Part shown: positions 1-64,000 of the stretch, piece after piece
Position numbering within the stretch: the stretch's first letter is position 1
How the letters are laid out: each line of letters opens with the position of its first letter
DNA from: Amia ocellicauda
Taxonomy: Eukaryota; Chordata; Actinopteri; Amiiformes; Amiidae
Reading direction: 5' to 3'
DNA: 64,000 nucleotides
NCBI RefSeq assembly: GCF_036373705.1
Contig: NC_089867.1
Span: 24,981,823 to 25,045,822 of the forward strand
Translations under genes and position numbers: made by a program
Notes under the pieces: model-generated
The model's input: the letters and a program-made list of their open reading frames with translations, nothing else
Database searches by the model: none
What the model was told of the DNA's origin: nothing

Positions 1-835
1 TTGGTCATACACTCCATTCATAAAGTATGTAAATAATCATCATAATACCTTCACACACTTCCTTCCGAATTCATAGCCAGGGTGTTAGTGAAAAGCCCGG
101 TACCCTCCTATAGGCCGCCGTACGAGCCTGTAACTCGCCGTGCTTGTCTGTTTGCCATTGTCCTGAATATCTCCTCTCTCCTTTGCAAGCTTACATGGAT
201 AGCCTTGAAGGTAATGTGGCTTTATTGTGTGTTCATTGTGTTGAAATGCTCGTCCCCAAGTCGATATGCTGCCCCTGGAGGCAGTGAGAGTGTCTTTATA
301 AAAAAAACACACACAATACAAACAGGGTGAATTTGTTTTAGATTTTTCTTGGTATTTATCAAACCATTTCAGTTACTCGTGAAATTAAAACAATCTGTAA
401 ATAACTCATTATTTATTTACCAGATGTGCCAGTACACATGGGAAGAACAGCCCACAATACAAAACAAGCTCAATATGCCCTCCTCTATTAAAACAACACG
501 TTCAAGTCAGATAATGCAATATGTCCATGCAGGGAAGGACCCCCGACGCAGTGGCTTGTGGAGGATGCATGGGATTGTCCGGAGTGATACCAAGGCCACT
601 GTATTTGTCACCATAACCATCTAATGTTGCCAAATTTAATTCCTAATACGTACCCAACGTCTCCTCAAATATCGGTTCAGAGACGGCAGAGATCATGAAA
701 ATACGAGTGACTGAAATGGTTTGATAAGTAAAACATAAACAATAAAGCAATGAAACGTCACCCTGCTTGATCAGAAACGCAGCGCTCCCTGCGGTGAGCC
801 ACTCTGGTAACGCTGTGCCTCCTGTGCCCCGGCAG
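1..835 (+). other. camta1: CAMTA1 intron (upstream part)
   Basis: No coding signal. The segment ends in the acceptor CCCCGGCAG at 827-835. The first 350 bases include a stretch that shares two 10-mers with the last CAMTA1 intron (see findings). Confidence 0.6.
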
Positions 836-3800
836 TATGCACTTTATAAGAAGATGACGCAGGCCGCCATCCTTATCCAGAGTAAATTCCGCAGCTACCA
901 CGAGCAGAAGAAGTTCCAGCAGAGCCGGCGTGCCGCCGTGCTCATCCAGCAATACTACCGCAGCTACAAGGAGTTCGGCCGGCTGAGGCCCCACCGCCGA
1001 GCCACAGCCGCAGCGCTTGTCCAGCACAGACTCAGGTACAGCACACACACAGTACGGCACACACACACACACAGTACAACACACACACAGTATGACACAC
1101 ACAGTACAGCGCACACGCACAGTACGGCACACACACACAGTACGACACACACACACACACAGTACGACACACACACAGTACAGCACACACACACAGTACG
1201 GCACAGACTCAGGTGCAGTGTCTGCGCTAAACTATGACAAGAGTTAACACTACAACACTGTATGTCTACAGAAATGTATGTAATCTGTAATGTGTCCTTA
1301 GGAAGTCAGCAAATATGAGTATGTTTGATACACAGAAGTGATATAGTGATTTATTTTTGCGTTAAGAAATGTAAGACAGACTTGGATAAGGCCGTAGGAT
1401 CTCGTTGTAAGTGTTTAAGTGTTCCAGCAGCAGAATTGTAGAAGCAGGAGCAGGGCTTTCTAATGAAGCGTCTTTAGTGGGTTCAGGGGTTAGGATGCGG
1501 AAACACAGCCCGGGTGTGCAGAGCGCCCAGCCTGACTCGCACCCTGTGTGTCTGTTCCAGAAGTAGTCTGCTCACCAAGAAGCAGGACCAGGCTGCGCGC
1601 AAGATCATGAGGTTTCTGCGCCGCTGCCGCCACAGGTGAGCCCTCGCCCCCCCCGCAGGCCCCCGGCCGCCACAACACCCTCCCCTGCCCCCTCCCTCCT
1701 GTCCGCACCCCCGTCCCCAGATGACAGTGGGACTCAGACACAGACACGAGACGTGCCGGTGTGGGGGGTGGGGGGCAGGCACAGAGTCATCCACCTGCAT
1801 ATTCCTATTTCTGAATTCTCGTTTACTTTGGCTGTTGTCTCCGATGACGGAACGCAGTGGGGGTCCCTGCCCTCGTCCCGAGTCGCCCCCATCTCTCTGT
1901 TCAATAGTCCCATCGTCAATACACCTTGAACAGATGCCCAGTAGCAGAAAGTCTTCGTCATTTTTTTTTAAACAATGTCACCTGAAACATCTGTGATTCC
2001 AGAAAACGAATATATAAGGGTCCCTTAAAAGCTCTTACACACCTTGATCAGATTGCTTCTCCTTACCGTTTATACGTGACCGCTTTTCATGTGATTTAAA
2101 TCAGTTATTTCAATGTCACGGAGATGTAGATGTGACAGAAGACGGATTTGATTAATTGGTTTAATTTATTTGCCGGCGTTTAATGCTGTAGAGGCCTTAA
2201 CCCTTCAACTTCCTGTGGAAAACAGTAACCCCTCGAGAAGATGGATCTGTGCGTGTACAGTGGGGGGGGAAAAGTATTTGATCTCCTGCTGATTTTGTAC
2301 ATTTGCCCACTGACAAAGAAATGATCAGTCTATAATTTTAATGGTAGGTGTATTTTAACAGTGAGAGAATAACAACAAAAAACGCATTTAAAAAAAGTTA
2401 TAAATTGATTTGCATGTTAATGAGGGAAATAAGTATTTGATCCCCTATCAATCAGCAAGATTTCTGGCTCCCAGGTGTCTTTTATACAGGTAACGAGCTG
2501 AGATTAGGAGCACTCTCTTAAAGGGACTCTCCTAATCTCAGCTCGTTACCTGTATAAAAGACACCTGTCCACAGAAACAATCAATCAATCAGATTCCAAA
2601 CTCTCCACCATGGCCAAGACCAAAGAGCTGTCCAAGGATGTCAGGGACAAGATTGTAGACCTACACAAGGCTGGAATGGGCTACAAGACCATCGCCAAGC
2701 AGCTTGGTGAGAAGGTGACAACAGTTGGTGCGATTATTCGCAAATGGAAGAAACACAAAATAACTGTCAGTCTCCCTCGGTCAGGGGCTCCATGCAATAT
2801 CTCACCTCGTGGAGTTTCAATGATCATGAGAACAGTGAGGAATCAGCCCAGAACTACACGGGACGATCTTGTTAATGATCTCAAGGCAGCTGGGACCATA
2901 GTCACCAAGAAAACAATTGGTAACACACTACGCCGTGAAGGACTGAAATCCTGCAGCGCCCGCAAGGTCCCCCTGCTCAAGAAAGCACATGTACAGGCCC
3001 GTCTGAAGTTTGCCAGTGAACATCTGAATGATTCAGAGGAGAACTGGGTGAAAGTGTTGTGGTCAGATGAGACCAAAATCGAGCTCTTTGGCATCAACTC
3101 AACTCGCCATGTTTGGAGGAGGAGGAATGACCCCAAGAACACCATCCCCACCATCAAACATGGAGGTGGAAACATTATGCTTTGGGGGTGTTTTTCTGCT
3201 AAGGGGACAGGACAACTGCACCGCATCAAAGGGACGATGGACGGGGCCATGTACCGTCAAATCTTGGGTGAGAACCTCCTTCCCTCAGCCAGGGCATTGA
3301 AAATGGGTCGTGGATGGGTATTCCAGCATGACAATGACCCAAAACACACAGCCAAGGCAACAAAGGAGTGGCTCAAGAAGAAGCACATTAAGGTCCTGGA
3401 GTGGCCTAGCCAGTCTCCAGACCTTAATCCCATAGAAAATCTGTGGAGGGAGCTGAAGGTTCGAGTTGCCAAACGTCAGCCTCGAAACCTTAATGACTTG
3501 GAGAGGATCTGCAAAGAGGAGTGGGACAAAATCCCTCCTGAGATGAGTGCAAACCTGGTGGCCAACTACAAGAAACGTCTGACCTCTGTGATTGCCAGCA
3601 AGGGTTTTGCCACCAAGTACTAAGTCGAAGAGGTCAAATACTTATTTCCCTCATTAACATGCAAATCAATGTATAACTTTTTTGAAATGCGTTTTTCTGG
3701 ATTTTTGTGTTGTTATTCTGTCTCTCACTGTTAAAATACACCTACCATTAAAATTATAGACTGATCATTTCTTTGTCAGTGAGCAAACGTACAAAATCAG

Positions 3801-4209
3801 CAGGGGATCAAATACTTTTTCCCTCACTGTACCGAAGTATTTTGCATGGACCCAGGAGTAATTGAACCCTCGAATCCTGGATGGGGATTCCAGATCGCCG
3901 TTCTGTTTCACGTGACTTTGTCTGCTTTCATGGGCTTTCCATTGTGCGTCCATTTGAGTGCCGTCTCTTCACTGAGGGAGCTGGTGAGTTTGCAGTTTAG
4001 ATTTGCCCGACGCCCAGCTGGCCTCTCACCGTCGCCACCGGCCATCTCTGTAGGGAAGAGGTAGAGTCCCCCCCACCCTGTATCTCGCCCTCCCCTCCAC
4101 CTCCTCCTGTGCTAATAGCTGTCTGGTGTTGTTTTGCTGTCAATGCGAAGCCCCTTGATGGACCATAGACTGTTCAAGCGGGTGAGTGCAGCCTTAGCAA
4201 CTTAGTTCC

Positions 4210-4246
<37 letters not shown>

Positions 4247-6154
4247 TCCTCTCTCTCTCTCTACCTCCATTCTTCCCTCTGTTCCTCTCCCTTTCTTCCT
4301 TCACTGTTGCTTGATGCCTGCTTGCATGACGGCTGCGGACTGGAACCACTGGTGGACTGAGACCTGATTGAGAGCAGCGGCGATAGTTAACTAACCACAG
4401 TACACGAATGACAGTGACACAACCACACTAACCAAAGCACCTCCTTATGGTTTTTGTTTTCAAGTTATTTTCATTTGATTATTTTTCTGTTCTTTAGTTT
4501 CTCTCTCTTGTTTTGTTTACAACAGTTTATTTCCTTAAATGCATATTTAAAGAAACAGAGTTGTTGGATGATTTATTTTTACCTTGTTGCATGATTGGTT
4601 GACGAATAGGGGCCTTGCTTCTTTACTTCTAGGCATGCTCAGAATGATGTCACTTCCTGTGTGGGCAGGATGTTTTTTCCCCCCCACCTGGCTGCCTGTT
4701 TCCTTTATTGTTTTGCCTGGCGGGCAGCGGGAAGGGGAACAGCTCCTTCCCTCATGGCTTCTGCTTTTCTTTTCTACACCGTTCGATCTGTACAGGCCTC
4801 ACGCTGTAGAGGTGGGGGGGCCGCAGTGGGACTGGTGATCTGAGGGGGCACACACTGACTGTACAATGTGCAGAGAGAAAGGCCAGGCTCAGCCGATCAG
4901 GGCCCTTGTTTCCCCCATCGCCAATGACCCAGATCAAGTGCCAATGGGCCTCTTATTGATCCACTAAGACAAACAGATGCCCCTGGTGGCAGGAGGTGTG
5001 CAGACTGCTCCATTACAGCCAGGGCAGTCTGGTGTAGCTCAGGTATACCAACGTGCATCCTGGTTCATTGCTGGAAGCCAGGTAAGACACTTCAATGCAC
5101 TGGGATGGGCGTTGGAAGAATCTATATTTTCAGCAACAGTTATGTAAAGAAACAATAGCCGTAAAACATAAAAATACATCTTTTTAGCAATTAAATAGTT
5201 TCAGAATTCATTAACAAAAAGCAGGAACGCAGAGGTTGCTGCCACTACGACGAGGCATCAGCTTGTGCCCTACAGAGACATCACCACTGCAATCCCCCCC
5301 ACCGTCATCGTTTAAACTGCCACAGGCGCCGCGTTCCAGACACTCTGAGCTGCTATTCCTCAGCGTCTGCAGTAAAGCTGGCCATTGGTCTTGTCCTACA
5401 GGAAAAGGCTCGTCCTGGATTCTCACTTCCTGTCCAGGATGGGGTTCCCCTGGGTACAGTTCCAGGTCCCCCATGAAAAAACAAGATTTTTTTATTTCAG
5501 GGCTTGATATTTTTGTTGGCGTTTCCTACATCACTATTCCCTTTCCTTTTTTAAGCCATTTATAAGGCAGACCGGCCTCCTTACATCATCTCCCGTATAC
5601 ATTTTGTCCACACCGATCAATGGAAATAAACACAAAGAGCGCGTCCACAGTCTCAGTTTAGGATTAGCGTTGCACGTATTGTCCAATGCTCAATCCCAGC
5701 TGATCATCCTTTAACCCGTTCACAGACGCCAGCTCCATCTCACAACCTACAAACCCAGCGATCCCGGTCTCAGAGCACCCACTTATTGTATGGAGAAATT
5801 TGGAAATTAAAATCGCAGTTTTCGGGCTGTGTACGTATTGCGGCTCTTTGGTTCTAGATATTTCTCCATTTAAAAAAGTGGACTTTATGTTAAAGCAGAT
5901 GTAAACGACGCTGGAGAGCTGATGGGCAATAACAAAGTGACACTAGTCAAGGACAGATGTGTCGTTCCAGACCACCCCATTGCCCTCGGTTTCAGTGGGA
6001 TGAGGGCGCCTGTGGATCCCAGCTTGTTTTGTCGGTAGTGAAAAGTGCGAGAGCTGTGTGCATGAGGCCGCCGTATGTGTCTGTTACCTTCATGTTGCCT
6101 TGTCTCCATTTTGTTTTCCAGAGTGAAAGAATTGAAAAAGGACAGGGAACATGA
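836..6154 (+). CDS. camta1: CAMTA1, last four coding exons (partial gene)
   Basis: C-terminus of calmodulin-binding transcription activator 1, a nuclear CG-1/TIG/ankyrin/IQ transcription factor; the upstream exons lie left of the window. Exons: 836-1035, 1561-1635, 4151-4181 and 6122-6154 (TGA 6152-6154), giving 112 residues. Every junction has GT-AG and the phases agree (2, 2, 0). The first exon starts [20 protein letters not shown] and carries calmodulin-binding IQ repeats ([34 protein letters not shown]). The second encodes [20 protein letters not shown]. The 31-nt exon encodes [11 protein letters not shown], and the last ends [10 protein letters not shown], which is the tail I know from vertebrate CAMTA1 and which separates it from CAMTA2. 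Retention of the intron after 1635 would stop translation at once (CRHR, TGA). A Tc1 transposon sits in the intron before the 31-nt exon. VAMP3 and PER3 downstream match human 1p36. Confidence 0.93.
1036..1215. repeat. CA-rich microsatellite with AGTAC interruptions
   Basis: Alternating ACAC runs broken by AGTACGGC, AGTACAAC and AGTATGAC begin a few bases after the donor of the IQ-motif exon of CAMTA1. The repeat gives long open frames on both strands with Thr-His or Cys-Val periodicity; these are not genes. Confidence 0.9.
2472..2567. repeat. Perfect 39-bp hairpin upstream of the transposase start
   Basis: Arms at 2472-2510 and 2529-2567 are exact reverse complements (left arm begins CAGGTGTCTTTTATACAGG), separated by 18 bp. 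The hairpin lies inside the transposon, between the left terminal repeat and the transposase ATG. Confidence 0.95.
2610..3623 (+). CDS. Tc1-like transposase, full length and uninterrupted
   Basis: A protein of 337 aa that would cut and paste the host element. The N-terminus ([20 protein letters not shown], residues about 1-50) is the paired-like helix-turn-helix that binds the terminal repeats. A second DNA-binding segment follows with the RKW-KHK basic stretch. The catalytic DDE triad is visible: Asp in LWSDETK, Asp in FQHDNDPKH, and Glu in NPIENLW, with 34 residues between the last two (DD34E). The [12 protein letters not shown] glycine-rich box is present. Length and motif spacing match active fish Tc1 transposases and no stop or frameshift is seen. 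The start follows CCACC, a good Kozak context. Confidence 0.97.
4218..4262. repeat. (CT)n microsatellite
   Basis: Run of TCTCTC just downstream of the 31-nt CAMTA1 exon, within the last intron. Confidence 0.85.
4263..6121 (+). other. camta1: Last CAMTA1 intron
   Basis: No coding exon recognised. The intron ends with the acceptor TTTTGTTTTCCAG at 6109-6121. Several short open frames here have no family resemblance. Confidence 0.6.
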
Positions 6155-7885
6155 GACCTTGCCGAAGAGCCCCCTCACGATGTGACATCACTTTTCCAGA
6201 CTTTTTTCTTTTCCGTTTATACCAGAGACATTTTACGAGAGGAAAAAAAACAAACAAACACTCAAAACAAAGGGAAAAACAAAACAAAATGAATTCAATG
6301 AACACACTGCGGTTGTCACTACGGTAGCCTCAACGGATTCTACTCTTGCGACTTAAAACAGTGTTATTTTTTTTCCTTTCTTATTCCTTTCTTTTGTTTT
6401 TTCTTTTCGGGGGAACGTGGCCAAGTCCCGCGGAATTTTAAACTCTACAAATGAAGGAAAGAAAAAAACAAACATTTATCTTCATGGCATTTTTTGCACT
6501 TTTTCATGGATTGATTTTTCTTTTCTTTTTTTTTCGGGAGCAAAAAAAAAAAATTATATATATATATATATAATCCTGAACTGGGGTCCTCGTGGTCCCT
6601 GGAGAGAGCTGGAGAGGGGATAGAGAAGCTCAAAGGTGGAAGGTCACTGAAAATATGGAATTGGTGCGGGAAATCATATTGGGACCTGCTTCTGATGATC
6701 ATTTTATGGTTTTGCAAAAAGTGACTGATTTGAAGAGGAAAAAAAAGAAGACATGAACCAAAAATAGTTGGCGTATATTCACGCTTTTTATAACCACGCA
6801 CACTCCCGTACACTCCCAGGCAAACGCACCATAATCAAACATCTTAATTTACTGTTATTTGGCCCTCGTCCCTGTCAGTCAATCAGAAAGGGGTGGGGCT
6901 GTATATGAATGTAGGCGGGGCGTGGGCACAGATGGGTGGGGCCTATCGAACAGATGATCTTGATTGGTTTTGTTTTGGGGGTGGGTGGGAGGCGGGGTCA
7001 AATCCAAGAATAGGGTTTGCCCTTGTTGTTTTTTTATGGCAAAATCAATGTTTTTTGTTTTTGAAGCTGTTGTTTTTAGTATTATGGTTTCATCCACCTC
7101 ATTATTAATTTTTTATTTCATTTTTTTTTACCGCTAGCCTGCCTTCTGTGAGTCCTGTGTTGTTGAATTAATTCTATTAGTACAAAATCAAAACTAAGAA
7201 AAAAAAAATGCATGTGTGTGGGCAGAAAAAACGATGTCTCTTGCGTGCTTTTGAAAATTAGGTTTTGTTTTTTTATGTGCGTTAAAATATTGTGGCGTCA
7301 CCCATGTTCCAACCGCCCCCCCTCCCCCCCACTCATACCCAGCACTTTATTTATTATTAATATAATGATCATTATTTTTTATGTTTTGGTTTGTTACTAT
7401 TTTTGAATTCGCCTTATTTCATTGTTTTTGAAAATGGAAAGTGAGGAGTTTTTATTTTTTATTCGTAGCGTTTCTGTGAGCTTTTGTTTTGTTTCTCTAG
7501 TTCTCGTTTTTCTTTTTGTGTCGTTTTGATTATGATATGGATGGTTATCGTTCTTATGTTTTAAATGAACTTCAGAAGCTGTGAAAGGCTTTTGAAGGGA
7601 AGATCACAAACATTGCCTTGACTTAATAGGGGCCTCTAGTGGGGCCCCTATGCTAGTCCCTAAACAGGGGGAAAGACAAATCCATATTTTTGACTATTGA
7701 GCGGTTTCTGTATATAAAGAAGGTAGACGGTACGTGGAGATAAACATTTATCCGAAGGGGATTGTATTTAAAAAAAATATATATTATTTTATTCATAAAA
7801 AATGGGACAATAACATGGTTAGCGACAAAAAAAAGAATATTTGTATAGTTTTGTTTGAATGCCCAAGAAGAATGGTTGTATTGTT

Positions 7886-7902
7886 TGTACATATTGTAAA
7901 TA
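7886..7902 (+). promoter_or_regulatory. Paired Pumilio-type elements in the CAMTA1 3'UTR
   Basis: TGTACATA (7886-7893) and TGTAAATA (7895-7902) are both exact matches to the PUF consensus TGTANATA and are separated by one base. They lie about 35 bp before an ATTAAA polyadenylation-like signal. Confidence 0.5.
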
Positions 7903-10900
7903 TCTGGGACAAAAAAAGAGCTATGTGCATGAAAATTAAAGACATGAACAAACAAAGATAAAAAAAAAAAATACAGCATTAGTGGCTATGGTCTGTAAAA
8001 TGATTACAAAAAAATATTTCACTATAAGAGTATTTTATTTTAAATGTTCTTTAAAAGAGCATTTTGCTAAAGCATGACCTTATTGCAAAAAAACTGTATT
8101 TAGAGTTAGGAAAAAAAAAAGGCAAAATTATCTTACTGAAGACAAAAAAGGTTATGTTTACATTTTTGTTTTGGGCTACCAAGAATTTACTCTTTTTTGC
8201 CAATGGTGCCAAGTAATGTGAATGCTATATTGCTTAACAAGAGAATTACGTTATAATCTTTGCAGAGCAGATAATCATAAGAGAAAAATATACTAGCATT
8301 AATACCATGAACGAAAAGTCACACCACTACCAACCAATGAATAAACACACCAGAGCAATTCACACACAGTGCAGAGGAAGGAGGCCTTTCGACAGAAGAG
8401 TCTCTTCCGTTTCTCATCCATTTTCATTGGTGTTAAAAAACCCACGACAAACACGACAAAACAGACACGGACGGACAGACGGACGTGTATGCTATTGCAC
8501 GAGACACAAAAACAAATCAATAAAGGAAGAATCACATGCACAAAAAGACAGGAACACTCTCTCACACACGCACACACACATAACAACCATCAGGAGAGAT
8601 TTCTTTCAAATCCGTAACCAGAAAGTTGCGATGGCGGGTGGGTGGGTGACAAGGGGTTGTGGTGTTGTGGTATTTCTCTATAACGGGTGCTGTAAATAGC
8701 AGTCTTGGACCCAGGGAACTCCAGCCCTCCACATTTTCACATATATCTTCAATCTCCGGCAGTGCCCAGGGTGTGTGTAAGTGTTCCCCGAACGCGGCGG
8801 GAGTTCGTGGCGGTGTTCATGCAGACGCCACTCTGGTCAGAAGCAGATCTCACTGGCTGTCTCCGTGTCAATGCTCGCCTCTTTCTCTAAAGAGGGGGAC
8901 GACACTTTATGAGCCCCCCAAAACGTGAGTTCGCCTGGTGCTCCTAGCAGTTGCCTCTTACTGTTTTTCTGGCTTTTTAGTGAGTGGTCAGGGTAGGGTA
9001 GCACTGATAAGAGCGCACAAGATCTTGATCAGATAATAGTCCTACTTTAATTAAGGCCGGGATCTTTTCCTCCGCCTCCAGTTGATGTGATGTGTAGCCC
9101 TTCTCATTCTGTTAAGACGTTGAGCCTGGAGTTATCCCAGTCAGACCCGGGGATGACTAATCACACAGGCAAAACAGGCATCAGATATAGAAGGAGGCCG
9201 CTGTGTGAATGGCACAGGCTTAAATGGGATGAAATCGGCCGCCGACGATAGGTTTGACGTAGCAGAACAGGCTCTTAAGGTCATCTGGGGATGTAGTTCA
9301 TTCTCCAATTACATGGAGGAGTCAGCTTAGAGTGACTCATTTAGAGTGAAGAAAACAGATTCCACAGTGGGTAAGGCCCTGAGAGTCCAGACAGGGGCGC
9401 ACAGGCCAAGACTGCGTCAACAAGTGCCATTGTTCTGCAGCTACGCAGTCCTGTAGCGGAGACAGAAAATGTCATTCAGTACGGGCACAGTCATTTAGTA
9501 ACTGGAACCCTTGGTTAAAAACAAGATTTTGTATGAATAGGTTAAGTAAAAACAATAAATGAATAGAACAATATCTGAGGGGGAAAAATAAAAGTTTGTG
9601 GCATAATTATTTATCTGGAAAGTTAATTTGCATTGCAGCTTCACAAAGAATGGTGCTACAGTACAGAGGAAGGGAAAGAGGAAAGAGGAGGCTGGCTTGG
9701 TTATAAGATAAAAACACAAAACCCTAACCCTCTCCAGAGTTTCCACACTGCATCCAAACCGTGGGCTGGGGTTCCCACCTGTCCAAGGCTGTTATCTCTT
9801 CGGGCTTTTACCAGCCGGTAGCCCTTTTCAAAAGACCAAGGCAACACTCAGCGACGCTCACGGGGGGGGCCTGGGTTGAGTTGACCAGGATCTGCCCCGG
9901 TTAACAGGACGGCCCTGTAGAAGGATTTGTCACAACGTTTCTGAGGTGCTAAAAACTGGCAGCCTGTCGCAATGGAGGCTGGGAGGGGTGGCACTACAGC
10001 GAGTCTACGATTGCCTAAAAAAATTAAATACCGCACACTCTGGTGTCAGTAGGGGGGGGAGAAGGGCTGGGGTCGTCCAGAGGTCGCAGTGGTCTCTTGG
10101 GGAAAAAATGACCCCCTGAATAAAGCACGTACGAGAGCGCAAACAGAGCAAATTCACCGCCGTGCATCGGCATGAGGGTTCAACCGCAGGCAGCTGGGCC
10201 GCAGTTCTGACCCCAGTGCGTGCTTGACAGTGAGGCCGAGGTTGGTAATATGAGAGGAATCGGGGCTAAAATGTGACTGATGATGGTGAAACAAATGGAA
10301 AACGGAGGTATTGAGCGGGGATGTCAGCGTTGCCCTGGTGTTGAGAAGGGATTGCCGAGCTGCGGTGGAAAGCGGAGTTGTGGGAACGGGGTGTAAACGA
10401 ATGTGCTGTCAGTGACGGTGAAAACGGATATACCAGCTGTATCTGCGGGATCGCACGGGGAAGAGAGCAATCCCGCATTTCTTTGTTTCGTTTCTTTCCG
10501 TTCTTTCTTTTTTCTTTCTCTGTACATGGTACGTTTCTTCTGTTCTCCGGGAGGGTTACGTGAAGAATGACTTTGTTTTCCTTATCTTTCTTCTTCTTCT
10601 TCTTCTCCTTCTCCTGCCTCTTCTTTCCTTGATTTTGTAACTTTTTTATGTTCTATTGTGGTCCATTGCAGAGGCTTGATACGTAAACCCTTTCCCGAAA
10701 GCGTTTACGTAGAGAGTACCTTGCCATATCCATACAGCGACGACGCATGCAACGTGTTTAAAGGAAACTAAAAACAAAAGAAAGAAATCCAACAATACAA
10801 AAAGGTCCAATCCAAACATCGTCCATTGCCAACCTGAAAATCTATTCGGATCTGGCAGTATTAGGAGAACAAAAAACGGTGAAATTATAGTGTCCTTCCC

Positions 10901-12675
10901 ACAGCGAAAATCAAAAGACGATTCATCACGTGAAATCAGTTGAGACCCCTCTTTACAAACCATGCAGGGGTTCCAATTCGTCCAATTGGGTTTCCATTGT
11001 CCTGTTCAGATTCTCCCGCATTGATCCGCGTGGCGCGATGGTTCCGGAACGCCATCGCGCCCTTCAACACTCTGGAAGGTGTTTCTTTTGCTTCCCCGAT
11101 TGGATTTCTCCGCCCTTTTGGGGAAAAACCAGAGAGAGGATTACACTAACACACAATTTCCGTCGATTGTTGCCTTGCATTCATCTGTGTGGTAGCAGTT
11201 AAGGGGGTCAGCTATTTCATATTGCCTGGGGGACTGAGAAGGTCTTATACACTTGCATGGGTAACCTAGATAACCGGGCGTCTGAGCAGCGCCCAAAGCA
11301 TGCCTATTTCTCTAGTATCGGTAGACAGATAGACTTGTTCAAAGACTTATTGTTCTGTAAACGGAGAACGCAGGTTTGATGTGCTGCAGATCTCGAGAAA
11401 GACGGAGGGTTCCTTATGCAAGGCAGACGGGATAATGTTAAGAAGAAGAGAAACATTAAAGTAAAAGATACCAACGTCAGTATTCTTGTGCCAGGCTTTT
11501 GGGGAACAGCAGGAGTTTTTGTAAGACTTTTTAACGATTATTTCTTTCTCCAATCCAGATAGTGTTCTTCCAAACTTCCAAACACCTAAAACAGGTCGAG
11601 CCAATGATAGCGAAGAGATGCGACACACACAGCGCACGCACGCACACACCGACACGCTTCTAGACGCATAGGAGGGTTAGTGTTACGCAGTACGAAGTGA
11701 AATCCACGTGTTGAAGGAGTCAGTTCGCCTCCCTTTTGAAGTATTGCTGAGGGTGCCAAAGGACCGGAGGGGAGGGGAGACCTGGAGCTCGAAATGTGCG
11801 TTTGGTAGAGATGCCCTATATCCACAGTTTGAGTAAAATTCAGTCATGTGTCTGGAGTGAGTGGCCCTTAACACAATATTATTGTTATTGTGTGTTTCTG
11901 TGGCTGGTGCCTTGATTTCTAGGTACCTCGTGCTGAAATACAGAATTGCATTAATAAATGTACACAATTCTATAATTAAAACATGATTACATCACAAGTA
12001 TGGTGGAATAAACATTACAGAGGGGGTGAGGGGAATTTGGTTATTTTTTTAACAGCCCAAATATGATAGATCAGGTTTACTTTGTATTGTTGCAAACTTG
12101 GCCAACTTTTTGAGCACAGAAATGTAAAACTGCCAACGCTCTCGAACGATTTGCATTGTGCGAACAATGTGCGAAGATTTGCATTGTGCTATGTTCCTCT
12201 TCTGAGCGGCTGGGATGTCATCCAAGGCAGGATGATCCTTCACTCTCAGAGGTGTAGAAAAATCCCCAAAACAAACCAGGCATCCACTCCTCCCCTCCCG
12301 AACCCCGTCCCAAAACAAAGCAGGTGAGGTTAGTTGGGAACCGGAGCAGAGAACCACAGTGCAAGGCTTTCCACTTATGGACACAGAGCAATAAACTTTT
12401 TTTTAGAGTGGAGATCTCTAGATCTATAGAAGAAAAAAATATATATTAAAAAAGAAAAAAAAATCGAACACACGTAGTTGACTTCCTCTTATGCAATTGC
12501 CAGTATTGCGAGACGGGGCGTTCAGTAGTTTACGGACATTGATATCATAAAACCCCTGGCCTAGCTGCACGTTTTCATCATTTCCAAATCAAAAAAGAAA
12601 AAGATAAAAAAAAAAGATATGGCCCTGCTCTTTTACAAGGCGGTGGCCCCCAACACTTTGCATGTAAAATTAGTG

Positions 12676-12802
12676 TTAGATCTCTCTTCTCTTCTCTCTC
12701 GCTCCCCCCACTTTTGTCTCTCCCTCTCTCTCCCACCCTGTCCTCTCCCTCTATTTCCCCGACTCCCTGTTCCCCCTCTCTCTCTCCCCCTCTCTCTCTC
12801 TT
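12676..12802. repeat. CT-rich low-complexity tract
   Basis: Pyrimidine-rich tract (CTCTCTCCC, CCCTCTCTCTC) near the 3' end of the presumed CAMTA1 3'UTR. Confidence 0.8.
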
Positions 12803-13599
12803 TTGTAAGTTTTATTTTTGTAATTGTGCATGTAAAAGCGTCACTGAATCGATGGAAATGTTAAAAAAAAAAGAAAATTCAGCTGCTGAAGCCATGCAAA
12901 ACATTTTGAATTGCCCTTAAAATATGGAAGATGTTTTCTGAATGCTTTATATTCTTTCTGCTGTAAAATAATAAAAAAATGAAGAAAATTCTCATAGTAT
13001 GAGGTTGCTTTGTTTTGTTTTTCTCTGTGAATTAGATCGGCACTTGTGTTTTGGCAGTTCTACCTGAAGGAGAATACTGTAAAGTAAGCACTTATGGGCA
13101 GAGAGGGTGCCAGGGTGAGAAAGAAAGGCATCCACCACCCCTGCCCTCCATTTCCTAACACCCTTGTGCTTGAGTGATGGATAAACTCTTCACTGATACA
13201 GACCATGTTTTATTTTTAGCCTCGCTGATAATAAGCGCAGATTGGACGGGTCACATGCGCATCACGGGTGGGCAGCGCTGTGGGAGAGCAGCATGCAGAG
13301 ACGGAGGCCATGGCTGAATACTGTGGTGCAGATAAAACCGGAAAATATTCATTATATCGTTGGCAATGCACGCATTTACTTTCCCTAAGAAGATAGCCAT
13401 AAACACTAAACTTCTTTGAAATAAGAAAACACTGCAACTAAATTCAAACTTTAAAAACATACTCAACGAGAGCAGGCTAGTAAAGTTATAATGGAAAAAA
13501 GAAAAACGCTTGTAAGTGTCTGTTAGGCCCGTGTGCAAACAGGTCGTTTTCTTGTAGCGCAGATGTCCGCAGGTCTGCGCAGCTACACCAATGGCATCG

Positions 13600-14200
13600 C
13601 GGGGATTGTGCAGATCTGCGCAGAAGTGCACAGCCCATTGCTGCCAGTGTAACCGGGTGCGCTGTCTCTTTAAATCCTCCAGCGGGCAGAAAGTTAGTGA
13701 CACCGGCTGACTCCGCCGCAGCGCCCGGACTTCCCGCTTCAGGACCCGCAGACATGTAAGTAATAAACCTGCGCGTCCGAGCCCGGTGCCTCCGCGCCGA
13801 GCACAGGACCGGCTTAGCGCGGATCCGGTTATTAGTCTCGGGTTTAAAAAGTGAAAAACGCCCTTTGGACGAGTCCGGCCGATAGGGCGTCTCTGGAGTG
13901 CGGAGCTCCGGGAAACAGCGCGGCCGGGCCGGGCCGGTAGGCCCTCTTTCAGCCCTGAACACGGGCTTGCGTCGCTCGGGTGATCACTGAAGCACAACAG
14001 GAGCCGCAGCCCCCGGCTCGCTGGGGGTAAATTACCCTTTCTGGCCCAGTTTGGGTGCTTGATCTGAGGGAGAGAGAGGGCTGTGCTCCGCCGTGCAGCT
14101 GCGGTTAAGACGTCGGTGACGCAGAGCCGCGGAGTGTCGCCGGCGGAGGCCGGCTGTGCGCCGCGGTTTCTCCACTGCGTGAGCAGAGCAGACGTGCCTG
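13600..14200 (+). promoter_or_regulatory. vamp3: VAMP3 promoter and CpG-rich first exon region
   Basis: The base composition switches from AT-rich to strongly GC- and CpG-rich here, then falls back near 14,250. The first VAMP3 exon ends inside it at 13,755. No TATA box is evident, which fits a housekeeping-type CpG promoter; the TSS is probably within 13,640-13,740. Confidence 0.65.
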
Positions 14201-17200
14201 AGCTCAACGCAAATACACAACACGTCCCACAGTCTGCTGCCTAAAGGGCTCTCTGTAAATGCAGGTGATTTGTGCGTTTACATCATTTTTTCCGCCCGTT
14301 ATGGACGGGTTAGACTCAGGATCACAGATATGTCTGATTGCATGATGGCCATAGTGTTGGGGGTTTAACAGGCCGACCTCTTCCTCGGATGATCAACATA
14401 TGTTAATAGTGAAAGGAGACTTTGGGGAATTTCCTGACCTGTATCCTAATATTGACACTCCTTCCCACAAACAGGCACAAGAGGGTAGCTACAGTAGCGG
14501 GGCAGTGAGATGATTGGTCCCGGGTCCCTTTAATGTTGGAGCAGGTCAGGTTCGGGCAGGAGATCCCAGAGCACAGACAACTGGACGGCAGGGAAAACCT
14601 CCTGTGTGTTGTGTAGTACAAAGTCCTCTCTCCCTCAGCATCTCTGTGACCTTGGCACTGGGGATACGAAACTGTCCAAGATCACGCAGTCTTCATTTGC
14701 AGCCTGTTTGACTGTGCAATGACCTTGCAGTACCTCTCTAGAGCGCAGTTAACGTACAGATCACGGTTCCCGTTCTGCAGGGCCAAAGTCACTGGTGCGA
14801 GAAGCAGAAAAACACGATCCCAGAACTGAGATACAGAAGGAGTTCAGGAGAGAGGAACGTTTCGTGGATAGTTCTGTAATTTGGCGGAACATTCCCACGT
14901 GCTTCTCTTTCAAAGTCCCGCACAGGAGACTGGCGCAGTTCCTCAAACGCAGGCGGCCAAACTAAACCAGGTTTTGTGGGAAACTGTACGAGAGGCAAAG
15001 ATCATTGTGAGCATCTTTGACAACATGTTTGAAGTCACAGACGTTTCTCTGCGTGATGACGAGCTGCTTGACTCGGCCGGCTTCGTGACTTGGCTGCGTC
15101 TTGCGCACTCCATGAAGCCATCTGCGGGTCTTTCGAAAATGAAATGCTCTTTTATCCAAGCTGCGTTACACAACTCTTCTCTGATCTCGACACCGTGATT
15201 ACACTGCAGGGAAATCCGCTAGAACGACATATTCACAGCGAGCACAGCGAACGCTTCATCTGATTGGAAAGCGAGCCTTCTGGTTCCTGTGTGGGAATAG
15301 CGCATAATTCATAATTTAAATTGACTTTGGTGTGGTGGTCAGTTGAATGCTAGAGAGACCCGTTGCCAACCCTGTTTCAGCAGCGAGTGTGGAGCAATGT
15401 TCGTTATGTGGGTGGCTGCACCACAACCGTCTCAGGCTGCAGGCCGACTTAGTAAAGTGATTATTGAGTTTGAGTAGTTTTAGACCAGGAGCACGCATGT
15501 TGATTCTAGTCAGACTTTGTTCAGATTAATACTTCAGTTGTAGTTGATGGGTGATAAGGGCCCGACGCCCTGGAAGTAACGCTAATAAAAGAGCAATTCA
15601 CAGTTGTTCTACAGCAGAATGAGTCAGCCAAGACTTTATCATTTGCCAGGAGAAATGGCGGAAATTAATTTGCAATCACTTTAGGATCGTTACAGTGGGT
15701 CTAATGCTCTTCCTACATGTGTAAGTCGCAGCTCGGAGGGTGTTTTTTGTGTTTTGTTGACAGACCTGAGATTGGGACAGAGCTAATGTTTGTGTGTGAT
15801 TGTCTGGCTTTGGCCTGGAAGGATGTTACGTCATGAACCGACGGCACTTTTGTGTCCTACACCCTGATTGGAGAGCCCCACCCAGTCTGTATTGGCCACA
15901 GGAATAATACGAGACCGATCTCCTAATGGTTCAGCCAAACTCGGGCCGCTGTGACTTGACCTCGCACAGATGGACACTTCCAGTGACCCAGCTTAGCGCT
16001 GGGACTCGTGACACTGGAGCCAGGTTGTGCCACCCTATCCCACGCTATAAACATGGGTTTCACTTCTTTGCCGACCATTCTGAGATCGGTGCGTCGTTTC
16101 CTAAATAAGTCTGCTAATTGGATGAAATTGTACCTGGATAAAACCAACGAGACTTTAAAACCTGATCCACTTAAGAGAACCTTTGACGGCAATTCCGTTC
16201 CTCGGCCTTGGTACGAAAGCCACTGTATACGAGAACGGTTGTATTGTAGTGCATTGTAAACTCATTAGGGCTAAATCTACTCGGAATGCTATTAGACTTC
16301 TAATTTAATATCATCTTGTCATGATACTTATCGATATTGGGAATTAATTTATTTGTGGCTTTCCAGTAATGTAAGGTTTAAGAGCCTGTTTAAGAATGGC
16401 AGTAAAGCAGGCGGTCGGTCTGTTCCAGGTAGGCCAGTTTCATTAGAGCAGAAAGGAGATTGCCGATATGCCAGGCCTCAGAGGAAATGGGGAAAATCTC
16501 TACACTAGACATAGTTTAAGTGTATCCATAATTTCACCCTAAAACTCTCTCGGCTTTTCTATCTCTTTTTGTTTTGGATTTGTTTAGTTTCTTAAAACAA
16601 TCACTGTGTTTGCTGGGCTTCCCATAAACTTAAAACCACACAATGAAACTCACTTGCCCTAAAGGGAAGTTGCTAATTGGCTTTTCTCCGCAAACGAATC
16701 TCATTGTTTGTCTGAGCTGTGAGCACCGAAGGGGGATGTGCTCAAACGATTGCCTTGATGTTCAGTTTCGCTGTAGAGACGCCATGATTACAGAAGTGCT
16801 GCAAGATTAAATATTTACCTGCCTGTGACCCGCAGGATTGTGGGATAATGGTGGAAGTGAGTGACCACAACAGTCATTGACAAAAAGTGTCAAACGCAAC
16901 GTTACATGGCTTATAAAGCAAGATACACAAAAATTGTAGCTACGCACAGATTTAGAAATGAAAATAATATATTTTATCATCTAAAATATAGGCCTTCTAA
17001 TTAAAAACAATCTCTTAGCTACTAATGTTATCTTCTATAACTGACAAATTCCATTATAATTCAGTTAAGATCTTATTTCTATTAATCTGTTTATTGATTT
17101 TGCTTGAATTGAATGGTAAATATATATTTCCTCGCAATCAACAGGTAGTTATACTATAAAATGTCAAAAACAGAGGTGAAAGGCATGATGGGAGAGTGTC

Positions 17201-20200
17201 ATGTGACCACAACGCGTCCTTCACGAAGAGACCCGAGATCTAACACGCCTATTAAAATTTGCTGTGTGATGGGTTGAGACTGTGGTAACAATCTGCTTAG
17301 ATTTGACTTTTTAAATTGTGTAGTAAAAGAGTTGGTTATTTATACAATTCTATACTTAAATTAAAACCCCTACTGTTTAAAATAATTAAAAGGCTCTGAT
17401 TTTGTTCAATTAAGAGTTCAATTAAGTCATTGAGGGCCTGTCCTCTGCACACGGTGCTGTTCGCTGCTGCGTCATCCTGTCCTGGGATGAACCGTGTCAG
17501 GACGGGGAGAACATCCGGTTTGGCACTTCTGGACGGGAGGCTCTGCTTTCCCAGCGTGACCTCATTGTGTCAAGGCCCTTCTGGATGCTGAGCTGAGGGT
17601 GTGGGGTTTTGCTCGCTGCCGGATTGTGGGCCAGCAGGGCACGCTGGACATTGTCTGCCGGTCCGCAGGGGGGAGAACCATCCAGCTCTTTAAACCCAGA
17701 TTGTTATCCTGCAACAACTGAGCCTTGGCCTGGCTTCCAGCTAGGCGATGCTGGAGGAAATGGCTGATTGGAGAGTTTTTGTTGCTCGGGTGTGACTGGG
17801 CTCGGTCTCCTGTGAGGGGTGTGAGAGAACGGACTGCATTGTGCTGCCAGATCTCCAGGTCACAGTGCAGCGCAGAGAGAGCGCTTCATGTGAGGAGCAG
17901 GGAGGGCTGGGGAGGTCAGCACTGAAGGCCGACAGTGATTTGAACATCCCAGTGTCTTCTGGGTGACGTTAGCGGTGTTATTTAAACGGCTCTCGAGACA
18001 AACAATGTACAAAGATTTGCAAAGTAAATGTAAAGTACACGTCTCTAGTCTTAATTCGGGTCAGTCAGCTGCGATCCTTGGCAGCTGGATCAGCCCCTGA
18101 AAATGTAGCCGATCACTGAGTAAGTAGACGTATTTCTTAAGGCGGAAAGTGGGAGATGCTTAGGCAATGATGGGTGTGGATGCCTTGCACTACAGCGGAG
18201 AGAGAGAGCCTCCAGGCTGCGGGGTTTCTAATCCCGTCTCCTCTCACCGCTTTCCCTCCCACTGCATTGCGATAAACACACGTATCGTCTGCAAACCGAG
18301 CCTGTGCTTTCCACGAACATGATAAGCACCTGCCGCTGACGGGAGGTTTTGACTTTCTGTCCACATACTTGGTCGAGTTAAGTAACTGAGCTCTGAGGCG
18401 GAGGAAAATCCCAAGGACCCTCCACCCCTCGAGGGCTGCAGTCCCTGGTGGAGACGGAGGGTGAGGATTGTGTGAGTCTCCTGTGCCCTCTTATGGACAT
18501 TCTAGGTATTGCCAGTTGTAATTCCAGCTGTTTCAGCAGCTGCAGGAATGTTTTAGTTTGTGTTCCCACAGTTGTATCACTGTGTGTTGTTGTGATTAAT
18601 AATGCGCCCCACAGGAGATTCCCGTGCAAGTGGCAGCCATCCATACGGGCTGCTGGGTATCCAGAGTCTTATGTAGAGCATAATAAGCAATTCCTTTTTT
18701 CGATTAGATTCCCATTCCAGCAGAACTTCATGTGATTGGGAACGGGTCTGAGAAAGGAAAGTGGAACTGAGCCCAACCCTGACCAAGAGTATAGTTCACC
18801 TCCCTGCTTTCTCTTGCCGTCGGCTCCACTGGGTGCATAGCTGGCAGTGGGATGCTTAAAAAGTCACCAATAATGCAGCGTATCTTCCATTTATGTGCTT
18901 CTACACCCCGCTCCATCGACACTGATCGCTCTGACAGCGGTTGGCATACAATCGACTTATGTAGGAAGTTTATCCACAGCATCTTGACTAGTTCGGCACT
19001 TCAGAGACCCGTCAACGGACATTTATATGTGCCTGGGAGTAAGCTCACTGTCCTGCACACATGCCAATATAAAAACATCTTTCCCTGCTCTGACTGAGTG
19101 ACCGAAGCCTGTGACCCTTTCCCCACTCGAGGGGGTCTACATGGACAGCTGTGCTGAGCTGAGCTTGCTGCCATGTTCCCGCCCAGAGGAGGCGATGATC
19201 GTGAAGCTATGCTGTGATGGGATTGGGGAGGGTGTTGCAGTGAACTCTGTCTGACTGTGTCGTGCTCTGATTGGTTGACAGGGCCGCCCCGGCTCCAGAA
19301 GGCTCTGGCCCCTCCACCGTGGCAGGGGGTAACCGCAGGCTGCAGCACACGCAGGCGCAGGTGGATGAGGTAAGCGATTCTGGAATACGACTGTCTAACT
19401 GAGCACTTCCTGGTTGGAGCCACTCGCTAGTACAGACACACACACACACTTCTGACGCACATCCAGAAAATGAAACTACCCTTCAGTGCGTAAGGGTCTC
19501 ATGGCACCAGTCTCAAGGGATCCGTACATCTACAGCATCTCACACACATGACCTCGTGATAGAGTCATATGCTCTGAAAAGAGTCCCATCACAATAAGGT
19601 GGGGGGGGGGGCAACCCCGGTCCCGGAGAGCCACAGTTGTGTAGTTTCACAGGTCTCTCCAAATCATCGGTCCCTGGAAACCTCGAACACGGGGACATTT
19701 TGACAAATTACGCTCAATTAGTACAAGTACAAGCGCTTGAATAATTTGGACGAGACGGAGGTCAGAAGGCACTTTGGCTCTCAAGGGCCAGGGCTGGCCT
19801 CCCCTGCAGTACAGCACAGTAACCCTACGTTCACACTGCCCAGTTGCTCAGTCGCTGGCGCTGCCCTGCACTGTGTCACACTGCCCGCTCGCAGGGGGCG
19901 GGTCTTAATTTTAAACTAGCCAGTAGAAAAGAGAAGGCACTTCAATATGCAGAGCACATCTGCCTCCCATTGGTTGTCGCCGAACTCCGTCACTGCGCGC
20001 TCGCTGCTAATTAGCATAAAGTTGCACATGCTCAACTCTCCAGTGTCGCTGTCGCCAGGAGATTTTGTGTCCGAGCTGAGCCACGCCCCCTGTCGCCGGG
20101 ATTCGCGGCTCTCGTTGGAAATGAATGGGAGCGAGTCGCTCTGTCGCGCTAGCGGGCGGGCAGGCAGTCTGAACGCAGCTTTAGAGTCCTGGAAGTGGGA

Positions 20201-23200
20201 AGAGCGATTACAGAACAATTCAATCAACATGGTCATAAATACAAACCTTGTCATGATTTCAAGATGCACAAGACCACACATTTCTGAAATCTTACTCTCG
20301 CTGTACTCTGAGCAGCTCCTCATTTATTTTTTGACTTTGCTGGCGTAACTCGTATGACTGCAGCCGGCTATATTTAACCGCCAGGTCTTATGGGTGCATA
20401 ATACAAGAGGTTGTCATCCTTCCTGAGTTGCGCTGGAGAGATCCTTTGCACCGGACGCCTCTTCAAAATTATTTATGAACGTGAGTGAGTCGTCTCTCTA
20501 TTGAGCCTGTGGGTCTGAGTGGTGCCGGTCAGTGCCGTCTTCTATAAAGAAGTGATAACTGACGGAGGACAGAAATCTTTATCCTATTACTGTTGATAAA
20601 ATCTTAACCGCTGACCTCTGCTACGTATTCCAAGAAACGACTGTCACGCTTCACAGTAACAAGCATACAAATGTGTACTTGTCTGAAGAAAGAAGGCAAA
20701 AGCTTAAGCAGTCTGCTCTTTAAAACATGGCTGACGTCTCAGGATTGATGTAGCACAGGCATTGTAGAGTTTTCTGTTCACGCAATCATTTTTGTTGACA
20801 GGGCATTTTGTGATCTGGCTCGAGAAATGACACAAGCTTCTCGCCATCTCGGCATTCAGCCAGGTCATGTTTTCAGACTGAGTTTTGCCACATTTTCTAT
20901 GTGCATATCCTTGCGTGGATGTGTGTCTGAGCCCCACATTCTCCGTTTGAGATCCTGCCCTAGTCGTGGCAACATCGTTCCTGTGCTAAGCTCTGCTTTT
21001 CACATGATGGTCTCACTCTTTGGTAAAATACACACAAACAGTGCTTATTTCCTGCTCCCCAAATTGACATGGCAAATTGTGAGCGAAAGTATGCGGGATG
21101 CTGGGAAGTATTATCCATGTGACGGAGAACAACACCCTCATTCCCTAATTCTTGTATCTGCGTTTTTTGTTCCAAAACAAATCTCGCTGGATACCGTGCA
21201 ATTGAAAGGGTGCAACAACACCACCAATGAATAAGGGCATCTGCTAAGAGACATCATCATTACCTCTAATAACCTCTAAGATGACAGTCAAAAATTGGAA
21301 TTTCCTCCATAAATTCTGTAAATATTTGCGTCGCATGCATATGGATGGTATCATTTGAAAGGAAATCGCTTGAATTTCCTTTAGATATGATTATAACATA
21401 GTTTGGAGCCCTCACTCGCACAGCCCTTTGTGATGTCTCTGGTTTGGTCCTGGGGAGTCTGCCTGCCATATCAGCACAGATTGCCAAATTGCCAAACGGC
21501 TCCACAGCCACAAAATCTTGGCAGAAATGGACATGCAGAGTCACTGCCATGTGGATACCACACCCCCGATCAGCGCCTTCCCTACAATAACAAACAAACC
21601 GGTACTGTTTCATAACAAACCCTCAGTACTACAAATATCACAGCATTGTGAATATCTTAGGAGAAGTGTTCTGTTATTAACTGGCCTGTGTTATTATTTT
21701 AACAACACAGATATATATTTGTATCACTACTACTATTATTACGGAAGATTGACTGTGTATCCTAAATGTCAGCCCACATTATTTATCTTAAAAGGAAAAT
21801 AAATGTTTTACTTCACACACATACATGACCAGAGAAAATATTACGCAAATCATGTTACTATAATAACGCAAAGCTATACAAGTCATCGTATACATGTCCC
21901 TTGTGCACGTGTCTGTTTAAAACCAGCACAGTCTTTTCACCAGATCTATCATAAGTAGTGTGTTACTGCAGGGGGACATGTTGTTGCTTCATTGGTTTGG
22001 GTTTATTGTGCATTTGACATAAAAGAAACTAAAAACTTAAATCATCCTGCTACACTTTCAAAGTTGTGCTTGTCTGATTGAATTTGTGACTCTGCTGCAC
22101 ACGGGAATCATTTAAACAGATTCTAAGAAAAGCAAACGCACACACACACACACAGGCGTGCAGCCTGTGGGCCTGCTGTCGGCCCCGGACACTAAACACG
22201 CAGAGCGCAGATCCGCAGCTCGGGAGCTCTGTGCTTTGGTCTGCACAAGAATCTGACTAGGCAGCATTTCACACTCCCAGGAGAGGGGAAGTTTCAGTTG
22301 AGTTTCAAATCAGCTTCCTGTTGCCTCCTGTCTTTGTTGTCGAAAGAGATCTGGTGTCCACAGTGTCCGGTCTCGGCCGGTACCCCGTGAGGTCGTGCTC
22401 TCGTACGGTTTGCCCCGCACCCCTGGGTCTGGGCCTGGTTCTGCCCCCGGGCTCGGGAACGCGCCTGTGGTTTCAGCGGCAGCAGCTGTCTGAGGCGCAG
22501 CTCACGTGTCCCCCCGGTGCCTGCCACGGCCACCCGCCCCCCCCGGCCGGGGGAAGGTGAAGCTCATAGGCTCCCTGCCTCCTGGTTATGTAACCGTGGA
22601 GACGCTTACATAACCCCGCATGGGAGAGCACGATGCCCCCCCCCCGCCTCTTAAAGGGGCGGCGCTCAGCACGGCCTTCTGAGAGAGAGCAGAGTCTGTG
22701 GGTATTGGGAACAGATTGCGTGTGTAGACATCTGAGTCACCCTGCTGGAGCCTCGTCACAGGGCTGCGGCTGTGTGTGTTTACACTGAGACACCGGTACA
22801 CACAGGCATTGTACACATACACAAGCACAGATACACACAGGCGTTCTACACATGAGCACACAGAGGCAGGATACACACATACACACACACACAGGCATTA
22901 TACACATGTACACATACAGACAGGTACACACAGGCATTATACACATACACACACAGACCCAGACGCGCGTGCACACACAAATATACACACAGGCATTATG
23001 CACATGCACACAGACACACAAATACACACAGACACAGGCATTATACACACACAAATACACACAGACAGACACAAGCACTTCATAGCCTTATGCAACTTTC
23101 CATAAATCGGTATAAAGATCAGCTGATTTCACTAGGAGCCCTCATCCTGGTAGAGTAGTGTGCTCGGCTCGCTTGTTGAAGTTCTTCCGGCTGAGGCTCC

Positions 23201-25161
23201 CGTTCACAGAGCCAGTCCACGGTGCCTTGTACTGACCACACTGCGCTCTCATGCCCCTGTGTGTCGCTCTCGGATGCTCTCGAGTGGTCCCGTCACACTT
23301 GCACCGCCTGCAGATTGGATTACTGTAATGCCCTGCGCTCCTGAACAAGTTCACAAGGATGTTGCTCGAATTTAAAGCCTTCAGTTTCCTCCCGGCTCCC
23401 CTGACCACGAGTGACATCGAAGAGCTGAGTAGAAACCATGTTACTGTCACTTTGCACAGCATTGGAACGACACATTCCCGTCTCACAGCACTCGGACTCA
23501 TTGTGTGTCGAGCATCCAGACGATAGTGAACACGTTTCTGCTGACTGGCCTCTGTGGTCTCCTGGTCCCGAGAGACCAGATTGGGACACTTTAGGGATGA
23601 GATACCCAGAGCTCCCCGTGACAGTAAGGGTTATAACGTTCATTCTAATATTCATATTCACGCCGTGTGTGTGTGTCTCTCTCTCTCCTCTCAGGTGGTG
23701 GACATCATGCGCGTCAACGTGGACAAGGTCTTGGAGCGAGACCAGAAGCTGTCGGAGCTGGACGACCGGGCCGACGCGCTGCAGGCCGGAGCCTCCCAGT
23801 TCGAGACCAGCGCCGCCAAACTCAAGAGGAAGTTCTGGTGGAAGAACTGCAAGGTATGACACCCAGACCCCCCGCCCCCAACAGCCTTGTGTTTAAACTG
23901 CATAACTGATCAGATAATTTCTGCTCTCCCGATGAAGATTAAACAATCTAGGGAGTCAAGAAAAATGTACAAAAAACCTTCAGCCTGGACTCATGGAGCG
24001 TGGGGTGGACTTGTCATTAGTCTGGTGGGAAGCGCAGCCCTGATGCGTGTGGCGGTCGATTCTCGGGGGGAGTTCAGCTGTAATTGCGCGGCAGCCTTAG
24101 TGCGCTGGCTTGTCTGAGGAGCACAATGCAGTCGGCACCGTTATAACACAGGGGCGTTCAGCCCTGGAGCTCCCTCCTCTCCACCCGTTTCCCCTCGGCA
24201 TTTCAGCCCTGCTCCTCACGCTCCCCTCACGTCTAGCTCTCCCTTCATAGAGAAGCCACAGGAAGTGAACCTCGGTGTGTAAGGGTCCCGAAAAAGAACC
24301 ATTTTGGATGGTTTCTTGTTATTCTCTCCTTTTGTAATTGCTCGTTAAAGCCCCTCTGTTCCCGAAACACTAATTGTTGAGCGACGTGTCTTGCCTCAAC
24401 GCCAAAGACCCTTCTAGCCGATCCCAGGGTGGCAGGATCCCTGGCCTCCGTAGCCGCTTCATCACAGCCAGTGGCGCAGTCCTGGCTTTCCCCCCTGCCG
24501 GCCCGGCCTCCAGCTGTTAGCCCCCCCCCGTGTCGCACTGTCCCGTCTCTGTGAGCGCCTCGTTGAAAACCCTGTCCATTTGTCACGAGTTCAGGTATTT
24601 TTGTATTGTTTCTAATCCCGGGCAGAATCTCGGTATTGATTAAAATTGTTTTTTAAAGAGTTCTTTCCCAGGGAATGTGTGTCCGTATTATCCTCCACCC
24701 CCCACCATCACAGCGTGGTGTTGTCTGACTTCCTCCCAGAGTAACCGCGTTGTCTTTGTTCTGTCACCCTCAGATGTGGGCGATTTTAATAGCAGTTGTT
24801 TTGATCATCATCATCATCATCATCGGTAAGTACCCACCCTGCTCCTACACATTTCTTTTATTTTCTCTTTTATTATTGAGTACCTCAGCCACACGTTCCC
24901 TGGTCTCCAATATAAGAGACACAAACTCTGAACTTTTAGGCACACCATTTTAAAATACTCTCTCGCTGGCCTCCATTACACTCTTTGAGCAACTGTTGTA
25001 GGAAGGTCTGTGGTCTTTCAAATCAAAGATCTGCCTGAGAGGCCGAGTAGACCTGGGAGCCCCTCGCCGGTGGGTTGGGGATCCCGCTGGCGGCCCTGTC
25101 TGCCTGTCTCGTGCTCTAACCCTGCTCTCCTCTGTGCACAGTCTGGAGCGTGTCGCCATAG
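13754..25161 (+). CDS. vamp3: VAMP3 (cellubrevin), R-SNARE
   Basis: Tail-anchored vesicle SNARE of recycling endosomes that pairs with plasma-membrane syntaxin/SNAP23 Q-SNAREs. Exons: 13754-13755 (only AT of the ATG), 19282-19369, 23695-23853, 24774-24825 and 25142-25161 (TAG 25159-25161). The product is 106 aa. The short Pro/Gly-rich N-terminus is [17 protein letters not shown]. The R-SNARE motif covers residues about 20-80 ([12 protein letters not shown], then [19 protein letters not shown]), with the ionic-layer Arg at residue 55 in ELDDRADAL. The juxtamembrane segment is FWWKNCK. The transmembrane anchor is residues 84-103, with seven Ile in a row and a WSVSP tail. All introns are GT-AG with consistent phases. 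The body would also fit VAMP2, but a position between CAMTA1 and PER3 argues for VAMP3. Confidence 0.95.
13756..19281 (+). other. vamp3: VAMP3 intron 1
   Basis: A 5.5-kb intron starting GTAAGT after AT of the start codon and ending TTGGTTGACAG. No exon, RNA gene or complete mobile element recognised. Confidence 0.75.
19605..19700. repeat. Possible interspersed repeat fragment
   Basis: A G-run followed by CAACCCCGGTCCCGGAGAGC and a pyrimidine/ACAG stretch resembles a repeat motif common in fish genomes (ctggtcccggagagcc). The boundaries cannot be set. It lies in VAMP3 intron 2. Confidence 0.3.
22766..23078. repeat. CA-rich minisatellite (ACACAGGCATTATACACAT type)
   Basis: Irregular tandem array of units built from ACACACAGGCATTATACACA with CA runs, in VAMP3 intron 2. 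It generates spurious His-Thr and Cys-Val reading frames on both strands. Confidence 0.9.
23285..23400 (+). mobile_element. Degraded LINE (L2-like) reverse transcriptase fragment
   Basis: One frame reads [11 protein letters not shown] around 23,300-23,340, resembling the RLDYCN(A/S)LL motif in the C-terminal part of L2-type LINE reverse transcriptases. Stops and frame changes surround it, so it would be an old remnant in VAMP3 intron 2. The match is short. Confidence 0.35.
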
Positions 25162-26565
25162 AGCGGGGGAGAGGAGAGGAATAAAGGTGCCGAAGCGGAG
25201 AGGAGGAGGAGACGCCCGCATGCCGGTGGCACCAATTTAACCTGCTGATTCCACAGCTCCTGTTTAGGTTGTTGTAAAATATACTGAACTGGTGGTGTTG
25301 TGTTTTTTTTGTTTTGTTTCTTTTTAATGATGATTGTGACTGGACAAGTGGTCTACCATTCAAACGATACTCTGGTCTGTTTCAAACAGTGCCTGTAATT
25401 GTTCAACTTTTCCTTTAATTGAAAAGCCGACCGAGAGAGTCTCTGCCTCCTCCTGCCGAACGCATTATCACTCCGTTCAGGCCGAGCCGAGCTCAGATTC
25501 ACTCCAGAGAAACGACACCCAGCACTCGGCAAGAGCATAGACCCGACCTGCGTGCCTAATCTCAATACATCGTTATGTAGGGTTGAGACTACAAGTGCCT
25601 GTTCATATTTGTGAATTCCAGCGAAGCATTACCAAATCTATAATTAGTGTGTTTTTTAACGTGTGCAAGCCTTCTCTTTGTTGTGATTTTTAAGCGAATA
25701 TCTCCCTCCCGGTCTATTGACAGACTGTATTACGAATATGTGTGTGTAAAAGCCAAGTATTTATAATCACTAGAAGCTAAATTGAACCGGCTTGTTAATT
25801 TTGATAGATAGTGCAATCGCTCTATATTGGGTTCCGCTTGGGAACAACCGACCAGTTGCATTGTGGGTGGTCCCAAACTCTGGAGTGAGCTTGATTCGCA
25901 TCGGTCCCAAGGGAGCTGCCAAATATCACCGCCAGTTGCCAAGTAATCCAGGGTGCCTTTTACACCGCGTTGCCTCAAGCGAGGAGAGGGCCAATCCAGA
26001 GACTGTCATCAGCTTAGTGTCCCTCGTTTCACTCCGCAGCAGCCATGTGCGTGTCTGCAGTGTGTAATGCACTCCACGCCCCCGCAGCTCCTCCAGTGAT
26101 TTGAAAGTGAAGCCACGCCCCGATTGCTTTAATGCGGGCTCTCGTTTGTTTTAAGCTGATGCTAATCATGTGGTTTTCCGCTGATGCAGAGCTGGGTTCG
26201 GCTTTGTGTAAATCTGCATTCGCTGGATACTGAACTTACGCTTTTGGTTTAGTTCTCACTGCGCTTAATTACAGCGACACCTGAAGCTCAATATATATGT
26301 GTATAATCTCAGTCTCTGGAGCGGTCAGTCTGTCTCTGTCTGTCTGTGTGCCTGTCGTTCCCGATGCAGAAAGTGCCAAATCCCCCCCCCCGCACACGCA
26401 CAAACACACCCCTGTTCACTGTTCAACAAGCCCGGCCCTGGTCCATCACCGGAATGTGTTGTGCATTACAAACAAGTGCAATTAATAGATATTGTCGCCT
26501 TTAAACACTTAACTCCTTTAAGGTTGCTTATATTGTTGTCGCTTAATAAAATGATTCAAACTTTC
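25162..26565 (+). other. vamp3: Probable VAMP3 3'UTR
   Basis: Non-coding sequence from the stop codon to an AATAAA at 26545-26550. An earlier AATAAA at 25180-25185, 19 nt after the stop, is probably too close to be the main site. The end is inferred from the signal only. Confidence 0.5.
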
Positions 26566-28990
26566 CTCGTGGCCCTTGTCTGTTATTGGTCTGCGTTTGT
26601 TCACCAGGCTTCCTGAGTGTGTGATGAACTGTGTGCCGGTGGGCCCTGTGTGCGTCCATCGGAGGGGGGCAGAAATCCCAGTGGAACCACGTTTCGCACA
26701 GAGGTTTGCTTTGGCAACAAGGGGTTACTGTGCAAGGCCTGCCAGTTGTCCCCGAGTACAGTTAATCCTGGGCGTGGGGAGGATGGGCCGGGCTGTGATT
26801 TGCTTTGCAGTCATCGTCTGCCTGCCTGCATCGCTCTGCGTTGTCGTCAGCAGCAGCGTTACGTCGCCGCTCCTGGCCCTGAACTTTACTGTAAAGCGAT
26901 TTAATCTGCGTCACGGCGCTTGGGCCCGACACCCCTGTGTGCGACCGCATGCACCAGGCCCGAGGACGGCTTCTCTGCAGAGCTGACTGTTGGTAGGAAA
27001 GTACGACACCGCCCACAGTGGAAAAATGCTACTGGGCATATATAAGTATTTGCGGCTGTGCAGGAAATGATCTCCTTATTTTCCGACAGTTGCTCTGAAA
27101 GTCTGAAGCTGCACACCCAGAACGACAGGCCAGGCACAAAACATAGAGCGCAGGCTTTCTGTAGAGGAGGCAGTGTGCATTCAGAATACTCTCACGATAT
27201 TATAGACTTCACAAAGGATATCACAATGTTTAAACCTCTGTCAAGGTCTCAATGTTTTGGCTTCAGTTCTGATTTTCATCCCCCGTCAGTCGTTTTCAGG
27301 AGCAGATATTTTCTGAAATAAGAAAGCCCAAGAAAACTGCTAATAATCTGTCTGTCAGGAACAAAACTAACAGCATCTGGAGGAAATTTCACATTTGTTA
27401 CATTCCTCAACCTGTGGCAGATCTCCCCAGAACCCAATTTGCAACAAAATACATATTACAACGGTTACATTAAAGTAGTGTAATACACAACCTTAATACA
27501 GTCGCAACGCTACAATCAAGCAATCAGGAACACTTTTACAACAGTTACCCCTGGGCAATGCAAAAACACCTCACTCCAATTCTACTAATATAACTAACCG
27601 GCTGCCCCATTCCCAGACCAGCACAGCCAGGCCTGGATCCTAAATGAGCTGTAAATGTCTCCCTCCAGAAGATATCGCACTTGCCCTCAGCATGAGGCCT
27701 GTTGCATCACAGGCCCTGAGCGGCAGCGTGTGATTGGTGCGGTCCGGCGCTTCGGGGCATGTTGTGTGTTGTGCCCCTCCCCCCCGAGCTGCGTTAGTGA
27801 CTGTGGCTGTATTGCATAACGCCGTTCACCGGCTGTAGTACACTGAAGATCACGTCATATTACAGGAGCAGGTTCACTGCCAGGGGATTTGCTTTCTTGA
27901 AATATGTATTTGCCTACTCGCATGTATAAGGCCACTGTGTCACTCATCCATCATATAAAGGTCTTTTTGAGGGTTAATATTATTTAAGTATTTAAGTTTA
28001 GAGTGTCGTGTGGGACTCATGAGGCAGAAAGCTGGTGTCTCTTCCCCGGCCGAGAGACTTGTTTGTATGTCTATACATCATCCAAAGCCGAGGGTCTGGA
28101 TCTGAGAGAGCACACAGGAAACAGTGCCGGGATCGGGCCCAGATGGTTCTCAGTGGCAAGTGTGTTATGTAAGATTCCAGGAGGCGTGATGTTTTGGTTC
28201 TCCATCAGCATAAAAGCCATGTGAAGAACGTGTGAATGAATGTGCTCCCTCTCCACTGTGAGTGCATCTCAATAATGCAATCAATCAACATGCTAAAATG
28301 GTAATAGAGTTAACAGCCTGTATGCAATCAGGGGGACATGAAGGACTGTAGAGTGAAGTGCGTTTGTAGTAATGGCTGTGAAGCTGAAATCTGAAATTCA
28401 GATCAGACTTAAAGAGCTTGCCCTGGGATTGGGAACCCTTTGTTTACCTTCTCTTCTAGTGCGTGTTCACTGACACCTCTACAAACAACTCCCCCAGTTT
28501 ATAGTCCGTGTTTGATGGGAAATATAATGTTGAGGTTTAGTCGTAGTGCACTTGTTTTCAGAAGGAATCAGACTTACTATCCTGAGGGCTCAGGAAGATG
28601 CAGTCAGAGCTCAGCAGGGTGATGATCTGACACTACTGCTCAGTTGCCATATTTACTATGCAAGAGAAGATTTGTTACAAAATTAAACTGCCAACTCGAT
28701 CCCCTTTATGAGTCTCAACCCCCTCTTCTCGTCTCGTTTCATTTCAATATGTTAGAAAAGTGCTGTTTAAAATGAATGCTTGGTGCACTACCATTTAAAG
28801 CGCAAATGCATCTGCTAAAACAACGCGCTCAGTGGACAGGACTCCCACTGACAGACGCTGCCCGTCTTTCACCTCCTGAACTAGTTTCTGTCTTTCTTCC
28901 CCTCCTCTCTGCACAAACCCTACGACATCGGCCCCCGCTGCGCCTGCGCACTGGCCGTGTGTGTCTCCTCTCCTGCCGTTGTGTAACATG
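26566..28990. other. VAMP3-PER3 intergenic region
   Basis: No gene recognised. Short open frames on both strands lack splice support or family resemblance. Confidence 0.6.
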
Positions 28991-29140
28991 GACATACACG
29001 TGAGTTTTGCTGACGCGGGGAGACACGCCCCCTTGTCGGCCTCCCGGCCAATGGGAGCGGCCCTGGCGGACGCGCCGGGCCAATGGGAGGCGGCGGGGCG
29101 GGGCTCGGGAGGCCCGCACTCACGTTGCGCGGATGTCGCC
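28991..29140 (+). promoter_or_regulatory. per3: PER3 promoter: E-box, CCAAT boxes, GC box, E'-box
   Basis: A canonical E-box CACGTG lies at 28997-29002, beside a D-box-like TTGTGTAAC at about 28979-28987. CCAATGGGAG occurs at 29048-29057 and again at 29080-29089, followed by a GC box (GGGGCGGGGC near 29095-29104) and a non-canonical CACGTT E'-box at 29121-29126. Vertebrate Per promoters use CACGTG/CACGTT sites for CLOCK-BMAL1. The arrangement with CCAAT and GC boxes just upstream of CACGTT resembles the Per2 core promoter. No TATA box is seen. Confidence 0.7.
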
Positions 29141-29144
29141 GTCG

Positions 29145-29355
29145 AGCCCAGAGACGGGAAGCGCCGGGCCGCACGACGAGCGCACCTTTGCGGCTGTGAG
29201 ACCTTTGTGTGACCGCCGGACACAACCCGGGCTGTGGATGCCGCACTGCCGTCGGTGAAGTGACTTTGTGAGCGAGCAGTCGCGGGGGCAGGAGTGGACT
29301 GGACGCGTTGCATTACGTCACTGCGGCCGGACCCGGTTGTGTGATCGGCGGGCAG
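29145..29355 (+). other. per3: PER3 untranslated exon 1 (5'UTR)
   Basis: GC-rich exon ending at GGCAG followed by the donor GTAAGC at 29356. The 5' end is approximate, set about 20 bp after the CACGTT site by analogy with Per2. It joins exon 2 at 34041. Confidence 0.55.
29313..29320. promoter_or_regulatory. CRE-like site in PER3 exon 1
   Basis: TTACGTCA, the reverse complement of TGACGTAA, is a near-perfect cAMP response element or D-box/CRE hybrid in the untranslated first exon. CREs mediate acute induction of several Per genes; function here is inferred. Confidence 0.5.
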
Positions 29356-29824
29356 GTAAGCGCAAGGTATTGCCCCGATATTGTGCTGCTGCTGGTGCTG
29401 TTTGGGATGGCGGTGGCAGTGCTGGGCGTTGTGGTCTGGAGAAAGTGTGTGTTACTGGCCCCTCACGGCCCCCCGGACCCCAGTTGTCCCAGGTTGAGTG
29501 TCAGTGAGGCTCCGTGTCGGACAGGCTGCGGGCTCGGGTTGTGCTGGCCCTTTAATAAGCAGTACAGTACATTATGCAGCATGTTAGGTGAGTGCGTGCA
29601 TTGAACTGATGCACAGTCCCATAGTCGTAGTAATCAGTGATGCAGAGCTGTGGGTGCCCTCGCCACTGTCCTTGCTCTCTACACTCGTGTTTCTTGCCGA
29701 GGCCCCGGCGCGCTGTGTGCATTGATGTGTTGAGTCCCGCTCACAGTGTGCAGAAAAGCCTGCTGCAATGGTTTGTGCCTGAACCCTGTGATGTCTCCAC
29801 ACCTGCAGAGCACTGACCTGCGCT

Positions 29825-30165
29825 GGCACCTGTATGGCAAGACACATGATCAGGTGTATCTAAATGCATTTAGAGAGATCTAAATAAGGTGCTTTTTAAA
29901 GATATCTCTAAATGATTAGCAGATATCTCTAAATAATTGGAAGATGTCTGTAAATCATTTCGAGATATCTGCAAATGACTTCCTGTATTTTGGCTGAGAT
30001 TATCACTTCCTGTTTCCTAATTTATTTACATTGAAATGAATTAACACATTAACAGGAAGTGATAATATTGGGCTACAATACAGGGAGTGATTTGAAGTTA
30101 TCTTTAAATTAATTGAAGATATCTCTAAATGATAATTTGGCTTGCCATACACCTGTATTGTTTTC
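29825..30165. mobile_element. Fold-back MITE in PER3 intron 1
   Basis: An imperfect long inverted repeat. The centre has perfect 16-bp arms at 29999-30014 (ATTATCACTTCCTGTT) and 30051-30066. Outward from this, similarity continues through the CCTGTATT blocks and the AGATATCTCTAAATGA blocks to the outer parts GTATGGCAAG (left, about 29833) and CTTGCCATAC (right, about 30140). No coding capacity. The AGATATCTCTAAAT motif is also repeated in tandem within each arm. The outer ends and TSD could not be fixed, so the superfamily is unknown. Confidence 0.7.
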
Positions 30166-33100
30166 ACCGCAAATGTGTAGATTACTTTTCTTACTGATGT
30201 CTTCACCCATGTCTTATTAGGCGTGTATGTATGCATATATAAAACAGTGCATGTTCGTGACCATAAACATGCAAGATTAGAAAAGTCACCTGTTGCTTTA
30301 AAAACATGCCTAAAGTATTTACAATAGTTACTCTCTTAGAGCAGGTCGTGCTTTTGTATCATTCTGTGACACATTGTCTTGTTTGATTGTCAGACCTGTC
30401 TGATCTGTTGCTAGATTTGCACCTTTATTATTTGCCATTGCCCTCACAAAGCACGCAGGCAGTTTTACTCCACTCTCTGTGAATGGGAGGAAGAGTTGGC
30501 AGCAATCAATACCCACAACCTCAAAGCTGATGTTGTCCACCGTAGCTGCAAAGCATGTGTTCGTCTCAGTGACATCCTCTGGCCCAGCTGAAAGCATGGC
30601 TGCAGTTCACCCCCACAGGCTAATGAACTATAAATAATGTGCTGCATTTAAAGCCCTGCCAGCCACTGCCCTTGAAACTATATTTGCCCCACTGTCTCAC
30701 ATGTGTATTGAAGTTGTACTGAAAATCATATTTGAATGTTGGGCACTAATGTAGTTTTGCAGCTGAGATAAATTAGGTCATTACGACAGTTTGCTCTGTT
30801 GACATTTCTTCGATCTGCAGGGTCCTTTACCACTGTGCAAGTGAAGCAGAAACTCATATTTAAACTAACATGCCAATCTATTTAGGTTACCAAGCATGAT
30901 GTTATCGCCCAGTGTTGCTGAGACCTGGGACTAATACTGTATATGTGTTGTGTATTTGCTGTGTAGTTTTTATATTTAATTTGTGAATTCATGAGTTTAA
31001 ATTTGCAAATATTGTTACATAGATTTAATAGTATTCACTGTCATTTATGAGGTAAACATTATTTGAAAATAATTAGGTATTGTGAAACATAGGGACATTA
31101 TGTGAAAAAATGTAAATAGTTCAACCAAATACATTCTGCTACCCAGTAGGTGTAGCTGGAAACAGAATGAAGGTTAACATGTGCACGTCTGTAATCACTG
31201 TCTGCTGGGGTGACAGATGTCTTAAATATGTCAACTATTTGTTTCTAAGATGTTGTGTTGGTTGCTGATTTTGGCATGGTGCCTCTGACACTGTGGACTG
31301 TGTCAAAGTACTCTGACCTGGGATTCCCCATCCCTTGTCTATTACAGGCAGAAAATCAGAGGTGTCTGACTCTGGACATTAAAGTAATGTAGTCTGTGTG
31401 AGATATGCAGTAACACCAGTCTCTGCCACCTGCCTTTTCCCTCAACTCCTGCCCGTCTCACCAATTCCCCGTTCATGGTGACCGCTCGTCTTTCTTAGTT
31501 TAAGTGCATTTCTAAATTGAACATCCACAACTGTTCTACGAGAGGATGCCAAGAAGCCATGCTGAGACATGTAGCCCTGTGAAACACTAGCGGACGGTGG
31601 CTGGCCACCCGCCAAACAGAGCAGCGAGTGGGAAACGTGGTGAAATGTAAATAAAGAGATGCTGTAGCCCTTTAAGAGCCGTGCATACAGTGTGTGTGTG
31701 TGTGTAGCAAGGCTGAGATACCAGACGGTTGGCAGCGTGTGCTCAGCTGTGCAGGGATTCACTACTAGGAGAGTTGGAGTGCTCAGTGCTCTGCTCCTCC
31801 CAGTATTTGAACTCGGTGCTCTCAGTGCAGCCCTGTTTGGATCTGAGCTGTAGGACCTGGGATTAAGGTGCTTGTATTTTAAGAGCTGCTCTTTTTGGCT
31901 CAGCTGCATGGCTTACTCTCTGTTTACTGAGGAGGTTTCCAAAACCCTGTCGCTGCGCCCAGGGTCTATGGGAGAATGACCTGTTCCTTTATTGAGGGTA
32001 ATTTTAAAGCGATACTGGTGGCATGTTCTCAGAAAGCGCTCAGGGGCGAGTCTAGCTGCCCACTGAAAACAGCATGTTGTTTTACCGGAGCACACAGTCT
32101 GGAAAGCCGCCATGAGAAACGCAAAGAACAAATGAGGAACTGTGGAAAAGAAAAGAAGAATTAAAAACAGGCCTATCGAGAAAGGTCTGTGAAATACTGC
32201 ATGTCTCCAACACAGCCTGCCCTGACCTCATACTAATAAAACATAATCACCCACAACGTTCAGTCTCGGAGATAAAGCTGAGCTGTGCACACAGGCCGCT
32301 GTGTTTGACGAGTAAAGGGAACACACTGTTCTGGCTCACACTCCTTTGTAGTGCTTTTTTTGGCAAGGCTGCCAAATTGGCAGGGAAATGGAGAGAGAGA
32401 GAAACTGATAAGAAACTGAATAGAATTTCTCAGAAACAATCTTGCTTGAATTTTGCTGCTAGCCTCGGACACAAAGACAGCAGCCTGGGCGTTGCGGGCC
32501 ACGGAGCAAGAGGCCCAGTGTAGCCGAGCTCCCGTTCACCTGGGGGACAGAGCTGTCCTGTGACCCGGCAGACTAACTGTAGTTCCACTGTGAGTTACCA
32601 GCCCCCAGCACCATGTGTGCCAGCTCTTTACAGAGGGGGCTGCCTGTACTTGGGACTTGCTTGATCAGATGCGGACGGACCAAGGCAGGGCACCTCTCAG
32701 GACAAGAACGAGCCGTGGCGCTGTCCGTTTACAGCATCTCGGTCCCACTGCAGTTCAAGGAGTTGGGGGAGCTGGGAGGGTGAGGGATGTAATAATAATA
32801 ACTATTAGTGAGGCTTGTGTCTTTTTCTGTTGGTAGATCTCCCTCATGGATTTATCTTTATTTTCTTAAACTTGCATCTTTTTTCCATCCCTTTTTCCTG
32901 TCTCTCCCTCCCTTCTTTCCTTTCTTTTGTCCTCTCTCTCTTTTTCTCCCCACCCCCTTCCTGTATCTCACTCTGAGAAGCTTCGCTGTCAAACAGGGCT
33001 TGGGCACATAAGGTGTATGTGGAAACGCATGTCCGTGTACCGCGATTCGAAAGATGAATCTGATTAATCGCTTCGTCGTAGTGTTGTTGGTGTGGTTCTA

Positions 33101-34040
33101 CCTGGGCTGAGCAGTTCCCATACGTGTGGTCAGTCAACCCCACGCTGGACAACTGATGCACCTCCATGGCACCTTGAACACGTGTGTTTGTGCGGTGGCG
33201 GGCTGCCCTGCCCCTGCCCAGTTCCCCCCCAGCTGCTGTCATCAAGCTGGAAACTATGTTGACTTTAAAAATAAAAATAAAAGCTAATGCTGTGAGCTAA
33301 GTGCTTAAGGGAAAGTTTCAGCGTCAGCTCTGATCCCAATTACAGTCTGTTATTTTTGTATTGCTAGTCTCGGGTTGTTATAAAGCAGTTTACAGCACTG
33401 ATAAGAAGCCTCTGTATCCGGTTTTAGCCTCCGTGCCCCTGTTTCTGCCCTCAAGGTGCCAGCCTGGGCTATAGATATCTGGGCAGCATTTCAATAGTGG
33501 CCTATTTTGGGCACTGGCAGGCCCAGGGGTCAGGGGTTTGTACCACATAGGTAAGTGATATTTAGAAGACCGGACAATGTATACAACCGGACTGTGGAAA
33601 AGAGATAAAACCGTACATATATTGGCTTAATTTTTATGTGTTATTTGTGTCTTACAGGTGAGATTTTCTGTCTCCGTGGAGCGTAAAGTACCCTCCTGAG
33701 GGTGCCATTTGAACATCCCCGGTACGATGCCTCACAGACCATGACCACAGCGGACCACAGCGCACTGTCTCGTGATGTCACACATCCTGCACCCAGCCTG
33801 TTAGAAAGCAAACAAAACAACAACTTCAAGCACAAAAAACTTACCTTTTTTTAAGATCTATATATTTTTACCTGTCCGCAATGGCCGCAGTCTCTTTGAT
33901 AGACGTGGGCCCTCTGTTCCAGGAACGCTGCTGAGCTTGGGTCTTGTGGAGACATAGGCCTTCATCCTTACAGGAGCAGGTCTCAGCCCAGGAGCATAGT
34001 TTGGGTTTTAAAAAGCTTGGCTGTATTCAACTCTCTCCAG
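30166..34040 (+). other. per3: PER3 intron 1 (remaining part)
   Basis: No exon or gene recognised. The intron ends with the acceptor TTCAACTCTCTCCAG at 34026-34040. Confidence 0.65.
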
Positions 34041-34061
34041 TCCCAGTGCAGTTGGGCGGCC

Positions 34062-37000
34062 ATGCCGGGCATCAGCACGTTCCCCGGTGCGGAGGAGGAA
34101 GGCGCGTCGTCCTCGGGGGTCCAGGACGAAGGGGGCCAGTCAGCCGCACAGAAGCCCACACAGGAGCCTCGGGAGGTGGTGGCTTTACCAGGGGTGGACG
34201 AGGAAGAGGAGGAGGAGGCGGTGGAGGAAGGAGCCGGGGCGCGGGGGGGCGCCGGGGGCTCGTCAGTGGGGGAGCAGGGCCAGGAGGACGTGGACATGAA
34301 TAGCAACCACGGCTCGAGCAGCGGCACCGACTCGGTCAACCGGGGCTCCCGCGGCACCGGCAGCACCAAGAGGTAATGGCACGCCAGCGCTCGCTGTGGT
34401 CGTGGTTTCGTTGTGGTCCAGTCCGGCACCGGGAGGGCAGGGTCATCTTTTTGATGTGCGTAGTTGTGAGAGGGGACGCTGGTCTCTGTAACCCCTGCCT
34501 CTCCTCTCCTCCCTCCAGCTCCAAGTCCCTGGCCACCTCGTCCTCCTCTCACAGCTCGAACTCCTACAGCCTGCACAGCGCCCGCTCCGGCCAGGACACG
34601 CACACCACCGAGGGCAGGTAGGGCACACGGGCCCCGAGCCCCTGCGGCGCACAACTGCCTCCGCCTCTCACACAGAGACCCCATCCTTCTGCTTCTCGTT
34701 GTCTGTGACAGAGTGGTCCCTTGTGTAGAGCAGCACGGATCAACCTTTGACCAATCTGTGTGTTTTGTTAGTATTTTTTCTATAGTTTTAGTAATTTCTC
34801 AGACGTGGACATATGATGAGATTGTTTCTTTGAAAGGAGGATGGTATTCTAGTTTGTGTCTGTCCGTCTGTGTCCGTGGTTCTGCTTGGTAGAGAAAAGG
34901 GAGGCTTTTGCCCTCCCGTGACTGTAGCGTGTGCGTCAGTCTCGGCCTGTGATTGACGTGTCCGTTGCCCGACGCAGTGACGATCCGGAGCGGGGGCGGA
35001 ACCAGATGCACCGGAAGCTGATGCAGACGGTGCAGGAGATGAAGAAGAGGCTGCCCTCGGAGAAGCGCGGTCACAGCAAGGCCAGCACCGTGGAGGCCCT
35101 CAACTATGCCCTGAACTGCGTCAAACAAGTGCAGGGTGCGTTAGGCCATGGGAAGGCGGGGGGTGGAGGTTGTTGGTAGGGCTGGCTGTCAGAGACGGGT
35201 GCTCTTTACCTCTCTGGATCGGGTTAGGCAGGGTGCTGTGATATGATTTTGTTTTGAAAGATCTGTTTCCTGGGGAGGTAATGGTTGTCTCTTTCTGGCG
35301 CCCCTTGCAGCCAACACTGCGTACTACAAGCTACTGATGAGCAACGGCCTGGCTGCACGCCCCGACGCCACGGCCTACACCCTGGAGCAGCTGGAGTCCA
35401 TCACCTCGGAGCACACCCTCAAGAACACGGTAATGACCCCCCACCAAAACTGTACTGCAATGAAGACTGTATCTCAGCCCAGGACAAAATACACAAGTTA
35501 CCGAAGTACACTGATCTCCTGACTAATAATGCGTCTCGTGTGTGTCGCGTCTCGTGTGTGTCGCGTCTCGTGTGTGTCACGTCTCGTGTGTGTGTCTCGT
35601 GTGTGTCGCGTCTGCAGGACACCTTTGTGGTGGTGTTCTCCCTGGCCAGCGGCCGGGTCCTGTACATCTCCGAGCAGGCCTCCAGCATCCTCAACTGCAA
35701 GAGGAAGTTCCTGTACTCGGTGAAGTTCGTGGAGCTGGTCTACAACCAGGACGTCAATATCTTCTACTCCCACACCGCCCAGCCTCACCTGCCCCCCTGG
35801 AACGTGGACTCCAGTAGCGGTGAGTGCCGGCCCGGTGCGCTCACGCCACGCAGTCCTGCCCGTGGCCGCGTGTGCGTGTCGGGTCTCCGTGTCGGGTCTC
35901 CGTGTCGGGTCTCCGTGTCGGGTCTCCTCGGTGTTGGTCTTGCTGAAGGCCCTGACTGTGTTGTCCTGTGTTTGCAGCGGCTATGCTGTTCCAGTCTGCC
36001 CAGGTCAAGTCCTTCTTCTGCAGATTCAGGTTAGTCCCTCCTCCCTGTTCTTTCTCTTGTTCCTCCATCGCATGGCTGCACAGATGAGGATGTTGTGGGC
36101 CTCCGGGTGTCGAGGCATCATGGGAGCAATCTGGTCATCTGGTGCGACGGAGAAAACCTGTCAGTAAATGAATCATACATTTGTTCTCTCTCTCTCTGTC
36201 TCCGTCTCTGTGCGTCTCTCTCTCAGGGGAGGAAAGGACCGAGAGGGAGAGATGCGCTATAACCCTTTCCGCCTCACGCCGTACCTGCTGAGGGTGAACG
36301 AGCCGGGCATCGGCGAGAGGCAGCCCTGCTGTTTGGCGCTGGCCGAGAGGATCCACTCGGGCTACGAAGGTACGGAGGCGGTTGTGGGGCTGGCGGTGCC
36401 CTTGCGGGGGCTAGTCAGTTTGTGAAGGAAGTGTGGACCCAGCTTTGTTGCTGAGACACCTGTGTTGACGCTGAGATGTTGATGCTTGTGTTGACCCTGA
36501 GATGTTGATGCTTGTGTTGACGCTGAGATGTTGATGCTTGTGTTGACGCTGAGATGTTGATGCTTGTGTTGACGCTGAGATGTTGATGCTTGTGTTGACG
36601 CTGAGATGCTTGTATTGATGTGCTGTCTGTCCGTCACAGCGCCCCGCATCCCCACGGACAAGCGCATCTTCACCACCACCCACTCCCCCAGCTGCGTGTT
36701 CATGGAGGTGGACGATCGGTGAGTCCTGGGGGGCCATCCCCGCTCGGCTGTGCTTGTGCGGGATACTTCCCATGGGCGCTGAGGGCTGCGGATTGTATAG
36801 GTGTCTATATATACAACATACAAGTATGTGCATTTCTATTTCTCATGAAGTGGGGGGGCAGGAAAAGAGAGATGCATGCCTGTGCAGGAGCCCACTGTTT
36901 ATAGACAAGCTGCCCACAGCCCAGAGGACCAGAGACGCAGGGGTCTTTGAGCGCTTGGGCTTTGGGCAGCGTTCGGACCTTGGTTCTGAGGCTCTTGGAG

Positions 37001-40000
37001 TCTTGGAGTGATATTAATACAGTCCTTTAACTCAGGATCAAGAGCCACACCAGCCTGGACGGCTCTCTATGTCCAGCTGTGGATGTTAAAGGGGTTTTAC
37101 GTAATCTTTACCCCTCAGGCACGTGTAACCCCTCTCCAGGCTTGTGTCAGGGTTGTGCTGTACTTGTGTGTGTGTGTGTGTGTGTGTGTGCGTGCGGGGT
37201 GTGAGCCTGTCTGCCCTCTTGTGTTGGCAGTGCGGTGCCCTTGCTGGGATACCTCCCACAGGACCTAATTGGCACCTCGGCGCTGACGTGCCTGCACCCC
37301 GAGGACCGCCCTCTGATGCTCGCCATGCACCGCAAGAGTGAGTCTGTCTGTCTCTCCTTCTGTCCTCTCGTCTCTCATATCCCCTCTCTTAAAGCCCTGC
37401 ACGGGCCTCAAATCTAGGCCCCAGCCCGGCCCTTGTCCGACAGTTTATCACAATCTCGGCCCGAGTCCGACTGGAGCCCGTGTTTTTTTTTTTTTTTTTT
37501 TTTTTACCATTACACAGTCTATACTACTGTTGCAGCCATTAAAATAGTTCAGTTTTGTTTGTAAAGTAGTTATGTTTCTTTTCGTTTCTTTATTAAGTTA
37601 ATTTAGAAAAATGTTTGGAGCATTTTTTGTTTGTTAAAGTTTTTGTTTTTCAAAGTGACGACCAAGCGGCCAATCAAACGAAAAAGAAAACAGCCTCCTA
37701 GTCTTAACATGGCTACAGCCAGAAGAACAGTCTCTTACAGAGCATCGTGGATAAAAAGTACAGCATCCACAGCGGACGGTTTCAGTCCAGGCCTGCTTTC
37801 TTCTGTCCTCTTCCAGCAGGCGCGGTAGTTCTCGTGTTGTCCGTGGGAAACCTGTGTGCGTGTGTATGTGTGAGCAGACTGTGTCATGCGTGTCAGTGTG
37901 ATAGATTATATAACACTTTTCTATGTTTGTTTTACCATCATAAACTTCTCATAGTTTCTTTTAATTAATTAATGTCTAAAATATAAAAAGGAGGAGGAGC
38001 CTAAAACAGGCCCGATGCCCGGCCCGCATGTGAACTAGGATGTGAAAATTGGCCCGAAGCCCGGCCTGAGGGGTGTAAATAAGTCGGTGCCCGTCGGGCT
38101 CGGGCTGAAATGCAGGGCTCTACCCTCTCTCTTTCTCTTTCTCTGTCCGTCTCTCTCTCCTTCAACCCTCTTAGTCTCTTTCTCTCTCACTCAATCTCTT
38201 GCTCCCTCCCTCGGTCTAGTCCTGAAGTACGCGGGCCAGCCCCCCTTCGACCACTCTCCGGTCCGGTTCCGCTGTCAGAACGGGGACTACGTGACCCTGG
38301 ACACCAGCTGGTGCAGCTTCATCAACCCCTGGAGCCGCAAAGTGGCCTTCATCATCGGCAGACACAAAGTCCGCGCGTGAGTCAAAGCAGATATTCAACA
38401 CCTCGGATTCCCCTGCAGTGAAAACTGTGCAGATTCCTCGTACTCCTCTTCTGAATGAGTCTGACCCCCTTTGAAAATAATCCAGTTGTGTTTATAAGAA
38501 TGAAGGGATGGTTAATCTGACACATTGTGGCCCCGTGTCCCTGCAGGGGGCCGCTAAACGAGGACGTGTTCGCACCCCGGAGCAAAGCCGAGCCGACGGT
38601 CGTGGACGAGGAGATCAAAGAGCTCCAGGCGCAGATCTATAAGCTCTTCCTGCAGGTCAGTGTCGGGGTCGCCCGTCCAGGCAGAGGGCATATTTATCCA
38701 GGCAAACCAAAAAAATGTGTTGTTCCCAATAAATTCTGAGCGGAAAACAGAAGAAAAAAAATATGGAGAATCTAAAATCTCTCTCTTTTTCTCCCTCTCT
38801 GCCCCGCCCCCTCTGACCTCCGACATCCGACCTCTGACCTCTGCCCCGCAGCCGGTACATAACAACGGCTCCAGTGGCTATGGCAGTCTAGGCAGCAACG
38901 GCTCCCATGAGCACTACATCAGCGTGGCCTCGTCCAGCGACAGCAACGGCAACATCTGGGAGGACAGCCACCGCGAGCCGGTGAGACAGCGCCCCCCCCC
39001 CCCCGGGCCGCTCACAGCACATTCACAACACAGCACCGGCCTTCTGACTCTAATCGGCTCAATTAAGTAATTAAGATCAGGGGTGGAATGAAAACACGTG
39101 GACTGCCCCTCCCTAAGCTAGGGCATGAGAATTACCCAGATTGTGTTTAATGTGCCGGGGTACATGCTTTTGCTCACAGACTCAATACGTGCTTTTGTGT
39201 TGGTGTATCAGATGACCCTGCAGCAGATCTGCGCTGACGTGAACAAGCTGAAGAGCTGGGGGCAGCAGGCCTACCTGGACTCCCGCAGCAAACCTGTGCC
39301 CCTGGGCAGCACCGCCCCAGGTAACCCACTGGGCCCCCTGTGATACTGCTGCTGTTACTCTGTACCGTCGTTGTGAAAGGCCCTCCATCACGGATCCATG
39401 TCTCTGTCCCGTAGAGACGCACAATCAAACGTGTTTTGCTTTGAATTAAGTCTGAAACAGATGCTTTGCCAGGCGGCCGCTCTTTGCCGGAGGCTCGTCT
39501 CACTCTGCGTTGTGTCTGGTTGAGCAGATAGACCAAGCGTTTCGCTGCCACATCCCTCGGGGGCGCCGGAGGTCAGAGGTCACCTCCCCGCTGCCCATGG
39601 CGACTCCAGGAAGCAGACGCACATTCCGTCCTACCAGCAGATCAACTGTGTGGACAGCATCATCAGGTGGGACAACCCGCCGAGAGGTGTGACAGCCAGG
39701 TCGCATGCCTGGCTTCAGATGTGTTCTCCTGCCGTTAGTCCAACAAGATGGCATTGTGAGAGAGGGCAGGGTTCTGCTTGTCGATGTTGTCTCGGCCCAG
39801 ATGAAGAACCGGTCGTGTCGTCTCTTTGCTCAGGTACCTGGAGAGCTGCAGCGTCCCGGCCCTGAAGCGCAAGTGCGAGTCCCTGTCCAACACCACGTCC
39901 TCGTCCTCCGAGGAGGATAAGGCTGCGGCCACCCTGCTGGAAGAGACGCAGCATGGCAAGGGTGATTACAGCGCCGCGGCAGCAGACTCTGTTGAGCAGT

Positions 40001-43000
40001 GTGTGTGTGTGTATGTGCAGTGTGTGCGTGGTGTGGTGTGTGCGGTGTCTCTGACTGCCCTGTCCTCTCTCACCCTGGCAGACGTGACCCTGCTGGCTGC
40101 CGGGGCCCCAGACAGCCAGGTGTCGGCCGGCTCGGCAGTGTTGACCACAGCGGCCGTGGTGGGGGCCCCTCTGACCGACCTCACCCTGTCCACCAAAGCC
40201 ATGAGCGTGGTGTCGGTGACCAGCCAGTGCAGCTACAGCAGCACCATTGTGCATGTGCCCCAGCCCGAATCCGGTGAGCGCACACTACACACACACGCTT
40301 AAACACATGCATACGCACATACACACGCCAGCTACACACACGCACATGCTTAAACGCACGCCAACTACACACACACACACACACACACAGATCATGCACA
40401 CAGACACCATACACTTCACACATGTCAAATCCTCTGCTGTTCTTCAATGTCCTCACCTCTTCCTCTTCCTTGCCCCCCAGAGGTGACGGCGCTGGAGGAC
40501 GCCCCGATGGGCAGCGAGCCGGCCGACCCGCCCCGCCCCGCCCCACCCGGCTCGGCTGCGGCGCCGGAGGAGTTCCGCCGGGTGGGTCTGACCAAACAGG
40601 TGCTGTCGGCGCACACGCAGAAGGAGGAGCAGGACTACGTGGACCGCTTCCGCCACCGCATCCTGCAGAGTCCATACAGCTCCTACCTGCAGCAGGACGG
40701 CAGCAGCAAGGCACCCTCGCACCCCCACGGTGAGCCCCCCAGAGCCCCGCCCACCGGGACTGGGATTGTCTTGTCCTGATTGGCTTATTGCCACCCAATC
40801 AGTAGCGAGTTCGTAGCAGGGACTTGATAGGCATGAAGGAGGTGACAAATCACCCAGGATTAATCCATCTCTCTCCCTCTCTCTCTCCCTCTTTCACACT
40901 CTCTCACCCTCTTGTCCCCCTATCCTTCTCATTCACCATCTCTCCCACCCTCTCACCTTCTCTCCCTCTCCCCCTCTCCCTCTCCTTCACCCTCTCTCTT
41001 CCACTCCTCCCTCTCTCTCCGTGTCTGTAGGCGACTGCGCCATGCGGTCCGGCAGCGCGGCGGGCTGGAGGAAGTCCAAGACCAACAAGCACAAGCGTCC
41101 CAAACCGCAGGGCTCCTCAGACAGCTACGCCTCCCCCCCGGGCAGCAGCCGCCCCCGCCGCCCCCCCACCGCCCCGGCCGCCACCCTGCGCCAGGCATGG
41201 GCCCCCTCAGAGGCATCTCAGGGCCAGACGCCCGGCGTGGGCTTCCTCCCACCCGTGGTGATGCCCTTCCAACCGGCCTACTTCCCCGTGCCGGGCCATG
41301 TGGGCGCAGAGGCGGCATGTGGGGTGACTCTCCTCAACGGCGGCGTCCAGCCGGGGGGGGTCCCTTTCACTGCACAGCCACAGCCCAGCATGCAGCCCAT
41401 GCAGCCAGCGCAGCTCATGCCCTCAGTGCAGAACATGGTGCCCATGCAGTCAGCGCAGCCAGTACCGCCCTTGCCTTCCGTGCAGCCCTTGCCCCCCATG
41501 CCCCCAGTGCCAGCCCTGACCCCGTACATGGCGCCCGTCATGGCTGTTTTCCTCCCCAACTACCCCAGCTACCCCATGTTCCCGCAGGGACTGTGTGCCC
41601 CAGCCCCCTGCTCTCCCCCCCAGCCCTTCCCCTTCACCCCTTTCCACCCGGCGTCCTTCTCCGTGGCCCCGCCGCTTCAGGGGACCCCCGTGGCCTCCCA
41701 GACCCTGCTGGAGCCGCCCCTGCCACCCCCCAGGCCACCCCCCAGTCCACCCCCCAGTCCACAGCCACCCTCCACCGTCGGAGAGGACCTGGACCCGGCC
41801 CAGCCGCCCGCCCTGTTCTCCAGCTCCCGGTCCAGCTCCCCCCTCCAGCTCAACCTGCTGCAGGAGGAGCTGCCCAAGCCAGCGGAGGCAGCGGTGGGGG
41901 GCGCGGCGCTGCCGGAGACGCTGCTCGAACCGCTCGGCAAGAGGGTGAGTCTCCGGCCTCTCTGGCTCCTCGGGACTGCTATTGAAACGATGTTGGCGCG
42001 AGACTGCGGTGCAGCCGTAGGGATTTCAACCCCGTGTCCCCCGTGTCCCCCGTGTCCAGGACCGTGCCCACAGTGTATCTGGTGACCAGGACAGCCGGTC
42101 GACCTCCAGTGAGCTGCTGGACCTGCTGCTGCACGAGGGCTCGCCCTCCAGCACCGGCTCCCACGCCTCGGGCAGCGGCTCGGGGGAGTCGGGCGGGTCG
42201 CTGGGCTCGGGCTCGGACTCCCACGGCACCACAGGCACCTCTGCCAGCCACACGGGTGAGTACGCTGACCCGGGCCGCCGCACCCCAAACCTCTCCGTCC
42301 CTTCGGCGGCCCGGTCGCTGACGGGGGCCGCCCTCTCTCTCCTCCCCTTCACAGGCAGCCTGCCGTCGAGCCACAGCAGCAAGTACTTCGCCAGCAACGA
42401 CTCCTCGGACTCGCCCCGCCACTCGCGCCCGGGTCAGGAGGCGCCGGGGCCCTTCGACAGGCAGGCGGAGGATTCCCTGTGGAGCATGATCCAGCACACG
42501 CCCGAGCCCGTCATGATGAACTACCAGATCGTGCCACGGTACTGCGCCCCCCACCGGCGCCGCCAAGGCACCGCCCGCCCCCTCCACCCCGCCGCCCCGC
42601 AGTCTCCTCAATCACTCTTCTGGGATCTTTCTCTTTGCAGGGGAACTAAAGTATTTTGCTCCCAGTCCGATTCGCGGCTGTAGTTGTTCTGTTGGGTCTG
42701 AGCTCACGGGGCGAGAGGTAGGTGACTTCAGACCCGGGTCACCGAACTCCTCTGGCACGTCCTCTCAGGGCTGCGATTAGAGCTTAACGGCCGTTCCCTG
42801 CTAATTATTATCCTCGTCATTGAAGAGTGACATAGATTGACTTGCTGACAGTGTAGACTGAGTGGGCTGGTTGAATCCTTGTTCAGTTGTGTGTGTATGT
42901 GTGTGTGTGGGGGGGGAGGTGTGTGTTGGGGGGGGGGTGGGTAGTTTGGGTGTGGGTGTATGTGCGGTGTGTGCGCAGTGTCGGGGAGGGGGTGTGTGTG

Positions 43001-43617
43001 TGTGTGTGTGTCTGTGGGGTGTGTGTGTGTGTCTGTGGGGTGTGTGTGTCTGGGGGGTGTGTGTGTCTGGGGGGTGTGTGTGTGTGTGTGAGTGTGGGGG
43101 GGGTGTGTCTGGGGTGTGTGTGAGTGTGGAGTGAGTGAGTGTGTGAGAGGGTGCGTGTTGTGCGCTCTCTGACGGCGCTGTCTGTGCTCAGGGACCAGGC
43201 CCAGGTTCTGAAGGAGGACCGGGAGAAGCTGAAGCTCCTGCAGCAGCACCAGCCCTGGTTCACGGACAAGCAGAAGGAGGAGCTGGCGGAGGTGCACCCC
43301 TGGATACAGCGGGAGAGCCTACCCCCCGAAATAGACACCCAGGTACCACACACAGACACACACATGCTCACTAACACAGCATGGCCCCAAACACACACAC
43401 AGACACACACACACTCATTCACACTTATCCCTCTCCGTTTGCTTCTCCTGGTGTCTCCCCTAAGTGCTATGTGTTCGACTTCCCTCAGGGCTGCCTCACC
43501 TGTAAGACGACGGCCCGCGACACGCCGCCCTACGCCCCGCAGCCGCAGACCTACAACACGCCACCCCACCAGCCAGCCGGCGCCCCCCGGGACCCCAGCC
43601 CGGCACCCAACACCTGA
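34062..43617 (+). CDS. per3: PER3, period circadian regulator 3
   Basis: Clock protein that binds CRY and CK1 and helps repress CLOCK-BMAL1. Coding exons: 34062-34372, 34519-34617, 34978-35135, 35311-35429, 35618-35819, 35978-36029, 36227-36369, 36640-36718, 37231-37337, 38220-38376, 38547-38655, 38852-38980, 39212-39320, 39528-39666, 39834-39961, 40082-40273, 40481-40729, 41031-41944, 42060-42255, 42355-42538, 43192-43342, 43489-43617. Phases close exactly to 1,352 codons including TGA. The domains in order are an acidic/Ser-rich N-terminus; an HLH-like segment (residues about 137-190, ending NCVKQVQA); PAS-A from about 230 ([18 protein letters not shown]); PAS-B ([13 protein letters not shown] to [20 protein letters not shown]); a degron-like [12 protein letters not shown] (about 517); [26 protein letters not shown] and [14 protein letters not shown], which are typical of PER3 rather than PER1/2; a Pro-rich exon with [12 protein letters not shown]; and the CRY-binding end [13 protein letters not shown] with CLTC (residues 1311-1314). 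The last acceptor is chosen by homology. Confidence 0.95.
34519..34617 (+). other. per3: PER3 coding exon 2 (Ser-rich)
   Basis: Encodes [20 protein letters not shown] and continues to TTEG. The exon has phase 2 on both sides, so skipping it keeps the frame. The upstream acceptor is CTCCCTCCAG and the donor is GTAGGG. Confidence 0.85.
35526..35616. repeat. GTGTGTCGCGTCTC minisatellite next to the PAS-A exon acceptor
   Basis: About five or six units of CGTCTCGTGTGTGTCG run directly into the acceptor TCTGCAG of the exon starting at 35618. Confidence 0.9.
35868..35935. repeat. 13-bp tandem repeat CGTGTCGGGTCTC
   Basis: About five units in the PER3 intron between 35819 and 35978. Confidence 0.9.
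36462..36611. repeat. 26-bp minisatellite in PER3 intron
   Basis: Tandem units of GTGTTGACGCTGAGATGTTG followed by ATGCTT, with five full copies and one shortened copy. One copy has CCCTGAG in place of CGCTGAG. The array ends about 28 bp before the acceptor of the exon starting at 36640. It creates Gln-His-Lys-His repeats on the minus strand that are not a gene. Confidence 0.95.
37390..38122. mobile_element. Non-autonomous hAT-like element in PER3 intron
   Basis: A 733-bp element with inverted termini TAAAGCCCTGCA (left) and TGCAGGGCTCTA (right), 11 of 12 complementary. It is flanked by 8-bp direct repeats CCCTCTCT at 37382-37389 and 38123-38130. Subterminal regions are rich in GGCCCG/CGGGCC blocks in both orientations. 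The interior has a T-run and no recognisable transposase. TSD length and end structure point to hAT. Because the flanks are CT-rich, part of the TSD match could be chance. Confidence 0.7.
40283..40392. repeat. CA-rich microsatellite
   Basis: ACACACGC and ACACAC runs in the PER3 intron between 40273 and 40481. Confidence 0.85.
40868..41020. repeat. CTCTCCCT low-complexity tract
   Basis: A pyrimidine-rich array forms an unusually long polypyrimidine tract before the acceptor of the large PER3 exon at 41031. Confidence 0.85.
42886..43150. repeat. GT/GGGG minisatellite in PER3 intron
   Basis: Irregular units of GTGTGTGTCTGGGG and GGGGGGTGTGTGT with strong strand asymmetry (G/T on plus). It gives spurious Val-Cys/Trp-Gly frames on plus and Thr-His frames on minus. 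Confidence 0.9.
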
Positions 43618-43743
43618 GGCCCCCCGGCACCACTCTCACCCCGTCCCGGGAGTGACAAGGCCAGCAGGGCTGATGGACTCTGACCAGCAGACTTCCGGAG
43701 GCAGAGGCCGAGGCGGGGAGGCGGGGCATCGTATGGATATGTG

Positions 43744-43767
43744 TGTAAATATATGTGAATGTACATA
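43744..43767 (+). promoter_or_regulatory. Paired Pumilio-type elements in the PER3 3'UTR
   Basis: TGTAAATA at 43744-43751 and TGTACATA at 43760-43767 both match TGTANATA. They lie about 130 bp after the PER3 stop codon, in an AT/GT-rich stretch. Confidence 0.45.
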
Positions 43768-44693
43768 TGTGCATATATATATACGCACACACCACCAACA
43801 CAGACACGCTCGGGACATGCGTGGTCCGGCTGCCCTGAGCTCCGGCGCTCAACGGATCAGCGACTCTGACATGTGATACCTCAGTTTCTACACACGTGTG
43901 ACTCTGTAGTACTTCTCCTCCCAGCGATGGACCTCCACAACTGTGAATGTCAAGCCCCCCAGCAGCACACGCACACGTAACTGTCCTCACCCCGCGACCG
44001 GTTTCCTCCAGGCGAGGCGTGTCAGGTTTCATGTGGCTCTCGCTCACAGGTGCCACAGCCCGGTGGTGCTGAGAGGAGCCCCCTCTCCCCCGTGTCCACC
44101 TCAGACTGTCGTCTCGACTGTCTCGCTCTCTTCTGTTCAGTATTTGGACTCCTGTGTTGTCTTACTGTGTGAGATGGTTTTCCGTGTGTGTTTCTTAACC
44201 TCAACTGCAGGAGACAGTGTTTCACGTACAGGCAGGACTGTAGGACCACGGTACGTCCGTCAGCATCTTCAAGGACTTCAGTTGTCAGGAGTCTGTCTTC
44301 AGTGCCGTCCAGCGTTGGACCAAAGTGCTTTATTCGTTTCAATGAAACTACCACCGTTATTTGCTGTTCGTTAGTGTCATATTTTACCCCCTCTTTTAAT
44401 TGGGATAGTTATTATTATTTCAGTTTGGTCTCGTAGTTGGCCCTTGTTTGCTCTGTGAGGTGTTGGGTCATGGTTTGTTTTCCAAAGTCTGAGCATTAGC
44501 GGTCGACCCGGGCAGAGAGACGTCCCGGTCCCAGGAAGGCTGTGGTGGGGGCCTGGTGGCGTCAGACTCTAATATGGATGTCCTGGCTGTGGATGTTGAT
44601 GTTGTCGACGTCAATCGGGGCTGGATTCTGTGGGACGGATGAAAGGCAGTCACTGAAAACTCTTCAGGGGAGAAGAAAAGTCATTTGAATGTA

Positions 44694-45812
44694 AAAATGT
44701 AAAATACTGTTTTATTGGATTTAGTATTTTACATTACAAAATAATAAAAACATTCAAAATTTTAATACTTATGATTAAAACAATTTAAATCAATTCCTAA
44801 AATCACTTAAAAATTTTAAAATCTTAAGGTGATTAACTTAAACAAAATACATAAACTCAAATAAACGTGCTTAAATCAGTAAAACAATAAACTTGTGATA
44901 CAAGGCAAACTGCCAAACCAACAAAAAAAGTCAAATACATTGAAAGTAACTGAAAATGCATCAGATAAATCAAAAAATGAATAAAAGCATAAAATAAAAA
45001 ACAAAACCAAAACAATGTGATGCCTTTAAAATTAAAAACCAAACGGCCAATGTATTTGACAAAATAAGAAAACAAAACAACCAAAAAAACCCCAAACAAA
45101 ACAAGTGCATTTAAAATCAACTAATTCTTTAAAAACAATTAAAATTCATTTTTCAAATCATTTTTAAAAACAATCTTTTCATTAAAAGTAGTTAAAAGAT
45201 CTGTGTCAGTCCTTAAAATCACTTAAAAAATTTTAAAATCTTTGTGATTTTAACAAGAACTAAAACAATTAACTTTAAAATAAACGTGCCCAAAACAACA
45301 AAACAAACGTGATAAAAGCAAAAGCTGCTCACCAACAAAAGAGTCAAATACATTGAAAATAACTGAAAATGCATTGAACAAAATAAAGAAACAATTAAAA
45401 AGTAAAAATAAAAAACAAACAAAAAAGGTCCAATGCATTTAAAATTAATCCAAAACGGTCAATGTATTTGACAAAAGAATATAACAAAACTATACCAAAA
45501 ACCCTAAACAATGTGGTTTAAAAGCAACTAAATCTTTAAAAACAATTAGGATTCATTTTTAAAATCTTGTTTTTAAAAACAATCATCCATAAAATCTTTA
45601 AAAGGTCTTGGACTCGGGCTCCAGCAGGGGGAACTGACCGTCCCCGGAGGTGGGTCCCATCATGGGATCCTGAGCTCCCCCAGATCTTGTATGCGCCAGT
45701 TCTTGTAGGCTTCCTCCTTGCCCCTCTGATGGACCTCCAGATTGACGTAGTCCCTCACGAGTACCATGCCCCTCCGCGTGATGACGATCGGGTCCAGCTC
45801 CTGCTTATTGAA
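44694..45812 (-). mobile_element. 5'-truncated non-LTR retrotransposon, copy A
   Basis: On the minus strand this holds the last roughly 70 codons of a retrotransposon ORF2 (45,812 to about 45,602), followed by an AT-rich 3' region. The coding part is near-identical to copy B but breaks off at 45812, where B continues. The 3' region contains two tandem units of about 415 bp (compare 44,801 onward with 45,216 onward), against one in copy B. The 3' end is near 44,707, followed by a TGTAAAA-type tail. Confidence 0.85.
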
Positions 45813-46880
45813 TTATTTGAGTTATACTGTTTATTTGGTTAAAGTATTTTACATTTCGTAAATAAAAACAATTCAATATTTAATACTTATGATTAAAATC
45901 ATTTAAAATATCAATTCTTAAAATCACTTAAAAAAATTTAAAATCTTTGTGATTTTAACAAAACTAAAACAATTAACTTTTAAAATAAATGTGCTCAAAT
46001 CAACAAAACAAACGTGATAAAAGCAAAAACTGCACACCAACAAAAAAGTCAAATACATTGAAAATAACTGAAAATGCATTAAACAAATTAAAGAAACAAT
46101 TAAAAAGTAAAAATAAAAAACAAACAAAAAAGGTCTAATGCATTTTAAATTAATCCCAAAACGGTCAATGTATTTGACAACAAAATATAACAAAACTATA
46201 CCAAAAAAAACCTGAACAATGTGATTTAAAAACAACTAAATCTTTAAAAACAATTAAGATTCGTTATTTAAAATCTTTTTTAAAAACAATCATCCTTAAA
46301 ATCTTTAAAAGATCTTGGACTCGGGCTCCAGCAGGGGGAACTGACCGTCCCCGGAGGTGGGTCCCATCATGGGATCCTGAGCTCCCCCAGATCTTGTATG
46401 CGCCAGTTCTTGTAGGCTTCCTCCTTGCCCCTCTGATGGACCTCCAGATTGACATAGTCTCTTACAAACACCATGCCCCTCCGCGCGATGACGATCGGGT
46501 CCAGCTCCTGCTTATTGAACAAACAGATGTTCCGTCCCTCCCACAGTGCCTGCTTCACTGCGCAGACGACACGCCACCAGCACCTCAAGGTAGATGTAGA
46601 GATTCCCTTGGCTGGACCGTATAGGATCTGCTGGGCTGTCGCCCGCGCAGGAACGGCGAACCTGTGGAGGAACGGAGAAAACAGGAGCCAGACCCTGTGG
46701 GCGGAGGGGCACTCAATAAAGATGTGAGCCTCCGTCTCCTTCCCCAGGCAACCCTTATAGGGGCAGGTGTCATAAGGAGCTATGCCCCTTCTGTGCATGA
46801 ACACTCGGGTGGGGAGACACCGACTCACAGCCATCCAGGAGACATCTTTCTGCGTGTTCGTGAGGCTTATTTGAGTTATA
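45813..46880 (-). mobile_element. 5'-truncated non-LTR retrotransposon, copy B, with 14-bp TSD
   Basis: The insertion at 45827-46866 is flanked by exact direct repeats TTATTTGAGTTATA (45813-45826 and 46867-46880). On the minus strand it encodes the C-terminus of a reverse transcriptase ORF, followed by one AT-rich 3' unit ending near 45827. Copy B lies exactly against the truncated 5' end of copy A. Confidence 0.88.
46313..46866 (-). pseudogene. Retrotransposon ORF2 C-terminal fragment (zf-RVT)
   Basis: About 180 codons remain. The segment SRCLPTRVFMHRRGIAPYDT with CPYKGCLGKETEAHIFIECP has the CxxxC...HxxxxC spacing of the reverse-transcriptase zinc-binding (zf-RVT) domain, found C-terminal to RT in L1/Tx1-type LINEs. 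It ends near LGELRIP and the following codons close to the AT-rich 3' region. The endonuclease and RT domains are missing, so it cannot act on its own. Frame extension beyond 46866 is into flanking host DNA. Confidence 0.8.
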
Positions 46881-47935
46881 TCCGTCATATTTAGGCTTTA
46901 ATCCCAGTTAAAGACCGGAAAGCAACTTACTGCTGGATCCAGACCAATCTGTTAGAATAGCGGTCTCCTCTGGGATGGCCGTTCAGGGCAGCAGAGTCAA
47001 ACACTCGTCAACAGGATGAGATTGGACCAGACTTTATGACTGTAGAGAGGGAAGGAGGGCAGTGAGATGTTATTGGGCGGTGTAAGACGTGATGAGCCCT
47101 CTCGCTCCTTTGCAAAGAGCACCACGGGAGCAGTGCATTGTGGGCGGAGCACCGATCAAAGAAGACCGTTTTCTCCTCGGCCACAGCTGCTCAGCTACCT
47201 AGTGGTGGGGGCGTTTCATCTCCCACCAAATCCTGCCCTGCGCTGGTGGAAGACACTAGTGCGGTGAAGGTCCGTTGAGGCCAACAGCTGGAGAGTTTAA
47301 TTGAAGATTGTTAGGACATCTCAAAATGTATGATTACAGAGTCCTCAGTTTAAGGTGGGTTGGCCGTGCAGCGCGGCAGCTTTAAATGAGTCTCCGTTGC
47401 TGTTACGATTGTCTTTGCTCGACATGAAGCTCGACCCACTTCCGTGCCAGCCTCGTTGTGGGGATCTGTCAAGATGGAGGTCTCTGTTATGATTGTACTT
47501 CATTTTGAAAGTGTATTGTATTTATACCTAGCCTGTTTATTGCCAAAACAAAGTCGTATTTTCTTTCTTTTCCTGTTTTAGTCTTTGGTTACAGAATCTA
47601 TTCACTTGTGAAGCGTTTCCTTCTTTTTTTCCAGAGGAGAAGCGTCCATTTTGGTTTTAGTCCACAATCATGGCCCGCGATCTTGGGCTGCCTCTCAGTG
47701 TCGCCGTGGGGCCCGAACGTGGCTCAGCGGTCCCAGCACAGTGGTTTCATCTGGACTCGGATGTTTTGTACAGTATTTTTTAGAAATAGACCTTTTTTTT
47801 ATATAAAGACCAAAAACCAAACAAAAAAAAATATATGTAATTTAAAAGTACAAAAATGCCAGTTGGTCATCTTTTCAGGGAATACTAGTTTTTGTTAGAT
47901 TGTAAAGTAACGTCAATAAAGATGAATAATGTTTA

Positions 47936-49740
47936 AAAAACACTAAACTCCTGTTGATTTAATTTCCAGTTCTGTTTATTTCACGATTATTATTTTTTTC
48001 CCCTCTTCTCACTTTTTGACGTTTACTTCCCAGTAGTCTTTCACTCTCACTCTCTCTCTCGCTCACTCACTCACACTCTCTCTCTGTCTGTCTCTCTCTC
48101 TCTCTCACTCTAAAGTCACCCAGCTGTTTTAGTCCGTTCCAACACTTGTACCTTTGAGTTGTGGTGCAGCGGGCAGGGAATGAGCCAGGACCCATCAGAG
48201 CACACTGCCCAGCCCTGGCCCATTAGATCAGACAGAGCCCCCCTGTGGACACGCAGCTCGGGTGAGATCCGCCATTTCTCTCTTTTTGAATAACTAGAAG
48301 AATCAGCCGCATTTCTTTTTCATGGTTATGCTGCCCCGGGGAAAGTGTTGTTTAGGTGCCCGTTTGACCAACAAGGGAAAGGAATAAAAACTAAAAACGA
48401 ATAAAAGGAATAGATTTATAATCCAAAAACAGTTCAACTATTGTCTTAATGGGCAGTTGAGAGTCTTTGGTTAGTGGATGGAGTTAAAGGGATGGTAGCC
48501 AATCCTTTGTAATGGCAGACCAATCTCATTTAAGGGCAGACTAATTAACTTACCTTTTTACTACAGTGGCTCTGTAAGGATTTGAACGCCCAGCTTTGCA
48601 GCGCATAATTTAAGCTCCTGTGAATAACAAAGAAACAAAACCAGTCTTGGCGAGACCAGACGTGCTCTGACCGTCCCAACTGATAGGCTAAATGGCAGGA
48701 AAGCCAAAGTTACTGGGGGGGGCAATATTGACGAGCTCCTGCTCCTCCGCTCGCTCTACCCTGCCCCCCCACCAGCATTTCATGAGCCTTGAAATTAAAG
48801 TATCGCTTCATAGGAGAAAAAAATCTAATAAATAGTAAAGAAATAAAACAAACATCATAAAAACGAAATATTGTCTATTGATTGGTTTTTACAGGACATG
48901 CGAGCGGTTGGGGGGGGTTAAAATGATTGAAGGCCGCCGTTAAAGCGGTGCTAGTGTAAAGGGTAATGTTCATCTCTGTGCCACGATCCCTCGCTTTAAC
49001 GCACCGAACAGGAAGACAAGGGCGTCTCTGGTTCCTGCCGACTCATCTTCAAACAGCGTTTCCTTTTTTTGCAATGTCTTTGTCAATAGGTTGTATTAAT
49101 TTACTTTATAGTGTCTCTGACCAGCGAGAGCTGGATTTAGAGTGAATACAAAGACAATTCATCCGTCAAAAACATCTCTAGAGTTTCAAGGGCTAAACAG
49201 TTCCAATTCCAGACTCCTGGTCACTGAAACAAATGCACCAAAATGATGGAAGAAGAACCAGGGACTGTAGATCTGTGCTCAGAGTCGGGCGATGGGTTTA
49301 ATTCATGCTTGCAAACTGCCGTTCTGGGACACGGGGAGAAGGAAAAAGGCGTCAAGTTATGGGCACACATCTGGATGGAACAGCACCCCTAGGCCAGATG
49401 TTCTGCGGTTTCAAAAGTGCACCCGCAATCAAGAGTCTGCAGTGATGTCAGGGCTGGACGTGTGCCGGAGTACAGATATTACAACCTTGTCAGCACTTGC
49501 AGACTTCCCGACAACTACCCCCCCTCTGCATGACGGAGTCTCGCCCTGCTACGCCCCTACCATGGAGTGGGCCGAGATCACCGGCTGGGCTTTACTGTTA
49601 TTGCCGTCCCTGCGTAGCGGTGCATTGTGGGGGAGTGGCCGTAAAATCGGAGGACACTCGCAGCCCGAGTAATTAGCTGCCAGCAGGTTTATGGGTCGGG
49701 ACGGAAGGGCGCTCTCTGAGGACCGCGGGGATCCCGATTG
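47936..49740. other. PER3 to osteocrin-like intergenic region
   Basis: Contains a (CT)n tract at about 48,042-48,112. No gene is recognised. A 126-codon open frame near 49,300-49,670 has no signal of coding. Confidence 0.6.
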
Positions 49741-49859
49741 GCCGGGAGGAGGAGCGGGCGGGGGTTTATAAAGCGGGGAGAGCGTGTGCCGTGCCAGTCT
49801 TGATCTGGCCAGCGCTGTCCTCGGCACTCCTGGCTCTCACCTCTCACGGCACTGCAAAG
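49735..49859 (+). promoter_or_regulatory. Osteocrin-like gene promoter and untranslated exon 1
   Basis: An inverted CCAAT box (GATTGG, about 49735) and a TATA box TTTATAAAG (49765-49773) precede a short exon from about 49,797 that ends CTGCAAAG before the donor GTAAGG (49860). The exon has no ATG in frame with the peptide, so it is 5'UTR. Confidence 0.7.
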
Positions 49860-50812
49860 GTAAGGAAGCCGCAATTATTTTCCCTGGTAATCCGGTTTAT
49901 TCTCGTGCATGAGGGCTGTTTGGTTAGGACTGCTGAGAATCGTACAGGGGCACAAAAGCAGGGCCGTATCCTCATTTAGACGCAACTGGTCTGTCTCGCC
50001 TGCACAGCATCAGCATGGCTTTTCCACACCAGGCAGTCCGGAGAGGTTTCTTGAGCTAGGAGGGGGTCAGCCACGGCTCACTTGGGGGGCGAACAGCATT
50101 TTACCACAAACCTTGAGTTCATGCTGTGGTATTGGACCTAGAGAGGGATAGTAAGGTGTGGCACGGACTGCAGGGAACAGCGGCAGGGCCAAGTGAGAGC
50201 CTAGTTGAGCACGATTAAGCCACAGTGTCATTGTAGGAGAGAGAGCATGTCTCCTGGTGCGCCGGTGTGGCCGAGGAGATGATCACAACGCAGGGCGACA
50301 CGGTTGGTGCTAGACAGGAGGACATCATTACAAGGGTGATATCCATTAACTGGATTGTTAGCTGGGTTATGCTCTGGACTGTCTAGGTGTTAATCAGCGG
50401 TGCCCTTAAGGGTGGACATCCCCCTCTTTGACGGACGGCTGCCCACTCTCACTTGAATATGAAGGAGCTGTCATTGTCTGCCACGTCTCTGAGTGGCACT
50501 GTGGTAAGGGGGACTTTATCAGATTATCAATATTGATTCCGAAGCGTATTGGAGTCCACGCAGCAGTTACACTTCTGAAAGTCTCCCATACGTGTGAAGA
50601 GTAGCAGCGTCAATAAAATCACTGTGCGTTGAGTAAATAGGATGGCATGAAAGGTGACATCCAGTCTGATGATTTTCCTGATGTAGGGTATATGAAACTG
50701 CCAAACAAGGCGTGGAGAGCTGCTCAATGTGCCATGTGTCTATCTTCTCTGTGTGAGAGAGAGAGTGACAGAGAGCTCTTCTGCTGTAGTGTATTTCTGC
50801 TGTGTTCCAGGA

Positions 50813-51848
50813 ATGATGGGCATGTTCCCCCTCTCCCTGGCCCTGGTGGTCCTGGCACTGTGGCCCAGCCATGCCAGACCGCTGCAGACAGACACTCTGA
50901 ACGAGGTAAAGGGGACGGGACCGGTCACAGTACAACACCATACAAACACCCGCAATATAACACAGCTGAACACACTGACGTATTGCAGGAAATCACAAGT
51001 TTCTCCACTTAAGAATATACTGTAACGCTCTGTGGGGTTGGTCATGGCATCTGGGGCTCTAATGAAAGACACACACAAGACAAACCAGCAGCCAAAGTCC
51101 ACGATCCAATCACAGTCCAATTCTAGAGTTCGTTAGCAGTAGGTTCTTGCTGTTCTATTCTTTCGCTCCTGCTTCCCCAATGACAAAGGGTGCCGGCCAA
51201 TCAGGGGTGACCAGGTCAGGTGCTTCTGCTTGAGTCATCTCCCGGGGCATCTGGGGGATATAGTGCCTGGCAGGGCAGCAGGGCATTGTGCCACAATATA
51301 TAATATACTTACATTTTCCCATTGATTGATTGAGCTACAGCCTTTGTCCAAGGAGACCCACATTTTATGAGGAATTGCAAAATAATAGTTTCAAGGTTAC
51401 ATAGAGTAGTGTGATACAAATCCAGATAAATAAACACAGTGAAACTAATACTGTGGCCCCGTCCTCCGCAGTTCATTGGTCTGCTCAGAGCCCTGGACTC
51501 TCCTGATGGACAGCTTGCTGAAGAGCGAGGATTGGAGCGCCTGCCAGAGGAGGCGGGGCTTATCGAGGACATCCCGGACAAGAGGGACCTCCCACGCCTC
51601 GGTGTGTTGGTGGACAGGCCACTCCCCCTAAAGGGCGGCGACAGGTGAGTCATTGTGAGGATTTAAGACCATCAAGTGTCTGAAATTTGACTTGAAGCAC
51701 GGATGTCATAGTGGACTTGCTAACTGTCTCTGCCACACATCTATACATTGACTGTCTACAAACTCTTCCTCTCCCTCTCTCCAGCAGGAAGATTATGGAC
51801 TCATCTAGGTACCGGTTTTCCTTCCCACTGACCAATCTCCGTGGATAG
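50813..51848 (+). CDS. Osteocrin/musclin-like secreted peptide precursor
   Basis: Predicted secreted pro-hormone of 109 aa. Exons: 50811-50905 (ATG 50813), 51472-51644, and 51785 (or 51788)-51848 (TAG 51846-51848). The signal peptide is MMGMFPLSLALVVLALWPSHA. An acidic propeptide leads to KR at residues 68-69, followed by DLPRLGVLVDRPL, and a second segment RKIMDSSRYRFSFPLTNLRG at residues 90-109. Both segments align without gaps to the two natriuretic-like motifs of osteocrin as I recall them (KRSFSGFGSPLDRL; RKVVDHPKRRFGIPMDRIG): KR, G and DR in the first; RK, D, RF and P in the second. There is no cysteine, as in osteocrin. Osteocrin binds the clearance receptor NPR-C and raises local natriuretic peptide levels. 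Position beside a urotensin gene on the opposite strand, with a CCDC50-like gene beyond, repeats the OSTN-UTS2B-CCDC50 arrangement. A second-paralogue identity is inferred from weak sequence similarity plus synteny. Confidence 0.75.
51316..51430. repeat. Degenerate SINE-like or conserved fish repeat fragment
   Basis: ACTTACATTTTCCC, then GAGCTACAGCCTTTGTCCAA and GGAGACCCACATTTTATGAG, resemble the fish repeat motif of the type 'gacgcttttatccaaagcgacttaca'. It is heavily mutated and boundaries are uncertain. It lies in intron 2 of the osteocrin-like gene. Confidence 0.3.
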
Positions 51849-52036
51849 GGACTGAGGGGTGAACTGGCGACCGGAGTTACCCCCTGCCCTGCTGCTGCCC
51901 TGCTGCCGCCGCCGAGACTGCTCCCCCTGTGCCACCTCTCCTCTGCTGCCTGTCAGCCTCCGAGCCCGTCAGACCCAGGGGGCCCTGTTGCCCCAGTGCA
52001 TGTTATGTAGCAGCCTGCTCTGAGCATCAGCAGGGT

Positions 52037-52042
52037 AATAAA
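52037..52042 (+). terminator. Poly(A) signal of the osteocrin-like gene
   Basis: AATAAA about 190 bp after the TAG, giving a short 3'UTR that ends about 390 bp before the 3' end of the convergent UTS2 gene. Confidence 0.65.
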
Positions 52043-52434
52043 CAGAAGCCAGGTCTGGTATGATTGCATCGAGCTGTCTGTCTGCTGTCGTATTCCTCTT
52101 CCTGAATCACCCATCGCTTGCACTTTTGCTGAGACACTCCAGTTGGGAAGTACTTTACTTTCTACTTGGCACTGTATCTCCAAAACACACACAGACACAG
52201 ACACACACTCGCAGACCTCTCTCTACCACTTCGACTCCCTAGATTTAACCCCTACCTCCCAACTCGTCTGGCATTATTAATATCTTTATGAACTGAAATA
52301 TGACAACGTTTGAGTGTTTTGTTCTCCATACACTGTCCAGGTAACTAAACCGTGCTCTTCCTCGAGCCTCACCTGCTCCTGTCTGCAGCCAGAAGAAAGA
52401 AGCATGACCTCAGACCCTTTTCGAAACATAAAGC

Positions 52435-52440
52435 TTTATT
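52435..52440 (-). terminator. uts2: UTS2 poly(A) signal
   Basis: TTTATT on plus reads AATAAA on minus, about 340 bp after the UTS2 stop codon; a second overlapping AATAAA follows. Confidence 0.65.
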
Positions 52441-52561
52441 TATTTTCCAACATACAGTTTGGCATTCGGGTGCCTTGGTCAACAGCAGACTGAGAGGGGA
52501 CTGGAAATCTGTCTGTATGTGCACTTTGAACACGCAGGGGTGGCCTATAAAAAAGTAATGG

Positions 52562-52602
<41 letters not shown>
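52562..52602. repeat. (GT)n(GA)n microsatellite
   Basis: GTGTGTGT followed by GAGAGAGA in the UTS2 3'UTR. Confidence 0.85.
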
Positions 52603-52777
52603 TCTGCAGTCCATCATGAGGTGTTTATCATCCGTTTGCCCTGATTTGTGTTGATCCTCGCTCTCTGCGTTCGGCGTGTCGGCCTGATGGCAGTGCAGGT
52701 GTGTCGGTGTGTGAGTGTGTTGTCTGCGTGTCGCGTGTGTGCCTGTGTGTCCAGCTCCGCGCCCATCCGCGCCGCGC

Positions 52778-54542
52778 TCAGACGCAGTACTTCCAGAAGC
52801 ACTCGGACGTGTTCCCTCTCTTCCTGTACTGTTTCCTGTTGCCAAGGAAGCGGCTCAGGGGGGACATCCGACCCTGTTTCTCCATGAGGACCTGAAAGAG
52901 AACAGCCCCATCGTACACATCCGACAATCCCTGATCAGAGCTCTGCCTCATGCGATGTGGAGCCGCCCCCCACTCCTATAACACTCTCACTGCCGTGGCA
53001 TCAGTACCATTCAAACTTGCTATAAAGCACACGAGCCAAGTTTCCGGACACTGCCGTGTTAGTGTCCACTCCCTTTTGTGCTTGGCATCATGTCACAGAC
53101 ATATTCTGTTTCTGCCCGGGTTCCATCTCGGTAATACGCCCGGGCATTTGTCTGGGCTTACATTTTAACACTTAAAGTAGATTCGTTTAATTTGAATGAA
53201 GTTATATTCTACGATCCCTTAAAGTCGCAGGGTAACCAGCGCCTACCTCTTTGACAGCTTCCCTCGGGATGTATCCTGTACCTCTGAGTCCTGAGAGAGA
53301 GACAGACGGAGAAAGAGAGAGACATACTGGTGAATAATACACGACAGGGCTTTAATGTATTCCCAACCCAGAGAAGAGACCTCTCGATATGCACATCTCA
53401 GTGCTGCCGTCGAGAGCCAGCTTAATTGCAAACGTACTAGCCTAGCAATCCGCTCCTACAGGGAGGGGACCCAGGCGGCTGTTGTGTCGCAGTTTAGGGG
53501 TTTTCAGCTGTGCCAAGGAAGAAAAAGCCAAGAAGTCAATCAATGTGATTTAGTTTTCACTGCGTGGGTCTGTCTGTGCCAGCACTTGGGTTGGATTTCA
53601 TTACATTACCTGCCTTATTTATGTATTCTTTATTTCTTAGCAGACTCCCTTGCTTGTTATATATCATATACTGTTATCTGCACCCGGTAAAACGCTGAAT
53701 ATATCCGACTGCTGTGTTTCTCTCAGCTGGGTGCGGATGTTTCATATCTCAGCAGCTACAGTGAGAGCCCCCCCTCTGTCGTGCCGGCGGCCTTACCCTC
53801 ACGGGCCAGCAGCGCGGGGTAGCCCAGTCCGCCAGGGCCGCCCTGGGAGAGGTAGGTCTGGTCCGACAGGCCAAAGTCCTCTGGGCCCGCGGCACGTCCC
53901 TCCTCCCCCGACACTGCGGAGACAACAACAGCAACAACCACTTCAGAACCCTCAGGGCACAGCGAAGACGGAGCTCTACTCTACACCAAGAGTGGTGGAA
54001 GGGTGGAAGCAAACCCACGACTGCTGTGGAAAAGAGATCCTGAAGATAGCAAGGAATGTGCTCTCTGAAAGTCTTGCAGCCTAGGTTAAGAGTATTAAGG
54101 GCTAAGAGTATTTATTTTACCTGTCGTTCACTAAGATTACTACTCAGTTTCTTTAATTCTGTCCTCACATCTGCAGTGAGCCCAGCTGCTCTTCTCTGGA
54201 CAGTTGTTTTAAGAATATGGAGAGCAGATCTGAAGGCACATTTGAGCACTATGTCCCTGGCCTGGTTCTCCTGGCACCCTTCTCAGCGCTGCCGGTCTTT
54301 TGCCTGTTTTCCACAACCCACCACGGCAGACCTGCGTCCACTTTAGTAACTGTGGGGGCTGCTCAGCCTGCGACTCGGTGCTAAACTGCCTCAGGATTTC
54401 AATCACAGACCTGTTGTATGAAGTGATGTGACTCACCGGGTCCGGGATAGGACATTTCTGAGGAGTCTGTGATGGGGTGAGCCAAGAGGGGCCAGGAGGC
54501 GGTCAGCAGCAGGGCCCAGGACAGCAGGAGTTTGCCCACCAT
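52778..54542 (-). CDS. uts2: Urotensin II precursor
   Basis: Secreted precursor of the cyclic vasoactive peptide urotensin II, the UTS2R ligand made in the fish caudal neurosecretory system and spinal CSF-contacting neurons. Exons on minus: 54542-54437, 53913-53797, 53290-53247 and 52891-52778 (TGA 52780-52778). All are GT-AG with phases 1, 1 and 0, giving 126 aa. The signal peptide is [21 protein letters not shown], with a proposed mature N-terminus at HPITDS. The propeptide includes [12 protein letters not shown] and [15 protein letters not shown]. The C-terminus has a basic site RKR (112-114) followed by [12 protein letters not shown] (115-126), with the invariant Cys-Phe-Trp-Lys-Tyr-Cys ring. 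The acidic residue before the first Cys and the 12-residue length mark UII rather than URP. The start has the Kozak context GCCACCATGG. The gene is convergent with the osteocrin-like gene and divergent from the CCDC50-like gene. Confidence 0.96.
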
Positions 54543-54656
54543 GGTGGCTGTTCGGACGATGGCTGCAGTGGGATCGGTTCGTCGGGCTCGTCGAGTGGCT
54601 CCTCCGCAGTGTCCAGAGGTCTGCTGCGTTCGCTCCCCCTCCGGCTCCCTCCAGGG

Positions 54657-54664
54657 CTTATATA
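54657..54664 (-). promoter_or_regulatory. uts2: UTS2 TATA box
   Basis: On minus, GTATATAAGCC lies about 115-122 bp upstream of the UTS2 ATG, fitting a TSS near 54,630 and a short 5'UTR. Confidence 0.7.
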
Positions 54665-54914
54665 CGTCTTCTCCCCGTCCCCTCCCCTCCCACATCCATA
54701 TTCTATTTGTTGCGTTGCTCATAAATAAAAAGTGAATGAATGAATGACTGAGAAAAAAAAAAGGACAATTGTGACGTTGGCTTGTCAGACTTGGCCCCGC
54801 TGTTGTTTTATTGCTGCGGCTGTAATACATTGCAGTTCTTTTTTTTATTTTTACAGAGTCCATAAATTTCAGCCCGGCGCAGGTGAAGGGGTGTAAGTGC
54901 TGTTTTTTTAAAGC

Positions 54915-54920
54915 CACGTG
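54915..54920. promoter_or_regulatory. E-box upstream of UTS2
   Basis: CACGTG lies about 375 bp upstream of the UTS2 start. It is a perfect E-box, but single hexamers are common; function is unknown. Confidence 0.25.
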
Positions 54921-56335
54921 GACCAGAGCCGGACGGCAAGGACAGGGTCTGTAGCGAGAGGCCTGATACACTGAGCTGTCCGGCTTGTGCGCCCTCTATT
55001 GGCCACTGGCAGATTGCACACCCTTACATCAACGGTGGATTCTGCCGCGTTTCTCATTCCCTCTTCAGATTCACTCACCCAGGTCTGGAGGTGAACACAG
55101 AAATAGTAGTTTGGAGATACAGAGCTTGTGGCTGGGCAGAAATGCGTGTGATGTCCATGCTGACAGTTTAAAAACAACCAAACCAAAACGAAGTGTGATC
55201 ATGTCATATTTGAATGTACGTGAGAATATTAGAACTTCTGATCCATTTTTTATTAAAACACTTGAAAATTAACTCGAACGAGAGTGGGAGTACGGTAACC
55301 AGTGAGTGTTGGCGATGCATCAGACGTGTTGCTGAGAGACACTGCCGATTGATTGATTGATTATTTTGAGATGAGATGATTCTGGAGCTGTGCGACCGCT
55401 GCGCATCGTTGCAGGCCGAAAAGGCAGTTGCATGATATTCTCATTTCCCTCAACATATTCCTCCTCCTGCTTCTATTAACTTGAATCCCCTCTTTGTAAC
55501 CAGTACGGTTGGGCACTTTAAATGTATGCAACATATTAAAAGTAAAAGGTTGTTTATTTAATTTTAAAATATAAACTCGCTGACTGGAAGCGGCCTGACA
55601 TTTCACTGAGTTGAAAGAGGCTCTTATACCTGTCAGCGACTTCTATAAAATCCACTTAATGGAAGTTGGCCTGCCGTCCTCAGTGACTCACCGTCGCTGT
55701 TCTGGCTCGACGTTACTTTCTTAACCGTCACCATAAACGCTTATAATTTATGTGTGCGGTGTCAGGAGCGGACTCGGTAATGGAGGTATGATAAACAGGC
55801 TTACTTTAAAGGCAGGCTGCCGGTAGCTCATTAGAATGAAAGAGTCGGCCCTCGCGCTGACCGCCACGACACAATGAACAGCGGAGGCTTTTGGGCTAAT
55901 TTATGAAGGAGCCGGTGACAGCTGTGGCTGAGAGGAAGGCAGTGATATACTGGAGTCACTGCCTTGTGACGGAGAGAGATGGTATGGAGAGTGGGTACGT
56001 ACATATGTTCAACAATCAAAGTGATTACTTTGAATAAATAAATGAATGGATGGAAATTTGGAGATCTAACAAAATCATTCTTATTATAAGTAGAGTATTG
56101 TTGTCATTACTGTAGTGATCTGGGACTGTGTGTGTCTGTCTGTCAGTTCTGTGTGTGGGGGGCTGGGGTATATTGCTTGGGGATCTGATGTTAGTTAGGA
56201 CGTTCTGGGGTCAAGGGTTAGCCCTACGCAGGAACATGGGGGGCAGAGTGATTGGGGGAGCCGTTCAAGTTAGTGAGAGACTGAGCTCTGTGTGTGTGTG
56301 CCTGTCCCCTCCTCTATTATTTATTTGTTTCGTGC
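54921..56335. other. UTS2 to CCDC50-like intergenic region, left part
   Basis: No gene recognised. Confidence 0.55.
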
Positions 56336-57203
56336 TGTTGAATCCATGTAGCAAAAGGGCTAAAATGCTCCATTGGTGTCAGAAGTGGGATCGAATTCAC
56401 AACGCTGTGCTATTGAAAAAAATAATGTAATAAATGTATTTGCCACTCTCATCAGGAAGAGTAGGGCCGTGGGATGCCAGAGTATGAAACAGCATTTTGA
56501 AGGCTCAAATTCTGCTGGCTGTGCCAAGAGCCTGGGCACACCGATGCAGAGTTGTGCTGGGCGCTCTGGGAAGCGGTCCGATTGGCCTTTCCCACAGAGA
56601 GAAGTGAACAGACACTAAGACTCGTCCACGGACGGTTCGAGGAGGGTGCCAGGGACAAAAACGATACTGAGCCGGTGAGTGAGCCCCAGCAGCTGCAGGA
56701 TGCAATGATGAACTCCTGAAAGAACCACCCCGGCGCAGCCCGTTCGAGGGGCCACCCCAGCACAAGATGAGAGGCGTCCGTGGATGGGACGCAGTTCAGT
56801 GGCAGCGGTGTCCAACAGGGGGCACATGAGCAGGCCTCGACGATCTCGAGCAAAGGGAGGACAGAGGCTGCAAAGCAGAGTGTGATTTCAAACCAGCCTG
56901 CAGGGAGAGAACTGACCGGTCAAGTTTCGCTGGGAAGCCGATAGGGGGCTGCAGAGACTTTGACAAATACTGAGGCGGTCTACCAGCCCGGTGAGCTTCA
57001 TCAGCAGTGGGGCTGTGAGTGGAGCTGGGATTGTCAGCCTCAGCCTGAAAAATTGGACAGGGGTCCTCTCCAAACGGACAAGAATGGGACCCAGGGGCGT
57101 AAGTAAGTGAAATAAACTGTAGCTTTAACTATCGTCTCTCCTATAAAGTGTTGTTTTGTGATGGTGAATCCACGTAGCAAAAGGGCTAAAATGTGACATT
57201 ATT
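56336..57203 (+). mobile_element. Short LTR-retrotransposon remnant (TRIM-like) with tRNA-Leu PBS
   Basis: Two direct repeats of about 31 bp, with core GTAGCAAAAGGGCTAAAATG, lie at 56336-56367 and 57162-57193, separated by about 800 bp. Directly after the first copy, TGGTGTCAGAAGTGGGAT at 56374-56391 is complementary to the 3' end of vertebrate tRNA-Leu plus CCA, the expected primer-binding site after a 5' LTR. Both repeats would end in CA (CTCCA, TGACA). AATAAA and TATAAA occur before the second repeat. The interior lacks recognisable gag or pol. Similarity outside the 31 bp is weak, so LTR limits are uncertain. Confidence 0.45.
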
Positions 57204-57580
57204 CTTAATATATATGATGTCTTGCCAGTTGATTCACATTGAAAATGTAGCTTTTACAAGTGAAAAGTGACATTTGTGTCACTAATCATGTAGGCTAATT
57301 TACTTAATTTGCATTCTATGCATAGGCCTAATAATTCATAGAAACAAAAATGTTATGTTTAATTATAGACGTGGTGATGGTAAATACGTATAACGTATTA
57401 GAAGGATACAAAAAATCATACATATTGTGTGTTTGAATGGTTGGATTGATTGGACCAGAGCAGGCTGGGCTCTTGCTGTCTAACGCCAGCCGGCAGCGAC
57501 GGTGTCAGTTCTGCACAGATTTAAAAACTTGTATGAACTTTCACAGTTGTATTCCCTGCAACTGTGAGGAGCGCTGTCCA

Positions 57581-57594
57581 CCAACAGGGGGCGC
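57581..57594 (+). promoter_or_regulatory. CTCF-like site
   Basis: CCAACAGGGGGCGC matches the CTCF core with one mismatch. A related CCAACAGGGGGC lies at 56812-56823 in the same orientation. Both are between UTS2 and the CCDC50-like promoter. Confidence 0.4.
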
Positions 57595-57939
57595 CACAGG
57601 CCGGCGCTCACTCCCAGACCACTGAATAAATCCTGCATCTGAAGTTTCTAATGCGTTGCAGTCAAAAGTAAAATTAACTCAATTAATTAAATGTTCATTA
57701 ACATTACTCTTTAAATCATTTATGCTTCTTGTTCTCAGAAATCATTTGAATAATGATAATACTAAGAAGCGATACATTGTCATTAACGTTAACACTAGGC
57801 AAAACAGACACCTTTTTAAAAATACCTACATTCAATGTTAAATAGCAATTCTCTCTATATATATATTACCTCATTTTCCAACACGGTGCAGACAGGCGCT
57901 GCTTCGCCGTTTTAAGGTGACTTTGCTCTTTATACAGCA

Positions 57940-58380
57940 GCGCACATGGACGTGGTTCAGCGCTTTTGTTGCGCAGCGAATGCAGTCGGGTTACGGGCGC
58001 ATGTGTGCAGAGCAGCCGGGCTGTGTGCGCTGCCGCCCCGCTGGGCTCTGGGTCTGGATGCGCTTTATTGCGGGGGGGCAGTCTGCTCAGCCTGCGTACG
58101 CAGGGAAAGTCGGTCCTCGGCTCGCCGGGGGGAGCCAGTCAGTGCAGTTACAGCTGTTGGGTGCGGAAAAAAAAAGTGTGCAGAGGAAGTTTGTCCCGGC
58201 GGGGCTGCCATCCGGGCTCCAGCTGCTTCGCTTTCTGTGTCCATTGACGGACCGGGACGAGCAGCGCGCAGAGCGGACAGTCCGAGCCGGGAGAGCCGGG
58301 AGAGCCGGGAGAGGAGCACCGCACACAGCACGACGCCTTTTCTGGAGATTTCTCCACAGCACGACAGTATCTCCTTCAGG
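57940..58380 (+). promoter_or_regulatory. ccdc50: CCDC50-like CpG promoter and untranslated exon 1
   Basis: A CpG-rich island rises sharply from AT-rich flanks, ends at TCCTTCAG and is followed by the donor GTAAAC at 58381. It contains a tandem GAGAGCCGG motif near 58,300. No ATG opens a frame leading into the next exon, so it is read as 5'UTR. Confidence 0.55.
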
Positions 58381-58516
58381 TAAACCTCATTATTTGAAAG
58401 TTATCGATGTCTTGTGCCACAGCTTTGGTGGAACAAACAGAAGCGGCTCGTCTGCTCCAGTGTATTGTGTGTTGGCAAAAGAAAAGTCGCATTTACAGAA
58501 ATAAGCGTTAGGGTTA

Positions 58517-58616
58517 GTGTGTGTGTAGTGTGTGTGTACAGTGTGTGTGTACAGTGTGTGTGTACAGTGTGTGTGTAGTGTGTGTGTAGTGTGTGTGTAC
58601 AGTGTGTGTGTGTGGG
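58517..58616. repeat. GTGTGTGTACA microsatellite
   Basis: Tandem GTGTGTGTACA/GTGTGTGTA units downstream of the CCDC50-like first exon; open frames in it are artefacts. Confidence 0.9.
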
Positions 58617-59929
58617 ATGAGGCCGGGACATTGTCGCCGGTGCGACTGTAACAGCGCGATGACACTGAAGCTGAAACAATGACGCGGAAGAGTCGGGACT
58701 GAACTGGATACAGAGTCGCCTCTCTAGGACTGGACGGCACAGGACCCCGGGAAACGTGTCTGACAGCTGCTAAAGACAAGGTCACGAACATGTATGTTTT
58801 ATACACGTTTATCTGCACTTTAGGAGAATGCATGTGACGCAGCTGCTGATAAAGTTCAGCCTCATTAAAGTACCACGGGTCCATGTGTGTGTATAAGATA
58901 TGCATGTGCAGTGTTTTCAAAAGTGTCTTGTTTTCTCCAATATAAAAAATGCCAAGAGACTACTGAAGATCGGGGTTTTATTCTTTAAAAATCAAGTCAA
59001 ACGTTGGATTCAGCAACAGTTGTGACTACTGTCCAGGCGTGTCTCTTTGGGACGGGGGCTGCATCAGATCCCCGGACAACTAAAGAGCCCAGATGATTTG
59101 ACTGCAGATGCGTTTTCCTACAACTAAGTAGCTGCTTTGTGATCCAATTACACAGCAGTGTCGGCTTATAGTGGAGAGGTGATGTAGGAGCTACAGAGAG
59201 GCACTTTGATCACACCTTGACACCTGAATAGGTGCAGGAATCCCTGCAAGTCTGCAGCCTGGAGGGACGGTTCAGTTTTATTCCAAAGCCATTCATTTAT
59301 GTCCTTTCCCAAACCGCAGAGCAGTCGTCTCGGAGTCAGATTTCTCGGTGATCTCAGTGGAGTATCAGACTACTCTCGTATACTGCTGGGCATGCTTCGG
59401 GTTTCTTCCCCAAAACACAGCATTAACAGCAGCCCCCGCCAACAGCAGAGGAATCGGTCTGTTTTCTGACATTACCGCTCCCTCTAAACTTAATTCCAGC
59501 CTTCTGCATGACTAGCATAGCTTTACCCATGAGGTAAATTTACAAGATGCTGTTGTGTTTCTGTCCCCTCTGTTTCGTGCTTGGTGTTGTGTTGCCCTTT
59601 TCCTCACTGGGTGTGCAGGCGTGAGCACGTCCCAGAGAAGGTGTGACCCTGTATTGCGGCATCCTATGGTATTCAGTACCATTTATTTTCAGGCTTTTCC
59701 CAAGCATAAATGCATTCACCTCCTTTCCAAGCAGACTGGTAAGGCCTCACCATCTTGGTGGGACAGAACCACCAAGAGAACAGTATCTATCGATGCTTCT
59801 GCTGTGTAGTGAAGTATTTTCAGTGCTGCAGATGACTGCCCTGTTTGCCAGTGTTTCAGATGGACTTTAATTAAAAGCACGATGGAATAGGATTTATTTA
59901 TTAATCCTCATCACTTCGTTTTCTTCCAG
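58617..59929 (+). other. CCDC50-like intron 1 (remaining part)
   Basis: No exon recognised; ends with the acceptor CGTTTTCTTCCAG at 59917-59929. Confidence 0.55.
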
Positions 59930-60022
59930 TGCCCATAGGAGCTGGTTGCTGGATAACACCCGTCCCCTGGATGCCATGAGGCTGTGATTGCCGGTGAGGA
60001 GGCAGCAGGAGGTACCACAACC

Positions 60023-60071
60023 ATGACCGAGCTAGAGATTGACCAGTCTCACCTGCCGCGGGTGCAGGAAG
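60023..60071 (+). CDS. ccdc50: CCDC50-like (Ymer), first coding exon (partial gene)
   Basis: The exon runs 59930-60071, with ATG at 60023 and donor GTAAGG at 60072. It encodes MTELEIDQSHLPRVQE plus the first base of the next codon. This resembles the human CCDC50 N-terminus as I recall it (MAEVSIDQSKLPGVKE; IDQS, LP and V.E shared), where coding exon 1 also ends. CCDC50 is a ubiquitin-binding coiled-coil adaptor linked to EGFR and NF-kB signalling. Two minute upstream ORFs (ATGCCATGA at 59971 and ATGAGGCTGTGA at 59976) precede the start. The downstream exons, expected to begin with a Val-Cys pair, are not found up to 64,000, so the rest lies beyond the window. Identification rests on 16 residues plus the position beside urotensin. 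Confidence 0.65.
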
Positions 60072-63000
60072 GTAAGGCCTGTGTCGACTGCGAAGGGGGG
60101 CTCTCTCTTTCACAGTCGGCTGTATTTGGTTTTTGCCTTCTTTGGTGCGGAGCGGTTGATGTAGTCATCTACATGGCTTCTCCTTGCGTCTCAAGCTGTC
60201 AGTTCAGACAACAACAAAGCAGAATATGTAGTGATAAAAGATGTGAGCTTGATAATGGCAGTGTTTTCTGAGAACCGTGCTGAACGCTTCGGGGTGGGAT
60301 GTCAGTGGCGGCGGTGGAATCCTGCAGCTGTCTTCTGTTGTGATTACTCTTCTGCGCAGCACAAGGCTCCCAATCAGCTTTCATATCCTCAGATCTGCGT
60401 TCCTGGCTGTGCCGAGCTGTCGGGCAGCCCTGTGTTTAATGTTACAGTCGTGTTCGGTCATGCCGACACAATGGCACACCCCGTACTGCGTTCTCGATGC
60501 AAATTCAGCCCGACGACACACATTGTTGTGAGCGGTATGGAAATGTGGTGTGTATCATCTGTACAACCTCTTTAAGTTGCCTTGTGCAATAAACCTGAAA
60601 ATTAAGACTACATTGTATTTCGGACATGTTTGAACTCAGAATTGGTGTAGAACTGTTTACATACAATAAAAAAATCCCCTTAATGATTTGCTTGAATCAG
60701 TTGTTGACTTTTTAGTGTAATTATCTCCATGTCACTGAAAATAAGTGCTGTGGATTGTTGTCATGTGAAGCACCTACAATACAAGCTTAAACCTTAAAGA
60801 TTGATTAGAGGTATGTCCATGCATGGTCCCAAGTACAGGTTTACACCAGCGCACAGAGGTCACTTGAATGGGTCAGAAAACTAGGATTCATTTCCAGTCA
60901 GAGCGTCTTTCCTAAAGCACAATTCGCTGTTGTTTTGCTTCATATGTGTCTCACACAGGGGGGTGGCGGTTGGACCTTTATTGTAACTGGGATGAATTTG
61001 GTGAACCGCTCAGTCCCTGCCCCCCCGTCTGTGTGAATGCTGATCAGAAACTATGACACTGAGGTATGCGCTCGTCCAGTGAGCGCCCAGCGGAGCTGCC
61101 CATGTTAATGCCGTCTCTCTCCCGCCTCCATTGTGCTCTGCTGAGTGTGCTCCTGCCGACACTCTGGGCCTGTTTCTAATTACATCAGTAATTGCTGTTC
61201 CACTTAGAGATCCAGCCAAAAATAAAACGCAGCTCCTGGAACGATCCCTTCACGGCCAGACACGCTGAGCAGCACAACGAGAACACGTGTACGAGCGAGA
61301 GGCGGCCATTTCACCCGCCGTACTCCGCAATGAGTCCCTTCGCCATCCCCGAATAAGATCACAAGACAGAGCAGAGTATGACAGCTGTAATTTTCCCTGG
61401 TTAAGGCACTAAATAATGAACAGTAATAAACTATAGCCTGCTTTGAGACAGTGATGCCGATGCTCTCGCCATGTTGTAAACATGTCTGCAGGCTCAGGGT
61501 TTTCTCATTTGGTCCGCTGATGAAATGCACAGCGAGCTGCATGTCCATGTTACATTTTGCGCTCAGCCATGATCCTGGAAGCCGGCATCCTTCTCTCATC
61601 TCTCGCCCTGTGAGGTTTACTTTCCCAGTTGCGTGGTTTCCCTGTTCCCTGGTCCCTAGTTCTAGAAATTGGGACTTTTAAAAAATGTTGTTTTGTGATA
61701 TAAAATTCCCTGCTAACCAGATGGGTATTTGAATTATTTTTTGTAGTGTTTGGTTTGGTTTTCACATTGTTGTGTGCGCTCTCCCACACCCAGACCTTCA
61801 TTCTCACTTCCAGTAACGTGTGTTGGCACAGTTGAATACAGGCACGATGCGTCACTCTATCGGTGGGAATGGGAGCGTTGTGATTGTGGCGGGAAGTGCG
61901 TTTTTATCCGCACTAGACTGCACTGCACCAGGGTTCACCCCGAGCATCTCTGAGACCCACACGCACCCTTGTCTTGCGTTTCATGCACGGTATATTGTGG
62001 TTGTGTGTTCATTTTAATACGGTGGAGCTCTGTAGATTTGAATGCTTTTGTTTTCTTGAAAGCTGATGAGCTGAAGGTTCAAGCCACTGCAATAAATAAT
62101 TAAATGCACACAAAATCCTATCATGTGATATTAAACCACGTACAATATTTACATGTAGTTGTGTACCTGAAGTGAACTTAACTTAACTGTCAGTCCAATA
62201 GAGGGAATTATATTGCGAATTCAAGCCCTTGTGCACATTTACCCTGGTATGTTTACCATAGCATTTGTTTGAAATCTTGAACTTGTTTTTGCTCAGCCCA
62301 TGTTGAACCCATGGTTAGCCACTGTAAATGTATGGTACAACCACAGTAAAAGCACGATAAAAGTGTCAACATCCTGTGGTGAATTTGCCTGGGGAAACTT
62401 GCACAAGAGATATTGTGTCCTCAGTGTTCGGTGGCCGGGGTCAGAGCTCTGTGAGAGTCTGGGATCGTGGGAGGGGCAGCCGGAGCACTTGGAGGCAGAA
62501 GTGCGTTTCCGGCCCGAGTTGACCCGGCTCCAGAGATCCTCCGCGGATAGCCGTGCATTGCCGGGGCCTGGCTGTCGACGCCCTGGGAATTCGGTTGCAT
62601 TCCTTCTGAAGCAGGAGGGGAGGGAGGGAGCTGGTGTCAGTGTTTGTGTGTCGGATGGAGAGGGGGAGGGGGAGGGGAAGAGGGAGGTTGATGGTTGCGA
62701 TTGGGACGGCACTTGTTGTCCTGCCCAGCGACAGCAACCGATCTCTCCACACACGGTCAGGCTGTGATGGGCAACATCTCCACTCAGAACAACACGGCAC
62801 TTTTCTCAGCAGCGGCCCAGTGTGGTGTAAGAATTGTGCTCTTTGGTAGATCTACCCGGGGATACAGATCTTATTATAGCAATCCAGTGGTATTTGTAGA
62901 TTTCTTAGTGGAAAAGTTGTATAAATATGTATTGTGTACTTCATAGTGATATCATATGTTTATAGTCATTAACTTGAATAATTTGTGTAGATGTTTGTTT

Positions 63001-64000
63001 TTTGTATAGTGATGTCAAATATTTAAAGTGTAAAGTAGTGGCTTATTTGTTTTAAGTCATCCAATGAGACCATATGAAAAGTGCTTTTACCACTTTATTA
63101 TTGCATAAGTACACCCAGGTAGATTTACCACATAGGTACAAATACTGTCTCACACCAGACAACTGCAGGAGTGTGCCACAGGGTCTGAGAGTCTGTTTGT
63201 GGGACTGGCATTGTGGCACTGTGGCCGGTGGATTATTTTTGTGTTGATTCAGTAACTGTTCTGGAGTCCTATACACTCAGCCCACTCGTTCATTGTGAAT
63301 GTCCTTCCTTCCATTCAATCCCGATCATTCAGTTCATCCCTGGAGCAAACCAGTGAGAGAGGCGGTGAACTTAGGAGTCACTTCGGACAGATTCACAGTC
63401 ATGCGTCTCATGAGAAGAGCACTACGCCTGGGTTGAGCAACCGTTGTTTTGTTCTTACTAGATAATATTTCTGGGCATGATCTCTAAACTTGCAATCTTA
63501 TCTCTGCCATCTGTTTACAAACTGCTGCCTAATAGCCCTTCACTGGTGGTTTACCTCACAGGGAGTTCATTTCCCTTTGCGCTCTGATCTCTCCTGCAGG
63601 TGCCACCGGTGTGTCACTGCAGATCTGCGTGTTAAAGGGCAGCGTTGCGAGGAGAAGTCATCGTACCGTGTTTTTGGAAGGGTCTCTCGATCTTGGCGGC
63701 ATGGAGATGCCCCAGGTGACTCCCATCTCCTCCGCTGCCTGTCTCAGTGCGTCATTTGCTCATTTGGACCGTGCCACTCTTTCCGCTAATCCTTATGTCT
63801 AATCCTTAATTCAGAGCAAATCTTTCGCTAGGTTAAACACACTAGTTGGCGGGAAGCATTTCTTTGTGATTTACAAACCTATTGGCCCCTTATTGTGTGT
63901 GTGTCTCTCTCCTTATCTATCTTTCCTCTCCTCTGCAGACTCTCCACTCAACTCCTCTCGCTCCAGTTCTGTTGTCGTGCGGACTTCTTTTGCCCTCCCA
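60072..64000 (+). other. Presumed CCDC50-like intron 2, running off the window
   Basis: Splice-like segments at 63,600-63,716 and from 63,939 have acceptor-type ends (CTCCTGCAG, CTCTGCAG), but their translations do not resemble CCDC50. No complete gene is seen. Confidence 0.45.

Follow-up and report, generated by a model that had tools for sequence, protein, structure and literature searches.

The window, a stretch of 64,000 nucleotides, sits on contig C24 of a 988 Mb fish genome and carries three genes on the strands claimed for them from the sequence alone: a gene for a secreted prepropeptide (+), a urotensin II gene (UTS2, -) and a CCDC50-like gene (+), of which it holds the first coding exon. 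Its surroundings had been read as of the CAMTA1-VAMP3-PER3-UTS2 type, and the domains bear this out in part. One IQ exon, one Synaptobrevin exon (23545-23856, +; VAMP3 by position) and two Period_C exons (42021-43873, +; PER3 by position, the upstream anchor of the UTS2 locus) passed the Pfam cut-offs in the flanks, whereas a PAS match stayed below its cut-off; within these families, the names CAMTA1, VAMP3 and PER3 follow the sequence-only reading and the human gene order. UTS2 runs on the reverse strand from its coding exon 1 with the signal peptide (54437-54542) through exon 2 (53797-53913) and exon 3 (53247-53290) to exon 4 (52778-52891), which holds the mature peptide region and was found by Pfam (Urotensin_II, 28.6 bits, cut-off 18.6) and genome search. 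TTTATT on the forward strand (52435-52440) is its likely polyadenylation signal on the reverse strand, and UTS2 and the prepropeptide gene are arranged tail to tail. In the urotensin, an acidic residue precedes the CFWKYC core (CFWKYCV), a KR site is present, and the gene lies beside the Period exons; such an acidic residue marks the UII type. Urotensin genes accounted for four of the 13 matches to the CFWKYC pattern, with UII on C24, URP on C7, URP1 on C10 and URP2 on C6, the last two assigned by their end sequences. The window resembles one of the paralogous UTS2 and UTS2B (URP) loci described as 2R products, with a UII-type gene adjoining Period and VAMP exons and URP, URP1 and URP2 elsewhere in the same genome. 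Near URP1 (14 kb) and URP2 (10 kb), nothing above chance was found for OSTN or CCDC50; the segment KCSFPGFGYPL (L045:3503-3535) was rejected as a possible OSTN trace at the URP1 locus, as a stop comes right after it and its surroundings showed no sign of a gene.

The CCDC50-like gene contributes only one coding exon to the window (60023-60071, 16 codons), part of an ATG exon at 59930-60071 (+) with the ATG at 60023, a phase 1 donor and a start placed by an acceptor-like site. A CpG-rich stretch upstream (57900-58379, +) may contain a 5' UTR exon with its GT at 58380, going by consensus only. Search beyond the window revealed further coding exons on the same strand at 73581-73643, 74470-74593 and 74695-74785 in window-extended positions. 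The 16-codon exon scored 48 against the human CCDC50 N-terminus, compared to 33 for the best of 30 shuffled windows and 32 for the best of 60 shuffled queries, and the C24 protein reached 133.1 bits for Pfam CCDC50_N (PF15295; cut-off 27). Genome-wide, six CCDC50_N exon matches were obtained at two places, on C7 and on C24 just past the window. The four N-terminal exons have identical phases and near-equal lengths in both copies (49/63/124/91 on C24 and 52/63/130/91 on C7), so that from sequence comparison the CCDC50-like identity is secure. The C24 copy differs from C7 CCDC50 in that 59 of 109 N-terminal residues are identical (human-C7 80/110, human-C24 56/108), in its high GC3 (0.88 versus 0.56) and in later exons that are partly traced.

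The prepropeptide gene starts with an ATG exon (50811-50905, +) of 2 nt 5' UTR, the ATG at 50813 and 31 codons including the signal peptide; this exon is immediately preceded by an acceptor-like site and ends in a phase 0 donor. The next exon (51472-51644, +) encodes the propeptide, a KR site and the partly kept first natriuretic-like motif and ends in phase 2, the intron splitting the Arg codon of an RK site. The last coding exon (51788-51850, +) completes this site and encodes the C-terminal peptide IMDSSRYRFSFPLTNLRG with the stop at 51848-51850; AATAAA at 52037-52042 (+) is the likely polyadenylation signal. The frame is open and the four splice sites conform to consensus. With the acceptor at 51788 the precursor has 108 aa; the 109 aa previously given for this correctly recognised gene need an acceptor three bases earlier, a NAGNAG alternative that moves the exon start to 51785. 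The shorter choice was preferred because OSTN on C7 splits the same Arg codon. SPLDR and DRIG, the two natriuretic-like motifs, are important for osteocrin; in the window peptide the first is partly kept as GVLVDR and the second is lost (FPLTNLRG).

We compared this block with the species' own OSTN-UTS2B-CCDC50 locus on C7, where OSTN lies at 42117110-42112510 (-), URP has its last exon at 31769373 (+) and CCDC50 extends from 31763333 to about 31737429 (-). Since OSTN, URP and CCDC50 exist there as separate genes, rearrangement of a single copy does not account for the window block. The relative orientation of OSTN, urotensin and CCDC50 is equal on C7 and C24. Unexpectedly, C7 OSTN is 10.3 Mb away from URP, and therefore the compact arrangement has been kept at the UTS2 locus and not at the canonical one; for mouse, the order Ostn, Uts2d, Ccdc50 appears in a published report (PMC13421559). 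MASP1/3-type exons adjoin C7 OSTN, and among 73 matches to the CUB exon there, the best non-self one lay at 18.92 Mb of C24, with 50% identity. Gene pairs common to both contigs are UII/URP, OSTN-like/OSTN, CCDC50-like/CCDC50 and a MASP-type pair. No further gene pair was detected between the ORFs of the window region and 190 kb of C7, and among the 46 matches of C24 ORFs to the two C7 stretches, all those other than CCDC50 were put down to transposons, repeats or low complexity.

The grouping of the peptide with osteocrin, claimed earlier, is borne out by alignment and introns and falls short in profile searches. Against C7 OSTN the peptide scored 63, a value reached by none of 3000 shuffles (likewise 0/3000 in two other settings); identity is 37 of 105 aligned residues. 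Taken one exon at a time, the score was equalled by 45, 0 and 0 of 3000 shuffles, and once the signal-peptide exon was left out the score was still 60 (0/3000). In an alignment built without intron information, both coding introns fell at the same residues in all three gap settings, with phases 0 and 2 in both genes and the phase 2 intron interrupting the Arg codon of the RK site. In C7 OSTN, the first coding exon has an acceptor-like site right 5' of its ATG, 33 codons, phase 0 and F as the next residue; the same layout is found in the OSTN-like gene, and from the acceptor-like sites we infer an intron upstream of the ATG in both. In the genome-wide Pfam Musclin search, all three matches lay within C7:42112513-42117110 (best E 9.8e-33), and the OSTN-like peptide was absent from the matches listed. 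Searched directly, the 108-aa peptide missed the Musclin cut-off (12.7 bits, cut-off 21, E 0.12); Musclin was the better of two families listed, in the right register (residues 67-104 to profile 79-120). Neither the 109-aa reading nor its C-terminal pieces gave a Musclin match in Pfam, and PDB searches with the peptide and human OSTN gave no matches. Similarity to human OSTN was marginal: 12 of 3000 shuffles reached the score, and the best blastp piece had 20.8 bits. With human OSTN against the six-frame window in tblastn, the locus ranked seventh among the matches listed (19.6 bits, level with the sixth), and within 44400-52400 it came second after a chance match of 21.2 bits. Detection of OSTN in the window from its sequence alone failed, with chance matches elsewhere outscoring the locus, and the osteocrin label is firm only because of the OSTN gene in the same genome. 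Alignment to that gene and identical intron positions and phases support the osteocrin grouping. Further likeness to OSTN (PF11037) is seen in the secreted precursor, in KR and RK in register (19 residues between them, 23 in C7 OSTN), in similar C-terminal ends (NNRG, NLRG) and in the same position and strand relative to urotensin and CCDC50. The peptide differs in that a large part of the conserved propeptide block is missing, as is the DRIG-type motif, in being 25 residues shorter than C7 OSTN and in its location on the UTS2 chromosome.

From the open frame, splice sites, shared introns and KR/RK sites, the OSTN copy is predicted to encode a 108-aa secreted precursor, which prohormone convertases would cut into a 19-residue middle and an 18-residue C-terminal peptide. 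As the second natriuretic-like motif is lost, an osteocrin function of the copy is doubtful, and with the C-terminal DRIG-type motif gone, its main action is probably no longer that of a ligand for NPR3, the natriuretic clearance receptor; the copy may have taken a new role or be only loosely constrained. The odds appear about even that an OSTN ohnologue born in 2R persists beside UTS2 as a processed secreted peptide, which would have dropped the clearance-receptor motif and acquired another receptor or function, with mammals keeping only one full OSTN-urotensin-CCDC50 copy. It is unlikely that the gene is an OSTN ohnologue in decay or no longer expressed, with no hormone function left, which would be compatible with the block duplication: the missing second motif, the loss of a large part of the conserved propeptide and the Musclin score below cut-off fit such a remnant, but the open frame, the four splice sites of consensus type, the signal peptide, KR/RK and polyadenylation signal all remain. 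CCDC50 is a ubiquitin-binding adaptor, and as the CCDC50_N domain is kept, the CCDC50-like protein most likely works in the same way.

Since diverged OSTN and CCDC50 copies flank UTS2 as their relatives flank its sister gene in mammals, the three genes look like an old block-duplicated neighbourhood. The genome doublings of early vertebrates would have duplicated a tight ancestral neighbourhood OSTN(+)-urotensin(-)-CCDC50(+) as a unit, giving rise to the OSTN-URP-CCDC50 region (mammalian 3q28 type, C7 here) and to the UTS2 region (1p36 type, C24 here), in which this species still keeps all three genes; mammals presumably lack the OSTN and CCDC50 copies at the UTS2 locus. We regard such a block duplication, together with a secreted OSTN copy probably off NPR3 and a CCDC50-like adaptor, with considerable confidence as the best explanation. 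The proposal of a duplicated cluster with ohnologues at the UTS2 locus therefore largely stands, given the C7 set, the peptide alignment and introns and CCDC50_N, with the 2R date drawn from synteny.

A later event in the fish lineage, in which a teleost doubling or segmental copy placed OSTN and CCDC50 beside UTS2, is improbable. The 2R date is drawn from synteny and from published work on the urotensins, and a fast-evolving late copy could look equally diverged. However, a late event would require the two genes to have settled one on each side of UTS2, in the OSTN-URP-CCDC50 order and orientation; the MASP pair also connects C7 and C24, and the C24 CCDC50-like protein is about equally far from human and C7 CCDC50. 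Moreover, the middle gene is of UII type beside Period and VAMP exons, and one study attributes the UII family to 1R/2R and holds that UII and URP split then (PMC4364556). Synteny and these papers suggest a duplication of the block before the fish-tetrapod split.

In the literature searched, no account was found of a UTS2 locus holding genes of OSTN or CCDC50 type. The osteocrin-type copy looks like an overlooked relative. Osteocrin is a ligand of NPR3 that has been linked to bone, muscle and brain (PMC6838683), and a survey of cichlid prohormones gives one OSTN gene (PMC4992253). On the reading with even odds, osteocrin is not a one-gene family and OSTN-urotensin-CCDC50 is an ancestral peptide-hormone neighbourhood. 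The diverged paralogue would give the osteocrin family a history, offer a natural experiment on which parts of the precursor matter and be a new candidate hormone in fishes. OSTN and CCDC50 also join the markers by which the two urotensin loci are linked.

That the peptide is no OSTN relative at all, and is instead either a secreted peptide of other origin or a partial copy of the adjoining UTS2 gene in inverted orientation, is very improbable: the signal peptides share 11 of 26 residues (of 20000 regional shuffles, 1 attained this score and 6 this identity), the exon DNA score was reached by 1 of 1000 shuffles and the whole precursors score 59 (1/3000), near the 63 against OSTN, but without the signal-peptide exon the UTS2 score drops to 25 (1693/3000, chance) versus 60 against OSTN, the two loci have no long DNA similarity, the first coding intron is in phase 0 and not in phase 1 as in UTS2, and the introns coincide with those of OSTN instead. 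A UTS2 origin was dropped on these grounds.

Within the window (C24:24981823-25045822), one IQ exon, one Synaptobrevin exon and two Period_C exons exceeded the Pfam cut-offs, and from their positions we take them to belong to CAMTA1, VAMP3 and PER3, respectively. The Period_C exons are followed by a plus-strand prepropeptide gene whose coding sequence spans three exons (50811-51850, 108 aa), a urotensin II gene (UTS2) with four exons on the minus strand (28.6 bits against Pfam Urotensin_II) and one plus-strand exon of a CCDC50-like gene encoding MTELEIDQSHLPRVQE (start codon at 60023); all three genes were found in the places and on the strands that the sequence-only reading had assigned to them. 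A Tc1/Sleeping Beauty-type transposase frame of 371 uninterrupted codons (2508-3620; HTH_SB, HTH_Tnp_Tc3_2 and DDE_3) lies 3' of the IQ exon, and two alike open frames with the look of a repeated element (45540-45842 and 46178-46624) were seen in the ORF list only.

When the peptide was compared with human OSTN, its score was reached by 12 of 3000 shuffles, and the locus ranked seventh among the matches listed in the window for this query. The cut-off of 21 for Musclin (PF11037), the osteocrin profile, was missed with 12.7 bits even under the better splice choice; the human sequence used for comparison scored 243.5 bits. Taken alone, the peptide would make a weak case for osteocrin. A genome-wide profile search located Amia OSTN as three Musclin exon matches on the minus strand of contig C7 (42112513-42117110), with a protein of 133 aa and 209.5 bits. 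Against this protein the peptide scored 63, reached by none of 3000 shuffles (two further settings also 0/3000), and exon by exon by 45, 0 and 0 of 3000. In an alignment built without intron information, both coding introns fell at identical residues under all three gap settings, in the same phases (0 before Phe; 2 inside Arg of the RK site), and in both genes an acceptor-like site lies directly 5' of the start codon. The label osteocrin-like is supported by similarity to, and introns shared with, C7 OSTN, but not by Musclin, and the comparison with human OSTN was marginal.

The precursor has an open frame, KR and RK sites, a polyadenylation signal and a hydrophobic N-terminus fitting a signal peptide. 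Secretion and subsequent cleavage would release two products, one of 19 residues from the middle of the precursor (DLPRLGVLVDRPLPLKGGD) and one of 18 residues from its C-terminus (IMDSSRYRFSFPLTNLRG). Osteocrin is described in PMC6838683 as an NPR3 ligand with fragments that are active in vitro at GPR1 and GPR68. Because G-x-x-V-D-R is retained in the middle peptide, whereas the C-terminal DRIG motif is gone, we classify the gene as a paralogue of OSTN in origin but not as an osteocrin in function.

The whole precursor also resembles that of the adjacent UTS2 (score 59, reached by 1/3000 shuffles, versus 63 and 0/3000 for OSTN), which counts against the osteocrin reading. With the signal-peptide exon removed, the UTS2 score was 25 (1693/3000), whereas OSTN still gave 60 (0/3000); the likeness to UTS2 is limited to that exon. 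The two signal peptides are identical at 11 of 26 positions without gaps (50813-50890 and 54542-54465), a pair score matched by 1 of 20000 regional shuffles for a likeness spotted post hoc, and this may reflect chance, convergence or local gene conversion.

The 16 codons of the CCDC50-like gene within the window scored 48 against the human CCDC50 N-terminus (best control scores 33 with 30 shuffled windows and 32 with 60 shuffled queries), and additional exons were located past the window end. Once joined, the N-terminal 109 residues gave 133.1 bits against CCDC50_N (PF15295; cut-off 27). A genome search with this profile returned six exon matches in two places, C7:31.74-31.75 Mb and 25.055 Mb on C24, the contig carrying the window. 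Exon phases are common to both copies and exon lengths near-equal, which, with the profile score, bore out the CCDC50 identity. GC3 was 0.88 for the CCDC50-like gene (60023-60071 and the C24 exons beyond) versus 0.56 for the C7 copy.

On C7, a head-to-head pair of CCDC50 (minus) and URP (plus; ACFWKYCV; last exon 31769373) occupies 31.74-31.77 Mb, and OSTN lies at 42.11 Mb (minus, end 42112510); the relative orientation of the three genes is the C24 order read backwards. The proposed comparison with the canonical locus of the species agreed in orientation, but OSTN is parted from URP-CCDC50 by 10.3 Mb, so that the cluster, compact on C24, is disrupted on C7. MASP1/3-type exons adjoin OSTN and an eIF4G-type exon adjoins URP; MASP1 and EIF4G1 are located at human 3q27. 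The MASP CUB exon had 73 genome matches, the top non-self one on C24 at 18.92 Mb (50% identity), a candidate for MASP2, a gene of human 1p36. From the OSTN, urotensin and CCDC50 copies together with this match, C7 and C24 are linked by four gene pairs.

In mouse the gene order is Ostn, Uts2d, Ccdc50, according to PMC13421559. The C7 arrangement, with OSTN by the MASP1/3-type exons and far from URP-CCDC50, is a rearranged form of that cluster. The origin of the UII family is attributed to the two early vertebrate genome doublings (2R) in PMC4364556. N-terminal CCDC50 identities were 80/110 between human and C7, 59/109 between C7 and C24 and 56/108 between human and C24. This pattern would be expected if the C24 copy had diverged earlier than the fish-tetrapod split, although in this unrooted comparison unequal rates may also play a part. 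By synteny, 2R is the most likely age of the block duplication, as the sequence-only reading had proposed.

In the titles, abstract starts and passages of open-licence literature, no OSTN-type or CCDC50-type gene was found described at the UTS2 locus; the urotensin synteny papers of Tostivint et al. (2006; 2013 review) or unnamed gene models in public annotation may hold an earlier mention. The CFWKYC pattern had 13 genome matches, four of which resemble urotensin genes (C24, C7, C10 of URP1 type and C6 of URP2 type), and near URP1 (14 kb) and URP2 (10 kb) neither OSTN nor CCDC50 matched above chance. URP, URP1 and URP2 each seem to have an intron that ends, at an acceptor-like AG, immediately 5' of the codons for CFWKYC, whereas in the last exon of the window UTS2 30 codons precede CFWKYCV.
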